This document shows positions 1 to 64,000 of a stretch of DNA of 64,000 nt, in pieces. The DNA is taken from the NCBI GenBank assembly GCA_030295235.1, contig AP026157.1:310001-374000 (forward strand), read 5' to 3'. A program made the translations under genes and the position numbers. The stretch's first letter is position 1; each line of letters opens with the position of its first letter. The notes under the pieces were generated by a model that searched no databases, was not told the origin of the DNA, and worked only from the letters and a program-made list of their open reading frames with translations. The DNA is from Fistulifera solaris (taxonomy: Eukaryota; Bacillariophyta; Bacillariophyceae; Naviculales; Stauroneidaceae).

Positions 1-530
1 TCGATGTAGGTCTCGCGAATGATGACTTTGAAGAGGCAGGGTCCGCTGATAATGCCGTTAATGGTGTACTGGTCCCGCCAGATAGTGATTTTATCGATGG
101 CGGTCGAACTGAGGTTGTTGAGGAGGCAGTTTGCTGCCATGTAGGAGTCCTGGGCCGCTCGTGTCTGACTGCTGACATAGGTGCGGGCATGTTCCTGGAT
201 GTGCTCCAAAGTGATATCACCGTAGTTGGTGATCAGGTTCGTCGTGTGCTGGGCAGGTTCGGCCTGCTCAAGGTCGACTGGGATGTTGAAGATGATTCCC
301 CATCCAAAGTTGTTGGCATGGATGCCAAATGCCTCGATGAAGGCAACGCATGCGACCGGGATCGCGAAGTCAAAACGTTCTTCGCCAATCTGCTTCGTAG
401 CAGTCTCGTACAGGCGAGAACCCTCACGGGTGGCGAAGTTAATGACTTGGTTTGTGCTCAAGCCGGGGCTTAGAGCGAAGGGAACTGCGTTGGGCGCGGC
501 GTTGGCGTTGTTCGCGTTAGCGTCAGCCAT
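1..530 (-). mobile_element. LTR retrotransposon, gag part (cut by window edge)
   Basis: A reading frame on the minus strand starts at an ATG at 528-530 and stays open to base 1, giving about 176 residues without a stop. The Asn/Ala-rich start is followed by a region that resembles the gag N-terminus of diatom LTR retrotransposons, with the local pattern IWRDQYTINGI then SGPCLFKVIIRETYI. The rest of the element lies outside the window, so family (copia-like by resemblance), age and completeness cannot be judged. What is visible looks unbroken. Confidence 0.5.
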
Positions 531-1344
531 TTCGTCGGAACGAAAGAAGTCGTCGTGAAAGCTCGGAGCTTTGTTGTCACTTGGCAGAGGAAGCGTGTTG
601 AAATCCACCGATGTCGGGACCGTCGGAGGATTGGGCTGAACGGATCAGAGGCCTGAACGGATCAGAGTTGTGTGCGAACGGATTGCTGCAAACGGATTGC
701 TGGTGATAAAACTAGATGCTAATCTTATAAGGCTATCGTATTCTATTGTTCGTGATCTTTTCACTTCAAAGATGTCGCATTTCAACATGTAAGATACTCC
801 GTAATAAAATGGCAACGTCAGCTGTATAGGTCTTGTCAGTGTATTGGGATGCTTTTCCACTGCAGTTAGCCATATCGGGAACGAGTTTCGGAGAATAGTT
901 TGATCGCTGTTCGCTACTCAATTCCCTATAGTAAGAACTCGTGTAAACGAGACTTTCCCGTTGGTTCATGACTCGTTTACTCACGGGTTATTCAACACAC
1001 CACGATGACATAAACGAGTTGCCCTTCAGAATCCAAACAAAAAAATAATGAGCCTGACACACATACTTTATCATTTGTACAAATAATACACCGCTTCCTT
1101 TTCTTTGACTCCTCATCGTGCTCTGAAATATGATGATGGAACGGAATTTTTCCGCGAGCAGGTATTGTTCTCACAAGCTCTCTTGTTCAACTACATGTTA
1201 TCAATTCAAACTAAAAAGTACGCTAAAATCATGCTACTGTTTATGGACGCACAATCTTGCCGCAATCTATCTCACTAAGCAAGTTTTTTACAGCCGTGCA
1301 GACATTTATTATTCATCATTCATTCTTTCATTCATTCATTCATC
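531..1344. other. Intergenic, no gene recognised
   Basis: Separates the gag fragment from gene A. It could hold the LTR of the left-edge element, but the partner LTR is outside the window so this cannot be tested. The last 30 bases before gene A are a short TTCATTC-type simple repeat (about 1310-1343), probably 5' untranslated. Confidence 0.4.
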
Positions 1345-3338
1345 ATGATTGTCAACATGCAATACCTCAAGGTGCCCCCCCTCGCTCTCGGTTGTGCCCT
1401 TCCGCGAACAGTTGCTGATCCTCGACCGTCGACAGTACTGCAGCTAGACCTATCATCTCCTGTTGGCCGTCCCCCTGATTGCCACAACACCATCTGTCTC
1501 TCTGTTCCCTCAGATGGAGACCCCAAAATCGTTATCGGAGCTCACTCGATGTTCGATTACATCTTCCAGTGCAATTTTGGGGACGCACGTTGTTCGTTGG
1601 GTACGGTCTACCAGATTGAGGGAACAGGTGTTTTGCTGGAGGTATCCCTGCTCTTTGGTCCTTCCAGTTCGACGGGTTCTATTGCTGTGTTTGAAGGTTG
1701 CCTTAGTGGTGCCAGCGCTACCGATGGATCCGATAGCACCCACAACGAAGGAATATTTCCTGACTGTGTCAGAGACGATTCTAACCAAGGCACTCGTTGG
1801 ATAGCAAAAAGGGTCATTTCTACTCAATCGTGGTATATGCGCGATTGGGTCCTTCTTCCAAGCCTTTCATTCTTCGCGTTAACACTGCAAAATCGTATCC
1901 AGTTTGCGACACAGAGGAAAAGAAAATGATTGCTCCCGTTGATCTGGGTACTGTGAACGCGACTTCTGTCTGCGAAGACTCTTCAGCGGTTGATATGGTG
2001 TCGGGCAGATTCTCGGCAACCGTCAATCATCATGATGCCAAATTATACAGAGACCTCCACGCTTGCTTCGCAATGTATCACGGTCAGCAAGATAGATTGC
2101 AGTCATCCTACGTTTCGATTGCAGAGCCCATCAATAGTCCTGCAAGGGTCTTCAAGATAACCGGTGACGGAGAAACTTATGTTGCTTATGCAACTCATTC
2201 CTCCGCTCCTGATCCATATACTATTCTAAGTGACTTCGTCAAGATGGCTCTTTTCACTGTCAGTGAATGTGAAGCCACACCACAATGTGTTCAGGGACAT
2301 GAGTACCGTAGGACTATCTCTTTCGAAACAACTGCTGGTGAGACCTACTACTTGGCAGTCTACAATGATGACGGCGACAGTTTGGAAACACTCGACTTGC
2401 AACTCTCTTTTTTGTCTAGTAAGGCTCCTTGCGAAGATGCAACCAATCTAGGAATAGTTGGCAGTTCAGGGCGAACAATTAGCGGCACAATGGATGGAGC
2501 TAATCTGTACAAGGGCTTAGAATACGGTTCTTTTTATGAGATTATTCGTGCGCGAGTTTTTGCCTTCGTTGCAGAGAAGGACGGTCCATTTATGGTCACT
2601 GTCAAGGGGTCTGTCACAACACCCTACAACTGCAGCAAGATTTGTTGGGGTTTGGTACGGGGAGAGTGTTTGCATTACACGTTGCTCCATGTAACGGCTG
2701 TGCCGAGCTGTGATGTCAAGGCCAAATTGAGGAATCCTGGCACTCCTTATTTTGCTACGTCAGGAGTTTCGTATGACGTTGTCGTCTTCTCAAATCATTT
2801 GTTCGCCTCCGAAGACTTCCAGCTAGCTATAGACTTTTTAGAAACCGCCGAAGTCTGTGGTAGCGAGCACGTTGTGAATATGGGATCTATTCCTGATGAA
2901 GGTACTGTATTCAGCGGAACCACAGAGTTCGCTCCTTTGTTTGTACTTCCCCAGTCGTGTCAGGTCCACAATAACTACGCTTCACCAGTGACGCGTGCAG
3001 CTAAATTCAGTCTAACAGGCGACGGAAATACCTATATGCTTATTATGGGCGCGTATTCCTCTCACTTCCAGATACTCGTGTTTCAAGGGAGCTGTGAGGA
3101 TTTGGAATGCATGCCCCAACCTGAAGCGAGCCGCGTCTTGTTGGATACCAAGGTGGGCGAGACCTACACGGTTTTAGTTAGCGACGGGACAAGCAACGGG
3201 GAATTCATTTTGCACGTCAACAAAAAGGCAGCCCTGGTAAGCGTCATTGCTGACTCGATGGAGACAGTCTTGCATCTGCTGGCCTTTATATGTTTGTTTG
3301 CCTCTGTGTTCGGTGGTCTTGCCCGCTATCGTATATAA
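1345..3338 (+). CDS. Gene A: secreted PPC-like multi-module surface protein, short paralogue
   Basis: First of four tandem paralogues. A hydrophobic N-terminus (start 1345, or 1357 by likeness to genes C and D) leads into module 1 (QIEGTGVLLEV, then VFEGC). Module 2 is missing apart from a stub, and modules 3, 4 and 5 follow (VCEDS at about 1970, APCEDA at about 2430, VCGSEHVVNMG at about 2870). It ends in a hydrophobic stretch of about 20 residues and ARYRI instead of modules 6 and 7. The frame changes once, in a five-A run near 1805-1810. Paralogues show the expected frame there, and a one-base change gives 664 residues. The fold assignment to PPC-like beta-sandwiches is inference from alternating beta pattern and repeat spacing. 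Role is probably extracellular or cell-surface; function unknown. Confidence 0.65.
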
Positions 3339-4349
3339 GCTTTACGGTTTCTATGATCCAGACGCTGTCGGTGACTCGATAAGCTTGGGAAGTTGGATCG
3401 CACGGCCATTTTGGATACACATTGAAAGCGGTGATAGCAACGGCGCGCTCGGTTGACTGTCTTTTCAGTGTAATAAGGTAATACGATGAAGCTATGTGTA
3501 ACTGGTTTGAACCTAGAAAACAAGCATTTCTCTTGAAGACCATGTGACACATACTATTGGGAAGGAGTGAGAGCAACAGATGAGATCAACTAATAGAGTC
3601 GAGAAAACCTTCTGAACTACCGACTGACAATGGCTCCTCTCATGCAGGATTTAACTGTTGACGGTTCCGTTGTATACCTCTTCAATTGGTATAGCTTGCT
3701 TCTCAAACGTCCCGGAACCGTGCAAGTGACGATCTTTTGACAAGAAAAAAATGATGCTTAAATCGCGTACTCTCTCTCTATAGAGTAGATCGCTACTACA
3801 ATGAGGATAATGAGGTGGACGTCAGTACCCGTACGTCTTCGGGAGTGAATGTACTGAAGCATACGGGGGACGCGCTGTGTTTTTTTACTCCGTGTTTCGT
3901 TTTTCCATTACTTTCTATTCATTTGAATTGATGATGATGAGAGTGTGATGATTGTTCTTTTTGATTACACAAAATGAAAAAGAATGAAATAATAAGTGCT
4001 TGAAATTTTTGCGCCCAAGTACCATAATGACGCCCGACAGCCGGTAGGCATTATCGTTGAACTTCACATTCGAGGGACATCGAGCTCGCATTCGGAAGGA
4101 AACAGAAAAAATGAACCATTCATTATCATTCCATCAAGTTGTAGGCTCATCCGTGAATAATGCTACAATGGGAAGACACAACATTGGCAAATAAAGGTCA
4201 TTCTGCTTGCACAGCTTCTCATCCTTACAGAAAAAAATGGTCAAGAAACGCAACGCCCAATCATGGGCATTTTATTTTTTTACAAAGATTTGAGGAGCAG
4301 GAGTCGTCTCAGCTATTGGTTTCGCTTTTCTCAGTCCCTTTTATTCCGC
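3339..4349. other. Intergenic A-B, carries conserved upstream block
   Basis: No gene seen. The 3' part carries a block shared with the upstream regions of genes C and D (see 4010-4120). Confidence 0.5.
4010..4120 (+). promoter_or_regulatory. Conserved upstream block of gene B
   Basis: Contains GCGCCCAAGTACCATAATG at 4011 and ACGCCCG just after it, then CGCATTCGGAAG about 60 bases on. The same ordered elements recur upstream of genes C and D. The block lies about 340 bases before the likely ATG at 4350. Preservation among otherwise diverged flanks suggests a promoter element, but co-duplication alone could also explain it. Confidence 0.45.
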
Positions 4350-6464
4350 ATGCGCTCAATCCTGGTAATATTCCTGAACCTATACGGGGTCCTTTTCAAT
4401 AAGACGGCAGCCGACGGTGTCGCACTTCTCCCGCCGTCTCTCGGTGTTTCGGAAAAGGTTCCTCTTTCTCCTATTATGACAAAAGTAGGTTCTTTGTGCG
4501 AAAACAATATCAAGCTTTCTGTCCCTGTAAAGGGTAGCCCGACGATTGTTAGTGGAATCCATTCGAAGCTTTACTCCGTTTCGGATTGCTCTTCTTTGGA
4601 TCTTGGACAACCTCCGGCAACAGTCTATCAAATCGAAGGAACAGGTGCGATGCTCGAGATAACCATGTTCTCGGGTATGCTCGGCTCCTCGAGTGACCTT
4701 GCTGTTTTGGAAGATTGCTCGGAAGGGTATATTGCTGCATCCGATACGAAGGGCGGCACCGTCCCCCACTGCGTTCCAGGCCAGTATCACCAGGGTGCTC
4801 GCTGGCACGCCAAAGCGGGCCAACTATACACCATCGTTGTGTATTCCTACACAGATCTCTCTTCTAAGCATTTTATGTTTCGACTCAAAGCAGTGAAAGC
4901 AACCCCGATTTGCGGCGCCAGTATCCTTCCCATCGACTTGAGCACTCTCAACGCCACTTACAACTCCGTGCAGCGACTCGGCGGGCCCGAAGATAGCGTG
5001 ATGCCATCCGGACTTCCCTCGTGCGACTCCAAGCCACTGTCTTCTTCTGTTTTCTATAAGATTACTATAAGTCAGCCGAATGTGGCAGTATTGGTCCACG
5101 TGCAAGGTGGCGGTTCCCACGCAAGCGTCTATCGAGGTGATTGCGAGAACGGTTACTCGTGTCTTACTTCCGCCAACGTCGAGTACGGACTTCCCCCGAT
5201 TTATGATAATGGCGATGCGGAAAACGGAACTGATGGCGAAGTTTCCATTGAGGATGAAATCGCAGTTGTGGACCCTCAAGCTCGGCAGGGAAATATGCCA
5301 TTGCCTCGAATCGTGTACAACCTCCACTCGTTTCACAACGCCAAGGCAGAGACTTCTTATCTCATCGTGATCAGTTCGTGTTGTCATACGAATGTTGCCG
5401 ATTTTCGGCTGACGGTAAATTCCACTAATTACGGCAGTATTTGCGAGGATTCTGCAGCAATTGATTTGTCCTCCGGCTCCTTTTCCAATGCCGTCGACCT
5501 TTCCGGCGCAAAAGTATACAGAGATCTTTTGATGTGAACATCACCACCGTCTCCAACAAAGCACCTTGTGATGATGCGACTGACTTGGGATCAATGGGAA
5601 GTGCTGGACTAAACGTCAACGACACTTTGAACCGAGGTGGTTTCTACAGGGACTTGGACCTTTGCGGCGTAGTTGCTGGAATTTCTCGTCTTCGCGTTTT
5701 TTCGTTTATTGCAGAAGCAGATGGTCCAATGATGGCCACTGTCAAAGCAGAGTCAACGATGAAAGTGAACCCTCAATCTCCGTTACAGCATCTTGCGAGA
5801 CTAACGAGTGTGTTGCTGGCTTATCAACCCTTGATATCACATTGAAATCCCAGGCTGCGGTGTGGGACGCCAAAGTCGGGGCTCGTTATTACCTTTTGGT
5901 CAAAAGTCATGACTACACGATCACCGACGGAAACTTTCTTCTGACTGTACAAACCTTTCCGACAACGCCGCTTTGCGATCATAAAGATGTGGTTGACATA
6001 GGAACTATTCCCGACGAAGGCGTTAAATTCGACGGAAGCACAATATCTGAACTCTTGTTTTCTCTGCCAACATTATGTCAGATTTCAGACGGGCACTTGT
6101 CGTCAGCAATCCGTGGAATAGCCTTCACCTTTACAGGTGATGGAACTGCGCGCACGTTCTAAGTGTGGGCAGCGATATCGGCTTTAAGCCCCTAAGGTGA
6201 CTATATTCAAGGGGAGTTGTGATAGTCTTGAATGCCTCCCCACAGACTCACATACAGACAGCTTTTTGGTGGGGACCGAGCCGGGCGAAACGTATATAAT
6301 TTTGATTGGCGATTGCTGCACCTTGGGTATAGTCGACGGGACATTTACATTGCATGCCAAACGTGTCGTCACGGGCAACATGGCTGCAGATTTGACGGGG
6401 AAGATTGACTCTCTAGACAGTGTGAAAAAGATGTTGAATGGGTCAACTTCAACTGGTATTTTTT

Positions 6465-6881
6465 AACAATAGCTAGAAACGATTTGCACCTTTTCTGCTA
6501 TTGGTATCGCTCTCTGACGAGGGACGAGACACAGATGACAATCAAACGAACGATAAAGTAGGAGGCGACCCTACGCTTACGCGGCACCGGTAAACCTCCA
6601 GAAGGGAGCACTGCTTCAATCGGTCTACCTTGAGTTCCTCCACTACACGAGGGGGGAGAAACACAAGAGATGGTTATCGACGAGAGGCGAATAACAACAA
6701 CAACAAGACAGATCAAATTATGATTAGAAACGTTCGTTAATCTACTGCGTAAAACTGCGATTGCTCCCGAATCAAATCTGCTAAACGTGATAAATATGCA
6801 AATTGTGTCACAGCGTTGTCTTGAGGAAAAACCCAATGACCACGACCCAAATTCCAGTCGTGAGTGATCCAAACTATTGTT
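6465..6881 (-). repeat. LTR of copia element (3' LTR in element orientation)
   Basis: Near-identical to 13156-13569. It begins AACAATAGCTAG and ends with CTATTGTT. It abuts gene B module 6 coding sequence on its left. Confidence 0.9.
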
Positions 6882-7163
6882 ACTCCCCATTTTTCCGAAG
6901 GACAACACACACAATTGATTCCAATGTAAACATGTAAGTAAAGTGCCCACCGCACATCCTCCCCAACAGCTGACAACAGTAGTTGTCAAGCTTCCACCTT
7001 ATCGTCCTCTTCGCCGTCGCTAGGCTTGCCACCGACTAGAAACAACAGAGGACGAAGAATGAACTTCCACGTCTTGGCGTAAGACCAATGCTTGCTAAGA
7101 AGGTCAGCAGCATTCAATTCTCCCGGAATGTAGTGAAACTCAATCATACCTGACGCAATAGCC

Positions 7164-9745
7164 TCACGCTGCGATGATACGACAACATCGTGTGGCTAGA
7201 AGTTTAGAACCAGGAAGTGCCGAGCTATCAACAACCGACTTGTTGTCACCGAACAGATAACTCGTCTTCCGAACCGGAATCCCCAAATAACGCAACGTCA
7301 AAGCGCAGGTCCGTAATCTGCTCAACCGCAGTACGTGCCGCACTAAATTCACTCCCATAAGTAGCTGTTTCCACAGTAGCCTGTTTCTTCGAATACCATT
7401 CATACGGGCGTGTTGTTGATCATATGCAGAATTCCTGTAACCGACTTGCCTGTCAACATGTCATGATAGAGATTGGCATCCACGTATGTAGTAGTCAACA
7501 CAGGCTTTCCCAAAGACTCCGGTGCGTCATGTGGAATCATTTCCTCAGCACCAGCATAGACGGAATAATCCCAATCGTGGACAACTGCCGGCAACGTGCT
7601 GTAGTCAGGCTCCGAAACATCCACGCGAATAGCCGAATGACGGAACTTATACAGATATCCGTAGATGCGCTTGACACGATCCATGTGCCCAAAGCGTGGT
7701 TCCGAGCGAAACGATGACATCGACATGACAGCTGTAAAGATATCAATCCGACCAATCGTGACGAGCCACTGCAATGCACCAATGAGCGATTGATACGTCT
7801 TCGTCTTCTCATCATCAAGGAATTCTGAAGTGTCAAGCTCTGGATGATCATTTGGCTCTAACGGCGACTGGTAGTTCCGAGGCTTCTGACCGAAGACACG
7901 CTCATAATTGACGAACATCCGCTCCAGGTATTTTGTCGGCGAGTAGCTAAGAGTGTCCGTCGAGTCTTTGACGAAGTTCATCCCCAAATGAAAAAACACA
8001 GGCCCTGTTCCCTTCAATTTGAAACCGTACTTGTGCTTCAGTGCTTCGACAATCAGCATCGGTTGCTTCGATACGATGAGCAAATCGTCGACATAAACGG
8101 CAATGTACTCGTACAAGTCATCACAACGACGCATCCACACGTCTGGTTCCGACTTCGAAGGGAAGAAACCCATTTCACGGAGAACATCGGCAAGTCGTTC
8201 CGCCCAACGGTAATTACTCGAGCGCAAGCCATACAACGCTTTGACGATGACAAGAATGTGGTCTTTCAACTCACCGAACTCTGGACCGGCGATGATGTAC
8301 ACTTTCTCACGCGTCTTGGCTTCGAGATATGCATTACCGACATCGGTCGCATAAAGCTCTTGGTTAAGCTCTGCAACGAAGACAACGACGCGAATACCCT
8401 TGATGGTAACAACTCCGGCGTAAACACTATCTAACGGAATATCCGTCAAATGTCCGTCAGCAACAAGTCTCGCTTTGTGGCGACCGTCATGTTTCACGTC
8501 GTATACAAAGTGAACTCGAATTTTCTTGTAACCGTCGAGAGGCCGAACTTTATCCTTGTGTCCACAGTCACGGAACGTGGAGTACTCATGGAGCGAACCA
8601 GACTCCAAAGCGGTTGCGTCCATCCACTTGGTGTTTCCATTCCGTTCATCCAACAAGATGGCGTGGAGAAAGTTCCGCGGAATCTCATACCCATACTTGT
8701 ATCGTGGTGCTGTATTGTAGGAACGAAGCTTGGCTTGTTTGACGAGACGTTCAAATATTTTCTCCTTCTTCTTTGCCATCGCACGGAACCGACGCCAACC
8801 ATTGGCATGCAACAAATCATTGGCCTTGGCGTAAATTGCACATTCGACCGGTGCCTCCTTTGCAAATTGATCCAACGGCATCCAGGTCACCTCCCCATTC
8901 TCCCATGCAACCTTGACGTTGTACGGCGATCCTGCATACTCTTTGTTCTTATCAGTAAGCGGGCCTTGGTTATCCACAATCTTCCGGAATTTCCATGCAG
9001 TAGGATTCGCGATGTCACGGTTAATGTACTCCATGACCTCCCCATAGGTCAGCATCGCCTCAAATTGACCGTCGTTGATGGAACAACGATACTGGATGCG
9101 GTTGCGATTCTGCTCAAATTCGGCCGCAGCCTCAGCAATATCACCAGCGATGCCCAGGATCTTAGCTCGATACTTGAGTCCTTCGGGGTTCGGGATCGTA
9201 AAGGAACGACCAATCAGCTCGTCCGGGGTGAAAGATCGGAACATCGGCACGACTTGAACCATGCTCCCCATCCAGCTCACGGCGAGAAACCAGTTCGAGC
9301 TGACGGGCAGGAGGGGGTCCAATCTCCCCATCAATCGGGCGATGATCCGAGGTGGTGCTACAAGCGGATCGACCACGGCGGTTCGGGTCGGTCTCCGTTT
9401 CAGCCGAAGCCGGACAGCAGAACGGTGAATGATGCGTCGGCTCCCCATGGTCAGAATCTTGAACGTCATGGCGTTACCGACGTTCTTGGAGACTCCCACA
9501 AAGTAACCGACATCTTCACGAGACTGCGATGGAAACGAGTGTGCATCAACACGATAATACACTTTCTCAAAGAAGCGGAAGCGAATGAAAGGACTGATGT
9601 CGGGCGTGTTGCCATTCAAAACGCCGAAGTGGAACGTCCTTGAGCGCACGATTGTAATGCGTATGGTTAAGGATATCGGCGACATGCGACAAACATTCAA
9701 ACCATAAATCGTCCGGCGCACCCGATCTGTCCATGACAATGTCAC
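7164..9745 (-). mobile_element. Copia element part: reverse transcriptase and RNase H
   Basis: Fossil pol part. It carries the copia reverse transcriptase signatures KALYGLRSSNYRW and YVDDLLI, followed by a TYVDANLYHD stretch typical of the copia RNase H start. The upstream part holds the linker region after integrase. It belongs to the element at 6465-13569, not to a host gene. Confidence 0.85.
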
Positions 9746-11824
9746 AAATCCATTTTGACGTCTTGAATCTTCCGTTCAGCATAGTTCTGGTGCTGGTAAC
9801 TACCTTCACTCATCCAACTGCCAATAAAAAGAGTGTCGAGGATGTCCTGGACACGTTTGTTGACCACAGCTTTGGCTTGGTCGCTAAGGACGCGTGTTGG
9901 TGCACCGCGATCGCGAATGACGTCCGTCAGCACAGTAGCAAAGTGCGTTTGACTGTGAAGAGGATAGATATCGATCACACCGGAATCGACACCAACGAAG
10001 AGTTGGGCATGCTTCACACCGAGGCCAAAAGCTTTCGTGTTGGAAAAGATGGTATCCGTGGCGATCGCTTCCTTGCGACGTGCAACATTCATGGCAGGAT
10101 GCGGCGATTTGAAGAGCTTCTGCAACACTGGGGAGTTGTATTCACGCGCATACTGTGTGGTGCGAGCAAAGGTCTCCTTGATAACATCGAAACCAAGATA
10201 AGCAAGCATCGGACGGACCTTTTCGACGTCGACTGGTTTCATCCGAATGTCAAGAATCGGCGAACGTCGTGAGTCGGTGGATCTGTAGAAATTAAAGTAG
10301 TTTCATCAGATGGCGTTGATTCACCCGTTAAAGCCGGAATCCCTGGAGTCACGTTGTTGACTTGCGACGGCGGAGTGTTCTCTGGTGGCACAGAAGGTAC
10401 AATCTCGTTGTCAGCAACAGTAAGAGCTGCAAAAACGTCAACAATATCCTGAACCGGGTCGAAACGATCGAGATCTTCGAGCGGATCAAACGGAGGGACC
10501 GATTGCAACACATTAGTGACGACGCGAGCAATGGCAGTGGCGATGACGGAATCGTGGAGATGAGCGTCGATATAGCTACGGTACTCGCCGAATTCGTCGA
10601 AGAGATTCGCATCCGATGTGTCTTCCAGAGCAGGCGGAGGCGGTCCCTTCCATTCATCGTCATCCATCTTGTGATCGAGCACTGTCGGATCCCATTCCTT
10701 GTCGTCAGTGAGGAAGATGTGTGGCAGTTCATCCCATTCCTCGTCGGTGTATGGGCGAATGTCCAATCGACAGAGACCTCGCGTAACGATGAGTGGTAAA
10801 ACGTATCCGTCCTTGGTGAGGATCCGCTGCGTACCACCGACCTTTACAGATCGATCATCCACCTTTTGTCCATACTTCTCCAACTGTCCAGATGAATGGA
10901 TCGTGACACCGCGCCCGTGTAAGCGTACTTATGGAACACAGCAATCCGCTCGCGGACTTGGGTCTTGACAACTCCAGCAACCGTGGCAATCGGAACTCGG
11001 GGCATCTGGTGGTTATCTATGCCTTGGATGTCAACAAAACGATCCGGAACCGTTCGCATAAGGCGTACATCTTCACCACCTACACCACCATTCGCTCCAC
11101 GGTCAATGAGCGATAACTTGGTGTCCGAGATCACTCGATTGCTGACCGAGTAAACATGGGCCATGTTGACGCTAACTTGATCGAAGTTGACGCTTTTCTT
11201 TCCACTTGTATTCGTCTTGGGGCCTTGAATAGTTTTCTTCTCCAAAGTATTATGCAGGGACCCTGGATGCAACGAGTGCTTTTCGTTCTTGAAAGGATTC
11301 GACTTCGTTTGGTTGATTTCGACAGCTTGCGTTTTGTCGTCATCGTCATCTTCGGTGTACGACTCGTTACGAGAATGAACAAGCGCTGACAGCATCTGAC
11401 TGAGCGTGACGTCTCCCAGCGTGGCGTCACTCATGTTTGCTTGACGAGCAGTACCTGGATACTTTTCGCTACGCTTGGCAGGCGGTTGCTTCGAGGCGGA
11501 GTTGACACGATGCATGATCGTCGATTTTCCCGCATCGGAGAGCTTGTCCCAGACGATACGGTCTTCAGGCGACAATTTTGACCACTGTTCGCGAGTGAGC
11601 TTGGGGAAATAGCCTGTCTGTCCGCTAGCAAGATATGCTTCATACGTGTCCTCCCCACTCAACAATTCACCGTGTTCAAGTCTTCGATCGGGTCTCCAAA
11701 GATGTCGTGTGTAGACGTTAAGCTTTCCGCCCTTGCTCGTAGCACGGAACTGATCGTCGTGCTCTAAAGCGGCAACCATCAATGCTTCCATGTACTTCGT
11801 GACTGAGGTTGGTACCAGTACCAA
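9742..11824 (-). mobile_element. Copia element part: protease and integrase region
   Basis: Fossil pol part upstream of reverse transcriptase. It includes an integrase-like core (VGVDSGVIDIYPL, then a region ending LSDQAKAV) and a protease-like LIDRGANGGV stretch where copia elements carry their DTGA-type motif. Parts are assigned by order and local likeness only. Confidence 0.65.
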
Positions 11825-13047
11825 TCTTCATAATACCGGCACTGCTGCGAACATTCATCAGGCATGGGATACCTTTGATGAGATTCTGTGTGAGAGAGTT
11901 CTTCATCGCATTGGAAAGACGTTCTTCGTGTGGCACAAGGGAGTCGTGAACGACGAAGCTCACTTTGAAATTGAAGGAGGTAGAACTCGTAAGACATTCC
12001 TTTTCCATCCGTGAGCATTCGAACTCGCATGAGCTTGGCGAGTAAATCTTGAGCCGTTAAAGACGAGTTCGTGGAGTCGGTGTAATACTCGAGAACCTCG
12101 CGGAAAACTGCCTGTGCATCCTTGTCCTCAATGTGCTCGTTGAGAATCTGTCGACTCTTTGCGGTCTTGAGCGTGGTATCGAAAACTGCAAGCATGTACT
12201 TTTTCTGCAGTTTGAACAATTCTTCATCCTCCCTCGGTCAGCGGTACGTAGTCTGGATCTAGCACTTCCGAACAATCTTGATTATCAGCATGACGACGCT
12301 GGTCGAATCGTACCAGTCCAGCCATTGGTTTTGATGCTTCAAGACCATGAAAGCTGCTTCGTTCCGTTTTGCTTTCATGAAATTCTGCGCTTTCGTCGGA
12401 GTGTATGGGGCGTACGAGGTGTGCACTGACTTGGTCGGGAGAGGCAGGCGAAGGTATCACAAAGCCAGGATGCATCGGAAGAGACAGGAACGTCGTCTGG
12501 AACCGGGGCGGCTGTAATGTTCCTCCCACATTTCAAAAGTAACCGCATAGAAACTTGATTCCGTACGATAGTTCCGAGTGTTCAAAGATCGTACAAACTT
12601 GTGAAACTTGATGAGTGAGATGATAGCGCCATTCAATGGTTGAATTCGATTTCCCCTCTCATCCATGTACGAAAGTGCGTCGATATACTGTGGCTCGTTG
12701 TCGTACTTGAAGTGCATGCACGAATCCATCCCGTTTGCAACAAGTGCCTTGTAGATCGGCGAGTCTTTTGTAACTTTCCGTAAACATTCAACATGAGATG
12801 TTCAAAGGCGGTAAACTCTACATCGACTTCTTCCTTTTTCTCGACCTTCGTATCTTCGACTTCCTTCTCCCCTTTTTGCTCACTTTCGACTTGACTTTCG
12901 TCGTTCTTTTTCTTCACGTCTCTTTTCTTTGTCATCTTTGTCCTTTACTCGAAGTTCCGGTTCATTCTTCTCTTCTTCGGTGCTAGTCTTGTTGTCAGGA
13001 TCCGGATCAGGCGGAGGACGCTTCTTCTCAGCCTTGGGTTTAGCCAT
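11779..13047 (-). mobile_element. Copia element part: gag region
   Basis: Fossil gag part, starting near 13047 with a very Lys/Glu-rich charged segment (MAKPKAEKKRPPP) that runs into a gag-like helical region. It is placed directly inside the 5' LTR, as expected. Confidence 0.65.
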
Positions 13048-13155
13048 GTTGCGGTAACAACAAAAAGAACCGAAGGGTGCAACAAACAGTCGACAGAGAG
13101 CGATCTGATAGACAGACAAGCTCTAACGAGAGAATCGTTATGCGACTGTTAATCT

Positions 13156-13569
13156 AACAATAGCTAGAAACGATTTGCACCTTTTCTGCTATTGGTATCG
13201 CTCTCTGACGAGGGACGAGACACAGATGACAATCAAACGAACGATAAAGTAGGAGCGACCCTACGCTTACGCGGCACCGGTAAACCTCCAGAAGGGAGCA
13301 GTGCTTCAATTGGTCTACCTTGAGTTCCTCCACTACACGAGGGGGGAGAAACACAAGAGATGGTTATTGACGAGACGAATAACAACAACAACAAGACAGA
13401 TCAAATTATGATTAGAAACGTTCGTTAATCTACTGCGTAAAACTGCGATTGCTCCCGAATCAAATCTGCAAAACGTGATAAATATGCAAATTGTGTCACA
13501 GCGTTGTCTTGAGGAAAAACCCAATGACCACGACCCAAATTCCAGTCGTGAGTGATCCAAACTATTGTT
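13156..13569 (-). repeat. LTR of copia element (5' LTR in element orientation)
   Basis: Partner of 6465-6881 with about half a dozen differences. Gene B coding sequence resumes at the duplicated ATTTTTT immediately after it. Confidence 0.9.
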
Positions 13570-14434
13570 ATTTTTTATCCTAACTTGCCGATGTGCGACT
13601 TTTCGGTCGATTCTCCTGCTGCTGTCTATCAGCTGGATACTGGCGCTGGTTTTTTCTCCGCTCAAGTTTCCGGCTTTGGATTCAATGTTCATTTATCTGT
13701 TGTGAAAGCAAACGGCTTGGGAGGATTTGAATGTTACGGAACACCCAGTGATCGACAAATTTCGTGGGAGGGAGAAGAAAGACTATATCTTGTCGTTTAT
13801 GGTTGTTGTGACATGAATGCAGTTGGAGACTTTTCCCTGCGCTTAACTAAACATCCAAGCTCAAACAAGCCATGCAATGGCGTACGATCTTGGCCACGTT
13901 CCTGATGATGGGTTGAGGCACGCCGGGACATTTGCCGGTTGGCAGTTTCCTTACCCTCAAAATGTCACCCCTTGCGATTATGGAGGTCACGTCGCTTCCT
14001 CGGCTGGCCGGTCGAAGGTATTTCGAGTGATTGGGAACGGAAAAACATTGGCGGCTTTCATGTTTGTACCTCAATCGACTTTGAGTCAGGGAATTCAGGT
14101 CTCCTTAACCGTTGTGAAAGGAATTTGTCGTACTATGGAGTGCATCAAAGGTGCTTACTCGACAGTTGACCCCTTTTGGTCGGTCACCTGGCCGTCTGTA
14201 GCAGGGGAGACTTATGATATTTTGATATCCACGTGCTGCGCGGAAGTCGAAGACGAATTCATACTCATGGTGTACGAGGGATGGTAGGGAGTTGTTTGGC
14301 AGTAATGAGACAGCAGTCACGGGACTCGGAAATAAGGGTGGCGTCGATGCGGATTCTTCAAGCAGCAATTGAGAAAGGGCATGTCATTCTTGTTGAATGC
14401 CGTGGTATTGGTAGCATTGTTTTGCTGTTACTAA

Positions 14435-15536
14435 TGGAAAGTCGTTCATCAAGGTAAAGTATTGTCGCTTAGATAGGCAAAGAGCAATAATTCATGAGAT
14501 TTTGTAGTTGCTGAATCTGTGCATAGGATACTAGCTTCTTTTCCTTCGAATTGTCAGGTCAAGATAGCACATATAGATCTACGTTTTTCAATTTCCAAAT
14601 GGTGTGACGCACTCAACTACAAATCACGAAACCTAACACCAAACTAGTCCAGGACATAGAGTTGTTGACCAACCTTCAGAATCCACCCAGTAATCCAACC
14701 CCAAAAAACCTAACAAACGTCAATTTGACCACAATCGGCACCAAGTACAACCTAATAGTCAATTCGGCCGTCGGACCTGGCCACATCACCCAGTCCGAAC
14801 AAGATGACAGCCCCCTTGCTCACCACACCAGTGACATGGTAATCTATGTATAGGAAGTCAGCCTATCACAGATTGCACTACGGTTCAGTCATAGGGATAG
14901 GACGTAAGAACGATATATTCTCAGTTTTTTTATATTTATTTGTAGCCATAGCTATCTCTCTAAAGAGTTAAGTCGGCCTGTACCGGTACGCCATGAGGAA
15001 TGTTACTAATTATATACCAGTATCAGGTAAAATAGCATCATCGTTGCAATTCTTTCACCCACTGCGCAGCAGAGGGGCGACGGGCGACGGCGACGATGAG
15101 GCATTCTAAAAAAATATTATTATTTCTCCTTTGTTATTTCCTTGAATGAAAGTGGAGATGTATTATGTACTATTGTATTTACAAAGCATGAGTGACGAAA
15201 TATCTGGTTCTATACCAGAATCATACGATGGAGCTTCACGGTTTTGCGCCAAATAAGTACCAGTGACGCCCGGCGGCTGTAAATCTTACATGAAAATCTC
15301 GCATTCGGAAGCAAACAGAAAAATGAAAAGCCATTCATCCCAAGTCAATCAAGTCGTTGTTCATTCGTGATTGCGCCATTATTTTAATAAAAAGTTGCAT
15401 ATGCATACTTCCACAATCCTTGGAGCTTGGAGCGGCTCATTTTTTACGAACGATACGCCCAAACGGATCTATCACATTATTCATGAGTTGAGCTGGAGCC
15501 TCAAGCCTTTTTTCGCAGTAATTTTTGCATTCAACA
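14435..15536. other. Intergenic B-C
   Basis: No gene seen. It carries a GTACCGGTACGCCATG box at about 14982, also found 3' of gene C at about 18943, and the conserved upstream block at 15245-15375. Confidence 0.45.
15245..15375 (+). promoter_or_regulatory. Conserved upstream block of gene C
   Basis: TGCGCCAAATAAGTACC, AGTGACGCCCGGCGGC, then TCGCATTCGGAAGCAAACAG, in the same order and spacing as upstream of genes B and D. It lies about 290 bases before the ATG at 15537. It contains a GCGCCAA E2F-like core and a TGACG bZIP-like core (sequence likeness only). Confidence 0.5.
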
Positions 15537-18500
15537 ATGCGTCGTTTGCAGGCGACTTTCGTTGTACTTTGTGATGCGCTTCCCACGATGGCAGCCGACG
15601 GTCTTATTCCACCACCGCCTCCCAGTGCACCGGATTCGTTTGCTCCTCCCCTTTCGGAATTTGGTTCCTTGTGCGAAGACACCATTGTGCTTACGGTTCC
15701 TGCGGAAGACAGCACCGCGGTTGTGACTGGAGCTCATGCGAAGCTTTTTTCTTTTCTGGATTGCGCATTTCTCGACACAGGCTCCGCCCCAGCGACGGTG
15801 TACCAGATAGAAGGAACGGGTGCCATGCTAGATGTATTCTTGTTTGGAGATCAATACGGATCAAGTCAAGTTGCTGTTTTTGAAGGATGTCCCAGTCAAC
15901 CCGGCCGTAATGGCGCCGTGAACGTCAGTGGTGGGAAATACCCGAATTGTGTTGCCGGCCAGTATATCCAGGGCGCTCGCTGGCAAACACAAGCGGGTCA
16001 ACTGTACACGATCGTTGTGTATTCGTATGCGTCTCTTTCTTCAACTTCTTTCATTCTTCAAATTGAATCCGTTAAAGCTAGTCCAATTTGTGGCACGGAA
16101 AGCATTTCTCTTATAAATGTCGGGACACTGAACACTATTTCGGTGCAACTGCTGGGCGGATCGGAAGATAGCGTGACAATCACGGATCTTCCTCCGTGTG
16201 ATTATCAGACACGATCGTCTTTTGTTCTCTATGAATTTACTGTTTTGCAGTCGAATGTGATAATCTCGGCATCAGTCGAAGGCGTTGATTCCGTTGTCAC
16301 GGTCTATCAGGGCAACTGCGAAAGTAGCTACACGTGTTTACCGCATGCTGGAAGTGGTGACGCCTCCGTCAGCGATAAAAGCTCTGTAGTCAATAGGAAC
16401 AGCGAAGAAGTAACGGACGGGGAGGGTGCATCCGGGATGGAGTCGCAAGTCCGACTGGAAAGTATCGCGATGCCTCGGGCCAACTACAACGTTCACTCGT
16501 TTCACAATGAGATGGCAGGGGCTACCTACCTTGTTGCAGTCAGTTCGTGTTGTGGCAATAATGTTGAGGACTTTCGATTGACGTTGAATGTTACCGAATA
16601 CGGTAACGTATGCGAGACTCTGTTGAGATCAATTTGTCGTCAAACGAAACTTCGGCAATCGTCAATCTCTCTAAGGGGAAAGTGTACCAAGACCTCTCTT
16701 CTTGTCACGCAAACGGTTATCTCGATTCCAGTGGGCAACAGGCTTCTATGATGATCAGTAGTCCAGTGGCGTTCTACAAATTGATCGGTGACGGAAATAA
16801 TTATATCGCATACATTGCGCCTTCGGACCCAAATAAGTCCTTCGGTCAAGTACGGACATCACTTTATACTACCACTACGTGCAACAAGCCGCCAGAGTGC
16901 TTGCGAGGCGACAATCAAAACAACCAACTTTTAATCTCGACGGTGATTGGTGAGACGTACTATTTGGCATCTTACAGCGACCATACCGAAGATCAGGGTT
17001 CCTATGTTCTCAAGATGAGATCTTTATCCAGCAAAACTCCTTGTGAAGATGCAACCTATCTCGGATCCGTCGGCAATACGGGACTAACGGTCAACGGAAC
17101 CTTGTCAGAGGTTGCGTTCTACAGCAACTTCAGTATTTGCAACGTGTATGCCGAAACCACTCGTTTTCGCGTTTTCTTGTTCATTGCAGAAAAGGACGGA
17201 CCGATGGTTGCCACTGCCACAAAAGTCGATCCAAATATCAACTTCTACCCTCTTTTGACAGTTGTAACAAGTTGTGAGAGTGGCGAATGCATCGCTGGCT
17301 CGTCGAACTTTGATATCGACTTGCTGACTCCCGCTCTTTTCTGGAACGCCGAGGCGGGTGTAAAGTATTACGTTGTGGTCAGTAGTCTTGAGTTAACGTT
17401 CGACTCTGGAGAGTTTATTTTGACTGTGGAGCCCTTGACAGCGACGACGATTTGTGGCGAAAATGTAGTTGACATGGGAATCATTCCCAGGGAAGGCGCT
17501 ATGTTCAACGGGAGTACGATATCAGGTCCATTATTTGCTATCCCGGCATCGTGCCAAGACGATAAGACTATCGCTATGGTCAGCCGTTCAACAACCTTCA
17601 CTTTACGAGGCGACGGCAATGTTTACCTTTTAAGCGTGAGTGACGCTTTTGGATTTAGTCCTCAAGCTACTGTTTTTGACGGAAGCTGCGAGAATCTGAG
17701 ATGCATCCCTACTGATGCATATGTAAGCAGTTTCTTGGTGGATACCGCGTTAGATGAGACTTACACAATTGTGATCGGAGATTGCTGCGATCCTGTAGGA
17801 CTAGGAGGGACATTCAGACTTCACGCGAAAAAAAGTCAATAAGGGCAGTTTGACTTCCGACGCAATGGCTATGAATTTACCGTGGGGCACTGAAACCAAA
17901 CGAGTTACGGGATCGACTTCTTCTGGCTCATTTTATCCGGGTTTGCCTTTGTGTCACATCTCGGTCGATTCTCCCGCTACCGTCTATAAGCTGGACTTTG
18001 GCGACGGTTACTTTTCCGCTCAAGTTTCAGGTTTTAGTTTTGATGCCCAGCTTTCGCTCCTTAAAGCAAATGACTTAAGTGGTTTCGAGTGCTACGGAAC
18101 ACACGGACATCGACATGTCTTTTGGGAGGTAGGAGAGGCACAAAGTCTGTATCTTGTTGTTCACGGTTGCTGTGACATGAATGCCGTCGGTGACTTCTCC
18201 CTGCAGTTGCGCAAATTAAGCATATCAGGTGAACCATGCAATGACGTGCATGATCTTGGCAACGTCCCCAAAGACGGTTTGGTTTATGTCGGAACATCGA
18301 ATGACTGGTTTTTTGTTGCTAATGATGGTTCTGAAAGTGAGCCGCTTTGTGAATACGAAAACCAGCGCGCTTTCTCGCCTGAAAGGTCAAAGCTTTTTAC
18401 CGTCGATGGTAGTGGAAAGACGCTGGCGGCTTCTGCGTTCGTTTCTCATACGACTGCGATCAGGATCTCTCTAACCGTTGTGAAGAGCTTTTGTGGTTCG

Positions 18501-18812
18501 GTGGAATGCATCGAAGGTGCTTACTTGACGGTCGACCCCTTTGAGTCGATCACCTGGCCGTCTGTACCAGGAGAAACGTATGATATTTTCGTAACCATGT
18601 CGGTGTCGGAGACCGAAGACGAATTCATACTCATGGTATACGAGGACGGCACAGAATTGTTTGGTAGTAATAGGACAGCAGTCACGGGGCTCGGAAATAA
18701 CACAATGAACGACACCAGCCACGGCGCCGATTCTTCGAGCAGCAAATTGAGAAAGGCCATATCATTCTTGTTGAACGCCGGGGTATTGGTAGTAATGTTT
18801 TGCTGTTACTAA
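15537..18812 (+). CDS. Gene C: secreted seven-module PPC-like surface protein
   Basis: Best preserved family member, about 1091 residues. Start ATG 15537 opens a signal peptide (MRRLQATFVVLCDALPTMA) and a Pro-rich linker. Seven modules of 120-170 residues follow. Approximate module starts: 15666, 16084, 16606, 17036, 17448, 17840, 18228. Most share an opening Cys (CEDA, CGEN, CNDV), a strand pair around TVYQIEG or TVYKLD, a G-x-C-x(n)-C turn (GSCENLRC) and a closing YTIVV-like strand. Modules 2, 5 and 6 carry adjacent cysteines (SSCCG, GDCCD, HGCCDM). The Ser/Asn-rich tail ends in about 17 hydrophobic residues (FLLNAGVLVVMFCCY), compatible with a GPI signal or a tail anchor. Frame changes at a GG near 16617 and an A7 run near 17830 look like one-base run-length differences, since gene D is in frame at both. 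Many N-x-S/T sites fit an extracellular protein. Confidence 0.7.
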
Positions 18813-19413
18813 TGGGAATCCGTTCGTCAAGATAGGTTATTCTTGTAGTCGGTATAATTCTGTGCACTTAGGCTACTAGATTTTCCTTTTCCTCGCCGAC
18901 TTCAGGTGCACGTAGCCAACAATAACAGAGAAAGTCAGTTAGTACCGGTACGCCATGCGAACGGTTGCTACTTAAGGAAAATTAAGCTCACACCTCGTTT
19001 TTCGTTCTATCATGTCTCACGTAATACACTACTGGTACGTATGCTTCCTAATAAACTATTATTTCACCTCTTTCCTTTTTTATAAAATAAAAGCGGAGGC
19101 GATTATTGTTGTTTTCACAAAGCAAGAGTGCTGAATGCGCTGATCATACGATGGTGCTGGACGTTTTCGCGCCAAAAGTACCACAGTGACGCCCGCCGGC
19201 TCGTATAACCCTTATCTGAAAATCTCGCATTCGGAAGCAAATAATAAATGAATCCATTTATTTTAAAGTGAATCAAGTCGTTGATATTCATTCGTGATTG
19301 CGCTTTTACGGCAAGCAGGGCGCCTCAACTTCCACAACCTTCACACGTTCTTCGAGGGCTCATTCTTTTGAGAAAGATACGCCGAAAACGGCAATCACGA
19401 CAGTTTAGGGGAG
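18813..19413. other. Intergenic C-D
   Basis: No gene seen. It carries a GTACCGGTACGCCATG box at about 18943, shared with the 3' flank of gene B, and the conserved block at 19165-19300. Confidence 0.45.
19165..19300 (+). promoter_or_regulatory. Conserved upstream block of gene D
   Basis: TTCGCGCCAAAAGTACC, CAGTGACGCCCGCCGGC, then TCGCATTCGGAAGCAAA. Third copy of the block, about 250 bases before the ATG at 19414. Confidence 0.5.
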
Positions 19414-22400
19414 ATGCGCCGCTTCCGGGCGATATTCTCTGTGATCTGCGGGATCCTTTCCGAGACGGCAGCTGACGGTAAAGATCTAACACCAAAGCCT
19501 CTCGATCTTTCGGATGGGCTTTCTCCTCCCCCTGACGGAAAGTGGATCGTTGTGCGAAGAAGCCTTACAACTCTCGGTTCCTGCGGATGGGAGCCCCCAG
19601 GTGATTAGGGGGGCGCATGCCAAGCTGTTTTCTTTTTTCGGATTGCGCTTTTAATGACATAAAAGCCGTCTCAGCCACGGTGTATCAAATCGAAGGAAGT
19701 GGTACGATGTTGGATGTATTTTTGTTTCGAGATGAACTCGGATCGAATAAAGTTGCTGTTATGGAAGGATGCCCCAGTAAAGCTGGCAACAATTTCACCG
19801 GCGCCCCAAAAGATAGCAGCGGAGGCATGTCCTCGAATTGTGTTGTAGAGCAGTACGCTCAAGGCGCTCGCTGGCAAACAAAAGCAGGTCAACTCTACAC
19901 TATCATTATTTACTCCCCCGCTTCGATTTCTTCGACAGCTTACATTCTTCGCATCGAATCCATTCAAGCCAGTCCGGTTTGTGGCACAATTGCAAACTCT
20001 TTCATTCAATTGGATGCGCTAAACACAGGAAACTCATTGCAGTTACTGGGCGGATTGGAAGACAGCGTGAGTGGAGTCACGGACCTTCCTCCATGCGACT
20101 ATCAGACACGATCGTCGTCCGTTCTCTACCAGATTACTGTCGGTCTGCAGCCAAATGCTGTAATATCCGTCTTCGTCGAAGGTGATGACTCCGTTGTCAC
20201 GGTATATGAAGGCAACTGCGACAGTGGCTACTCGTGTTTGCCTTTGTCAGATGTCATAACTGATGACACCGCGATCGATTATAAAGGTTCTAAAATGATT
20301 TCGGAAAACAAAGATGGAAAAAGGGAGGGTACTGGCGCCCTCGCATTAGAGCCTCAGGTCAGGCGAGGAGGTATTGCGATCCCTCGGGTCACCTACAGCG
20401 GTCAGTCTTTCCACCATGAAAAGGCAGGGACAACATATCTTATTGAAGTAAGCTCCTGCTGTGGGGCTAGTATTGGCGACTTTCGTTTGACCTTGAATGC
20501 CACCAGTTATGGGAATGTTTGCGAGGACTCTGTAGAAATCGATTTGTTGTCAGGCAAATCATCAGTAACCGTCAACCTGTCCGAGGCAAAAGTATACAGG
20601 AATTTAGATTCATGCCATGCAAGCGGCGATTACGATGTCGATGGGCATCGGACTTCAAACGTTGGTTCGACAGCGTTCATTAGTAGTCCAGCGGTGATCT
20701 TCAAAATTACCGGCGACGGAAACAGTTATATAGCCTATATTGCTCCTTTGCACCCAAATTCGTCCATCGAGCAAATCAGGACGACTCTCCTAATGTCAAG
20801 TTATTGTGACAGAACGCTCCAATGTTTGCAGGGCGATAATTTCAGTAATTTGCTTTTGATCGAAACGCGGGTCAATGAGACGTACTACTTGGCAGTCTAC
20901 AGCGAGCAAACTGAAGATAAGGAATCTTACGATATGATTATTAGTCCCCTATCCAGGAATACGCCATGTCAAGATGCCATCAATCTAGAATCCGTCGGTG
21001 ATGGGATAACGGTTAATGGAACTTTGGCAGGAGCTGCTCTGTACAACAAATTGAGCATGTGTAACGTTTATGGCCAATTTTCTCGATTTCGCGTCTACTC
21101 ATTCGTTGCAGACAAAGACGGTCCAATGGTGGCCACCGCCAAGGTCGACCCAAATCTGAATTTCTACCCTTTTCTGACGGTTGTTACAAGCTGCGTGAAC
21201 GGCGAGTGTATCGCTGGACTTTCACATGTGGAGATCGAGGTGTCTCAACCGGCTGTTGTTTGGTATGCTGAGTCCGGTTCCACGTATTACGTTGCCGTCA
21301 GGAGGCTTGATTACGTAACTTACAACGGAAATTTCCAGTTGACAGTGGAGCCCTTGACAACGACGGCAATTTGCGATTACGAAAATGTGGTTGACATGGG
21401 TACTATTCCGGATGAAGGCGCTACATTTGACGGAAGCACAATATCTGGTCCCCTGTTTTCTGTCCCAGATTCGTGCCAAAAGGAACTAGCTGACACTTTT
21501 CCAACCAGTCGTGCCGCAACCTTCACCTTAAAAGGCGACGGCAATGCTTACATGCTAAGCGTCAGCGACGCTTCCGGCATTAGCCCTCAGGTCATTGTCT
21601 TTCAGGGAAGTTGTGATAATCTTAGTTGCATCCCAACAGACTTAAATGCAGACAGTTTTTGGTGGGAACAAAATTGGGCGAGACGTACACGATTGTTATC
21701 GGAGATTGCTGCACATCCGTACACATAGGAGGGACATTCAAACTTCATGCAAAGAAGATTATTTCGGGCAATTTTACTGCCGACGCGAAGGCATTGAGTG
21801 TGCCCGTAGGTACTGAGACCCAAAGAGTGTTAGACTCAACTTCATTGGGCCGCCTTTATCCCGGCTTGCCGTTATGTCACTTTTCGGTCGATTCTCCCGC
21901 AACTGTCTATAAGATAGAATCCAGCGTAGGTTTGTTCTCTGCTCAAGTTACCGGATTTGGTTTTGATGCTCAGCTTTCTCTTTTCAAAGAAGATGCCACG
22001 GGGGTTTTAGATTGCTACGGAACACATGACAATCGAGAAATCTCGTGGGAAGTAAAGAAGGCGCAAGATCTTTACCTTGTGGTTTACGGTTGTTGTGGCA
22101 TGAGTGTAGCTGGCGACTTTTCGCTGCAGTTGAGCAGGATGAAAATAAGAGGTGAACCGTGCAATGATGTGCATGATCTTGGCACCGTATCCGAGGATGG
22201 TTTGAATTATGTCGGGACATTAAGTGAATTGTCAATCGTGGCTACTGATGCTTTTGAAAGTGAATTGATTTGTGAATACGCAAGACAACATACTTTTCCT
22301 CTGGTGAGGTCCAAGATTTTCAAGGTCAATGGAAACGGGAAAATACTGGCGGCTTCCGCGCTCGTTTCTCAAACGACTTCAATGCAGATCTCCCACACCG

Positions 22401-22696
22401 TTGTCAAGAGCTTCTGCGGCTCGGCCGAATGCATTGAGGGAGCTTACTTCAGCGCAAGCCCCTTTGGATTGATCATCTGGCCGTCTGTAGCAGGAGAGAC
22501 ATACGATATTGTCGTATCCACGTCGCTGTCGGAAACCGATGACGAATTTATACTCATGGTGTACGAAGAAGGCTCGGAATTGTTTCAGAGCAACTCCACC
22601 AAAGAAATCGACCACGACGACTTAAACTCTTCTAGTAACAAGCGGATGAAGGGCATGTGGATGGCTTTAGTGGGGGCCATGTGTTGGTTTTTGTGA
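19414..22696 (+). CDS. Gene D: secreted seven-module PPC-like surface protein
   Basis: Paralogue of gene C with the same seven modules, about 1093 residues. Start 19414 (MRRFRAIFSVICGIL, signal peptide, then AADG). The long uninterrupted middle (19617-21728) covers modules 1 to 5, and 21626-22696 covers modules 5 to 7. It ends in GMWMALVGAMCWFL, a hydrophobic tail like that of gene C. Frame changes occur in a C run near 19532, a T run near 19632 and a T run near 21655. One-base run-length differences at all three give a length divisible by three and agree with gene C. Gene D therefore looks functional in the organism, with the breaks more likely to be assembly errors. Confidence 0.7.
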
Positions 22697-23103
22697 TGAA
22701 AATCAGTCGCCACGATGCTACTAATGAAAAAGTCGGTCGTCACCATAAGAAAAAATTGTCAAAATTGCTTGCACTCTAGCGAAATTGCATCTTCTGTTAC
22801 CATTACAAGCAGCATTATCCTCAAAACTAATGCAGAGTGTTCTACTGTGTCTGCTATGTTTGTTATTGTTTTCAATCACAAAACGCGGTCGTAGTACTTA
22901 GCAGTTACTATACGTTACTACTTTGTATAGGACAAAGTGTATACACCATTCTTCATCAACAGGACTGGACTTTAGTCACGGGTCTGAAATAATTGGCTGC
23001 GCGACGCATTTCTGTTTTGTTGATGAAAAGCTAATTATACACATTCATTTGCTTCTTTGATTCCGAATCTTCTTCATTTAACAATTAGCACACAAACTAA
23101 AAA
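22697..23103. other. Intergenic, nothing recognised
   Basis: AT-rich spacer between the surface-protein array and EMC3. It marks the right end of the tandem array. Confidence 0.5.
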
Positions 23104-24023
23104 ATGACAACAACACTTTTATTAGACCCCGACATTCGCGATTGGGTCGTGTTGCCGCTATTTGTCATCATGGTAGCGGCGGGCTTGTTGCGGCACAGTG
23201 TTAGTGTCTTGTTGCAAGGTTCGCCCGTCAAGGCACAGGCCATTTCCGCACGGAGTTCTTCTTTGCTAAGACAAACGATGAAATTACAGACGGGAGCGGC
23301 GCATTATATGACAACGTGGCGTTGGCAGTGTCGCAAAGAACACGCGATCCAAACCTTGCGACAGGAAGCGGACTGGGCCGAAGCAGAACAAACGAAGAAA
23401 TCGGAAAGCGGTGACGCGACGGATAACGCCGATGATCCCATGAGTGCCATGATGAACAATCCTATGAGTATGATGAAAGGGAATATGGTCTTTATGGTTC
23501 AAAATATGGTCATGATGCAAGGAATTCAACACTTTTTCAGTGGCTTTATTCTTCTCAAAGTGCCCTTTCCGCTCACGGCCGGATTCAAGAGTATGTTTCA
23601 ACGCGGTCTCGGAGCGGAATTGCCCGATCTGGAACCCAGTTACGTCAGTTCCGTCAGTTGGTACTTTTTGGTCATGTACGGATTGCGTTCCTTTTGCAAC
23701 TCGTCATTGGCGATCCACCCCTCGAAGTGCGTGAACAGTCCTCCAAGACGATGCAGTACGGATACTTGCCTCCGGGACGGACGGGACAAGATGGAGCCGC
23801 CGTCGCGCAACAATTACGACAAGAAGCAGAAAATCTGGAAGTCTTTGTGCAGCCCCGCAAATCGGAATTTGATTCGGTCGAAAAACGTGTCTTGGGTGTT
23901 CAGCGATATCCCAAAAAATCGAAGTTGACCGGTCCTGACAGTCACGATAGCTTATTTACGAATGCAAATACTGGTAATACAAAAGGCAAAGGAGGCAAAA
24001 GAAGAGTAATTGAGCCGTTATAA
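23104..24023 (+). CDS. EMC3: ER membrane protein complex subunit 3
   Basis: Conserved insertase-like subunit of the ER membrane complex, which helps insert tail-anchored and multi-pass proteins (family knowledge). The N-terminal LLLDPDIRDWVVLP and first membrane segment are diagnostic. So are the Met-rich segment (about residues 115-145), the FFSGFILLKVPFPLT motif, FKSMFQRG and SYVSSVSWYFLVMYGLRS. The C-terminal cytosolic tail is Lys/Gly-rich. The frame changes once at a TTTT run near 23694. The family alignment continues across it, and one extra T gives 306 residues, close to the usual EMC3 length. It converges with the TPR gene at 24104. Confidence 0.88.
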
Positions 24024-24103
24024 GAGATAACGATTTTTAAAAACTTGTATTATCATTCGTATTTACTAATTGAAATATCGCGTTTACTCATCTCCCCTTA
24101 AAA

Positions 24104-25306
24104 TCAATCTACCTTTTCATAAACTAGTATATTCTTTCGATTCGAACTCTTGTTGGCTTGGTTGCCGCCGTCCTCGTCTCCGAGAAGCCGCAGAAAATAA
24201 GAAGCAACTCGTCCCGCCATTGCCAGGTAATATTCCCAAAACGATAGCTGCAACAGTAGATCCTCTTCCTTCTCTTGCCGCTCTTCGTTATGCTGTTGTT
24301 CTCTCTTATGAACAGTCTCTTGGGAACGACGAGGAGCTCGCAAAGTAGAATATGCTTTCCGTGAAGGTACGGATGGTGTATTAAAAATACCCACCCCCCT
24401 GTTTGGACCGTCTGACTTGTTGGAATGCTTCTTCATCATCACTTGTTGTAAAGACTCTTTTTGTTGCCGTTGATTTTGTTTCGCTTCTTTTGCTTTTTCT
24501 TGCACATTCCGCAATTCGGTTTGAATCACTTTTCGTTCGAATTCATTCGATACCAACTTTAACGCACGTTCATAATCGGTCTTGGCTGCCTGGTACTCAC
24601 CACGATATTTCCGAGCCTTGCCTCGCCGAAAGTACAGTTTCGAAAGTTGTTCTGAATGGGTCACGTCTACTTGTTGCGTTGGTTGTTGTTGCTCCGCGAA
24701 GTATTCCAAAGCCATAGTACAAACGGTTTCCGCTTTTCGATACCACTGCAATTGCAAAGCGGATTGAGCTAAATTGTTCATAATTTTGCAGTAAAGTAGC
24801 AGTCGTTGTTGCTGATCCTCTGCGTCGTTGTCTTCAGAATTTCGTTGCTGTGAATCCTGGTTTTCATTTTCAACAATATCGGAGGAACGATGATGATGGA
24901 TACCAATTACCGGCAAGCACGTCAAATACACTTGAATAGCATTCTCATATTGCTGTTCCTGATACAATTGATTGCCATAACAGCGTTGCACTTCGGCCCA
25001 TTCGTATTGTTCAGCCTTTGTTTTTAAGGAATTTAACCACTGCGTGGCTTGTTGCAAGCGCGTTTGACAATCGGCGGCCGCTTGTTCGGCCGGAGAGGCT
25101 TTGCGGGTAGAACCATCCGGTAAACGGCGTTGCAATTCGAAATACGATCCTCCGCCATGTAATTCGTGCAAGGTACGATTGATGGAATGCAAAACATCCG
25201 TCGTGGTCACAAAGGATTCCTCGGGGGGACGTGCATAGGTTGTAGTAGGCGATGGATTGTTGCTTTTGTCAGAGATCTTTTCATTACTCCTCGTTTCAGC
25301 GGGCAT
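24104..25306 (-). CDS. TPR-repeat protein
   Basis: 400 residues, uninterrupted, ATG at 25304-25306. At least two to three tetratricopeptide-like helical pairs lie in the middle (YGNQLYQEQQYENAIQVYL at about 115-135, LYFRRGKARKYRGEYQAAK at about 225-245), followed by a Gln/Lys-rich coiled coil and a short C-terminal hydrophobic stretch (YYLAMAGRVASYFLRLL) that could anchor it. This resembles co-chaperone-type TPR proteins with a tail anchor, but I do not recognise a specific orthologue. Its promoter side contains the tandem repeats at 25400-26400. Confidence 0.75.
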   Translation of the reverse strand: MPAETRSNEKISDKSNNPSPTTTYARPPEESFVTTTDVLHSINRTLHELHGGGSYFELQRRLPDGSTRKASPAEQAAADCQTRLQQATQWLNSLKTKAEQYEWAEVQRCYGNQLYQEQQYENAIQVYLTCLPVIGIHHHRSSDIVENENQDSQQRNSEDNDAEDQQQRLLLYCKIMNNLAQSALQLQWYRKAETVCTMALEYFAEQQQPTQQVDVTHSEQLSKLYFRRGKARKYRGEYQAAKTDYERALKLVSNEFERKVIQTELRNVQEKAKEAKQNQRQQKESLQQVMMKKHSNKSDGPNRGVGIFNTPSVPSRKAYSTLRAPRRSQETVHKREQQHNEERQEKEEDLLLQLSFWEYYLAMAGRVASYFLRLLGDEDGGNQANKSSNRKNILVYEKVD

Positions 25307-25399
25307 GATGAAACGTTGCCTTCATCATTACACCGTCAGGCTTTCGTAAATGTGTTTTGTTTGCTTTTATTATGAATGGAGAAAAAGGGGGTCCGCATC

Positions 25400-26410
25400 A
25401 TAACGCAGAACGCGGAACGCTTTGTTTTTGGTTCATGACTCATGACTACTGTACAATTCAGTCTTGGCTGGCGTAAATCAACACTCTGTTTTATACTAAA
25501 AAAATCAAGGTGTCGATCCTCGGATTGTCGACGTGAAAACAAAAGAAACTCTTAACAAGTAGATCAGAGTCATTATCATTGCGACTTTATTTACCCGTAC
25601 TTTAATTATATTTGCAGTTGAATGACAGTGGACGGATGCGAGAGACGCAAAACGGAACCGTTTGTTGTTTGGTTCATGACTCATGACTACTTTAGAATTC
25701 AGTCTTGGCTGGCGTAAACCAACACTCCGTTTGATAGTGGAAATTCAAGGTGTCGATCATCGGATTTAGTCAGGAAATTGCGTATCAGGAATCGAATTAA
25801 ATACCATAATATCTTCCCACTCCCTCACGGGGAGCCTCTCTTTGAGGCACAGTCGGCTCAGCATGTAAAACGGAACGCTTTAATGTTCGGTTCATGACTC
25901 ATGACTACTGTACAATTCAGTCTTGGCTGGCGTAAACCAACATTCCGTTTCATAGTGGAAATTCAAGGTGTCTTTCCTCGGATTCTTTCGACGTGAAAAA
26001 TAAAAGAAACTTTTAACAAGTAGTTCAGAATCATTATCATTGCGACTTTATTTACCCGTACTTTAATTATATTTGCAGTTGAATGACAGTGGACGGATGC
26101 GAGAGACGCAAAACGGAACACTTTGTTGTTCGGTTCATGACTCATGACTACTGTACAATTCAGTCTTGGCTGGCGTAAACCAACACTCCGTTTGATAGTG
26201 GAAATTCAAGGTGTCGATCCTGGGATTGTCGACGTGAAAACAAAAGAAACTCTAAACAAGTAGTTCAGAATCATCATTGTTGCGATTTTATTTACCTGTA
26301 ATTAAAACAATACTCTGAGTTGAATGGCAATGGACGGATGCGAGAGACGCAAAACGGAACCCTTTTTGTTCAGTTCATGACTACTGCAAAATTTTTGGCT
26401 GGCGTAAACC
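25400..26410. repeat. Five-copy tandem repeat, about 240 bp unit, with ATGACTCAT cores
   Basis: Five head-to-tail units with periods of about 241, 218, 243 and 240 bases. Each begins near AACGGAAC, then TTCATGACTCATGACTAC, CAATTCAGTCTTGGCTGGCG and AACACTCCGTTT. The palindrome ATGACTCAT is exact at 25435, 25676, 25894 and 26137. The fifth unit keeps only ATGACTAC at about 26377. No protein coding is evident. It lies between the 5' end of the TPR gene and the 3' end of NAR1. Confidence 0.85.
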
Positions 26411-26502
26411 TGTCTAGAGCTAGGTTTCGAGTTATTATTTATGAAAAAGAAATTTTTCGTTCTATACCCTAAAGCAAGTATATTCTAATTACTGTTAATT
26501 CG

Positions 26503-28138
26503 TTACCAAATCGCATCTTTCATTTCAATTCCAGCCACCGCACCCATCGTATGCTGCATGGGTGGAATGATACGATATTGCGTCCGCAATTGGCCCGCTG
26601 TGAGTGGGATTTCGGTCGACACAACGGAGGACGGCGTTTGAAAATACGATTGACTCGTCCAGATCCGTTCCCGTGTTTCCGTCGGTGTTTCTCGGAGCGC
26701 CGTTCGAATTTGACCACCACCATTGATGCAACCCGAGGGACACGCCATGATTTCCATATAATCAAAGGGCGGCAAAGCATTCTCTTGAAATGGCTTTAAT
26801 GCTCTTTGAATCGTTTGCATCCCATTGGCAATGGCAAACCTCAGGACGGGACGAGACTCTGGAGTCAGCGCAGTGGAATAAGTTTCACTGGAAGGATGAT
26901 AATACAGAGTCGCGTGTAAAAATTCGCGACGTCGCTTTTGCGAGGCAATTCGAGCACTCACGACACTCTGCTTCTGCTTGGTTTCGTCAAGTTCCATAAA
27001 CGGCTGCCACAGACTAGAAAAGTCATGTATGTCGGTGTGAAACAGTTCCCGGGCGGCGTAGCGAAACAGGAAATCCGCGTAACCTCCCGAGGACTCGGCA
27101 AAGAAGGTGGAATTCGGTGCAATCGTCGAATTACTTGACACCGATCTACAGTCTCGGGGTGCAATCAAACAAGGTGGGCTGCAAGCAGCACTCCATTCTT
27201 GTACCGACGTATAAACGGCAGAGAGTGGTAATTGCTCTACAATCTGGGTAATGTGTTGTTGTGTGGTTGCATTCTCTCTTCGACAAAACTCTTGCATCAA
27301 TTGCCAGCACTCCGTGGTGGTAATCGACATGTCTACAAACGGTTCTTCCTGGTCATTGGTAAATTCGGTTCGCGAAGCTTCTAATTTCTTATCATGACAC
27401 GGCATGACGGCCAAATGAAAGCATTCGGCGTCTTGTTGCTGAAAGTAAGCTCCAGCACACGACATAGAAGACGGAATCGGCGACAAGTGCGGGATGGCTG
27501 CATGAATGGACTTTTCAATCAAACATACGGTGGCCGGACACGACGAAGCGAGTTGAGGCAGTAAAATTTTGTTTGTTTGTGATTCTTGCTGTCGATACGC
27601 CTCGACAAAGGATTGTGCCGCCGCCAGTCTCGACCATTCCAACGGTACGTTGGCATCCATAACCACATCCACGGCCCAATACTGATGAAAGAAGGTGGTC
27701 ATTTGTTGTTGTCGTGTCCGAAGATTGGAATTCTGCAAATTCATATGACGCATCAAATCGGCCCAACTGGAAGGTGATATTGTGACCACAAATCGTTTCC
27801 CTTACACTTGTTTGAACACGTTGATGAATCCATTGTCGCAACTTTTCGATCGAATGCTTTTCTTCCAATAAGACGGTTTCGGCGGTAGTGACACAACCCG
27901 AACAAGCCAAACAATCGGCAATCGAAGCGGACACGACTGCGTTAGTTGGTGGTGTATTTGTCGTGTTTGTCGTATCCGATCGTTCCCTAACCGTCCGTCG
28001 TTTTCGTGTTCGTACGGCTCCTTCTGGAGTGGGTGTCGTTATTGTTGTTGTGCTATCCGTATTGCTAAACAAAGGATTCACACACGCTTGGGAAGGTCCT
28101 AAATAATCATCAACGTTGCTCAAGAAAACGGATGACAT
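26503..28138 (-). CDS. NAR1: Cytosolic iron-sulfur assembly protein NAR1 (iron-only hydrogenase-like)
   Basis: CIA-machinery Fe-S protein, known as NAR1 in yeast and CIAO3/NARFL in animals. Start chosen at 28138 (MSSVFLSNVDDYLGP), since the family begins this way and the longer upstream reading lacks likeness. Seen: an early Cys (QACVNP), the CLACSGC cluster motif, SCPATVCLIEK, VMPCHDKKLEASR and the C-terminal MACPSGCINGGGQ. These are the ligands of the two [4Fe-4S] clusters. One frame change occurs at an AAA run near 27797, between TSVRE and RFVVTISP, exactly where the family is continuous. One base fewer gives 544 residues, the normal length. The C-terminal Trp (AIW) agrees with the C-terminal aromatic residue conserved on NAR1/CIA client proteins. 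Confidence 0.9.
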
Positions 28139-31100
28139 TGTTTCGTAGTTGTTCGCACCCTTGTCCCCAAACAGCGACTCCAGAGGATATATTGCAATAC
28201 TGCGCCCGATAAAACCCGAACAAAGAAGGAAAGAGACGGAAAAATGAATACAGATTGAACGGAGGACGACTTTTTGGGAATGCGAAAAGAAAAAAGAAGA
28301 GAAAAAAGAAATAAACGAGTGAAGCGGCATTTTTGCTGACCGACGGACAGACTTTTGAGCGCCCTTTCTGCGCTGCCTTCGTCCTTTTTTGTAGCTAACT
28401 TCACGGGCTGCGTCGCTAATGGCGAATAAAGAAACAACGGAAATTAGCTTTGATTCAAGTAAAGACAATTAACGATGAGTAGGCGATGGTTACGTCTCAA
28501 ACCAAGGTTGCCAGCAAAAATGATAGGCCAGCGTTATGACTGAAATCCACTCTTGGCGAAAAACGGACCACACTTTGGATTTATAGTGAAATACGGGAGG
28601 CCTCGATTGCGGAGGTTCAACGACCTGATTAGCGAGCATTGCATTGATATTGAAGCCAGAAGAGCAACGAAACAACATCCCGTCATCGAAAAGTCGAGGA
28701 ATGATTGATGATTAGTAAAATATTGGCATGAACAGAGAGAAAATTTACATTCAATATGCCTTCTTCATGACTGAAATCCAGTCTTGGCGAAACGTCGTAT
28801 ACACTGAAGCCCTATACTGATATTAGGAAAACTATTTAAAGCATCATTTATCAAGTGTTGCAAATATATTACGCACCAGGATTTGCGGCTCAAAAGTGAG
28901 ATTGATGTAAGCTATTCTATTGAGAAATAGAGGAATTTTATTTCTCTCATCAGTCATTCATTTTTCTCTAAAAAACAGATGTTTGCATTCGCGGCTCACG
29001 ACTTCGCATCGGTACTCAAATGCTAATATAGCAGTGGAACATACCTGGTACACGAGCATGCAATTATTCCCACCGGAACGAGGAGTTTTATTTTATGTTG
29101 CATACCTGGTATTGCATCGTTTTTCCCTATTGCGTTTACTCCTACTACGTATGTCCTGCGTGTTTTGCTGCACGCTATGTTATACTGATTGCGGCCAGGG
29201 CATTGCCATGGTCGTCCCCTAAGATTGGGAGGAGGATTGCTTTGGGAAGAGAAAATCGAAATCAGGCCTGCCTCACATCTGCCTTTAATAAAAAAATGGC
29301 TAGAATTTACTATGCTTACGTCCTATCCCTACAAGAGAACCGAATCTCTAATCGAGTTAGAGAAACACAACTGACCCAGTGGACAATGGATGAAATCCAT
29401 TGAACACCGAACCGCTGCCAGGTCACAATCGGAGCAGAGGGGCTCCTGTCTGATTCGGACATGACCAGGGACCACCGATTGTCTCAAGACTCTCATCTAC
29501 AGCGCTGGGTGCCAAGATCGACCAACCACCGTATCGAACCTCGCCCCTCCGGTGAATATCAGACCAGCTCCCTGCTTTGATGCTGGATGTCTTTCGTCAG
29601 CGTGTGTATTGTGCACAGAGAAATCTGGTAGAAGGTTGTGCGCCGAAAATCTGAGTCGTTGAATGCAAGCCGTGGCACTTTCCATTATTCGTCCAGACAA
29701 CATTGCTTCTGATTCTTATCGCTCTTGACGCACACAATTACACAACAACCAATGTAGAACCCGTCCTTGTTAGTCTCGTCTCCGGTTCTCAAGGCCTTGT
29801 TGAGCTAACGGCACAGATGTTGCTACGAAGCATAGTACAACCTTCTTGGCGGTTGTTGCAGCCCAAACCGAAAATCAATGCAGTCGTGACAATTGATTTT
29901 TGAGGCTCGTTACGTGAAGAGCGTCATGGGGCTCCATTTTGCAAGGAATGCTTGTGCACTTTCGTAACAGCTGAGTACGATCCTAGAAAAGCAAAGAAGA
30001 AGAATCTTTTCAACGACAGATCCCATCAAGATAGAGCTTTGAATGCGGGCAAATGATAATGCAGTGGTCATTTTCGTCTGTCGACGAGTGTCGGAAAATC
30101 TTCGGTGAGGTCCGTTAACGAAGCGGTCCCTCGAGAAAGCAGCCTATCAACATCAAGTCAAGGCCCTCCCTTTTCTTCTCTTGTTCATTCATTCATTGAC
30201 ATATCATCAATGCTAAAAGCGATCTCTGCTTGACGACGTGATGGATGGTCGACTTCGAACGACGGGTAGACCACAATTGTAGTCAACAATCAACATCCCT
30301 CTCGACCGTTGCTCCAATGACTCGTGCTAAGATGAGACGTTGGTATTGGCCACGAGAAGCTCAGCGGTAACAGAAGTCGCTGTAGCACGTGACATTTGAG
30401 ACGCGTAGGTCGATATCTAAGCGGCGTCGTCGACGCGGCACGTTTCCAAGGAATGAGCAATTTATGGCGATCGAGACAACGTTCATCATTCCCTCCTTCC
30501 AGGCGTTGAAGTCAAAGTTACCGAAGCGTCCGCATGAGTCGACATCTTCAATTCAGTTTGAATAAGATGAACAAATGAGAATTGCATCGGTTCAATCGCT
30601 CAACCTTGACGGGAAACGAGAGAAAGCCAGGACGCTCTTGCCTCTGACAAGACACTCACATCGGTATGGACTCGTAGGAAGCGTTGCAGCATTGCGATAG
30701 AGCAGACCGCACGATCGCGCACAAGCACAGCAAAAACAATTCAATGACCATCGCATCTGCTAAACTCTGACCTCGACACAGAAGACTTCTTTGTTTGAAA
30801 AGGACTGTGACATCGTTCACTTGCTCAACGTAAAAAAAGCAATGAGATCTGGTGTCTCTTCCGTTTCCTGAAAGCTTCAACGTCAGAGTGACGACAATAC
30901 GGTACCGCTTCGATGCCGCATTGCAGTCTGTCGTAAAGCCAATATATTCTTTCGATCTTCCGCGAGGGCAGTAACATCTTTGATAATCTTGCTTTACCAT
31001 TCGGCCTTCACAATCTTATTCCTTCTATCTCCAAAATGTGGCAAAGCGACAGCAGTTAATGCGGCTCAACGGCACCGATTGCAGCTTCTTCTTTCATCGG

Positions 31101-31876
31101 GAGACACAGCAATATTTTCACCATTTCAAAGAGATTACAATCGACAGTTGTTCAGCCCTCAATGGCCTATTGTTTGTTTTGCGGGAAACAATGAGCGCCC
31201 TGAAAGCAACGATAACTTGTTGCGGTACTTTCACGAAAACATACTTGCTGCTGGCAGCGGATGTTACGTTGTAGCTTAGTGATGAAAGCTGAAAGCAACG
31301 GCAGGGATAAGATACCGCACATAACGATGCTCTCCTTGTTTCTTTGCATAAGCGACACGGAGTCGCTGCACCTGTGCATCATCATGACAATCTAGAGTGT
31401 GAGAGATCGACAATTCATTCAAGAGTCTAGTCCAAGATGCAAGTCGATGAACGATGAAAGCGTGCTTGCCTGCTTACCAGGTAAGTGACGTTCAAGATTC
31501 ATGACCCGTGACTCCTTGCCAATAGGTGTTTGCCCCAAAGGCCGCAGGGCTATAGATTTCTGGCCGCCCGGACCTACCTCTAGAGAACCTCTAGATCCCG
31601 ATGATTCTTTTGCATTTTATCCTTAAACAGCGAATCGCAAGATTTCTGTTGGGCTGACGGCACACTGCCACTTAGGATGTCCGAGGGTTCCCGTGTTTTA
31701 CACTTATCAATAGTGTCGCGTATCGCCAATAACCTTAGCCTTTGTACTCATTTCTGGGAACGACCACCGCCGAAGGTCACTTTTGAAGCGTAATAGGCAC
31801 GCAACCGAAAGCTAAAGTGAACTCAATTCTGTAATGCTCTGCAAGGTCAAAAGGAAGCCCACCAGTATGATCTTCG
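28139..31876. other. Long region without a recognisable gene
   Basis: 3.7 kb with only short reading frames. The longest ATG-started one is 114 codons on the minus strand (30656-31000) with no recognised motif. Two hairpin-type GACTG...CAGTC motifs lie at 28538 and 28769. Codon-like structure is weak. It may be decayed sequence or long non-coding DNA. Confidence 0.4.
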
Positions 31877-32875
31877 TCACAAAGATTCCTTCTTGTCTTT
31901 CTTCCTCTTCTTCGGTTTCTTGGCTTGCGATCTCATGTACCGCGCCATGGTCTCTTCCGGCACGGTCGACTCGAGATCCAGACGTCGTCGGGTGAGTTCG
32001 GAATCATGCTGATGCTTGTATTGGTCCATTTCTTGCAGATACCTCTCTTTGTCGGCCCGCGCCAGATTGTCGTAATACTGCAGCGTGTCCGGGTCGACGT
32101 TTCGCCACCGTTCACTGATTTCTCGGGCCAAGTCTTCAAAGGATATCCCACTTCGTCTCCGCTTTCTGTCATCATTGTTGCCTTCGCTTTGTATGAGTTG
32201 CTGTCGCTGCGCTTGAAAGAAGAAGTTGTAAGCCGAAAGCGGTCGTTTCGGTTTCGGAATGGATTGCATCGATCGAGCGGATCCATCCAGGTCGTGATGG
32301 TTTCTCGCCGACTCTTCCACATTTCGTTCAACATGTGTTTCGACAGGAACGCGCTCGGAGATGTTCTGTAGTCTCGCACTGGGAATTAGAGAGGATACTT
32401 GCGGTAGAGGTACTTGCAAGCTGTTGCTGCTCAGCTCCAAGAGGCGCGCTGCCATCGGCGGAGCCGGATGGAACGAAAGCAAAGGATCTAGCAACAGTGG
32501 CGAAGATTGTTGATACATAGATGGAAGGGCAGGAACCGATGCGAAAGGATTCCCCAACCAGTTCGAATTGAGAGCGGCAAGTGATTGCAAAGGTATATCT
32601 TGCATAAGCGGAAGGGAAGTTTGAGCCGAATACAACGGTTGTTGCGACAGGCTGGCTAGTGGGTCTGAGTTGGCTAAGGAAAGCAACAGAGAATCATAGC
32701 TTGAAAGACCAATGTAGCTGGCTGCATTCGGAGCAGCAAAGGGGAGGCATTGGCTTGCATCGGAATCGTCGTTTTTGTTTGTTTGCGAGGAGCCTCTTGC
32801 GGCTGAGTGCGATTGCGATGAGGACTCGTCGGTGTCTTTCGAGTCTTTGTCTTGTTTTTGCCGAGGTCGATACAT
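31877..32875 (-). CDS. HMG-box protein
   Basis: 332 residues, uninterrupted, ATG at 32873-32875. A long Ser/Gln/Leu-rich N-terminus (residues 1-205) is followed by an HMG-box-like domain at about 207-290 (KPKRPLSAYNFFFQAQRQQL, then FEDLAREISERWRNVD, then YYDNLARADKERYLQEMDQY) and a basic C-terminus (KKPKKRKKDKK) that could be a nuclear signal. HMG boxes bend DNA. In diatoms such single-box proteins with long disordered arms are common (family knowledge). The target is unknown. Confidence 0.88.
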   Translation of the reverse strand: MYRPRQKQDKDSKDTDESSSQSHSAARGSSQTNKNDDSDASQCLPFAAPNAASYIGLSSYDSLLLSLANSDPLASLSQQPLYSAQTSLPLMQDIPLQSLAALNSNWLGNPFASVPALPSMYQQSSPLLLDPLLSFHPAPPMAARLLELSSNSLQVPLPQVSSLIPSARLQNISERVPVETHVERNVEESARNHHDLDGSARSMQSIPKPKRPLSAYNFFFQAQRQQLIQSEGNNDDRKRRRSGISFEDLAREISERWRNVDPDTLQYYDNLARADKERYLQEMDQYKHQHDSELTRRRLDLESTVPEETMARYMRSQAKKPKKRKKDKKESL

Positions 32876-34051
32876 GGTTCAAGAGGTGCTTGACGATAAT
32901 GAAAGATGACGATCCGTTTTGTAAGAAGAGCAATTTTGTAAAAGCGAGACGCCGAGGAAGGGAAGGTGAGTGCACGTCCAGTGCACGTCTAACGGAACCT
33001 TGGCGGCAAGACAAAAGACAAAGGTTTTCGCAAAGCGCAAAATAGAGTTGCCCGCCTGAAATCTGAGATAAGCATCGACCTTTAGTACTCTCTCGCTGTT
33101 AGCGCTCACATAGACAGTCGACGAGACTGGCCCCAAAAGAATTCGCTAAGGTGCGTATCTCCCCGAACAAGAGGATGTAGCATTTTTCTAAGCCGCAGCG
33201 AAAGCGGGCTGCCATCGCCAGACGCCGCCTTTTACAATCATCTCGTCGTCTTGCCGTTTTGTTTCTACTTTGAAACTCATTGTCTATCACATTTCCTTCT
33301 CTGTGCAGTCTTTGGTAACAGAGAAGCTTACTGAATTTATGAAGGCAATACTACGTTCAATACAACACCATGTGCTATTTCGTCCATAAGATTGTATCCC
33401 AACGTTATCATTCAGTCATAGGATCTAATCTAGGAGGACTAAACATTTATGATTAACTGACACAACCGACAACCGTCAAAGATACAGTAAAAACTAAGGT
33501 GTCCGTCTTGTGTCTTGTCCAGCTCTTCATACCTGGTAGTGTCACGTTGAAAATCGCGGTGGGATACACTCAGAATTTCTGGAAGATGGTTTTGTACGGC
33601 AGCATTTCGGAACACATCGTCGGAAGTAGAAATTGCAGAACGCGGAACAAAAAGGAGCTATCAGTAGTAACATTTTATGTACTAATTCTTTTGCGTTTCC
33701 TTCTTTTCGAAACGCTAAAAACTGGAAGTAGAAAGTAGAAAGTTCGGTCGGTAGCTATGAGGTGGTTGAGTACATCTTCGTTCTTATTAGAACTTCAACC
33801 GAAGCTGTTCTCTTTTTCTTCGTCAGCGCTTCGCATTTTGCGCATTGTTCATTCGCACTTCACCTGCGTCTAAGTGGTATTCATGACGTTTTATCCACGT
33901 CATCATCACGTCTGTACTTCACTACGTTGTGACAGGTCTTTTGTCGTCATCTGCAACGCGCCCATTAACACGCAAGGAATAAGAAGCAATTACCTTCTCT
34001 TATTTATTACTTCTTGTCGTGCTTTAACCACTCTCTTGTATAAGATCAGTC
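32876..34051. other. Intergenic, nothing recognised
   Basis: Between divergent HMG-box and 34052 genes. It presumably contains both promoters. No repeat or coding signal stands out. Confidence 0.45.
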
Positions 34052-34851
34052 ATGACGATCACTGTGAAGAAAGCCGGCGAGAAACTAGCCAAAGCAGTCG
34101 TGCAATCGAACGCACCGCGCGCCATTACGGCCGCCGAAGCACCGCATGTGCCTCCGGCCAAAGCCAGTACTACCACTTCGATGCAACCATGGAACAATTG
34201 GTTCAATACCGCCTTGCGTGATTTCTTGGGAGAAGAACGTTACAAAAAATATCGCAACTTTGCCGCCTTCATGCCCGACGATATTTACGACTTGTCGCCC
34301 GTTCCGAAACCGGCGCAAAAATTCCCATCTCCAAGACGGACCCGACGATCACCGCCGAATGGCGTTATCCGTCTCCCGGATCACAGAAACCGGTGCGTAT
34401 GCCTCAATTCGATCTCGATATGAAGGAAGACCCGTACGATTCCGGATACTTCAAACGCGACACGCGTCGTCGTCACTTGTTCTCCGAATTGGCCAACAAG
34501 GACGTGGAAAAGCTTAAATTAGAGATGATGGACCCAGAAGACCCGTCGGTGGTGGAAGAAAAACAAAAAGTCGAAGCGGGACCCGTCAGTTCTCCAGGAA
34601 ACAAGGGTGTCTTTGCGACGGGACCGACGGATTTCGATCCGACCGGGTTGCGTGCGACCATGTCCGCCACATGGGGTGCTTTGGAAAAGTCGCTGGATGC
34701 GCACATGCCCAATCACTTGCCCAAGCCGGTTTGGAAAGGAAAGGAAGACGAAATTATTCAGTGGTACAAAGAACGCGACCTTCCGGTGCCCGTGGGTGGT
34801 TATTACGAACCTCTCAAAACCCCGGTGTATCGACGCGTCGCGCGATGGTAA
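34052..34851 (+). CDS. Conserved-looking protein of unknown function
   Basis: About 266 residues. Start at 34052 (MTITVKKAGEKLAKAVVQ), a basic amphipathic N-terminus that could be a mitochondrial presequence (inference). The middle is rich in aromatic and charged residues (PWNNWFNTALRDFLGEERYK, FDLDMKEDPYDSGYFKRD), with a Pro/Gly-rich C-terminus (VPVGGYYEPLKTPVYRRVARW). No membrane segment. The two reading frames meet at an A5 run at about 34316-34320, and one more A gives a continuous 267-codon gene. The sequence style is that of an accessory subunit of an organelle complex, but I do not recognise a family. Confidence 0.65.
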
Positions 34852-34946
34852 TAAAGGCGCAGTAATCGAGAGTCCTTCGTTTCTATTATCAAGAAACATT
34901 GTAGCCACATTTATTTAATAGCCTTTAGTTGCGATTCATTAGACGC

Positions 34947-35887
34947 TTATTTCCTTTGCAGAGACGCCAAATCGAGGGGCCTCGGTACAACGGGCCGGGT
35001 GTAAACAAAATAATCCCCCGAAACATCTTCGACAATACGGAAATCATCATCCACATACCGGATAAATACTTTACAAACAGCATCTCGCCCTTTATTCCAT
35101 GGCAACAGCTTCCAAATGGCACCCACAGGAACCTTAATGCTCCAAATCCATTCTCCCAATCCCGACAAACCTGGAACCGGCCTCGATGTCGTGTAATCAC
35201 CTTCATCTGCAAGGTTCCTTCGTTCTCTAACTTGGCCGTGGCCGCCGTAATGACGCATCCTCCGAATGTGGGAAGTAATTTGAACCAACCCAAGATGGGA
35301 ATGACCGTCAACGAAAAGATGCTCGTATCAAATTCGGAATACAAATAATCCTCCGTAATCGTTTGAGCGACACGACCGACTTTCGAAATACCCCACGAAC
35401 ATGTCTGCAATTCGTGCAGCTTAAAAAACAAATCGGCCTTGCTCATGCCATTGCCCATCGTCTTTTCTTCCGCATAGACTTCGTACGCTTCTTGAATGGC
35501 GAGAAAGAAGGGCGACGAACGGAAAATGCCGTGCGGAACGGTACTGAGCACCAACTCCCATTCGCCTTGTATATCTGCCATGCTTTGGGGTGGTTTCGGA
35601 TACTGTTGGACAAAGTCGCGGATGGTGGCTGTCGCGGCTTGCATGCGATCGGCGTAATAGTCACCCGATGTTGGATTGTATGCTTGTCCCCGGTCCAGTG
35701 AAGCACCCAATTGCAGCAATTTCATCTTATATGCTTCTACAGAAAGTGCCGGCGTTTCGATGGCCGAGGAAGTTGCGGAAAGTGACAATGATTTCGTCGA
35801 ATGGATGGGAAAGACATTCGTCGTCCAGGCAGTGACGATGTCATGCGTGAGGCTTAAACAAAAAAGAAAAAATAAGAGACCACGCAT
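34947..35887 (-). CDS. Plastid lipid-associated protein (PAP/fibrillin family)
   Basis: About 313 residues. The N-terminus is a signal peptide followed by VTAW at the predicted cleavage site, the ASAF-like pattern of stramenopile plastid import. The PAP/fibrillin body has DIQGEWELVLST, FRSSPFFLAIQEAY and the typical C-terminal strand FRIVEDVSGDYFVYTRP. Fibrillins bind lipids and act in plastoglobules and thylakoids (family knowledge). A frame change near 35205 separates the N- and C-terminal parts. The C-terminal family motif is only in the second frame, so the longer reading to 34925 is wrong after about residue 230. It converges with the gene at 34052. Confidence 0.8.
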
Positions 35888-36268
35888 AATTTGTTTGTTA
35901 ACTGATTAGAGGGAACCTCTGTATTCAAGAACAGCTACTCTGTTTTATTGACGATCAACAAATGAAAGTAATGAGAAGTTATAGAGAACGCATCACATGA
36001 TCAACGGCAAACGAGAAAAGGCTCACAATAAAATGTGACGTGTTCGAGCTTTATTACCGGTCATCATTAAGGCTAGCGATCAAATACTAAGGGGAACTCT
36101 CGCCGAAGGCAGTCTTTATTAGGATACCACAGTGCCAGGTCGACAATTAGCATAGTAACAGGCAACAAATGGTCTTCATTTATCTGTACTTGGCGTCTAA
36201 CGATTCGACTCCGTATTTCAGAAGGATTGTAAAAGCATAGCAATCCACCATTATAATACTGTGTGTGT

Positions 36269-37670
36269 CTAATATTCTAAAGAACCTTCGGTCGATTCAT
36301 CATCTTCCATTTGACTAAAATCGTCCCCGGAAATCACCGTACCACGATGATCTTTGTTCGGGACGGCATAGACACGATCCATGTTACAAGTCATCCAATG
36401 GAAGAGTACTTCAATACTCGACACGCTGGCATCATCCAAATCACCCGAATACATGACACGTGGACCATCCACAATATCCGAATCTTCACTGTCCATCATG
36501 GACTCGTAGTCCGGAGTGGTAGTGATGCGTCGGGCTCGATGAATGGCTTCAATCACAGAAACGATCCATTGCTTTTTGGCGGGCGGGGTCCACGGGTGAG
36601 AGTGTTTGCCGTGTATGATCCGCCACAAGGAGTTCGGTTGTTATTGTTGGCTTGGTGGATGTTGCGCGGGGTGAAACAACGTGTTCCGAGTGAAATACCT
36701 CCAGCAGAAAGGATCCATGCTTCTTGGCAGTGCGAGACAAATTGGATGTCGGTAAACGGGCGAATGATGTTAGAGAGTCAACGAAGTTGGAGAAACCTTT
36801 TCCGCTCGATCTTGGGGAATATCCGAATCATCGACTTTTGTCGTCGTACTTTGATCGACCTTGAGTTCCCCCCTTCTGTTGTAATTGCGAACCATCAACA
36901 GTAACAACGATAGGGCTCATCGACACGCGTCTGGTATCGTTGGCAATTATTTCATGCACAATTTCCTTCGGTGCACTTTTTAATGGCTGGAGTCGATTTC
37001 TCGTCTCTTTCTCTCCGTCCACCGAATCGTGAGAAAAGGCCCTTCTTTTTTGCCTTGCCCTTTGTCGCTATTGGTTCCGAAGACATTGCCGTTTTGTCAT
37101 CAACACCTTTCTTGGATTGGAAAAGACAGGTTCCTTATCACGCTGCACGGTGCCTGTAGGAGATACAACTGCCGAGAAAGATTTTTCCTTTTGCCAGATT
37201 TCAAAACAGTCTTTGAAGAGGTCACCATGTTTGGCGACTTGGGCGAAAGTGGCTGATCGACGACTTCACACTGAATATTTGTTGAAACCTGAGGCCTCGC
37301 TTTTGGGGGAACGAAGTGGAGGAGCGTCGATGACTATGTCGTCGTTGTCATCTCTCTGAACATTGGTCGTTACACTACCGGGCGTTGCAATTCGGGTATC
37401 TGGCTGAACACGCGAGGGCGCTCTTTTTGGAAGGGAAGCAGCAGCTTTCGGAGGAGGCTCTTTTTCTTCCCGCTTTACAACAGTAGTCTTTCTGCTTTTT
37501 GCATTTCTCTCTGTCCAGGCTCTCGGCGAACTCAGTTGCTTTCGTTGCGCTAAGTTTGGCCTCGCCATTTTGGTCGGATCTGCATCGAGGCTGGCACCCG
37601 AATCGTTACTTGCCGTCCAATGCATAGCCCGCATATGACTTGTGCGCGGCCCTCCGAGAAAATTCACCAT
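36269..37670 (-). CDS. Unknown protein, Ser/Lys-rich N-terminus (structure uncertain)
   Basis: A protein-like signal runs across several minus-strand frames: an N-terminal basic, Pro/Ser-rich part (37266-37670, start MVNFLGG), a KHGDLFKDCFEIW stretch near 37220, then a C-terminal part (WTPPAKKQWIVSVIEAIHRA, then an Asp/Glu-rich end to 36269). It may be one gene with introns or with run-length errors, or two genes. No family recognised. The C-terminal stop is at 36269. Confidence 0.4.
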
Positions 37671-38202
37671 TATGCTTACTTTTTATTATATTCGATGATG
37701 CATGAAAGAAGTCCCTTTGTTACGAAATTTCGACAAGAAAGTGGAGGGGGAGTGTGCGAGAAAAATCAAAAAGTGTGATGTGACACGTGAACGCGTATGA
37801 GTTAACCGTTTTCTCATAGCAAAATAACGGTGGCGTTGAAATGTTTGACATTCCCTATAGCAAAGAGTACATTTTCTTTCGCCCACCGCTCGCGGAATTT
37901 TCGCTTATTAGGAAGAATTTATTAGCACCTACACAATAACCAAGAACACGGAACTGTACTTTCTACTAGCAGTTACGATTACCACATGGATATGGATGGG
38001 GGTTCAGTATAGTACAGTACTTGTACTGGTACCTCACACGCCGCACACCCTGTTTACGCTATGGCTATGGCTAACCTTATGGCTAAGCTTTTTCTTTTTG
38101 CAAGTCTTTTTGTAGTCTAGCAAAGCTAGAAAGACAAAGGTACAGGGTGCTAACAAGAATATTAATGTGATGTACAGTATAAATTTTTCCATTATAAAGC
38201 GG

Positions 38203-39666
38203 CTATATTTCAAGCGTCTCAACAACATGATGGCGCTTTTGCCTTCGAGTTATTCGCTTCTTGGGCAATGAAACGGACTTGCGTTGCTTCATTTCTTCCC
38301 TCGTCATTTGAAAATCGATATCTTGTGTTACATCGCTGCCCTCGTTTGTGGAGGAGTCATGACCTGGAGATGGATAATGAAATTCTTTCTTGCTAGAAAA
38401 CCGTACGCGGGGTTTCTCATCGATCTGCGTTATTGGTTCCATCGCGTCAACGGAAAACTCGATTTCGCGTGCAGATTGCGACTGCCAGCTGTCGTCATTG
38501 GATGAACCCGTTGGTTCGGAGTGTTCTTTCTTACTAGGAGGGGTAACGTCGTTGTATACATCTTCGTCGGAGGAATAATCGTACGCATTGCGTCTGTACG
38601 GATACAGATCGACGTCGGAATTCTCATCGTCTTCCCATAAATGATCAAAGTCCATGGTCGTCGCCGGTGCCTCGACGGCGCAAATATCCCAAATCTTTTC
38701 CTCTTTGGTGGGTGCCGCGTCGGGACCCCACGGTCGAGCCGCTACGGGGGCGGATGCCGCCGGGCGACTGAATGTTCGGTTCTCCACAAATAGACCGGAA
38801 TCCACCGATGAATCATCCTCCACAAACTCGTCGCTGTCGTCGTTCACTACATCCTTCGACAATTGCTCTTCTTCGTAACTTTCAAATGTATCGACAACTT
38901 GATCGATGCCTTTCATGTCGAGGTCCATCATGTCCATCACACTCGTAGGACTACTACTCGCAGTTGATTTGGTGGCTTGATCCGAGGTGATGGGAAGAGA
39001 CGACGAGTCGTCGGGGTTACCATCTTCCATCATATTAGATTTGTCGGCTATTTGTGATCGATTTTCTTTGGCTGGTGTCGTGTATTCGAGATCGGGGAGC
39101 GTAGGGGCAGGAATCGGTTCTGAAATGGCGGCGTTCGCATCGCCTTCGGGAATCATCGGCCTTCGCCGGAACGGCCTCGACACCATTATTTCTTCCCGTA
39201 CCAACAAATCATCATCGTCGCTGTCCTTACTTTCCTCATGATGATTTTCCTCAATTTCATTCAATCGCGTCCGCAGCAAATCGTTGTAATTGACACGCAG
39301 CGTCCCATCTGTGACACAGCCTTCTTGACGCAAGAATTCTTGCAATTTCTCAAATGCCGAAGGGTCACTTAAAATGAGCCCGACCTTATCTTGACTGAGG
39401 CGAACATCGTGTCTCTTTTGAAAGGAAAATATATTTTCAATTTTGAAATTACTCAAGAAATAGCGATTGTAATTCCCTGTGGCTGGCTTGGAAGAAGATG
39501 CGTTCTTGTTTCGCTTGTTCGATTTTGTATTATTATTTGTTTCTTCAGTCTCTTTTCGCGTCTCGTGTTCCGTCGAGGATTGTGTTTCGTCCTCGATGGG
39601 TTCTTCCGTCTTGGTTTCTAACGAAGAATCATTGTGAGAGGATGACGGTGCAGAAAGGACTTCCAT
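38203..39666 (-). CDS. Acidic Ser-rich protein of unknown function
   Basis: 487 residues, uninterrupted, ATG at 39664-39666. A low-complexity Glu/Thr/Asn-rich N-terminus is followed by one apparently folded block at about residues 65-140 (GNYNRYFLSNFKIENIFSF, then SFQKRHDVRLSQDKVGLIL, then LQEFLRQEGC). Then comes a long acidic, disordered-looking stretch and a basic end (KKRITRRQKRHH) that resembles a nuclear signal. No family recognised. It is divergent from a possible small gene at 39675. Confidence 0.7.
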   Translation of the reverse strand: MEVLSAPSSSHNDSSLETKTEEPIEDETQSSTEHETRKETEETNNNTKSNKRNKNASSSKPATGNYNRYFLSNFKIENIFSFQKRHDVRLSQDKVGLILSDPSAFEKLQEFLRQEGCVTDGTLRVNYNDLLRTRLNEIEENHHEESKDSDDDDLLVREEIMVSRPFRRRPMIPEGDANAAISEPIPAPTLPDLEYTTPAKENRSQIADKSNMMEDGNPDDSSSLPITSDQATKSTASSSPTSVMDMMDLDMKGIDQVVDTFESYEEEQLSKDVVNDDSDEFVEDDSSVDSGLFVENRTFSRPAASAPVAARPWGPDAAPTKEEKIWDICAVEAPATTMDFDHLWEDDENSDVDLYPYRRNAYDYSSDEDVYNDVTPPSKKEHSEPTGSSNDDSWQSQSAREIEFSVDAMEPITQIDEKPRVRFSSKKEFHYPSPGHDSSTNEGSDVTQDIDFQMTREEMKQRKSVSLPKKRITRRQKRHHVVETLEI

Positions 39667-39674
39667 TTTGCAAG

Positions 39675-40090
39675 ATGCTCGTTCGTTCGTTTGTTATTCC
39701 TCAACTGGCTCCGGATGACACTCGCTTGAATACGCAACTCAGCGCAAAGTCGATGCGGATGCTTATTAAAAAGGAAATGAGAGTGTAAGTAAGTTGTTAT
39801 CAGTCAAATCTTTTGCTGTATTATTATTTCTGACTCCTCCTTTCATCTAAAAGGTCACACACTCTCTTGTTGGTTGTCTTCTCACACTGCGCCACATTGA
39901 TTTTTTTTTATTTATTGTGGAGGAGGAGTTGCGCGAAGTGGGGCAAGCCGGGTTTACTATCACGAAACATGTAGTTCAATGGCACGGCCTGCTCGCTGGT
40001 ACTCCACATTTTTGCTTACTTACGGACTTTTGGTGCCGGATCCAAATGGTTCGAATTTTCATTACACCAAAGTGAAGAGTAAGTCTTCAA
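39675..40090 (+). CDS. Possible small spliced gene
   Basis: ATG at 39675 opens a 37-codon frame (RSFVIPQLAPDDTRLNTQLS, then a Lys/Met-rich end) that stops just after a GTAAGT donor near 39786. About 130 bases later a protein-like segment EELREVGQAGFTITKHVVQW begins after an AG near 39922. Exon borders are not certain and no family is recognised. It is divergent from the 39666 gene with only 8 bases between start codons. Confidence 0.3.
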
Positions 40091-40448
40091 CCGAAAAAAC
40101 TACTTTCGTGTCCACAGCACGAGCTTGATTCGTATTTAGGATATTTCTGGCTGGCATTTAAGTGTAAGTCACGGATCCTTCACTGAGCTCAGAAGCACGA
40201 ACTCTAGATTAGGCTTATCCCTAATACAGTAGGACTACAATGCCATCGAAACGGAGCAAAAGCATGCAAGGCATTACTGTACCAGTACAGTACCAGTTAC
40301 AAGGTAACATGCGCGATGAACAAACATATCAAGCGGGCTAAAAAAAGGACGAGAAAACTACCATGGTTTGTCGACGAGAGTCCTATTAAATTTTATCCAA
40401 GCACTTGGCATGTATATTACTCAATCGTCTGTGCGAAAAGTGAAAAAC

Positions 40449-41113
40449 TTAGACACTGGGGAAAAGGGTGTCAACGTTTCCGAGCTTGTCGTGAACCATA
40501 AGTCCCAACAATCCCATCATGGCGGCACGGCCTTGGTTGAGCTCGATGGCACGCTTTTGAAGCTTGGTCTCTTCATCCTGAAAGAATGGCATGTTAAAGG
40601 CATGTTTCATTGAAAACAATGATCAAAGCAATAAAATATACTTACGAACGAGTCCCATCCGAAGTCAATGAAGTTGTTGCGGAAGTCACCAACGAACTCT
40701 CCTCCGGTGATGTCCTTCATGACGGCAAGCTCCAAGAAACCAACAAAGGCAAGAACCTGGAGAGCACCGGCAACAGGAACGGCAGTGGATCCCTCCCATC
40801 CGGCAGGGATATCGGCGAACTTGGTTCCGGAGTAGTCAATGTCTCCCGGAAGGCGGATTCCGGCGGCGGTGACCAAGTATCCGACAACACCCAACATGCA
40901 GATGCGGCCGTGCTTGATCTCGACGTATCGGAGGCGGTCGAACTTCTCTTGGTCACCATCGGCAACAAGGCCAAGGGGATCAAAGAAACCAAGAGGAGCC
41001 TGGGCACCGAGTTCGTCTTCGAAAGCCTTCAAGGCAGTGCTGGAGGCAGTCTTTTGGGCCGGGGCGAAAGCGGCGGCAGAGGCGATGAGGGAGGCAAGGA
41101 CGGCGGTCTTCAT
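40449..41113 (-). CDS. LHCF: Fucoxanthin chlorophyll a/c-binding protein (Lhcf type)
   Basis: Light-harvesting antenna protein of the thylakoid. Two exons: 40646-41113 and 40449-40577, with a phase-0 GT-AG intron at 40578-40645 (68 bp), total 198 residues. Start ATG 41111-41113 (MKTAVLASLIASAAAFAP), a bipartite plastid presequence with the SAAAF motif. The first chlorophyll helix has YVEIKHGRICML and the third helix, encoded by exon 2, has IELNQGRAAMMGLLG. The length is usual for diatom Lhcf. Two TGACGT sites lie 197 and 271 bases upstream, and the aureochrome gene is the next gene upstream on the same strand. Confidence 0.93.
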
Positions 41114-41871
41114 TTTTGCGAGTTCGTTCGAATACTTGATTCTGAGAATTGTGAGAAGAGTGAAGAGGTCGAATGCTTGCAATTCTTGACAACCTTGGAG
41201 GCAACGTGGATAACAAAAGGATACCCTTTCAAGTCAAATCTTTCGATCCTGGTAATTCAACTTCGAGGACCGGATTTTTGAGTGAACATGACTGTACTGC
41301 GATTGTGTCTGACGTGCGTTCTTTTAGTACAATAAGTAGATATACAATAATTTTCTTTATAATGTCGAAAGTATAAGCCCAGATGACGTTTGTCTTTGGG
41401 GTTCTCCTTTCACTAAATAAGTTGTTGCTTGACGATCTGAAGATATTACGAATTGGATCTATGATCTGCAACCGTGACGCATAACGCTCATCCCAGTGGC
41501 TATAGCTCGTGCGCTACGAAGGGTTCAACAACACGCGACCGATCCGCCACGCAACGGGCACGAGTCGCGCTGGCTATAGCTGCACAGAATTCAACAGAAC
41601 AACTCTAAATCCAGCAGGAATCTTCTCTGCATTCAATGCAAGAAGTCAACATGAGAAGAACCAGGGCCAGTCCTTTTATTATTGTATACGGTAGTTGATA
41701 TAGTATTCTGCAATCCGAGGGCTAACGAAGCTTGCAAATGCGCAATTCGTTATAGTCTAGATGCAATCTGCATAACGGGTGTGTATTCATAAATACTAGA
41801 TATATCATTAAGCGCTTCAATTTAGCTATGGTTAGCGCGCATATTGTCAATGCAAACAATAATTCGACTAG
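41114..41871. other. Intergenic LHCF promoter region
   Basis: Holds the LHCF promoter. TGACGT at 41310-41315 and 41384-41389. A pair of GGCTATAGCT repeats at about 41498 and 41570, with a partial inverted arrangement between them (GCTCGTGCGC against GGGCACGAGT). Confidence 0.5.
41310..41389. promoter_or_regulatory. Two TGACGT bZIP sites upstream of LHCF
   Basis: Exact TGACGT at 41310 and 41384. TGACGT is the published core of aureochrome binding sites. Two in about 80 bases near a light-harvesting gene is suggestive but not proof of control. Confidence 0.45.
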
Positions 41872-43138
41872 TCAGCATCCATTTTCGCCGTCGCTTAGAT
41901 ATGGCTCTTCCGGAAGACGAACTCCATGTTCCGGATCACCGGGTGGCGGAGACGCCACAACGACGGTCACTCCAATGTAGTTGACAATGTTCTCTTGAGC
42001 ATCGCGCAAGGCGGCAATGAAAAGTTTGTTCCAGAACGGGGTGCCATCTTTCATATAATTGATAAAGGTGACACTCACATCCTCGCCTTTGGATAATCCG
42101 TCGCGGATCATCGCCAGTTTCGCTTTGCTTGTTTGTTCGCCCTGTAAAAAGCGGCAGTTACGGCCCAACACTTCGGAACGGTCGTAACCGGTCAACTTTA
42201 AAAAAGTCATCGGAGGCAAAGACAATCGGATTGTCTTGCAAACTAGGATCGGTAATGATAAAAGCGTGTTGCGACTTTTGGATGCTTTGAACAAGGTTGA
42301 AGTCTTGAGAATCCATGTCCTCAAATCCTTCCGAGCATGCTTCCAGCACCGACGGAGGCATTCGTTCTAAAGCGTTACATCCATCCAGAATTTGTCGGGC
42401 AACTCCTTCTTCTAGATTTTCTTTCACAATGGCCTTGAGATTCAGGTTATCTCGTTGTAGATCCAATATTTCTTTTTGTAGCGACTCGAAAAAGAACTTT
42501 TTCCGAAGACGAGTTCGTTTGGCCAGAACACGATTGCGCTCCCTACGACGATCGACTTGGTCTTGTGACTTTTTCTTTCGTCCTCGAGCGGGTTGCTGCA
42601 ACATGGCCTGCGCCGCCGCGCTGGAGAGCGCAGATACAAACGAGTTGGTCGGAGCCACGGCGTAGATAGCACCATTGTTTCCCTCGACACGCATACGCTT
42701 CGACATTTCTGCTTCATCGCTGCCCACCGGACACGGTAACACAGGAAAACCTATTGGGGCGGCTGTCGGCTGCTGTTGCTGTTGCAGAACACCCCCGTCG
42801 TATTGCATCGTAGAAGGAAAAGTACTATCATCGCCACACAAAGGATGAAATCCATCTTCGCTGTTCTCGGGTGATACATACGAGCCCGCATTCCCATTTC
42901 CATGACTGCGCCAAGTAGATCAGGTAGTTAGACAAGTAAGATAAGCGAACATCGCATAATACAATCAGTATACTCACTTGAAATCAAACGTTACGCCGCT
43001 CGGCTTCTCTTCGCCCAAAAGAAAGGCGGCCAGCACATCGACATCAAAGTTATCGGTATCACACCATTCGTTCAGGTTCCCCGTCCCTGCGCGACCGAAC
43101 CGGGGAGCAAAGCTGGAGTAATCCACATGATCGGTCAT
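41872..43138 (-). CDS. AUREO1: Aureochrome: bZIP-LOV blue-light transcription factor
   Basis: Blue-light-responsive transcription factor unique to stramenopiles. Exon 1 42978-43138 (ATG 43136-43138), a 72-bp GTGAGT...CAG intron at 42906-42977, exon 2 41872-42905; about 397 residues. A Gln-rich N-terminal region is followed by a bZIP basic region (DRRRERNRVLAKRTRLRKK) and a leucine zipper. The LOV domain follows, with NPIVFASD and GRNCRFLQG carrying the flavin-adduct Cys, then NYMKDGTPFWN. The photoactive Cys argues for an AUREO1-type and against AUREO2, which is reported not to bind flavin. The frame changes once in a T6 run near 42205. With five T the LOV sequence is continuous (DDFLKLTGYDR). 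It sits head-to-head with the gene at 43624 and upstream of LHCF. Confidence 0.9.
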
Positions 43139-43623
43139 GTTGATTCTGTTCGACGACAAACAAGGAGTTGTGAGAAGTGTTCGAGAGAAATCAAAGAATT
43201 GTTGTCGGAAAATGAGACGAACGGGGGCTCTACATTCGAGTTGACAGTAGAGGCCGAACCGGTACTTAATACTATGACGCAAAAGGGCTAAATCGTTCGC
43301 AACAAGACGGTTCACCGTCTACCGCACGCTTGACACCACCATGGGCGACGAGCGCAAAGGAACGAAGAACCCTTCAAGCAGCGAGAAAAAGGATGAATTT
43401 CACTTGAAATAAAGCAAACAGGAACAGACACAATGCATCCGTGGAAAGAGCGGCGCCAGGAACGACATGGCTGCGACTCAAACAGCCCATTTTCTCACAA
43501 GAACAAATAGATTGATAGGAATTCAAGAGTCGTGCGTTTTGGCGTTGCGCTTGCGACCGAGCATGATAAAGTAAAGTATTAACGGCTCGCTCATTCGGAA
43601 TCGAAGTAATGTGGAGATAGAAC

Positions 43624-44132
43624 ATGAAATCCCACGCATCACCCCGAAACGCGACATTCCCCTTTGACCCCGTATCTGCAAGTACCAATCCTACGGCGTT
43701 CTACTTCAACGTGCCCGAAGACACTTTCACATTGCGTGCGCTTGCCAAACTGCCCTTTCTCGCGCCTCGCCTCCGCCAGGACGTCTTAACAATGAATGAA
43801 AACCTACCTGAAGGTAAAAATGAATTTCACACACACCTTAAAGTCAACAGGATGATTTGCGCTGTCTTTTTCAGTGACAAAAAATTGGCTCCCTTTTGGA
43901 TTGTTCTCGACCTCGAGCGAGCGAGAGACATGCAAGAGAGAGAGCAAGTCGTTCAAAGTCTGGAATACACTTCATTCAATAGTAAGTACGACACCATCAT
44001 TCTTTTGGAGATCTTAGTACATGTTAGAGCATAGAGCTGGACAGAAACGGTACTCAGTTGATGTTTCAGCCACACTTCATCCATGTACAGAACATGAAGA
44101 ACACTGTCGCTGTGGTTCACGTTGACTCGTGA
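43624..44132 (+). CDS. Small three-exon protein of unknown function
   Basis: Exons 43624-43813, 43875-43981 and 44070-44132. Introns are 61 and 88 bp with GTAAAA/GTAAGT donors and TTTTTCAG/TGTTTCAG acceptors. The exon lengths sum to exactly 120 codons, giving 119 residues and a TGA at 44130. The product starts MKSHASPRNATFPFDP, has FYFNVPEDTFTLRALAKLPF near residue 30, and ends with PHFIHVQNMKNTVAVVHVDS. No signal peptide or membrane segment, and no family recognised. Consistent phases at both introns support the model over the simple 136-codon reading. Confidence 0.55.
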
Positions 44133-44970
44133 CTAAAATTAGGAAGAGTCGTCAAAGATCCCTTTCGACAAACGAGGAGTCTCTCACGAATTGCATGAAC
44201 ATTCATCTAAATATTTGCTATAACTTCTAAAAATCTTACCGATTCTTTTACTTTAATGAACACAGATCACTTGACGGCAACAAAAGAAGAGTCTTGAAGG
44301 CAGCTTGTGCCGCTCGACAGAGTGATTCACTTTCGAAGCAAAGTTGCGTCCGAAACGCAAAAAAACGCGCTGTTGAAAGTTGAAAATGATTTCATTGGGA
44401 CAGTTGCAGCCGCCTCTCTATTGTTTAAGCGTTACGAACTGTCGCTAATGCTTTGGCGCGATGTCCTCTTGCTAGTGTTATCATAGCTTATCAGTGCTCC
44501 ACTGATAGTTCAAAACGAACAAAGAAGAGGACACTTGAATACTAACAGGTCAAAGGGTTGCGTCCAACGTCTATTCTTTCGCTCTCTCTTGAAACAAGAA
44601 CGCATTTCTTTGGCCTTTCGTTTCGCATTCCAAAGAATTCGTGCACCGACTCCGTGTTGGATTTCTTTGTTTCGTTCCGAATTCAACGGAAATCGTTTTT
44701 GGCGAAGCCAAAGCTGGATCGTCGACTTTGACAAAAAGTGTACTAAGTGGGACTGAGCACTGAATCGTGACAATAAAAGTGGCCGCCGATCCACGCTCGC
44801 TCTTTCAGTAGAATTCCATCGCACGAAAGCCGACCGCAGCGAAGGTCGTTTCGATCAAATTCAAAAAAAAATTTCGTTGATCGACTGGACTGCTTTTCTC
44901 ACAAAGCGTCGGCGCATTTCCAATTTCAAACAGTCTATCTTACGTGCGTGCCCTCCATTGCTTGACTTTA
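44133..44970. other. Intergenic, nothing recognised
   Basis: No coding or repeat signal that I can support. Short antisense reading frames lack likeness to anything. Confidence 0.4.
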
Positions 44971-45837
44971 ATGACGACAACAGCGCCCATGACTGCGATT
45001 ACTATACCCACCAGCATCATGACCAAGAGTATGAAAGCACGCGATGACATTCAACGCGTGCAAACGACCGCCATTCAAGCTTTTCGTCAATCGCAATTTG
45101 AGGAAGCCATCACAGCGACCGAAGAATGGATGTATTTGGAACGCAAACACGGTGAGCTCGAATCTGCCGCCGTCGCCGAGACACTCAACTTTTTGGGCAA
45201 AGTCTATTGCACCATGGGGGACAGTGATTCGGCCATTTTGTATTTCAAGCAGGCCGTCGAAATGATGCGAAAGGTCCAACCCGATTCGAAAATTATGGCC
45301 AAAACGTTGACGAATATGGGATTTATTTACAAGCAGCACGAGCGAAATGCGCAGGCCTTGCGGTTGTTGGAAGAATCGCTGTCAATTTTGGAAAAAGTCG
45401 CTCCCAACACCATGACGCTAGCGAACAACTACAGCAACGTTGCCATGATCCTTAAAGACATGGATCGCGTCAAGGAAAGCATTCGTCGGGAGAAACAGGG
45501 CATGGAAATCAAGGAGAAAATTGCACCCGGAACGGAATCGCTGGCCGTCACATACCTCACTTTGGGGCAACTCTATTTGTCGATCGGCAATCCGACCAAA
45601 GCGATTAAATACCTGCAACTCGCCAAGAAAATAGCGATACCTTTGGATAAGAATCCTTTGAAAATGGATGTGACCATGACATTGAATGAAGCGCTCTCGT
45701 TGCAATTGAAGAAGGGACAGACCAAGAAGAAGAAACGAGCCAAGAAAGAGCCTATTTCACTCAAAGAACAAGTTGTGGCGTACAAAATGGTGCGACCAAA
45801 GCTACTGAATCCGGAAGATCGCCTGATCAGTATATAG
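44971..45837 (+). CDS. TPR protein, kinesin-light-chain-like repeats
   Basis: 288 residues. Start chosen at ATG 44971 (MTTTAPMTAITIP), because the longer reading begins with GTG. Four to five tandem TPR units of about 42 residues resemble the kinesin light chain/NPHP3 type, for example ETLNFLGKVYCTMGDSDSA, LTNMGFIYKQHERNAQAL, ANNYSNVAMILKDMDRV and YLTLGQLYLSIGNPTKAI. The C-terminus is strongly basic (KKGQTKKKKRAKKE). It is probably a protein-binding scaffold; partner unknown. Uninterrupted. Confidence 0.82.
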   Translation: MTTTAPMTAITIPTSIMTKSMKARDDIQRVQTTAIQAFRQSQFEEAITATEEWMYLERKHGELESAAVAETLNFLGKVYCTMGDSDSAILYFKQAVEMMRKVQPDSKIMAKTLTNMGFIYKQHERNAQALRLLEESLSILEKVAPNTMTLANNYSNVAMILKDMDRVKESIRREKQGMEIKEKIAPGTESLAVTYLTLGQLYLSIGNPTKAIKYLQLAKKIAIPLDKNPLKMDVTMTLNEALSLQLKKGQTKKKKRAKKEPISLKEQVVAYKMVRPKLLNPEDRLISI

Positions 45838-46472
45838 TATACATGGATGGAATCGCCTGTAGCAAATTGCATAAATGTGTGTCCTGACGATGTGAAAGTG
45901 TGTGAGTCCTTTGTACAATGGGTGACTTGCTGTTTGCTGTGAAAAAAGTGAAAGAATGAAAATAAATAGCTTTCAAGTAATTAGTAAATTATAGTGGAAT
46001 AAGAATAGAGAAGGAGTAAACACGCAAGTGATTTAGCATCTCAATGATACGGTGGAAAATAATCCGGGACTGAGATAAAGTTGAGTCGGAGAAAAAGTCG
46101 TCTACAAGTTATTATATAGTGAATTGAATTAATTGCAAAGATGGCCTTTGGTTCGGTCTATATTCCATGTTAGTCGATGTAATTAATCGACAGCGGGAAC
46201 TATGAATTTTTTTAAAAAGTTAAAATCACTTTCCTTTCGTTGAAGCTCCCATGCTACAATAGCAACGATGATTTTCCGCTTCTTGCTCATGACTGTAATC
46301 CAGTCGTGGCATCCTTGAACCAACACTTCGTGCGATAGTAGAATGTCATCACACGCAAATGGCGCGAAAAACGCAGTGACGCGATGTTCGCTCGCGGAGC
46401 GATCTTTTGTTTATTACAAGTATTTGTTCTTTCATTCTTTCATTTTTTCATTCCTTCATTATTCGTAAAAAG
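45838..46472. promoter_or_regulatory. Intergenic with palindrome and GCGC/GTGACGC box
   Basis: GACTGTAATCCAGTC at 46291-46305 (perfect 5-bp arms) and GGCGCGAAAAACGCAGTGAC at 46361, both within 190 bases of the next start. The second motif resembles the blocks upstream of genes B, C and D. Confidence 0.45.
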
Positions 46473-48502
46473 ATGACAACCACAAGTAGTATAGAAGAGA
46501 TTCGTTGTATTTGCATTCAAGAACTATCAAGACGAAAACGCGCTCCTATGAGAAACTTCGAAAGAAAAAGGTGCGTAACTTGTTCTCACCCCGCATCGAA
46601 AAAAAAGGCTTCTTTGCACCGCTCTCATCCGCTATTTCGCTGTTTAGACTACCGGAATGGTTGTTTTACGGCGTGACGGTATTTTTGGCCCTTATCGCCG
46701 GTCAATATACGTTGAAAGGCCTGGATGCACGACGTCACGAAGGAGAATGTCTCCACGCCGCATTGCAGCTAAAGGCAATGCAAACGATGGAACGATTGGA
46801 AGGGAACGAAATTGCGGACCAAGTCGAGTACGTTCACCATGAATTGCATAAACTACAAGATCAAACTGCAAGTCTGATGCAAAAGGTGGATTGGGAACAA
46901 GCGCAGGCACAATACGATGTTCTGCAGGCCCAATCGTTGCAGAATGTCGCCGAACAGAACCAACAAAAAGCGGTCTGGATGGACGAGCAAGTGAATGCGA
47001 CCGATCAGAAGCGTATGGCGTTACTAAACACCATCCAGGGAGGAAGTACAGGCCGAACAAGAACGGTTGCAACAGTTACATGATTCTCAGTTCACCAGCA
47101 ATTTCTGTGATACTCTTGGAATTTCACTTCTGTGTGACTGGCTGGGAGATTTGACCAACTTGCAAAGAGAATCCGACGAAGCCGACGTACAGATTCATCG
47201 TGATATGGAACAACTCGACAAAATGGATCAACAAGAGTATTTACAAAGACTTATTGAACAAGCTTTTCAGCATCAAGCCCAAAAATACCAGCGTGTCGCC
47301 GACGATCTCTTACGTATCGCCCGTCGATGGGCCTTACAGGCCAAATTGGATCAGCACAAGCTAGCTGCGCTCGTTGAAACTACAAAGGCCGTCGAACAGG
47401 ATACTTTGTCTTTGGAACAACAAAGTTCCCGATATGAACATTCCGTAGTGGAAATGACAGACGCTGTAAAGCGTTTGCTCCAGGATGCTCATCAGTACGA
47501 AACAGCGTCCGAAATGAATTTCTACATTACGTTCATTCTCTTGGTAATTCCATTGGTCGTGTTAACGTCGCGGTGCGCAGCGCGATTGGTGAACGCGGTT
47601 CATCGAGGCGTTGCCTACTTCCAACAAAAGAATCCACCACCCATCGTTCAGGACGTTAGTCTCATTCTTCTTCATGGCTTGTTTTTTCTTGTCACCGCAT
47701 TCGCATGTCGTGACTATTTGGCAAATCTAGAGCAGTACAGTACTCGCAAGCGGTGTATTGCCATTCTTTATTTTGCCTTTCTCGGTTCCTTGGCGCAGAG
47801 TTTCTGCCTACAACTGGTTCCGCATGTGATGTACGAGCAACCCTGGAGAGCGCCTCGGACTGTTACAGCGTCAATCATTTGGAAAATCGTCAAGTGCTTT
47901 CTAAAGCGGCTAGTTTTACTGCTGCCGTGCTTTGTTTTGGAGTTTCTTATGCTGTGGCTTAGTCCTTGGCGCCTGTCGGTTCTGCATCCCAGTGACCGTA
48001 TGCTTTACTCTGTCCATGCCTCTTTAGTATTGGGACTGTTGTTCTATTTTCTTTTTCGGGGTCTCAGCACAATGATGTTTCGGAACGTGTGGAGAGGGAC
48101 GATCACTCTACCGTGAACCAGGATGATAGTGAAGACGAAGTGTCCGTAAAAGAACACACGCCGCTAAAGATCGCCGACAGCAGCTTGACGGACACGGAAC
48201 TATTTCCCGAACTGCATTTGGCTCGAATGGATGATCGCGAGGAACGCGAAGAGGTGTCTCGTTATTCAGCTGACGAGTCTTCGCCGTACTCCGTTGACTT
48301 TGCAACTGGCTTGCGTCGGCTACTTTTCCTGGCCGAAACATTTACACTATGTTACGTGTTGGTGAATTTCAACCTGATTGTAACATCACTGATGCCAGCC
48401 CACACGCAAGCATTGCGAGTTGTCTTGTGCTGCTTCCTTGCAGGACTGACACTCTTCTTGGCGTATCATACACAGAGACACAATTTTTCGTTTTTAAATT
48501 GA
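46473..48502 (+). CDS. Coiled-coil multi-pass membrane protein, unknown family
   Basis: About 677 residues. ATG at 46473 (MTTTSSIEEIR) is the only in-range ATG start. A first membrane segment (LFYGVTVFLALIAG) is followed by a long Gln/Glu-rich coiled coil (46750-47500), then four to six membrane segments (47510-48080: ITFILLVIPLVVL, LILLHGLFFLVTAF and others). An acidic cytosolic-type loop and a final two-helix pair (ETFTLCYVLVNFNLIV, VVLCCFLAGLTLFLAY) end at 48502. The frame changes near 46570 (A5), 47038 (GGG) and about 48085. Composition is continuous across all three, so I treat this as one gene with run-length errors. No family recognised. Confidence 0.55.
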
Positions 48503-48888
48503 GAGCAACATTTGAGTTCGACGCCAAAACGATGGATGTCTGATGCCTGATCCTAGGAATTGTTCACTGTATATTGTATTTATTAATTGATTGTAGAACT
48601 TCTTTAAAAATTGTGATTCACAATTGCTAATTCATCTCTAGCCATTTGGTGCAGATGAAGTCTGAAATTCTAGCCATGACATTTGCAGGAAAAGGCCACT
48701 CTGTACTTATTGCGTAGAGCTCATAAAAATAACACATGCTGTTTCACCGCAAGCCACGCGTTACGATCAAGCCGCTTCAGCAATAACGATGAGCGCAGAC
48801 CACTCGCGTCTTTTCTTTCGATGTTCCTTGGCTTCAAAATTTTGTCCTACTCCTGGTTTACTTCGCAAAAGCTATTACGGAATAAATC
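48503..48888. other. Intergenic, nothing recognised
   Basis: AT-rich spacer. The last 80 bases may be the decayed 5' end of the fossil gene that follows. Confidence 0.4.
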
Positions 48889-49340
48889 ATGAAGACTTCG
48901 GGGTGGCAGTCAACGTTTGTTGCAACCCCTTTGGGCATCAGTGACATACAAGGGCCAAATCTGCCGTTCAGATATGTCACCCCGGGCAATGGGATTACTG
49001 GCCTATATTCTGAAAGCGGTACTGCATACACCATTCAAATGGACCGCATCAGCTGCGAATTGGGCCCTGCTTTGTCGTTCTTTAAAGGTTACAGAAGCAA
49101 ACTTCCCGTTGGATGCTTTCTCTGTGCAGAGAGTGCCGAGCTAACTTTGGTTGCTACGGCAGACGATAACGAAGCCGAGCTGTGGCGGAACCATTTGCTG
49201 ATCCCAACTCATTTTTCTTTCAAGAGAATGGCCGTTCACGCGAGTCGTTGTCGATTCCACCCTGGTCAGCAACAGTTATAAAGCAACTGAGGGGTATCTG
49301 TACGAAGTGAAGATCAATCCTCGAACGACTTGGGAAATGG
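48889..49340 (+). pseudogene. Fossil of small secreted PPC-like gene
   Basis: Likeness to the genes at 52643, 54057 and 62277: an IQGPNLPFR segment (compare the SYQGRIC start), YTIQMDRISCELGPALSFFK, then SAELTLVATADDNE. The signal peptide is not preserved, the middle has lost the Asp-Tyr-Trp strand, and the C-terminal part is out of frame with a recognisable YEVKINPR-like end near 49310. A decayed copy of the family. Confidence 0.65.
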
Positions 49341-49380
49341 AGATTACCTAAGAGTTGTATGTTTCACATCCTCTCTTCGT

Positions 49381-50923
49381 TCAAATAAGTCGAACCATGT
49401 CATGGTCACGCGTCCCACCTAGACGGCGACCAGCACCCAAATGATCCCAGGACGATGGCAACGATTCTTGCACGCTGTTTTTTTCTGCAACATCGATAGC
49501 CTTAAGAATCTCTCGTGTGGGTTTCAGCACGGTCCAGTTCAAGGCATAGTAAAAAATTCCTGATGATGTCTCTTGATACAGACGATGCGAGTGGATCATC
49601 GACACAAGAGTGATCATCGAGACGACGGTCCGAAATACCAAAGTCAAGATGGAGGGTATCATAAAACCCCAAACCGGTTGAAGCATGACCATCCAAGCGC
49701 CTGCGGTCATTACATCCGTCACAAGTATGAATAAAGCGACCACAGCATATCCGCGGGCCATGGTCGTATCGTCAGATCGAGTAGAAAACCACCAAACCAC
49801 CAAAATCAGATATTCGAGTGACAATTTCGATAGACAGCCACCCAGTGCGAAAACAGAACATATCCATGCGAAACAATGGGCGATCGCGATCAATATGAAA
49901 TTAGACGAATTAGATCCACGTCGTCGCGAAAGGTATCGTGTCCGATCTTGTTGCAGACACCATACAAAGTGCGCGAAAGGTATCGAAATTGCCGGCCACC
50001 ACAACGCGTCTGGCAAAAGTCTCCATTGATACACGAACCCTACCACAATCCCGGCCAAGTGACCCGTCCACGACGCTCGAGGTAACAACAACTGCATCAT
50101 TACCAACTGAATCAAAGGCCCCGGATGAATGGAAAATCCACCCCCAATGAAACCGCCGAAAAACATAAATCGGGCAAAAGAATACCGGGCAAACCGTCCC
50201 CTGTTCCATAGACAATACCACTAACCATGCGAATAGCACTCCCGAGTACCCCACCGTCGGAATGGAGGGTTGATGGTTGGAGGTTGAGCGCAACAACAAC
50301 CATTGCAACATCCACCACAGGATTCCGCTAAACAACATCATGGTGAGATTGGAGGCGAAAAATGCCATACTTCCCACCTTTTTGTGTTCCAAGGCCGTCC
50401 CCAAAGACGATAACGTCATCATATTCATCCCGAAATGCCACACATCAAAATGTGCCGTCGCCCCCGTGAACCAGCGCCACGGTTCATCGACTTGATGGTA
50501 GATTAATCCGACCGCCGATGGCGCTAGACGAGCATTCCAGTAGGTGACAGCCAGTATTGTTTGGAATAGCAATAAGAAGCTGGTCGCCGGGGAGTTTTGG
50601 AGATAGGAGGGCAAGGAAACCTGCGGTGGATTGACACGAGAGACGCGCATCGATGCTCCGCTCGTAGCATGAATGTAGGTTCCGGAGAAACTGCCCGAAG
50701 AACAGTATTCGCGTGTTTCGTATTCACAACAAACACTTTCATTCGGTTTTGATCGGCGTAAAGTCATTGGTTGTTGAGTTCTTCTCGCCGATGACTGATT
50801 CATGTAGTAGTGATCGAGAGACAGAAGATCGATCGGAGGCGCCGCCACAGGAAACAAAGTTAACGCATCTTGCGACACTTGGACGCTGTTTTGAAACCAT
50901 TCAGCCGTATCACCCTGCGTCAC
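49381..50923 (-). CDS. Rhomboid-family intramembrane serine protease
   Basis: About 514 residues if it starts near 50923, but the true start is unclear (that codon is GTG and an open frame continues upstream). Rhomboid core: HFGMNMMTL (oxyanion-side H and N), the catalytic Ser in GYSGVLFAW, and the catalytic His in WTGHLAGIVVGF. So the Ser-His dyad is present and an active protease is expected. Additional membrane segments lie in the C-terminal half. The frame changes once at a GGGG run near 50203, between SMEQG and RFARYSFA. One G fewer keeps the rhomboid core in frame. It cleaves membrane proteins; substrate unknown. It converges with the fossil at 48889. Confidence 0.82.
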
Positions 50924-52642
50924 AACCCAAAAGGAGGAAAGAGACGCGACGGAAGCAGCGAAATGCAGATAAGATATGAGGAAGGGAAGGCCGTAGGTCG
51001 CAAAAGGAGAAGACAGGAATGAAAAAGAAACGACCTTGCTGAAGCACTTATCATCAACGCCATTCTATCCATTCATTGCAACTAGTCAAGCCATGATCAC
51101 TTATTTATGTAATAAAGTGCAGTTGTTCGAATACAAGTACCAGGTAATGGTAATACTCCAGTATTATTATCATCATGTTTCGTCTCCACGGTCGCGGCGC
51201 GTCGCGACGTAATATACGACGCATGACCTTAGGACTGAAATGCAGTCATGCTGAAAGCTGATAGGCCGTCTACACTCATTGGGACTATAGTGAACATCAT
51301 TGTTTTCTTTTTTTATTCCTTGTTTTAGCAGGATTCGGAAGTAATTTATAAGTCCTTAGTCGGAAGATCACTTAAAACGCGTGATACACAACCAATTGCC
51401 AATGTAGGTATATAAATATGATTAGCAGAGCAAAACAACTCTCTTGCTTTGCAGCAATCTTTGACAGACGTTAAGGGTTGCTGGGACCCGATCATCATCA
51501 CTATAGAGCCCAAAAAATGGTAAAAAAATGAATGACGGAAAACGGAGTTCAAGCCCTACCAGATGGTTTGACGAAGCAAGTACTTTCCTGGCTTCGAAAT
51601 AGATGGTATTGACGGATTAAATGCGGATAGTATAGAATCCCTTTACCTGCGACTATACCTGATTGCTGCGCTTGCAGGGCAGCAGTTTAGTCGAGTCGCG
51701 CAGGTGAGCGTGTCTGGCCGTCACCAGCGCCAAAACATTATTATACGCATAAAAGATACAGTAAATGTCAACGACCATGATGAAACATTACAGTATTTTT
51801 CAACCGCAAAGTAAGCCAATAAGCAAGATGCACCCGCTTGATAGGTCTCGCCTATAATACTCAAGGGTTATAAGCGACCGCCGATAACACTTGAAACAGA
51901 GGAAGAAGGAATCCAAGTCGTGATACGAAAAAGGAACGTAGACGCGGGGCTTTCGCTGCCATTCGTTGACGTTTTCCTGACCAATGAATGCAATCAATAT
52001 ACTTTTAGAGTAAGGGTCGAGACAACTGTCGCCTCGTGTTGACTTACTGCAGGAGCAGAATTGCAGCGCGGAAGGTGTACGTATCGCCAACTTCGAGACG
52101 AGCAAATTAGGCAGAATCTGCTCATTTCCCTCTCCTTCCATCAAAGACGAAAAGGAGGCCTCATGGCCGCTCTTCTGTACGTGAAAATGAATTGCGGGTC
52201 AAAAAGTTGTCAATCGTTTCAAGGAATAAAGAGAAGCGATCTGGAATGTACATAGAGAACGTAGTGCGAAGAGGCATAAGGGTGAGAACGAATGATTGGC
52301 ATAAGACTGTTCCATCCCCGAATGGACCCAAAGATCAGCCACAGAAATCACAATATGTGACTACGAGGGAATTGATGTTCACCGCGTTTGGTTTATGTTG
52401 CAAGGGACGCATAAGATCCGATCCACGAGACGGTCATACGTGAACTATTTCATGTTCACTGACGCGACCTAATTTTCCATGTGACCGATCAGTGAAAACG
52501 AACGACGAAATGAAGCCTTACAAAAGACACAAAACGACACCTGGACTTTGAGGTACGTGACTATTCGAAATTATGATATGAAAGATAATGCAGAACAACA
52601 TGCTTATTAAGTATTCGCTTGTTCGACGCAGATTGTCAAAAC
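50924..52642. other. Intergenic, no gene recognised
   Basis: Contains GACTGAAATGCAGTC at 51233-51247 and a GTACCAGGTAATGGTA patch near 51138. Otherwise I see nothing I can support. Confidence 0.4.
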
Positions 52643-53254
52643 ATGAAGTTTTCTTGCTCTATCATCGCCTTAGTCACTTTTTTGACAAACCTCTTCACCA
52701 TTACCATGGCCAATGAAGTCACGGTTGCCTCGGAAAAACAGATTTTGGTTGCCCACGATAAAAATCGTTCGTTGCGCGGCCTTCGGGGAGAATTATCTTA
52801 CCAGGGTCGAATCTGCAGTTCCGAGAGCGAAGGTGTCTTTCGTTGCAACACAGCGAACACGCAATGTCAGCCCGATCAATGGGATTACTGGCTTCTTCAT
52901 TTGGAAGGCAATACTACGTACACCATCGAAGTTGACCGCATCAGCTGTAATTTAGATCCTGCCTTGTTTGTGTCGGAGGGGTTTGGAACCAGACTCCCAA
53001 CTGCGTGCTATTTCAATGCTTTCAGCCCCGAACTTGGATTGATTGGGTTCGCCAATGACAACGATCCAAAGCCAGCATTTTGCTTGGGACTTGTCCCGTC
53101 ACCATTCGATGATCCAAAGTTCGTGGTGGTTCCCCATGCCAGTGGGCCCTTCACTCTGGGAGTTGTCAACTATGCATCGGACCCTTTGTCGTGCAGAGTA
53201 GCTACCGGCTTTCGGTACAAAATAAAGATCAGTCCTCGTCCCTCTTGTGCCTAG
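52643..53254 (+). CDS. Small secreted PPC-like protein 1
   Basis: 203 residues, uninterrupted. ATG at 52643 (MKFSCSIIALVTFLTNLF), a clear signal peptide. After a short linker a single beta-rich domain follows: YQGRIC, FRCNTANTQC, DQWDYWLLHLEGNTTYTIEV, DRISCNLDPALFVSEGFGTRL, FANDNDPKPAFC, then PHASGPFTLGVVNYAS and a YKIKISPRPSC end. The strand order and the closing GPFTLGVVNY strand resemble a bacterial PPC domain (inference). Six to eight Cys suggest disulfides. Paralogues: 48889 (fossil), 54057, 55010 (fossil), 62277. Confidence 0.75.
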   Translation: MKFSCSIIALVTFLTNLFTITMANEVTVASEKQILVAHDKNRSLRGLRGELSYQGRICSSESEGVFRCNTANTQCQPDQWDYWLLHLEGNTTYTIEVDRISCNLDPALFVSEGFGTRLPTACYFNAFSPELGLIGFANDNDPKPAFCLGLVPSPFDDPKFVVVPHASGPFTLGVVNYASDPLSCRVATGFRYKIKISPRPSCA

Positions 53255-54056
53255 TCTTCACATTTGAAGGGACCGAAAGGTTATTTCATACGCCATTAGC
53301 TGCAAAGAACGAAAATAGATGGATCTTTAAAGTTGTTTCAATCGCATTGCTTTGTGAGCAAGTCAAAATCCAAAATTTTGATTTCATCCATCATCCAGAA
53401 GGAAGTTCATTTTTCCACCTGGGCGTATGGACCCGTTGAAACCAATTAAGGTCAAAATACATAGAGTCTCATTAAATCGAAAGCTATTAGAGATGCATAA
53501 GCTGTTGACAATAAATACATAATGAGATTTATTGGTGCTGTTTGTTCACAGCGACGCCTCGAAAGCTTGCATGCTGTCGACACAAAATGAGCGGACAGCA
53601 GTTCACGAAGGCAAATCTTAACCGACAGCGACGAAGCTTTTTGAGGCAACGACGAAGATGTGCGACACCCGAAACAGCTTGACCGCGCAAAACGCGTGCA
53701 AGCTTCTTCACAGTGGAGCAGAAAAAAATGTAAAAGACTAGCATAAGATTCGGTTCATGTATACAAACGATTGCATCCGATTCCGTGCCAAAAGATCCCG
53801 AAAAGATCGCTGTCGAGGCCTAAATTGTTAACAAAGTGGCGGCTAAGGAGCCATTCAACGAGCGTCAAGATTTCGATTTTCCGTTTTATTTGCTTGGTTA
53901 TCCGCTCACAAATCATCTACTCAATTGTTTCGGTACGCGGCCAATGGTGATGATGTCAAACCACGTCCAAATTGTTATCTCAACACGCATTTTTCTTTCT
54001 TTTAAGTTGAATCGGTAGATCCTATAATCGTTTCTATCGTCATCAACGAACCTACA
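53255..54056. other. Intergenic, nothing recognised
   Basis: Spacer between two tandem family members; no repeat or coding signal seen. Confidence 0.4.
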
Positions 54057-54697
54057 ATGAAGATTTTTGGAACCCTTTTCTTTCTTATCTTGGCCGTATT
54101 TTGGAAGGAGACTCTTGCTACGGAGGTCAAGGTCGCCCCGGAACTCATGTCGTTCGAGGAGAAGCAAGCGATGGTCAAAGACAACAGCGGTTATCGTTCC
54201 TTGCGCGTCCTTCAGGAAGCCTTGACCTACAAAGGCCAAATTTGCCGCGCGGAGACTACAGGCGTCATGACGTGCAATACGGCATTGACCGTTTGTCAGC
54301 CCAACCAGTTCGACTACTGGCTCTTGAACTTAAGATCCGGTGTTACGTACACCATCGAAGTGAATCGTGTCAGCTGCAATCTAGATCCGGCCTTGTCGTT
54401 GTTTGAAGGAGTCGGAACTGTCCTTCCAGAGGGGGATGCTTTGGTGATATTGGGAGTCCCGAACTCACGCTGATTGCTACGGCGGATGACACTGAAGTCG
54501 TACCGGCCAACTGCGATCCGCAATCGTTGCCGTTCCTTGACCCCACCATCGTTGTCACGCCGAGCAACACCGGGCCGTTTACGTTGGCGGTAATCAACTT
54601 TGGTTCCGATAGTGGTTCGTGCCGGGCCTCCGCGGGATATCAATACAAGATAACGATCAATCCCCGTCCTTCCTGCGTCACACAATCCTTGCCGTGA
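54057..54697 (+). CDS. Small secreted PPC-like protein 2
   Basis: About 213 residues. ATG 54057 (MKIFGTLFFLILAVFWKETLA) gives a signal peptide. Single domain as in protein 1: TYKGQICRAET, CNTALTVCQPNQFDYWLL, YTIEVNRVSCNLDPALSLFE, LTLIATADDTE, SNTGPFTLAVINFGS, then YKITINPRPSC and stop 54695-54697. One frame change at a G5 run near 54432 before the CF motif. The paralogue pattern LPxxCF is restored in the other frame. The shared EPMSF/ELMSFEEK propeptide-like segment after the signal peptide is also in the 62277 gene. Confidence 0.7.
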
Positions 54698-55009
54698 GTT
54701 AAAGGACTTATTCGTTCGTTCGACACGAGAGGTTTGATTTCCAAATATGAAAGCACCTTGTCTCATCTGCATTAACCTTTCTATAACCTTGATGATTACA
54801 TAATTCCCTGCAAGGCTTACATTCGACCGAGTATTCGTCAAAATTGCAGCTTTATTGTTGAGTAATTCTTCTTCCTTTTCTCGGTTCTTTCGACTAGGAA
54901 AGTCAATTATCTTGGAACACAACAAAAACCATCAGTGGTCTGGCTGACTTAAAATCGGTATCGATTTCAGAAGTTGCAAAATGAATGCGATGACGAACTT
55001 ACGGCGTCG

Positions 55010-55310
55010 TTGTTTGCCGGGACTTTCGCTCCGCCAAGAATCGTCACCAAATACTTTGGTAAAAAAGGCAACCTGGAACTCGCGTTGATTGCTCAGGGAA
55101 AATGAAGTCGTTTCCGACTGTTAAGAACCCAACTTGTCACTAATTTTTCGCTCCCACCATCGTCGTCACTCTCTCAGCATCACAAGGCCTTTTACGTTGC
55201 CCGTTTTACACTTTTGCTTCCAACACGCCGTGCCTCCTGCTCGGCAACCGCAGGCTATCCAAACAAAGTGAGAACTCGTCCCTCGTGTGTTGACACGATT
55301 CTTGCCGTAA
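55010..55310 (+). pseudogene. Fossil C-terminal part of small PPC-like gene
   Basis: A decayed copy of the 3' half of the 54057 gene: GNLELALIAQ-like segment near 55070, TIVVTLS near 55155, a Phe-rich strand near 55190, and a final RPSCVDTILP near 55280 that matches PRPSCVTQSLP. No start, several frame changes. Confidence 0.55.
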
Positions 55311-56027
55311 GTTACTTGCCTCCGCGGCATAGGAGTAAGTAAAAACCGATATCCGCGGAATAAGGTTTACGTCTAAAATAATAATGAAGGGGCACACCTT
55401 GCATCGACTGGGAGACACGGGAACGCACCTCTGCTTGGTACAATTTTCGACGCAAGCCTACGTGAGTGTACACTTTTTCCCGAACCTTCCTGTCAACGCA
55501 TCTTCCAAAACCGCCTCAGTTAAACACTGCGTCGCCGCACTTTCAACCAATAGTATCATTTAACTAGAGACTTTGGTTGAGTATTTCATTCATCGATTTT
55601 CTTGGTGCGTTGGAATGCACCCCGCTGACACGAGAAGCGGCGAACGGAAAAGCTTTTCTCCATCATCGCACGCCAAAATGTAACAGGCGTTTCTCCAAGG
55701 CAATCTCCAACCGAGATTCGATTTGATCCTGGCAGCTGCTCTTATGATTCGATCACTTTCCATAAACAATAAGAACATAATATGCTCGTATCAATGGTTG
55801 CTTTTCATTCGAATGCGGTGCGCGATGTGGTGATGAATACGAAGTCTCTAACGGGACTGATGTCGGCCTTAAGTCGGGTAAATGGCATCATCATTTTGTT
55901 GTGAAGACGATATAAGCATTTTTGCTGCATTCCCAAGTAGAATAACACATAATACTAAAATATCGAATGCATTTACTTGTTTCTTCTATTTTCCTCATTC
56001 CAGTTGTTTAAAATTAAAATGCAACAA
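55311..56027. other. Intergenic, nothing recognised
   Basis: No gene seen. Confidence 0.35.
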
Positions 56028-56870
56028 TCAAATACGCGGCTCCTCTTTAGCGCACTTCACCCCGGCGTTGTCTGGACCTGGATCCGATCCGTTCGCCAGG
56101 ACACAAATCGGAAAGGCCGTGGAGCACTGAATTATTCATACCGGCAACAATATTTTGACTCGGTGAGATGATAGAACATTTCAAAGACTCAATGATAATA
56201 CAACGCGACAACTTACTCCTCGATCAGTACCGCTACCGGTACGTTTCGTATCCACGCATTTCGCGACACACTTTGTACCAACGGCTTTGTGGGCCGGATC
56301 TTTACCGGTCGCATCCACACACATGGGCGCAAAGGGAGGACATCCTTCATCCATGTTACCGGGATGTACCGCATTCGCGATGGAATTGGTACAGACAGCA
56401 CACGCAAATCCTTCCGTGTTGCCAGCCAAAGTGGTATTGCCGTTCTTGCCCACGCAAATGCGAAATTCGTTAGTGCAACCTTCGTCGGGAGTGACTTGAC
56501 CGGGGCTGGCACCGAATCGAGAGTTAATGCAAGTGGCGCAGTGATCGCCGAAGCCACTGTTGCTGACCACACCACCGCGGGGGTGCACGCAAATGGGTTG
56601 CGCCGGTGTGCATTCTTTATCAACCACATTCTTACCCAGATCTTGACAACGCGGACCGGATTCAACGACTCCGGGACAAGGAAACGTCCCAGCGGGACAC
56701 TTTCCTTGGCTGTTCAAGTTGAAGCAGGTGGCACCTGGACTGGCTTGGCATTGCGTGCCGGGGCTACCGGATCGGCAACGGGGGCATGCCCCCTGCAACT
56801 CGCGCTGAGCAAGCCTGGCGTAAGCCGACGTTGCGAACAAGAGAATCGCTCCGAATGATACGACGCGCAT
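56028..56870 (-). CDS. Secreted Cys-rich protein 1 (two exons)
   Basis: Exon 1 56217-56870 (ATG 56868-56870, signal peptide MRVVSFGAILLFATSAYA), 90-bp intron 56127-56216 (GTAAGT...TTCAG, phase 0), exon 2 56028-56126; about 250 residues. The mature part has about 25 Cys in repeated spacing: CPRCRSGSPGTQCQ, CFNLNSQGKCPAG, then twice the pattern CATCINSRF/CAVCTNSIA followed by DEGCTNEFRIC/DEGCPPFAPMC. Exon 2 adds CSTAFPICVLANG and a short end. It is shorter than its paralogue at 59634, which has a long exon 2. An extracellular, disulfide-rich protein; no family recognised. Confidence 0.7.
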
Positions 56871-58529
56871 GATCTATGTTGTGTGAGTTGAAATTGTGGT
56901 GGTTGCGAACTAACATTTGAACACCATGCTCTTACCTTAATTGTTTTGAGTGTATCGGCTTTTCAAAGGGCAGTCAATAGATTTTGTGATAGATTTGAGT
57001 TTGTTTCGCGAAATCTTTGCTGATTGGATGTTGTCACGTGCCGGACGTAGGATATAAAACGTTCCACTTTTAACTTTATTGTTTTAGGGTGAATTGCGAA
57101 CTCGGCTAAGCGCTTTCTGCTCAGAACGTTAATTAAAAAAGTATTCGAGGCATCAAGCAACGCAATAATGCATTACTGGATACTGGAAAGTGGAAAGTGG
57201 CTTGAATTTCCTGTTTCCTGCACGCATCGTGCATCGTGCATCTTTGATCGTTGATTGTTGATTGCTGCTTGTTGATTTGGTACGTTGTAGTTGGTAGTGG
57301 TAGAGTGGTAGGTAGTAGGTACAGTAAGAGGTAAGCATTAGTTTTTATAAGAGTCTCTCTAGTAGAGACGCAAGACATCTAAGATCTAAAAACTAAAAAC
57401 GGCAGTCCCGAGAATCTACAATATTTGAAATTTAAATCTACAATTGAAAACCGCTTGAAAATGAAAGCTTTTTCCTGGACTCTCTACATCGAAGTAGAAA
57501 TCAGTTTCTGTTCTTTCCTCGACAAAGTTCTTGGATGCTTCTGGATCCAATAAGACAGAAACAGCTGATTAAAAGAAAAGTTGCAAGATTTATGCTTCTT
57601 CTCCAGTCGAATTCAGTACAAAGCATTCACTTATTGCTTGTGCGTTCTAATTCTGAACAATGTTTATGTTGTAACTACATAATAATCCTTACTCATACTG
57701 TGACTGGAACCTGGAGCGGAACAAAAAAGAACACGTAGCAATTTATGTACACGTCTGACAACTTTGCTGTGTTTAATCGCGCATTCACGAATCCTCATCA
57801 TTCACCATAAACAACTGTGCTACGGAGTATGGGCTGCTCCAAAAAACAAAAACGCAATCAATAGGGTCTAATCAATAGTCACTTTTTTTTATAAAAAAAC
57901 AAGAAATGAAAAATGACGTTTTCCATTTTTTAAGCCATCGCAAAGTGTGTTCTTCGCGATTGCGCATGCGGGTGGAGGGTGGCGAAGCTGGATGGAAGAA
58001 GAAGATTGGAGTAGAGACTCTAGAGAGTCTAAACCACTCCGGAAGGAATTAAATTTACAATTTTTAGTGACGAGACGTCAGGAAATGATTTGTGTTAGGT
58101 TCGCTCATTCTTATCATTGGTTCATTTTACAATTACAATAGGAATACCAGAGATTAGCTAGTTCTTTCTTCACATTTCCATCATGTCCCAAAGGCACGCC
58201 TAAGTATTTTGGTTCCGTGCAATTAGTTTGAATTTACTTGTGTAATTGAGTTCAAACACTTTGCACATCATTTTGTTCGAAGCTAACGACGACGCTCACA
58301 CTAGCCTTACCCAGATTAACTGACGAGACGTGCCTGCTGTCCGCTGCTTTTTCCCTTGACTACCATTCGGTCACGCGTCATGCGTCATGTTCTGTGGCAT
58401 GCAAAGGGGCGTCATTGTTTTGCGAGCGCACATTATTATTTTGTACTCAAAGGTGCTGCTAAAAGCAATGTTTACCATGAGAAGCTTACTTGTTTATTAT
58501 TTTCTCTTCAATTAGCTACATCTGAATCG
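56871..58529. other. Intergenic with simple-sequence stretches
   Basis: Includes GCATCGTGCATCGTGCATC near 57226, then GTTGATT-type repeats near 57248-57280 and a TAGTAGGTA-type patch near 57305. Nothing coding recognised. Confidence 0.4.
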
Positions 58530-59480
58530 CTTTAGAATTGGGCACCGGTCGAGCCGAAGAGTTCCGCCGGACGACGTGTAATATCAGAAGCATCGGTCAC
58601 TTTCGCAATCCTCAAAACAATAGCCGGCTCCGCAGCATAACGAAGTACTTCTCTGATTCGGCCCGCATTGTAACTGCACTCAAAACATTACCGCAATTGC
58701 TATCACGCCAGCATTACGGATAGCCTTCCATACCACAAACGCAATCAGCGACACGGGCATACTGCGTGCAGTCATAAGCGTGCGCACTGCCAGTCCGATG
58801 CTTCGAGTCACTTTCCACGAAAGTCAGATCCATTGTCGACGTGCTAATCGCCGACGAAGGGGTCACAGATGTTGTCTGTGCAGGTATTGTTTTCATAACA
58901 GAGCAACAAAATGCATAGGGCGCCCCGCACCGGATCCGTCTTCGAAAGTGCAAATAGGGTATTTTCGGAGGCACTTTTATTTACTCAAAGCAACAGATAA
59001 TCCGTTGTTAGTCACGTGGTATCTCATGAGAAAAATTCATTGCGACAAGGCTCAATAAGCAAAGCAACCTACGACTTTATCGGAGCCTAAACGACTCCCG
59101 TATCGACACAATCTGCCACACACTTTGTTGCGAATTTGCGGATCTCTGACCCGCATCAGTGGGTGTCGTGGATGGAGAGCCGTCATCAATGTCGTTGGGA
59201 TCAGTAGCAGGCGATATTGAGTTGACGAGGACTTTTGAACCCAACGAGCGAGCGAGCGCATACGCATTAGACGGAATTCTATCACATGTTTCATAAGGGG
59301 CCATTTTTGAGTTGGTTCTCAGAAACGCAAGCTAATGCACAAGTCGAAATTGATGTCCAGCATTGACTCCGTCTACCTCACCTTCAGTGGTGTATACCAC
59401 GTGGGAGACGCATTGGTGCAGCCTCAATCAATGACTTCTTTACCGAGATCGCACCATGGTGGACCGGCTCCAATTCTCCA
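58530..59480 (-). pseudogene. Fossil of secreted Cys-rich gene
   Basis: Pieces of the 59634 paralogue in order on the minus strand: a GPPWCDLGKEVID-like piece near 59420-59465, a SVNSISPATDPNDIDDG piece near 59190-59240, VWQIVSIRES near 59100, exon-2-like pieces at 58700-58950 and a SARPVPNS-like end at about 58540. Several frame changes and a missing middle show it is decayed. Confidence 0.65.
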
Positions 59481-59633
59481 TTCCGTACCGTCGAGAAGCC
59501 AGGAAAAATCTCAAATATGATTTCGCCACACAAGACACATTTGCTGCTAACAGGAAACATTGCTAGGTATTGAAAAGGATTCTTATTTGCTTATCTGTCT
59601 TCGAAATGCAACAATCAACTGCGTACCGCTCAG

Positions 59634-60883
59634 TTAGAAATGAGCACCGGTCGGGCCGAAGAGTTCCGCCGGAGTGAGACGACGACGAGATTCATTAGAG
59701 CCTTCGGACAAAGCACAATCCTCAAAACAGTGGCCGTCTCCGCAGCACGACGAAGCGCATCGTTGCGTAGGACCACAATCCGCGTTCGAGCTGCAAGAAG
59801 CAACATTCACGCAATTATTGTCGCGCCAGCAAAGGGAGATCCTTCAACATCAACGTCGCAAATGCAGTCGTACACACCGACACGAGGATACTGCGTGCAG
59901 ATCGGAGTCGGAAGCGTACACTGCCAGTCCGAGGCAACGACTCCTCCTCCACAGGAACAAGACCCGTTGTCAACGTGAGAACAGCCGACCAAAGGATCGC
60001 AAATGTCGTCGGTGCATGGATCGTTATCATCACAAAGCAAGGGAGAACAAACGGCGCACTGCACTCCGGCGTTGCCTTGACCTGGATCCGCTCCGTCGGC
60101 AGTGGTACAAATCGGATAGCCACGGGGACACTGTATTCATGAAATGCAACAATCAATCAGTTTCGAAGATACATCCGTTAGTAAATGAAGCAAAAGGCAC
60201 ACGGCAAAAACTTTCGACAATAGCAATCCGCAACAACTCACTCCTCTATCGGCACCTAAACGACTCGTATCGACGCAATTCGCCACACATTTCGTGCCAA
60301 AAGTGCGCAGGGCCGGACTCTGGCCAGAGTCATTGACACAGATCGGTGCGGTGGGAGGACATCCATCATCAATGTCGTTGGGATCTGTAGCAGCCGAGAT
60401 TGAGTTGACACAAAGGGCGCACGCGGTTCCTTCGACGTTGGCAGCCAGCGGGCGGCTTCCAACACAGACACGGAATTCTTCATCGCATCCTTCATCCGGA
60501 GCGACTTGACCGGCATTGCTTGGGAAACGCGAGTTGATGCACAAGGCGCAATGATGACCGCCAAGTCCGCCGACTACCTGACCACCATTGGCGTACACAC
60601 ACGTAGGGAACGCTTCGGTACAACCTTGATCGATCACTTCTTTACCGAGATCGCGACACGGCGGACCCGTTTCGACGACTCCAGGACAAGGACTAGTCCC
60701 AGCCGGGCACTGACCGCTTGCGTTGAGGTTGTAGCAGACACCGCCAGCTTGGGCTTGGCACTGCGTGCCGGGGCTACCAGGATAGCAACTATCGCATGCC
60801 TGCAAGTCGCGCTGCTGAGGAATCTCGGCATACGCAGTTGCCGTGATTGCGAGTAGAGTTCCAACAAATGAGAGACGCACCAT
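59634..60883 (-). CDS. Secreted Cys-rich protein 2 (two exons)
   Basis: Exon 1 60242-60883 (ATG 60881-60883, signal peptide MVRLSFVGTLLAITATAYA), 111-bp intron 60131-60241 (GTGAGT...ACAG, phase 0), exon 2 59634-60130; about 379 residues. Exon 1 has the same Cys pattern as protein 1 (CYPGSPGTQCQ, CALCINSRF, CALCVNSIS). Exon 2 continues with CPRGYPIC, a dense DDNDPCTDDICDPLVGCSH segment, WQCTLPTPICTQY and CSSNADCGPTQRC. It ends RRRLTPAELFGPTGAHF. One frame change near 59837 at a TTT run. The DNDPCTDD segment resembles Cys-rich repeats seen in secreted proteins of many protists and bacteria. Function unknown. Confidence 0.7.
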
Positions 60884-62276
60884 CTGCAACAACGATGCCT
60901 GTGAGTTTATCCCTCGAGAAAAGCGAGAATAAAACAATTACTAATCGCTTGGGGTCATACCTTTGATGTTCATCAATTGGCCGGCGGTCCAAAAATTGAT
61001 CGAGTGATTTTATGATATTTTTGGATCTTTTTGGTTGTCATGCAAGATCTTTCTTGCATGGAACCTGTAATATTTGGAGTAAATTGGGAATTGCGGACAT
61101 GGTAGGTAACATATCTAGGGGCATAAAAGGTTTGGAGCAGGAATCTCAAGCCTGCACAGGCGTTTGCTCGCCTATTGTCTTTCCACTTTCACATTTCGCG
61201 GAGAAAGTGAATTGCTCGGGCAAATGAATGATGTATGATTGTATGATGTATTGTTTTTGACTTCTTGTCTCTTGACATCAATATTCTTCGACCCAGATAA
61301 TTAAGACGTAATTATCAGTTATCACTTATCACATTTCACCATAAATGCCGACTGCAAGCTTCTGTTACTCCTCGTTCCCCGTAGCTCCTCGTGAGTCGTA
61401 TTTTTTTCTAGAGTGTCTTATGTCGTGTATCGTGTCTCATGATTCATGATTCACATGACTCTAGCGTGACAAGTGACAAATCGGAATGCAGATTGCAGAT
61501 TGTAGGATAATGAATTTTCAATGGAAGTTTGAAAACGGAACACAGAACACTACATGATTGCAGAATATTTATTAGAGCTCGGATCTTGATATTAGCGTAG
61601 CGTCCTAGAGCGTTGCCCAATCCCAAATCCCAATCACGGGTCAGGAGGAGTCAATAATCAATAATCAATAGCCAATAGCCAATAGCCAACCGCCAACAGC
61701 TAACAGCTAACAAACGACAAACGCGAACTTATGTACTGGTTTGTAGCATAGACAATAGCCCATGGCTCATAGCGATAAATATCTTACATTTTCTTACATT
61801 TTTGTCCGTAAAATTAAGCTATTAGAACTGTACTCGGTACAGGTACTGGTATTCTCAAGTCTGAAGAAAAAGCGAAAGCCGAACGGGTTCTCTACCAGGT
61901 ACGGAGTAATTTTTATGATACTAGCACAGTAACTCTTATTGAGACTAGAGATCGACTTTCTCTCCAAGTCGCATTTTGAACTTCAAAGGTATAATAAGGT
62001 AAAAGGTTGCATGCATTTTTCGCGCGAGCATAATTAAACAGAATCATAGTGTCGAAGTCAACAAAGATCTCTAAAAAGATCCGATATCAGGGCAAGAAAA
62101 AGATCCTCTTACATTTTCAAAACATCACCGAACCGCATATTTTCAATTAGCTCGACCAGGTAAACAGATTTACAAATAATATCGCTGTGAACATTTTCGT
62201 GGCTATCGAACTAACAAACTTCTTTCCCACTCGTTTCGTTCAGACAGTTCAGTGCTCTCTCTATTCGAATCCAATC
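60884..62276. other. Intergenic with simple-sequence stretches
   Basis: CAATAGCCAATAGCCAAT-type repeats at about 61650-61720, GATTCATGATTCACATGACT near 61440 and a GTACTCGGTACAGGTACTGG patch near 61832. No gene recognised. Confidence 0.4.
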
Positions 62277-62903
62277 ATGAAGTTTCTTATCTCGAAAATT
62301 GTCCTCGTGTTTTCCATCCTTACGACCGCTACGGCGACAATTGAGGTCGAAGCCGCCCCTGAACCAATGACATTTGCAGAAAAACTAGCGTTGATTGAAG
62401 GCGATGGTAACCGTCGGTCGATGCGAGAGCTTCAAGCATCTCTGACGTACAAGGGTAATATTTGCAGCACGGAGACGCAAATGATGATGTTCTGCAGCAC
62501 TCGAGACTCGGACTGCCGCTCCAGTGACTGGGACTACTGGCGATTGAATTTGCAAGCCGGCACGACCTACACCATCGAAGTGGACCGTGTTACGTGCTCC
62601 ATGGATCCTGCTCTCAGTTTGTTTCAGGGAGTCGGGACTACCTTGCCTGAGGATTGTTTCTATATAGAACAAAGCACGGAAACGCTAACTTTTGTTGCCG
62701 AATCGGACGACAATGATCCAGAACCCGCTTTTTGTCTTGAACAATCGTCGCCCTTTTCCGATCCCAAAATCACTGTCACTCCCGACACGACTGGGCCGTT
62801 CACTTTGGCTGTCATTAATTTCGCCTCAAACATCGAACTCTGCACTGGAGCTGTGGGTTATCAGTATAAGGTGATCATCAATCCATCTCCTTCGTGCAGT
62901 TAA
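62277..62903 (+). CDS. Small secreted PPC-like protein 3
   Basis: 208 residues, uninterrupted. ATG chosen at 62277 (MKFLISKIVLVFSILTTATA), because the frame extending upstream to 62187 adds a non-signal leader. After the signal peptide comes APEPMTFAEKLALIEGDGN, shared with the 54057 gene, then one beta-rich domain: LTYKGNIC, DWDYWRLNLQAGTTYTIEVD, VTCSMDPALSLFQGVGTTL, VAESDDNDPEPAFCL, DTTGPFTLAVINFAS and a YKVIINPSPSCS end. Closest to the 54057 gene. The acidic SDDNDPE turn could bind metal (inference). Confidence 0.78.
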   Translation: MKFLISKIVLVFSILTTATATIEVEAAPEPMTFAEKLALIEGDGNRRSMRELQASLTYKGNICSTETQMMMFCSTRDSDCRSSDWDYWRLNLQAGTTYTIEVDRVTCSMDPALSLFQGVGTTLPEDCFYIEQSTETLTFVAESDDNDPEPAFCLEQSSPFSDPKITVTPDTTGPFTLAVINFASNIELCTGAVGYQYKVIINPSPSCS

Positions 62904-63502
62904 TGAGCAGAGCGAACAGTGGCCGACAGTTAGTACTCTTTGCAATGCGATATTCGCTCCTTCCGGCAAGGTATGATTCCAACTTTTAAGATGCGATAAG
63001 ATCGAATACTTAACGATTTCACAAATAATCATCTTGTTCGCCTCGTATCGGAGGATTAGCACTGTTTCATTGTGATGAACGAGTGAATGTGGTTCGAAGA
63101 TGCGCGGTGTCTCAACATCCACAGAAACTCTGTTTGACTTTTATAGATTTGCAGAAAATCTGTACAGCGGCTGCTTCCGGCGCGGCTTCGACATTATTTC
63201 AGTCACGTTCTCGACTGAATGTTTCGTCGTCCGTTCGTCTACACGCCAAGCGAATAAAATAGGCCGTGTTTTTTTTCGCGTTTTTGGTTTTGATGATGAT
63301 GCGGTCACATCGCGCATTACTTGGCATAATAACAAGGATGAGCTTTTGCTGTCGTTCGAGTGAAGCAAATTGCGAAACAAGTCAAGCGCAACAAACGGAC
63401 GGGTAATGACAAAGAAGAGTTAACAATTACTTTAGAAACAATCAACTCGGCGAAAGGAGTTTTGTCATTCTATTTCTTTTCTCTTTCGAACATATTCTGA
63501 CA
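62904..63502. other. Intergenic, nothing recognised
   Basis: Promoter region of the right-edge gene; no specific motif that I can support. Confidence 0.35.
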
Positions 63503-64000
63503 ATGACGAGTGAATCATCAACGACGGCGGAAGTTCCTTCACGTAACCGCCGTTCCGCTTTGTATTTCCTAATAACTGTATGTATATGGTCGTTCTTCTT
63601 TCTCGTACAAGAACGAGAGAGTTTGACCCTGTTAGCGTCGTCCTTACAAGGACGTTCTTCACTACAACAAGTTGAAACAAGCAGAAATTACATTCGTAAC
63701 ATTGACGAGAGCTATTACAGTCGCAACAGCACAAGGAACAATGAAACCATTCACATATTATTCGGTCTCAAAGGAAAAGACCCAGCGTTTCTGGCGGAAT
63801 TTCAAGTCGCACTCAAAAATGTGTTATTGCAAGCTCCGCTCGATCAACCCATGCACATTCATATAATGGCCGATGAAGAAGCGTATCAAGCTATTACAAT
63901 CAAATCAAAACAACCCACCGATCCACTGCGCATCTTTGTGCCGTCGTTGCATCAAAAGTGGATGTCTTTGCAACCTATACAACTCCATATCTACAATGTC
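63503..64000 (+). CDS. Type II membrane protein, possible glycosyltransferase (cut by window edge)
   Basis: 166 residues visible, ATG 63503, open to the end of the window. A short cytosolic N-terminus (MTSESSTTAEVPSRNRRS) is followed by one membrane anchor (ALYFLITVCIWSFFFLV), then a lumenal stem and a domain start with IHILFGLKGKDPAFLAEF and PMHIHIMADEEAYQAI. Short N-tail, single anchor and an IHIMADE strand are the layout of Golgi glycosyltransferases such as the GT8/LARGE group, but the catalytic DxD is beyond the window, so this is tentative. Confidence 0.5.
   Translation, partial: MTSESSTTAEVPSRNRRSALYFLITVCIWSFFFLVQERESLTLLASSLQGRSSLQQVETSRNYIRNIDESYYSRNSTRNNETIHILFGLKGKDPAFLAEFQVALKNVLLQAPLDQPMHIHIMADEEAYQAITIKSKQPTDPLRIFVPSLHQKWMSLQPIQLHIYNV

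What the first reader, a model, noticed from the sequence alone, without database searches (positions are those of the whole stretch)
1345..22696. Tandem array of four large surface proteins built from a divergent PPC-like, Cys-containing module
Seen: four co-directional paralogues with signal peptide, up to seven modules of 120-170 residues and hydrophobic tail. Modules share an opening Cys (CEDA/CGEN/CNDV), a G-x-C-x(n)-C turn and a closing YTIVV-like strand. Inference: PPC-like beta-sandwich repeats on the cell surface, perhaps in adhesion or extracellular polymer, and a lineage-specific expansion. I know of no described family with this architecture.
Basis: partly seen in the sequence, partly recalled or inferred. 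Interest (0 to 1): 0.75.

Follow-up and report, generated by a model that had tools for sequence, protein, structure and literature searches.

The report
Diatom surface-protein array of sandwich modules
In a diatom that carries two merged genomes, a cluster of related genes encodes large, probably surface-anchored proteins made of seven different disulfide-rich beta-sandwich modules, a family I found no description of; what they bind is not known.

Summary
The repeat family is real. The genome matches the allodiploid diatom Fistulifera solaris: two published homoeologue-specific target sites hit paired contigs exactly. On this contig the array has five genes: A, just upstream of the window, then B, C, D and E. 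The homoeologous contig keeps A, B, C and E but lacks D; a lone seven-module relative, F, lies on another contig pair. Each module position (M1-M7) is one clade across paralogues, so whole seven-module genes were duplicated, not single modules shuffled. AlphaFold2 gives one module as a confident beta-sandwich (pLDDT 86.9) whose fold neighbours include PliG, PPC/collagen-binding, enterotoxin C-terminal, CUB and GOLD domains. Sequence evidence for true PPC membership is weak. Signal peptides and tail-less hydrophobic C-termini suggest GPI anchoring (not tested). B has lost M2, M6 and M7; C has lost part of M3 and carries a 7.1-kb Copia element. Frame breaks occur in every copy but also in some HSP70 copies and EMC3; constraint on both sides of breaks favours assembly error in A, E and F, though only 6 of 19 lie in homopolymers. 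Best guess: membrane-anchored multidomain adhesins or receptors. Ligand and expression are unknown; other diatoms could not be surveyed.

The parts
1345..3338 (+). Gene B: start peptide at 1345, M1 about 1480-1961 (frame break near 1808), M3 1962-2420, M4 2421-2846, M5 2847-3227, hydrophobic stretch and short charged end to 3338. M2 is deleted here (present in the homoeologue); M6 and M7 are absent in both homoeologues.
4350..14434 (+). Gene C: start peptide at 4350, M1 4485-4901, M2 4902-5435, M3 partly deleted, M4 about 5558-5964, M5 about 5971-6367, M6 split by a retrotransposon, M7 13865-14284, linker and hydrophobic tail in two other frames to about 14434. Several frame breaks.
6464..13570 (-). 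Copia-type LTR retrotransposon inside gene C, coding on the minus strand. LTRs 6464-6882 and 13155-13570 (412 of 419 alignment columns identical), ends TAACAATA...TATTGTTA, runs of T on both flanks (possible target-site repeat). Reverse transcriptase RVT_2. Not in the homoeologous copy of C.
15537..18812 (+). Gene D: start peptide at 15537, M1 15660-16079, M2 16080-16604, M3 16607-17032, M4 17033-17443, M5 17441-17836, M6 17841-18230, M7 18231-18650, linker and hydrophobic tail to 18812. Two frame breaks. No counterpart on C43.
19414..22696 (+). Gene E: start peptide at 19414, M1 about 19544-19970 (two frame breaks near 19546 and 19640), M2 19971-20513, M3 20511-20957, M4 20958-21362, M5 to about 21763 (frame break near 21655, shared with the homoeologue), M6 21764-22153, M7 22154-22573, linker and hydrophobic tail to 22696.
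17441..17836 (+). M5 of gene D: the module whose structure was predicted (132 residues, beta-sandwich, pLDDT 86.9)

Best explanation
A tandem family of large secreted proteins of Fistulifera solaris, each an N-terminal signal peptide, seven disulfide-rich beta-sandwich modules of PPC/CUB-like fold in fixed order, and a C-terminal hydrophobic segment that I take to be a GPI-anchor signal. Proposed mechanism: the modules form a stalk on the cell surface; the most conserved module, the membrane-distal M1, makes the main contact with an extracellular ligand (a polysaccharide of the diatom's own coat, or a partner cell or substrate); M2-M4, more variable, together with low-confidence (probably disordered) inserts in M1 to M3, act as a flexible spacer; M7 is held constant next to the anchor. 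Shown: repeat structure, predicted fold of one module, fixed module order, purifying selection between homoeologues in A, E and F, gene and module loss. Inferred: disulfides, surface location, GPI, ligand binding.
For: Modules are mutually homologous and position-specific. Confident beta-sandwich for one module; PPC, collagen-binding and CUB domains among its fold neighbours. The 835-residue model of F shows a string of beta-rich modules with low-confidence inserts at 129-181, 319-366 and 442-468. A frame-joined F of 1164 residues has 36 Cys and 13 N-glycosylation sequons. Of 8 C-termini inspected, 6 (F, A, D, two E, one C) end inside a hydrophobic stretch with no tail; the seventh, C of the window, does so too but in another frame. 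dN/dS between homoeologues: F 0.165 and 0.139, A 0.24 and 0.25, E 0.32 and 0.32. M1 averages 62% and M7 60% identity between paralogues A, D, E, F, against 47-50% for M2-M4 and 56% for M6; M5 has one pair only, 60%.
Against: No expression, localisation or binding data. No GPI predictor was available, and the E tail on C42 is only mildly hydrophobic (mean 0.74 over the last 18 residues). All copies carry frame breaks in this assembly. B and C look less constrained (dN/dS 0.40-0.44 and 0.28-0.53). Profile similarity to PPC is weak; under the module profile 12 of 14 bacterial PPC ORFs rank 134-572 (11) or unranked (1) among 1627. A beta-sandwich fold alone does not imply adhesion. Two control genes gave dN/dS of 0.08 and 0.35, so 0.32 for E is no stronger than an ordinary gene.
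Confidence: 0.45

Rival explanations
1. Cell-wall or girdle-band structural proteins: cross-linked extracellular building blocks of the frustule coat and not receptors. Repeated Cys-rich sandwiches would give stiffness.
For: Large, Cys-rich, repeated, apparently secreted; Asn-rich low-confidence insert in M1 of F.
Against: The hydrophobic C-termini fit a membrane or GPI route better than a soluble wall protein. Each module position is separately conserved, more than a repetitive scaffold needs.
Confidence: 0.17
2. Recognition or mating-type surface receptors, fast evolving and dosage variable between the two parental subgenomes.
For: Gene D missing on one subgenome, module loss in B and C, weaker constraint in B and C.
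Against: A, E and F are under ordinary purifying selection; no dN/dS over 1 in the comparisons that were in frame. No sexual-stage data.
Confidence: 0.12
3. Sorting receptors for secreted hydrolases, working like the Entamoeba CPBF proteins (signal peptide, large lumenal part with weak PPC similarity, one transmembrane segment).
For: CPBF1 belongs to a eukaryotic family of 11 proteins and has a reported low similarity to PF04151 and similar ends (PMC3465781, passages).
Against: CPBF1 has a 19-residue cytosolic domain with a Yxx-phi motif, and most members carry the motif; seven of eight C-termini here end within the hydrophobic stretch, one of them read in another frame. No sequence comparison with CPBF was run.
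Confidence: 0.08
4. The array is mostly decaying: pseudogenes after the merger, with F the only working member or not even that.
For: Frame breaks in every copy; 11 indels not divisible by 3 between the two A copies, an end artefact left aside; only 6 of 19 such indels in five gene pairs lie in runs of 4 or more equal bases, so plain homopolymer error does not explain most of them; some HSP70 copies are fully open (C10, C19, C20); Copia in C, deletions in B and C.
Against: Other HSP70 copies and the EMC3 gene show the same kind of breaks, one of them shared by both homoeologues. Constraint continues past the shared break in E (0.32, dS 0.46) and F (0.14, dS 0.22).
Confidence: 0.18

Closest known systems
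PPC domain (PF04151, bacterial pre-peptidase C-terminal; includes collagen-binding domains of ColG, the latter by recall)
   Same: Beta-sandwich fold neighbour (5sv5, 1nqj); top PDB sequence hit of the module profile is chain 2luw at E 0.0088, which is also the top hit of a PPC profile, E 7.2e-28.
   Different: Of 47 modules one matches Pfam PPC, E 0.071; hhalign 3.4%; extra Cys; 127-184 residues; no peptidase domain found.
CUB domain
   Same: Beta-sandwich, in the fold list (3pof, 1spp, 6f1d); CUB-bearing neuropilin tops the whole-protein fold search, with very low TM-scores.
   Different: CUB is not among the 17 families listed for the 47 modules; target TM 0.40-0.47.
PliG (periplasmic inhibitor of g-type lysozyme)
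   Same: Best single Foldseek hit, 4dzg, E 2.3e-5, target TM 0.65.
   Different: Single small periplasmic domain; 10% identity; no repeat, no anchor. Inhibitor motif not examined.
Entamoeba CPBF receptors
   Same: Signal peptide, large lumenal part with weak PPC similarity, C-terminal hydrophobic segment, multigene family (PMC3465781, passages).
   Different: Most CPBF have a Yxx-phi motif at the C-terminus; here seven of eight C-termini have no tail.
Single-PPC secreted proteins of the same genome (C23, C24, C53) and window 62151-62900
   Same: PPC matches (two over Pfam's cut-off, two under it); four of their ORFs rank 2, 3, 5 and 8 of 1627 under the module profile, three of them near-copies, and the window one ranks 13.
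   Different: One domain per ORF, no array; no hydrophobic C-terminus in the ORFs printed.

Membership tests
PPC (PF04151) | Significant match to the Pfam model | tested here: not met
   Of 47 modules one matches PPC, at E 0.071; none of the 6 long ORFs scanned matches it
PPC (PF04151) | PPC/collagen-binding beta-sandwich fold | tested here: met
   5sv5 E 8.6e-5 TMt 0.61, 1nqj_B E 4.2e-4 TMt 0.58; the fold list is mixed, PliG first
PPC (PF04151) | Profile-profile homology | tested here: inconclusive
   hhalign probability 2.0% and 3.4%, score 18.5; 200 column shuffles mean 9.4, max 15.3; reversed 11.6, PKD control 9.8; mixed ranks
PPC (PF04151) | Usual context (recalled): C-terminal to a secreted peptidase | tested here: not met
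   No peptidase domain in the 6 long ORFs scanned
CUB | Pfam CUB match | tested here: not met
   Not among the 17 families listed for 47 modules
CUB | CUB fold | tested here: inconclusive
   3pof_B E 2.0e-4, TMt 0.47
Entamoeba CPBF | Transmembrane segment followed by cytosolic tail with Yxx-phi (most members) | tested here: not met
   Six of eight C-termini end in the hydrophobic stretch, a seventh in another frame
GPI-anchored surface protein | Signal peptide and tail-less C-terminal hydrophobic segment | tested here: met
   Start peptides and tails read by eye and hydropathy, B excepted; no predictor run
GPI-anchored surface protein | Cleavage and lipid attachment at an omega site | not testable with these tools
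   needs a predictor or phospholipase C assay
Copia LTR retrotransposon (insert in gene C) | RVT_2 reverse transcriptase, paired LTRs | tested here: met
   RVT_2 E 8.9e-28; LTRs 412 of 419 columns identical

The most novel reading that the evidence does not exclude
A new, Pfam-less domain family of diatoms: surface-anchored seven-module proteins in which every module position has its own conserved identity, kept as a tandem locus that differs between the two subgenomes of an allodiploid, serving as a recognition or adhesion system not yet described.
Probability: 0.3. Interest if true: 0.55.

Novelty: new variant of a known kind. Interest (0 to 1): 0.42.

Why it matters
Raphid diatoms glide on and stick to surfaces, and few of the proteins on their surface are known (recalled). 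A family with a predictable fold, a fixed domain order and natural gene and module losses between two subgenomes of an editable species (genome editing reported in PMC13276009; title and passages seen) could be tested directly. It also gives a case of a PPC/CUB-like sandwich used as a repeated surface module in an alga.

Tried and rejected
Relatives elsewhere: none by tblastn in plasmids or phages, none in genome contigs or viral contigs with one query protein, and none in 398 genomes of one bacterial phylum or 4 single genomes with the module profile. These reach close relatives only or had no positive control, so they do not show absence.

Rejected: introns as the cause of the frame breaks in E and F (the frames abut with no residues missing against paralogues). 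Programmed frameshifting was considered, since E and F each share a break between homoeologues; the sites differ in sequence and HSP70 on C1 and C2 shows the same, so assembly error is likelier. It is inferred, not proven: of 19 non-artefact indels in the five gene pairs only 6 lie in runs of 4 or more equal bases. Positive selection: one search gave ratios above 1 for two segments (F 3' end, A 3' end), but I had given these out of frame; one search repeats them in frame (0.139 and 0.252). Two C segments were out of frame too (one gave no pairs) and were repeated. One further row (D against E, 5' part) gave no pairs and was repeated with a lower identity limit; one rests on 34 codons and is not used.

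Isolated Pfam hits set aside as chance: one module of 47 matches Crb2_Tudor at E 0.00029 and one TRAM at 0.0081; NCBIfam's best is 0.011, one module.

Rows dropped: 48 modules were listed and 47 used in A1; L016:3895-4293 was left out because its last residues are out of frame. Alignment A2 held three rows that looked misplaced and was replaced by A3. Two of 14 PPC loci were left out of A4 (L121 truncated, L116 weak).

An earlier count said that breaks lie at homopolymers in every copy; one search does not bear that out.
Full report
What was given. The finding is a run of four large paralogous proteins at 1345-22696, built of Cys-containing modules and read as PPC-like surface proteins.

Source. 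The window is contig C42:310001-374000 of a 51.7-Mb genome in 61 contigs. Contigs come in pairs that carry the same genes (for example C1/C2, C9/C10, C38/C39, C42/C43). A paper on the diatom Fistulifera solaris prints 23-base target sites for the two homoeologous apt genes (PMC13276009, passages). Both forms of one of these sites, which differ by one base, occur once each, one on C38 and one on C39, and the reversed control pattern gives none. I therefore take the genome to be F. solaris or something very near it. The paper's introduction says that genomic analysis has suggested an allodiploid genome.

The array. A search of the genome with gene E's ORF (most of M1 to M5) finds 29 matches, all on C42, C43, C38 and C39; a search with the second half of M6 and M7 of F lists 19, on the same contigs. 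On C42 five genes lie head to tail: A (upstream of the window), B, C, D, E, followed by an EMC3 gene (Pfam EMC3_TMCO1). On C43 the order is A, B, C, E, EMC3; only about 0.7 kb lies between C and E, so D is missing. D and E differ at synonymous sites by 0.81-0.88, about twice the 0.41-0.46 between the homoeologues of A (5' part) and E; other homoeologue values are 0.31 for the A 3' part, 0.22-0.35 for F, 0.16-0.19 for B and 0.37-0.70 for C. D is therefore probably older than the split and was lost on C43. C38 and C39 carry one full relative, F, with decayed pieces of another copy beside it. An M1-like stretch in the opposite direction lies at C43 about 213.7 kb.

The modules. I collected 48 modules and aligned 47. 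Mean column identity is 20%; one Cys is invariant and a second is at 90% or more. Profiles of the seven positions match each other by hhalign, best for M5-M7 (97%), M4-M7 (97%), M3-M5 (95%) and M4-M5 (95%); several pairs do not match directly (M6-M7 0.1%, M5-M6 1%, M2-M3 2%, M1-M5 3%, M4-M6 12%), but M6 joins through M2 (82%). In a maximum-likelihood tree of the 47 rows each position is one clade (support 99-100 / 98-100), 6 changes being the least possible, against a shuffled mean of 31.6. The tree program warns of long branches joining some positions, so the order among positions is not resolved. The seven-module gene therefore existed before the duplications, and I see no exchange of modules between positions. 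Among paralogues A, D, E and F, M1 (62%) and M7 (60%) are more alike than M2-M4 (47-50%); M6 is at 56% and M5 has only one pair, 60%.

Fold. AlphaFold2 with A1 models M5 of gene D as a beta-sandwich, pLDDT 86.9, pTM 0.82. Foldseek against the PDB gives 46 matches at E 0.001 or less: PliG first (4dzg, E 2.3e-5, target TM 0.65), many entries of the C-terminal domain of Clostridium perfringens enterotoxin, the PPC domain 5sv5 (rank 5, E 8.6e-5, target TM 0.61), the ColG collagen-binding domain, CUB domains and p24 GOLD domains. These are fold resemblances at 6-16% identity and carry no functional claim. The viral library gives 5 matches at E 0.001 or less, without a clear lead. The 835-residue model of F is poorer (pLDDT 66.4) but shows a string of beta-rich modules with low-confidence inserts; its fold search returns other multi-sandwich proteins with low TM-scores and says little more.

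Is it PPC by sequence? Of 47 modules, one matches Pfam PPC at E 0.071; isolated single-module hits to unrelated families (Crb2_Tudor E 0.00029, TRAM 0.0081) I take as chance. NCBIfam gives nothing better than 0.011; a PPC-like family, DVUA0089, has one module at 0.025 (that this family is PPC-like is recalled). The module profile's best PDB sequence is 2luw, named Metalloprotease, E 0.0088; titin modules follow at 0.05. A profile of 12 bacterial PPC domains has the same chain as its top hit, E 7.2e-28. Direct hhalign of the two profiles gives 2.0% or 3.4% with trimmed columns. The score, 18.5, exceeds 200 of 200 column shuffles (mean 9.4, max 15.3), the reversed profile (11.6) and a PKD control (9.8); shuffles do not keep strand periodicity, so this control is lenient. 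In 1627 ORFs from fetched sequence the module profile ranks a PPC ORF first, and 6 of the top 8 lie at PPC loci, three of them near-copies of one diatom protein; but PKD-locus ORFs hold ranks 4, 7 and 9-12, and 12 of 14 bacterial PPC ORFs rank 134-572 or are unranked. I read this as a real but remote PPC relationship at fold level, not membership.

Ends. Start peptides of A to F are hydrophobic and precede M1. Six of eight C-termini inspected end in a hydrophobic stretch, mostly after a Ser/Asn-rich linker, with nothing after it; C of the window has the same kind of end but in other frames than M7; B has a short charged end. This suits a GPI signal. No predictor was at hand.

Frame breaks. Every copy is broken at least once. 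Of indels not divisible by three between homoeologues, one search lists 3 in E, 1 in F, 12 in A, 5 in B and 1 in the EMC3 gene; one each in E, A and B is an artefact of the ends chosen, which leaves 19, of which 6 lie in runs of 4 or more equal bases. Several HSP70 copies are broken too, and C1 and C2 share one break, while those on C10, C19 and C20 are open. In F, E and A, dN/dS stays at 0.14-0.32 on both sides of breaks, including the breaks in E and F that both homoeologues share. A pseudogene broken before the split would not be expected to keep that constraint. Assembly error is the simplest reading for A, E and F, though not proven. B (0.40-0.44) and C (0.28-0.53) are less constrained and have lost modules, so they may be decaying.

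The insert in C. A Copia-type element lies at 6464-13570 with LTRs identical in 412 of 419 alignment columns, RVT_2, and no counterpart in C on C43. It is probably younger than the homoeologue split.

Literature. Searches for diatom with PPC domain, with PPC identifiers, with CUB domain, for diatom surface and adhesion proteins and for Fistulifera surface or wall proteins list no paper that I recognise as describing such a family; I saw listings, not whole texts, and in the large result sets only the top 10 to 15. Most subscription papers are not held. The Seminavis genome paper names raphid-conserved adhesion genes, such as fasciclin proteins, in the passages I read; this architecture was not named in them. 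The Entamoeba CPBF family (PMC3465781, passages) is the nearest eukaryotic precedent I met for weak PPC similarity in a large secretory-route protein family. PMC6168687 (start of abstract) describes a C-terminal segment with a PPC domain that, by its title, binds collagen.

Verdict. The family seems undescribed but is built from a known fold. I rate it a new variant of a known kind. Function is inferred: surface-anchored adhesin or receptor, 0.45.

Noticed in passing
window 62151-62900 (+): An ORF with a hydrophobic start peptide and a weak PPC match (PF04151, E 8e-4, 20.7 bits, below the 25.9 cut-off), in the same window as the array.
   Followed up: partly
L024, L025, L026 (C24, C23, C53 near 20-21 kb): Small single-PPC ORFs; the C24 and C23 loci pass Pfam's cut-off, C53 does not. 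One ORF of each locus is nearly the same sequence, and L025 holds a second, different one.
   Followed up: partly
L140 and L141 (HSP70 on C1 and C2): Both homoeologues shift frame at the same place in a conserved HSP70 gene, with no long homopolymer there. Systematic assembly error is likely; unexplained otherwise.
   Followed up: partly
window about 23700: The EMC3 gene has a one-base frame break on C42 relative to C43, where the frame is open.
   Followed up: partly
L030: A contig labelled as an Acetobacteraceae MAG encodes an HSP70 69% identical to the diatom one, above the 47-51% of the other 79 loci listed: probably a eukaryotic contig in that bin.
   Followed up: no
L014:521-1238 (gene C on C43): A short internal tandem duplication at the end of M1 and start of M2.
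   Followed up: no
gene B, window 1345-3338 and L013:4796-7280: Synonymous divergence between the B homoeologues (0.16-0.19) is less than half that of A (5' part) and E (0.41-0.46), which hints at gene conversion.
   Followed up: no
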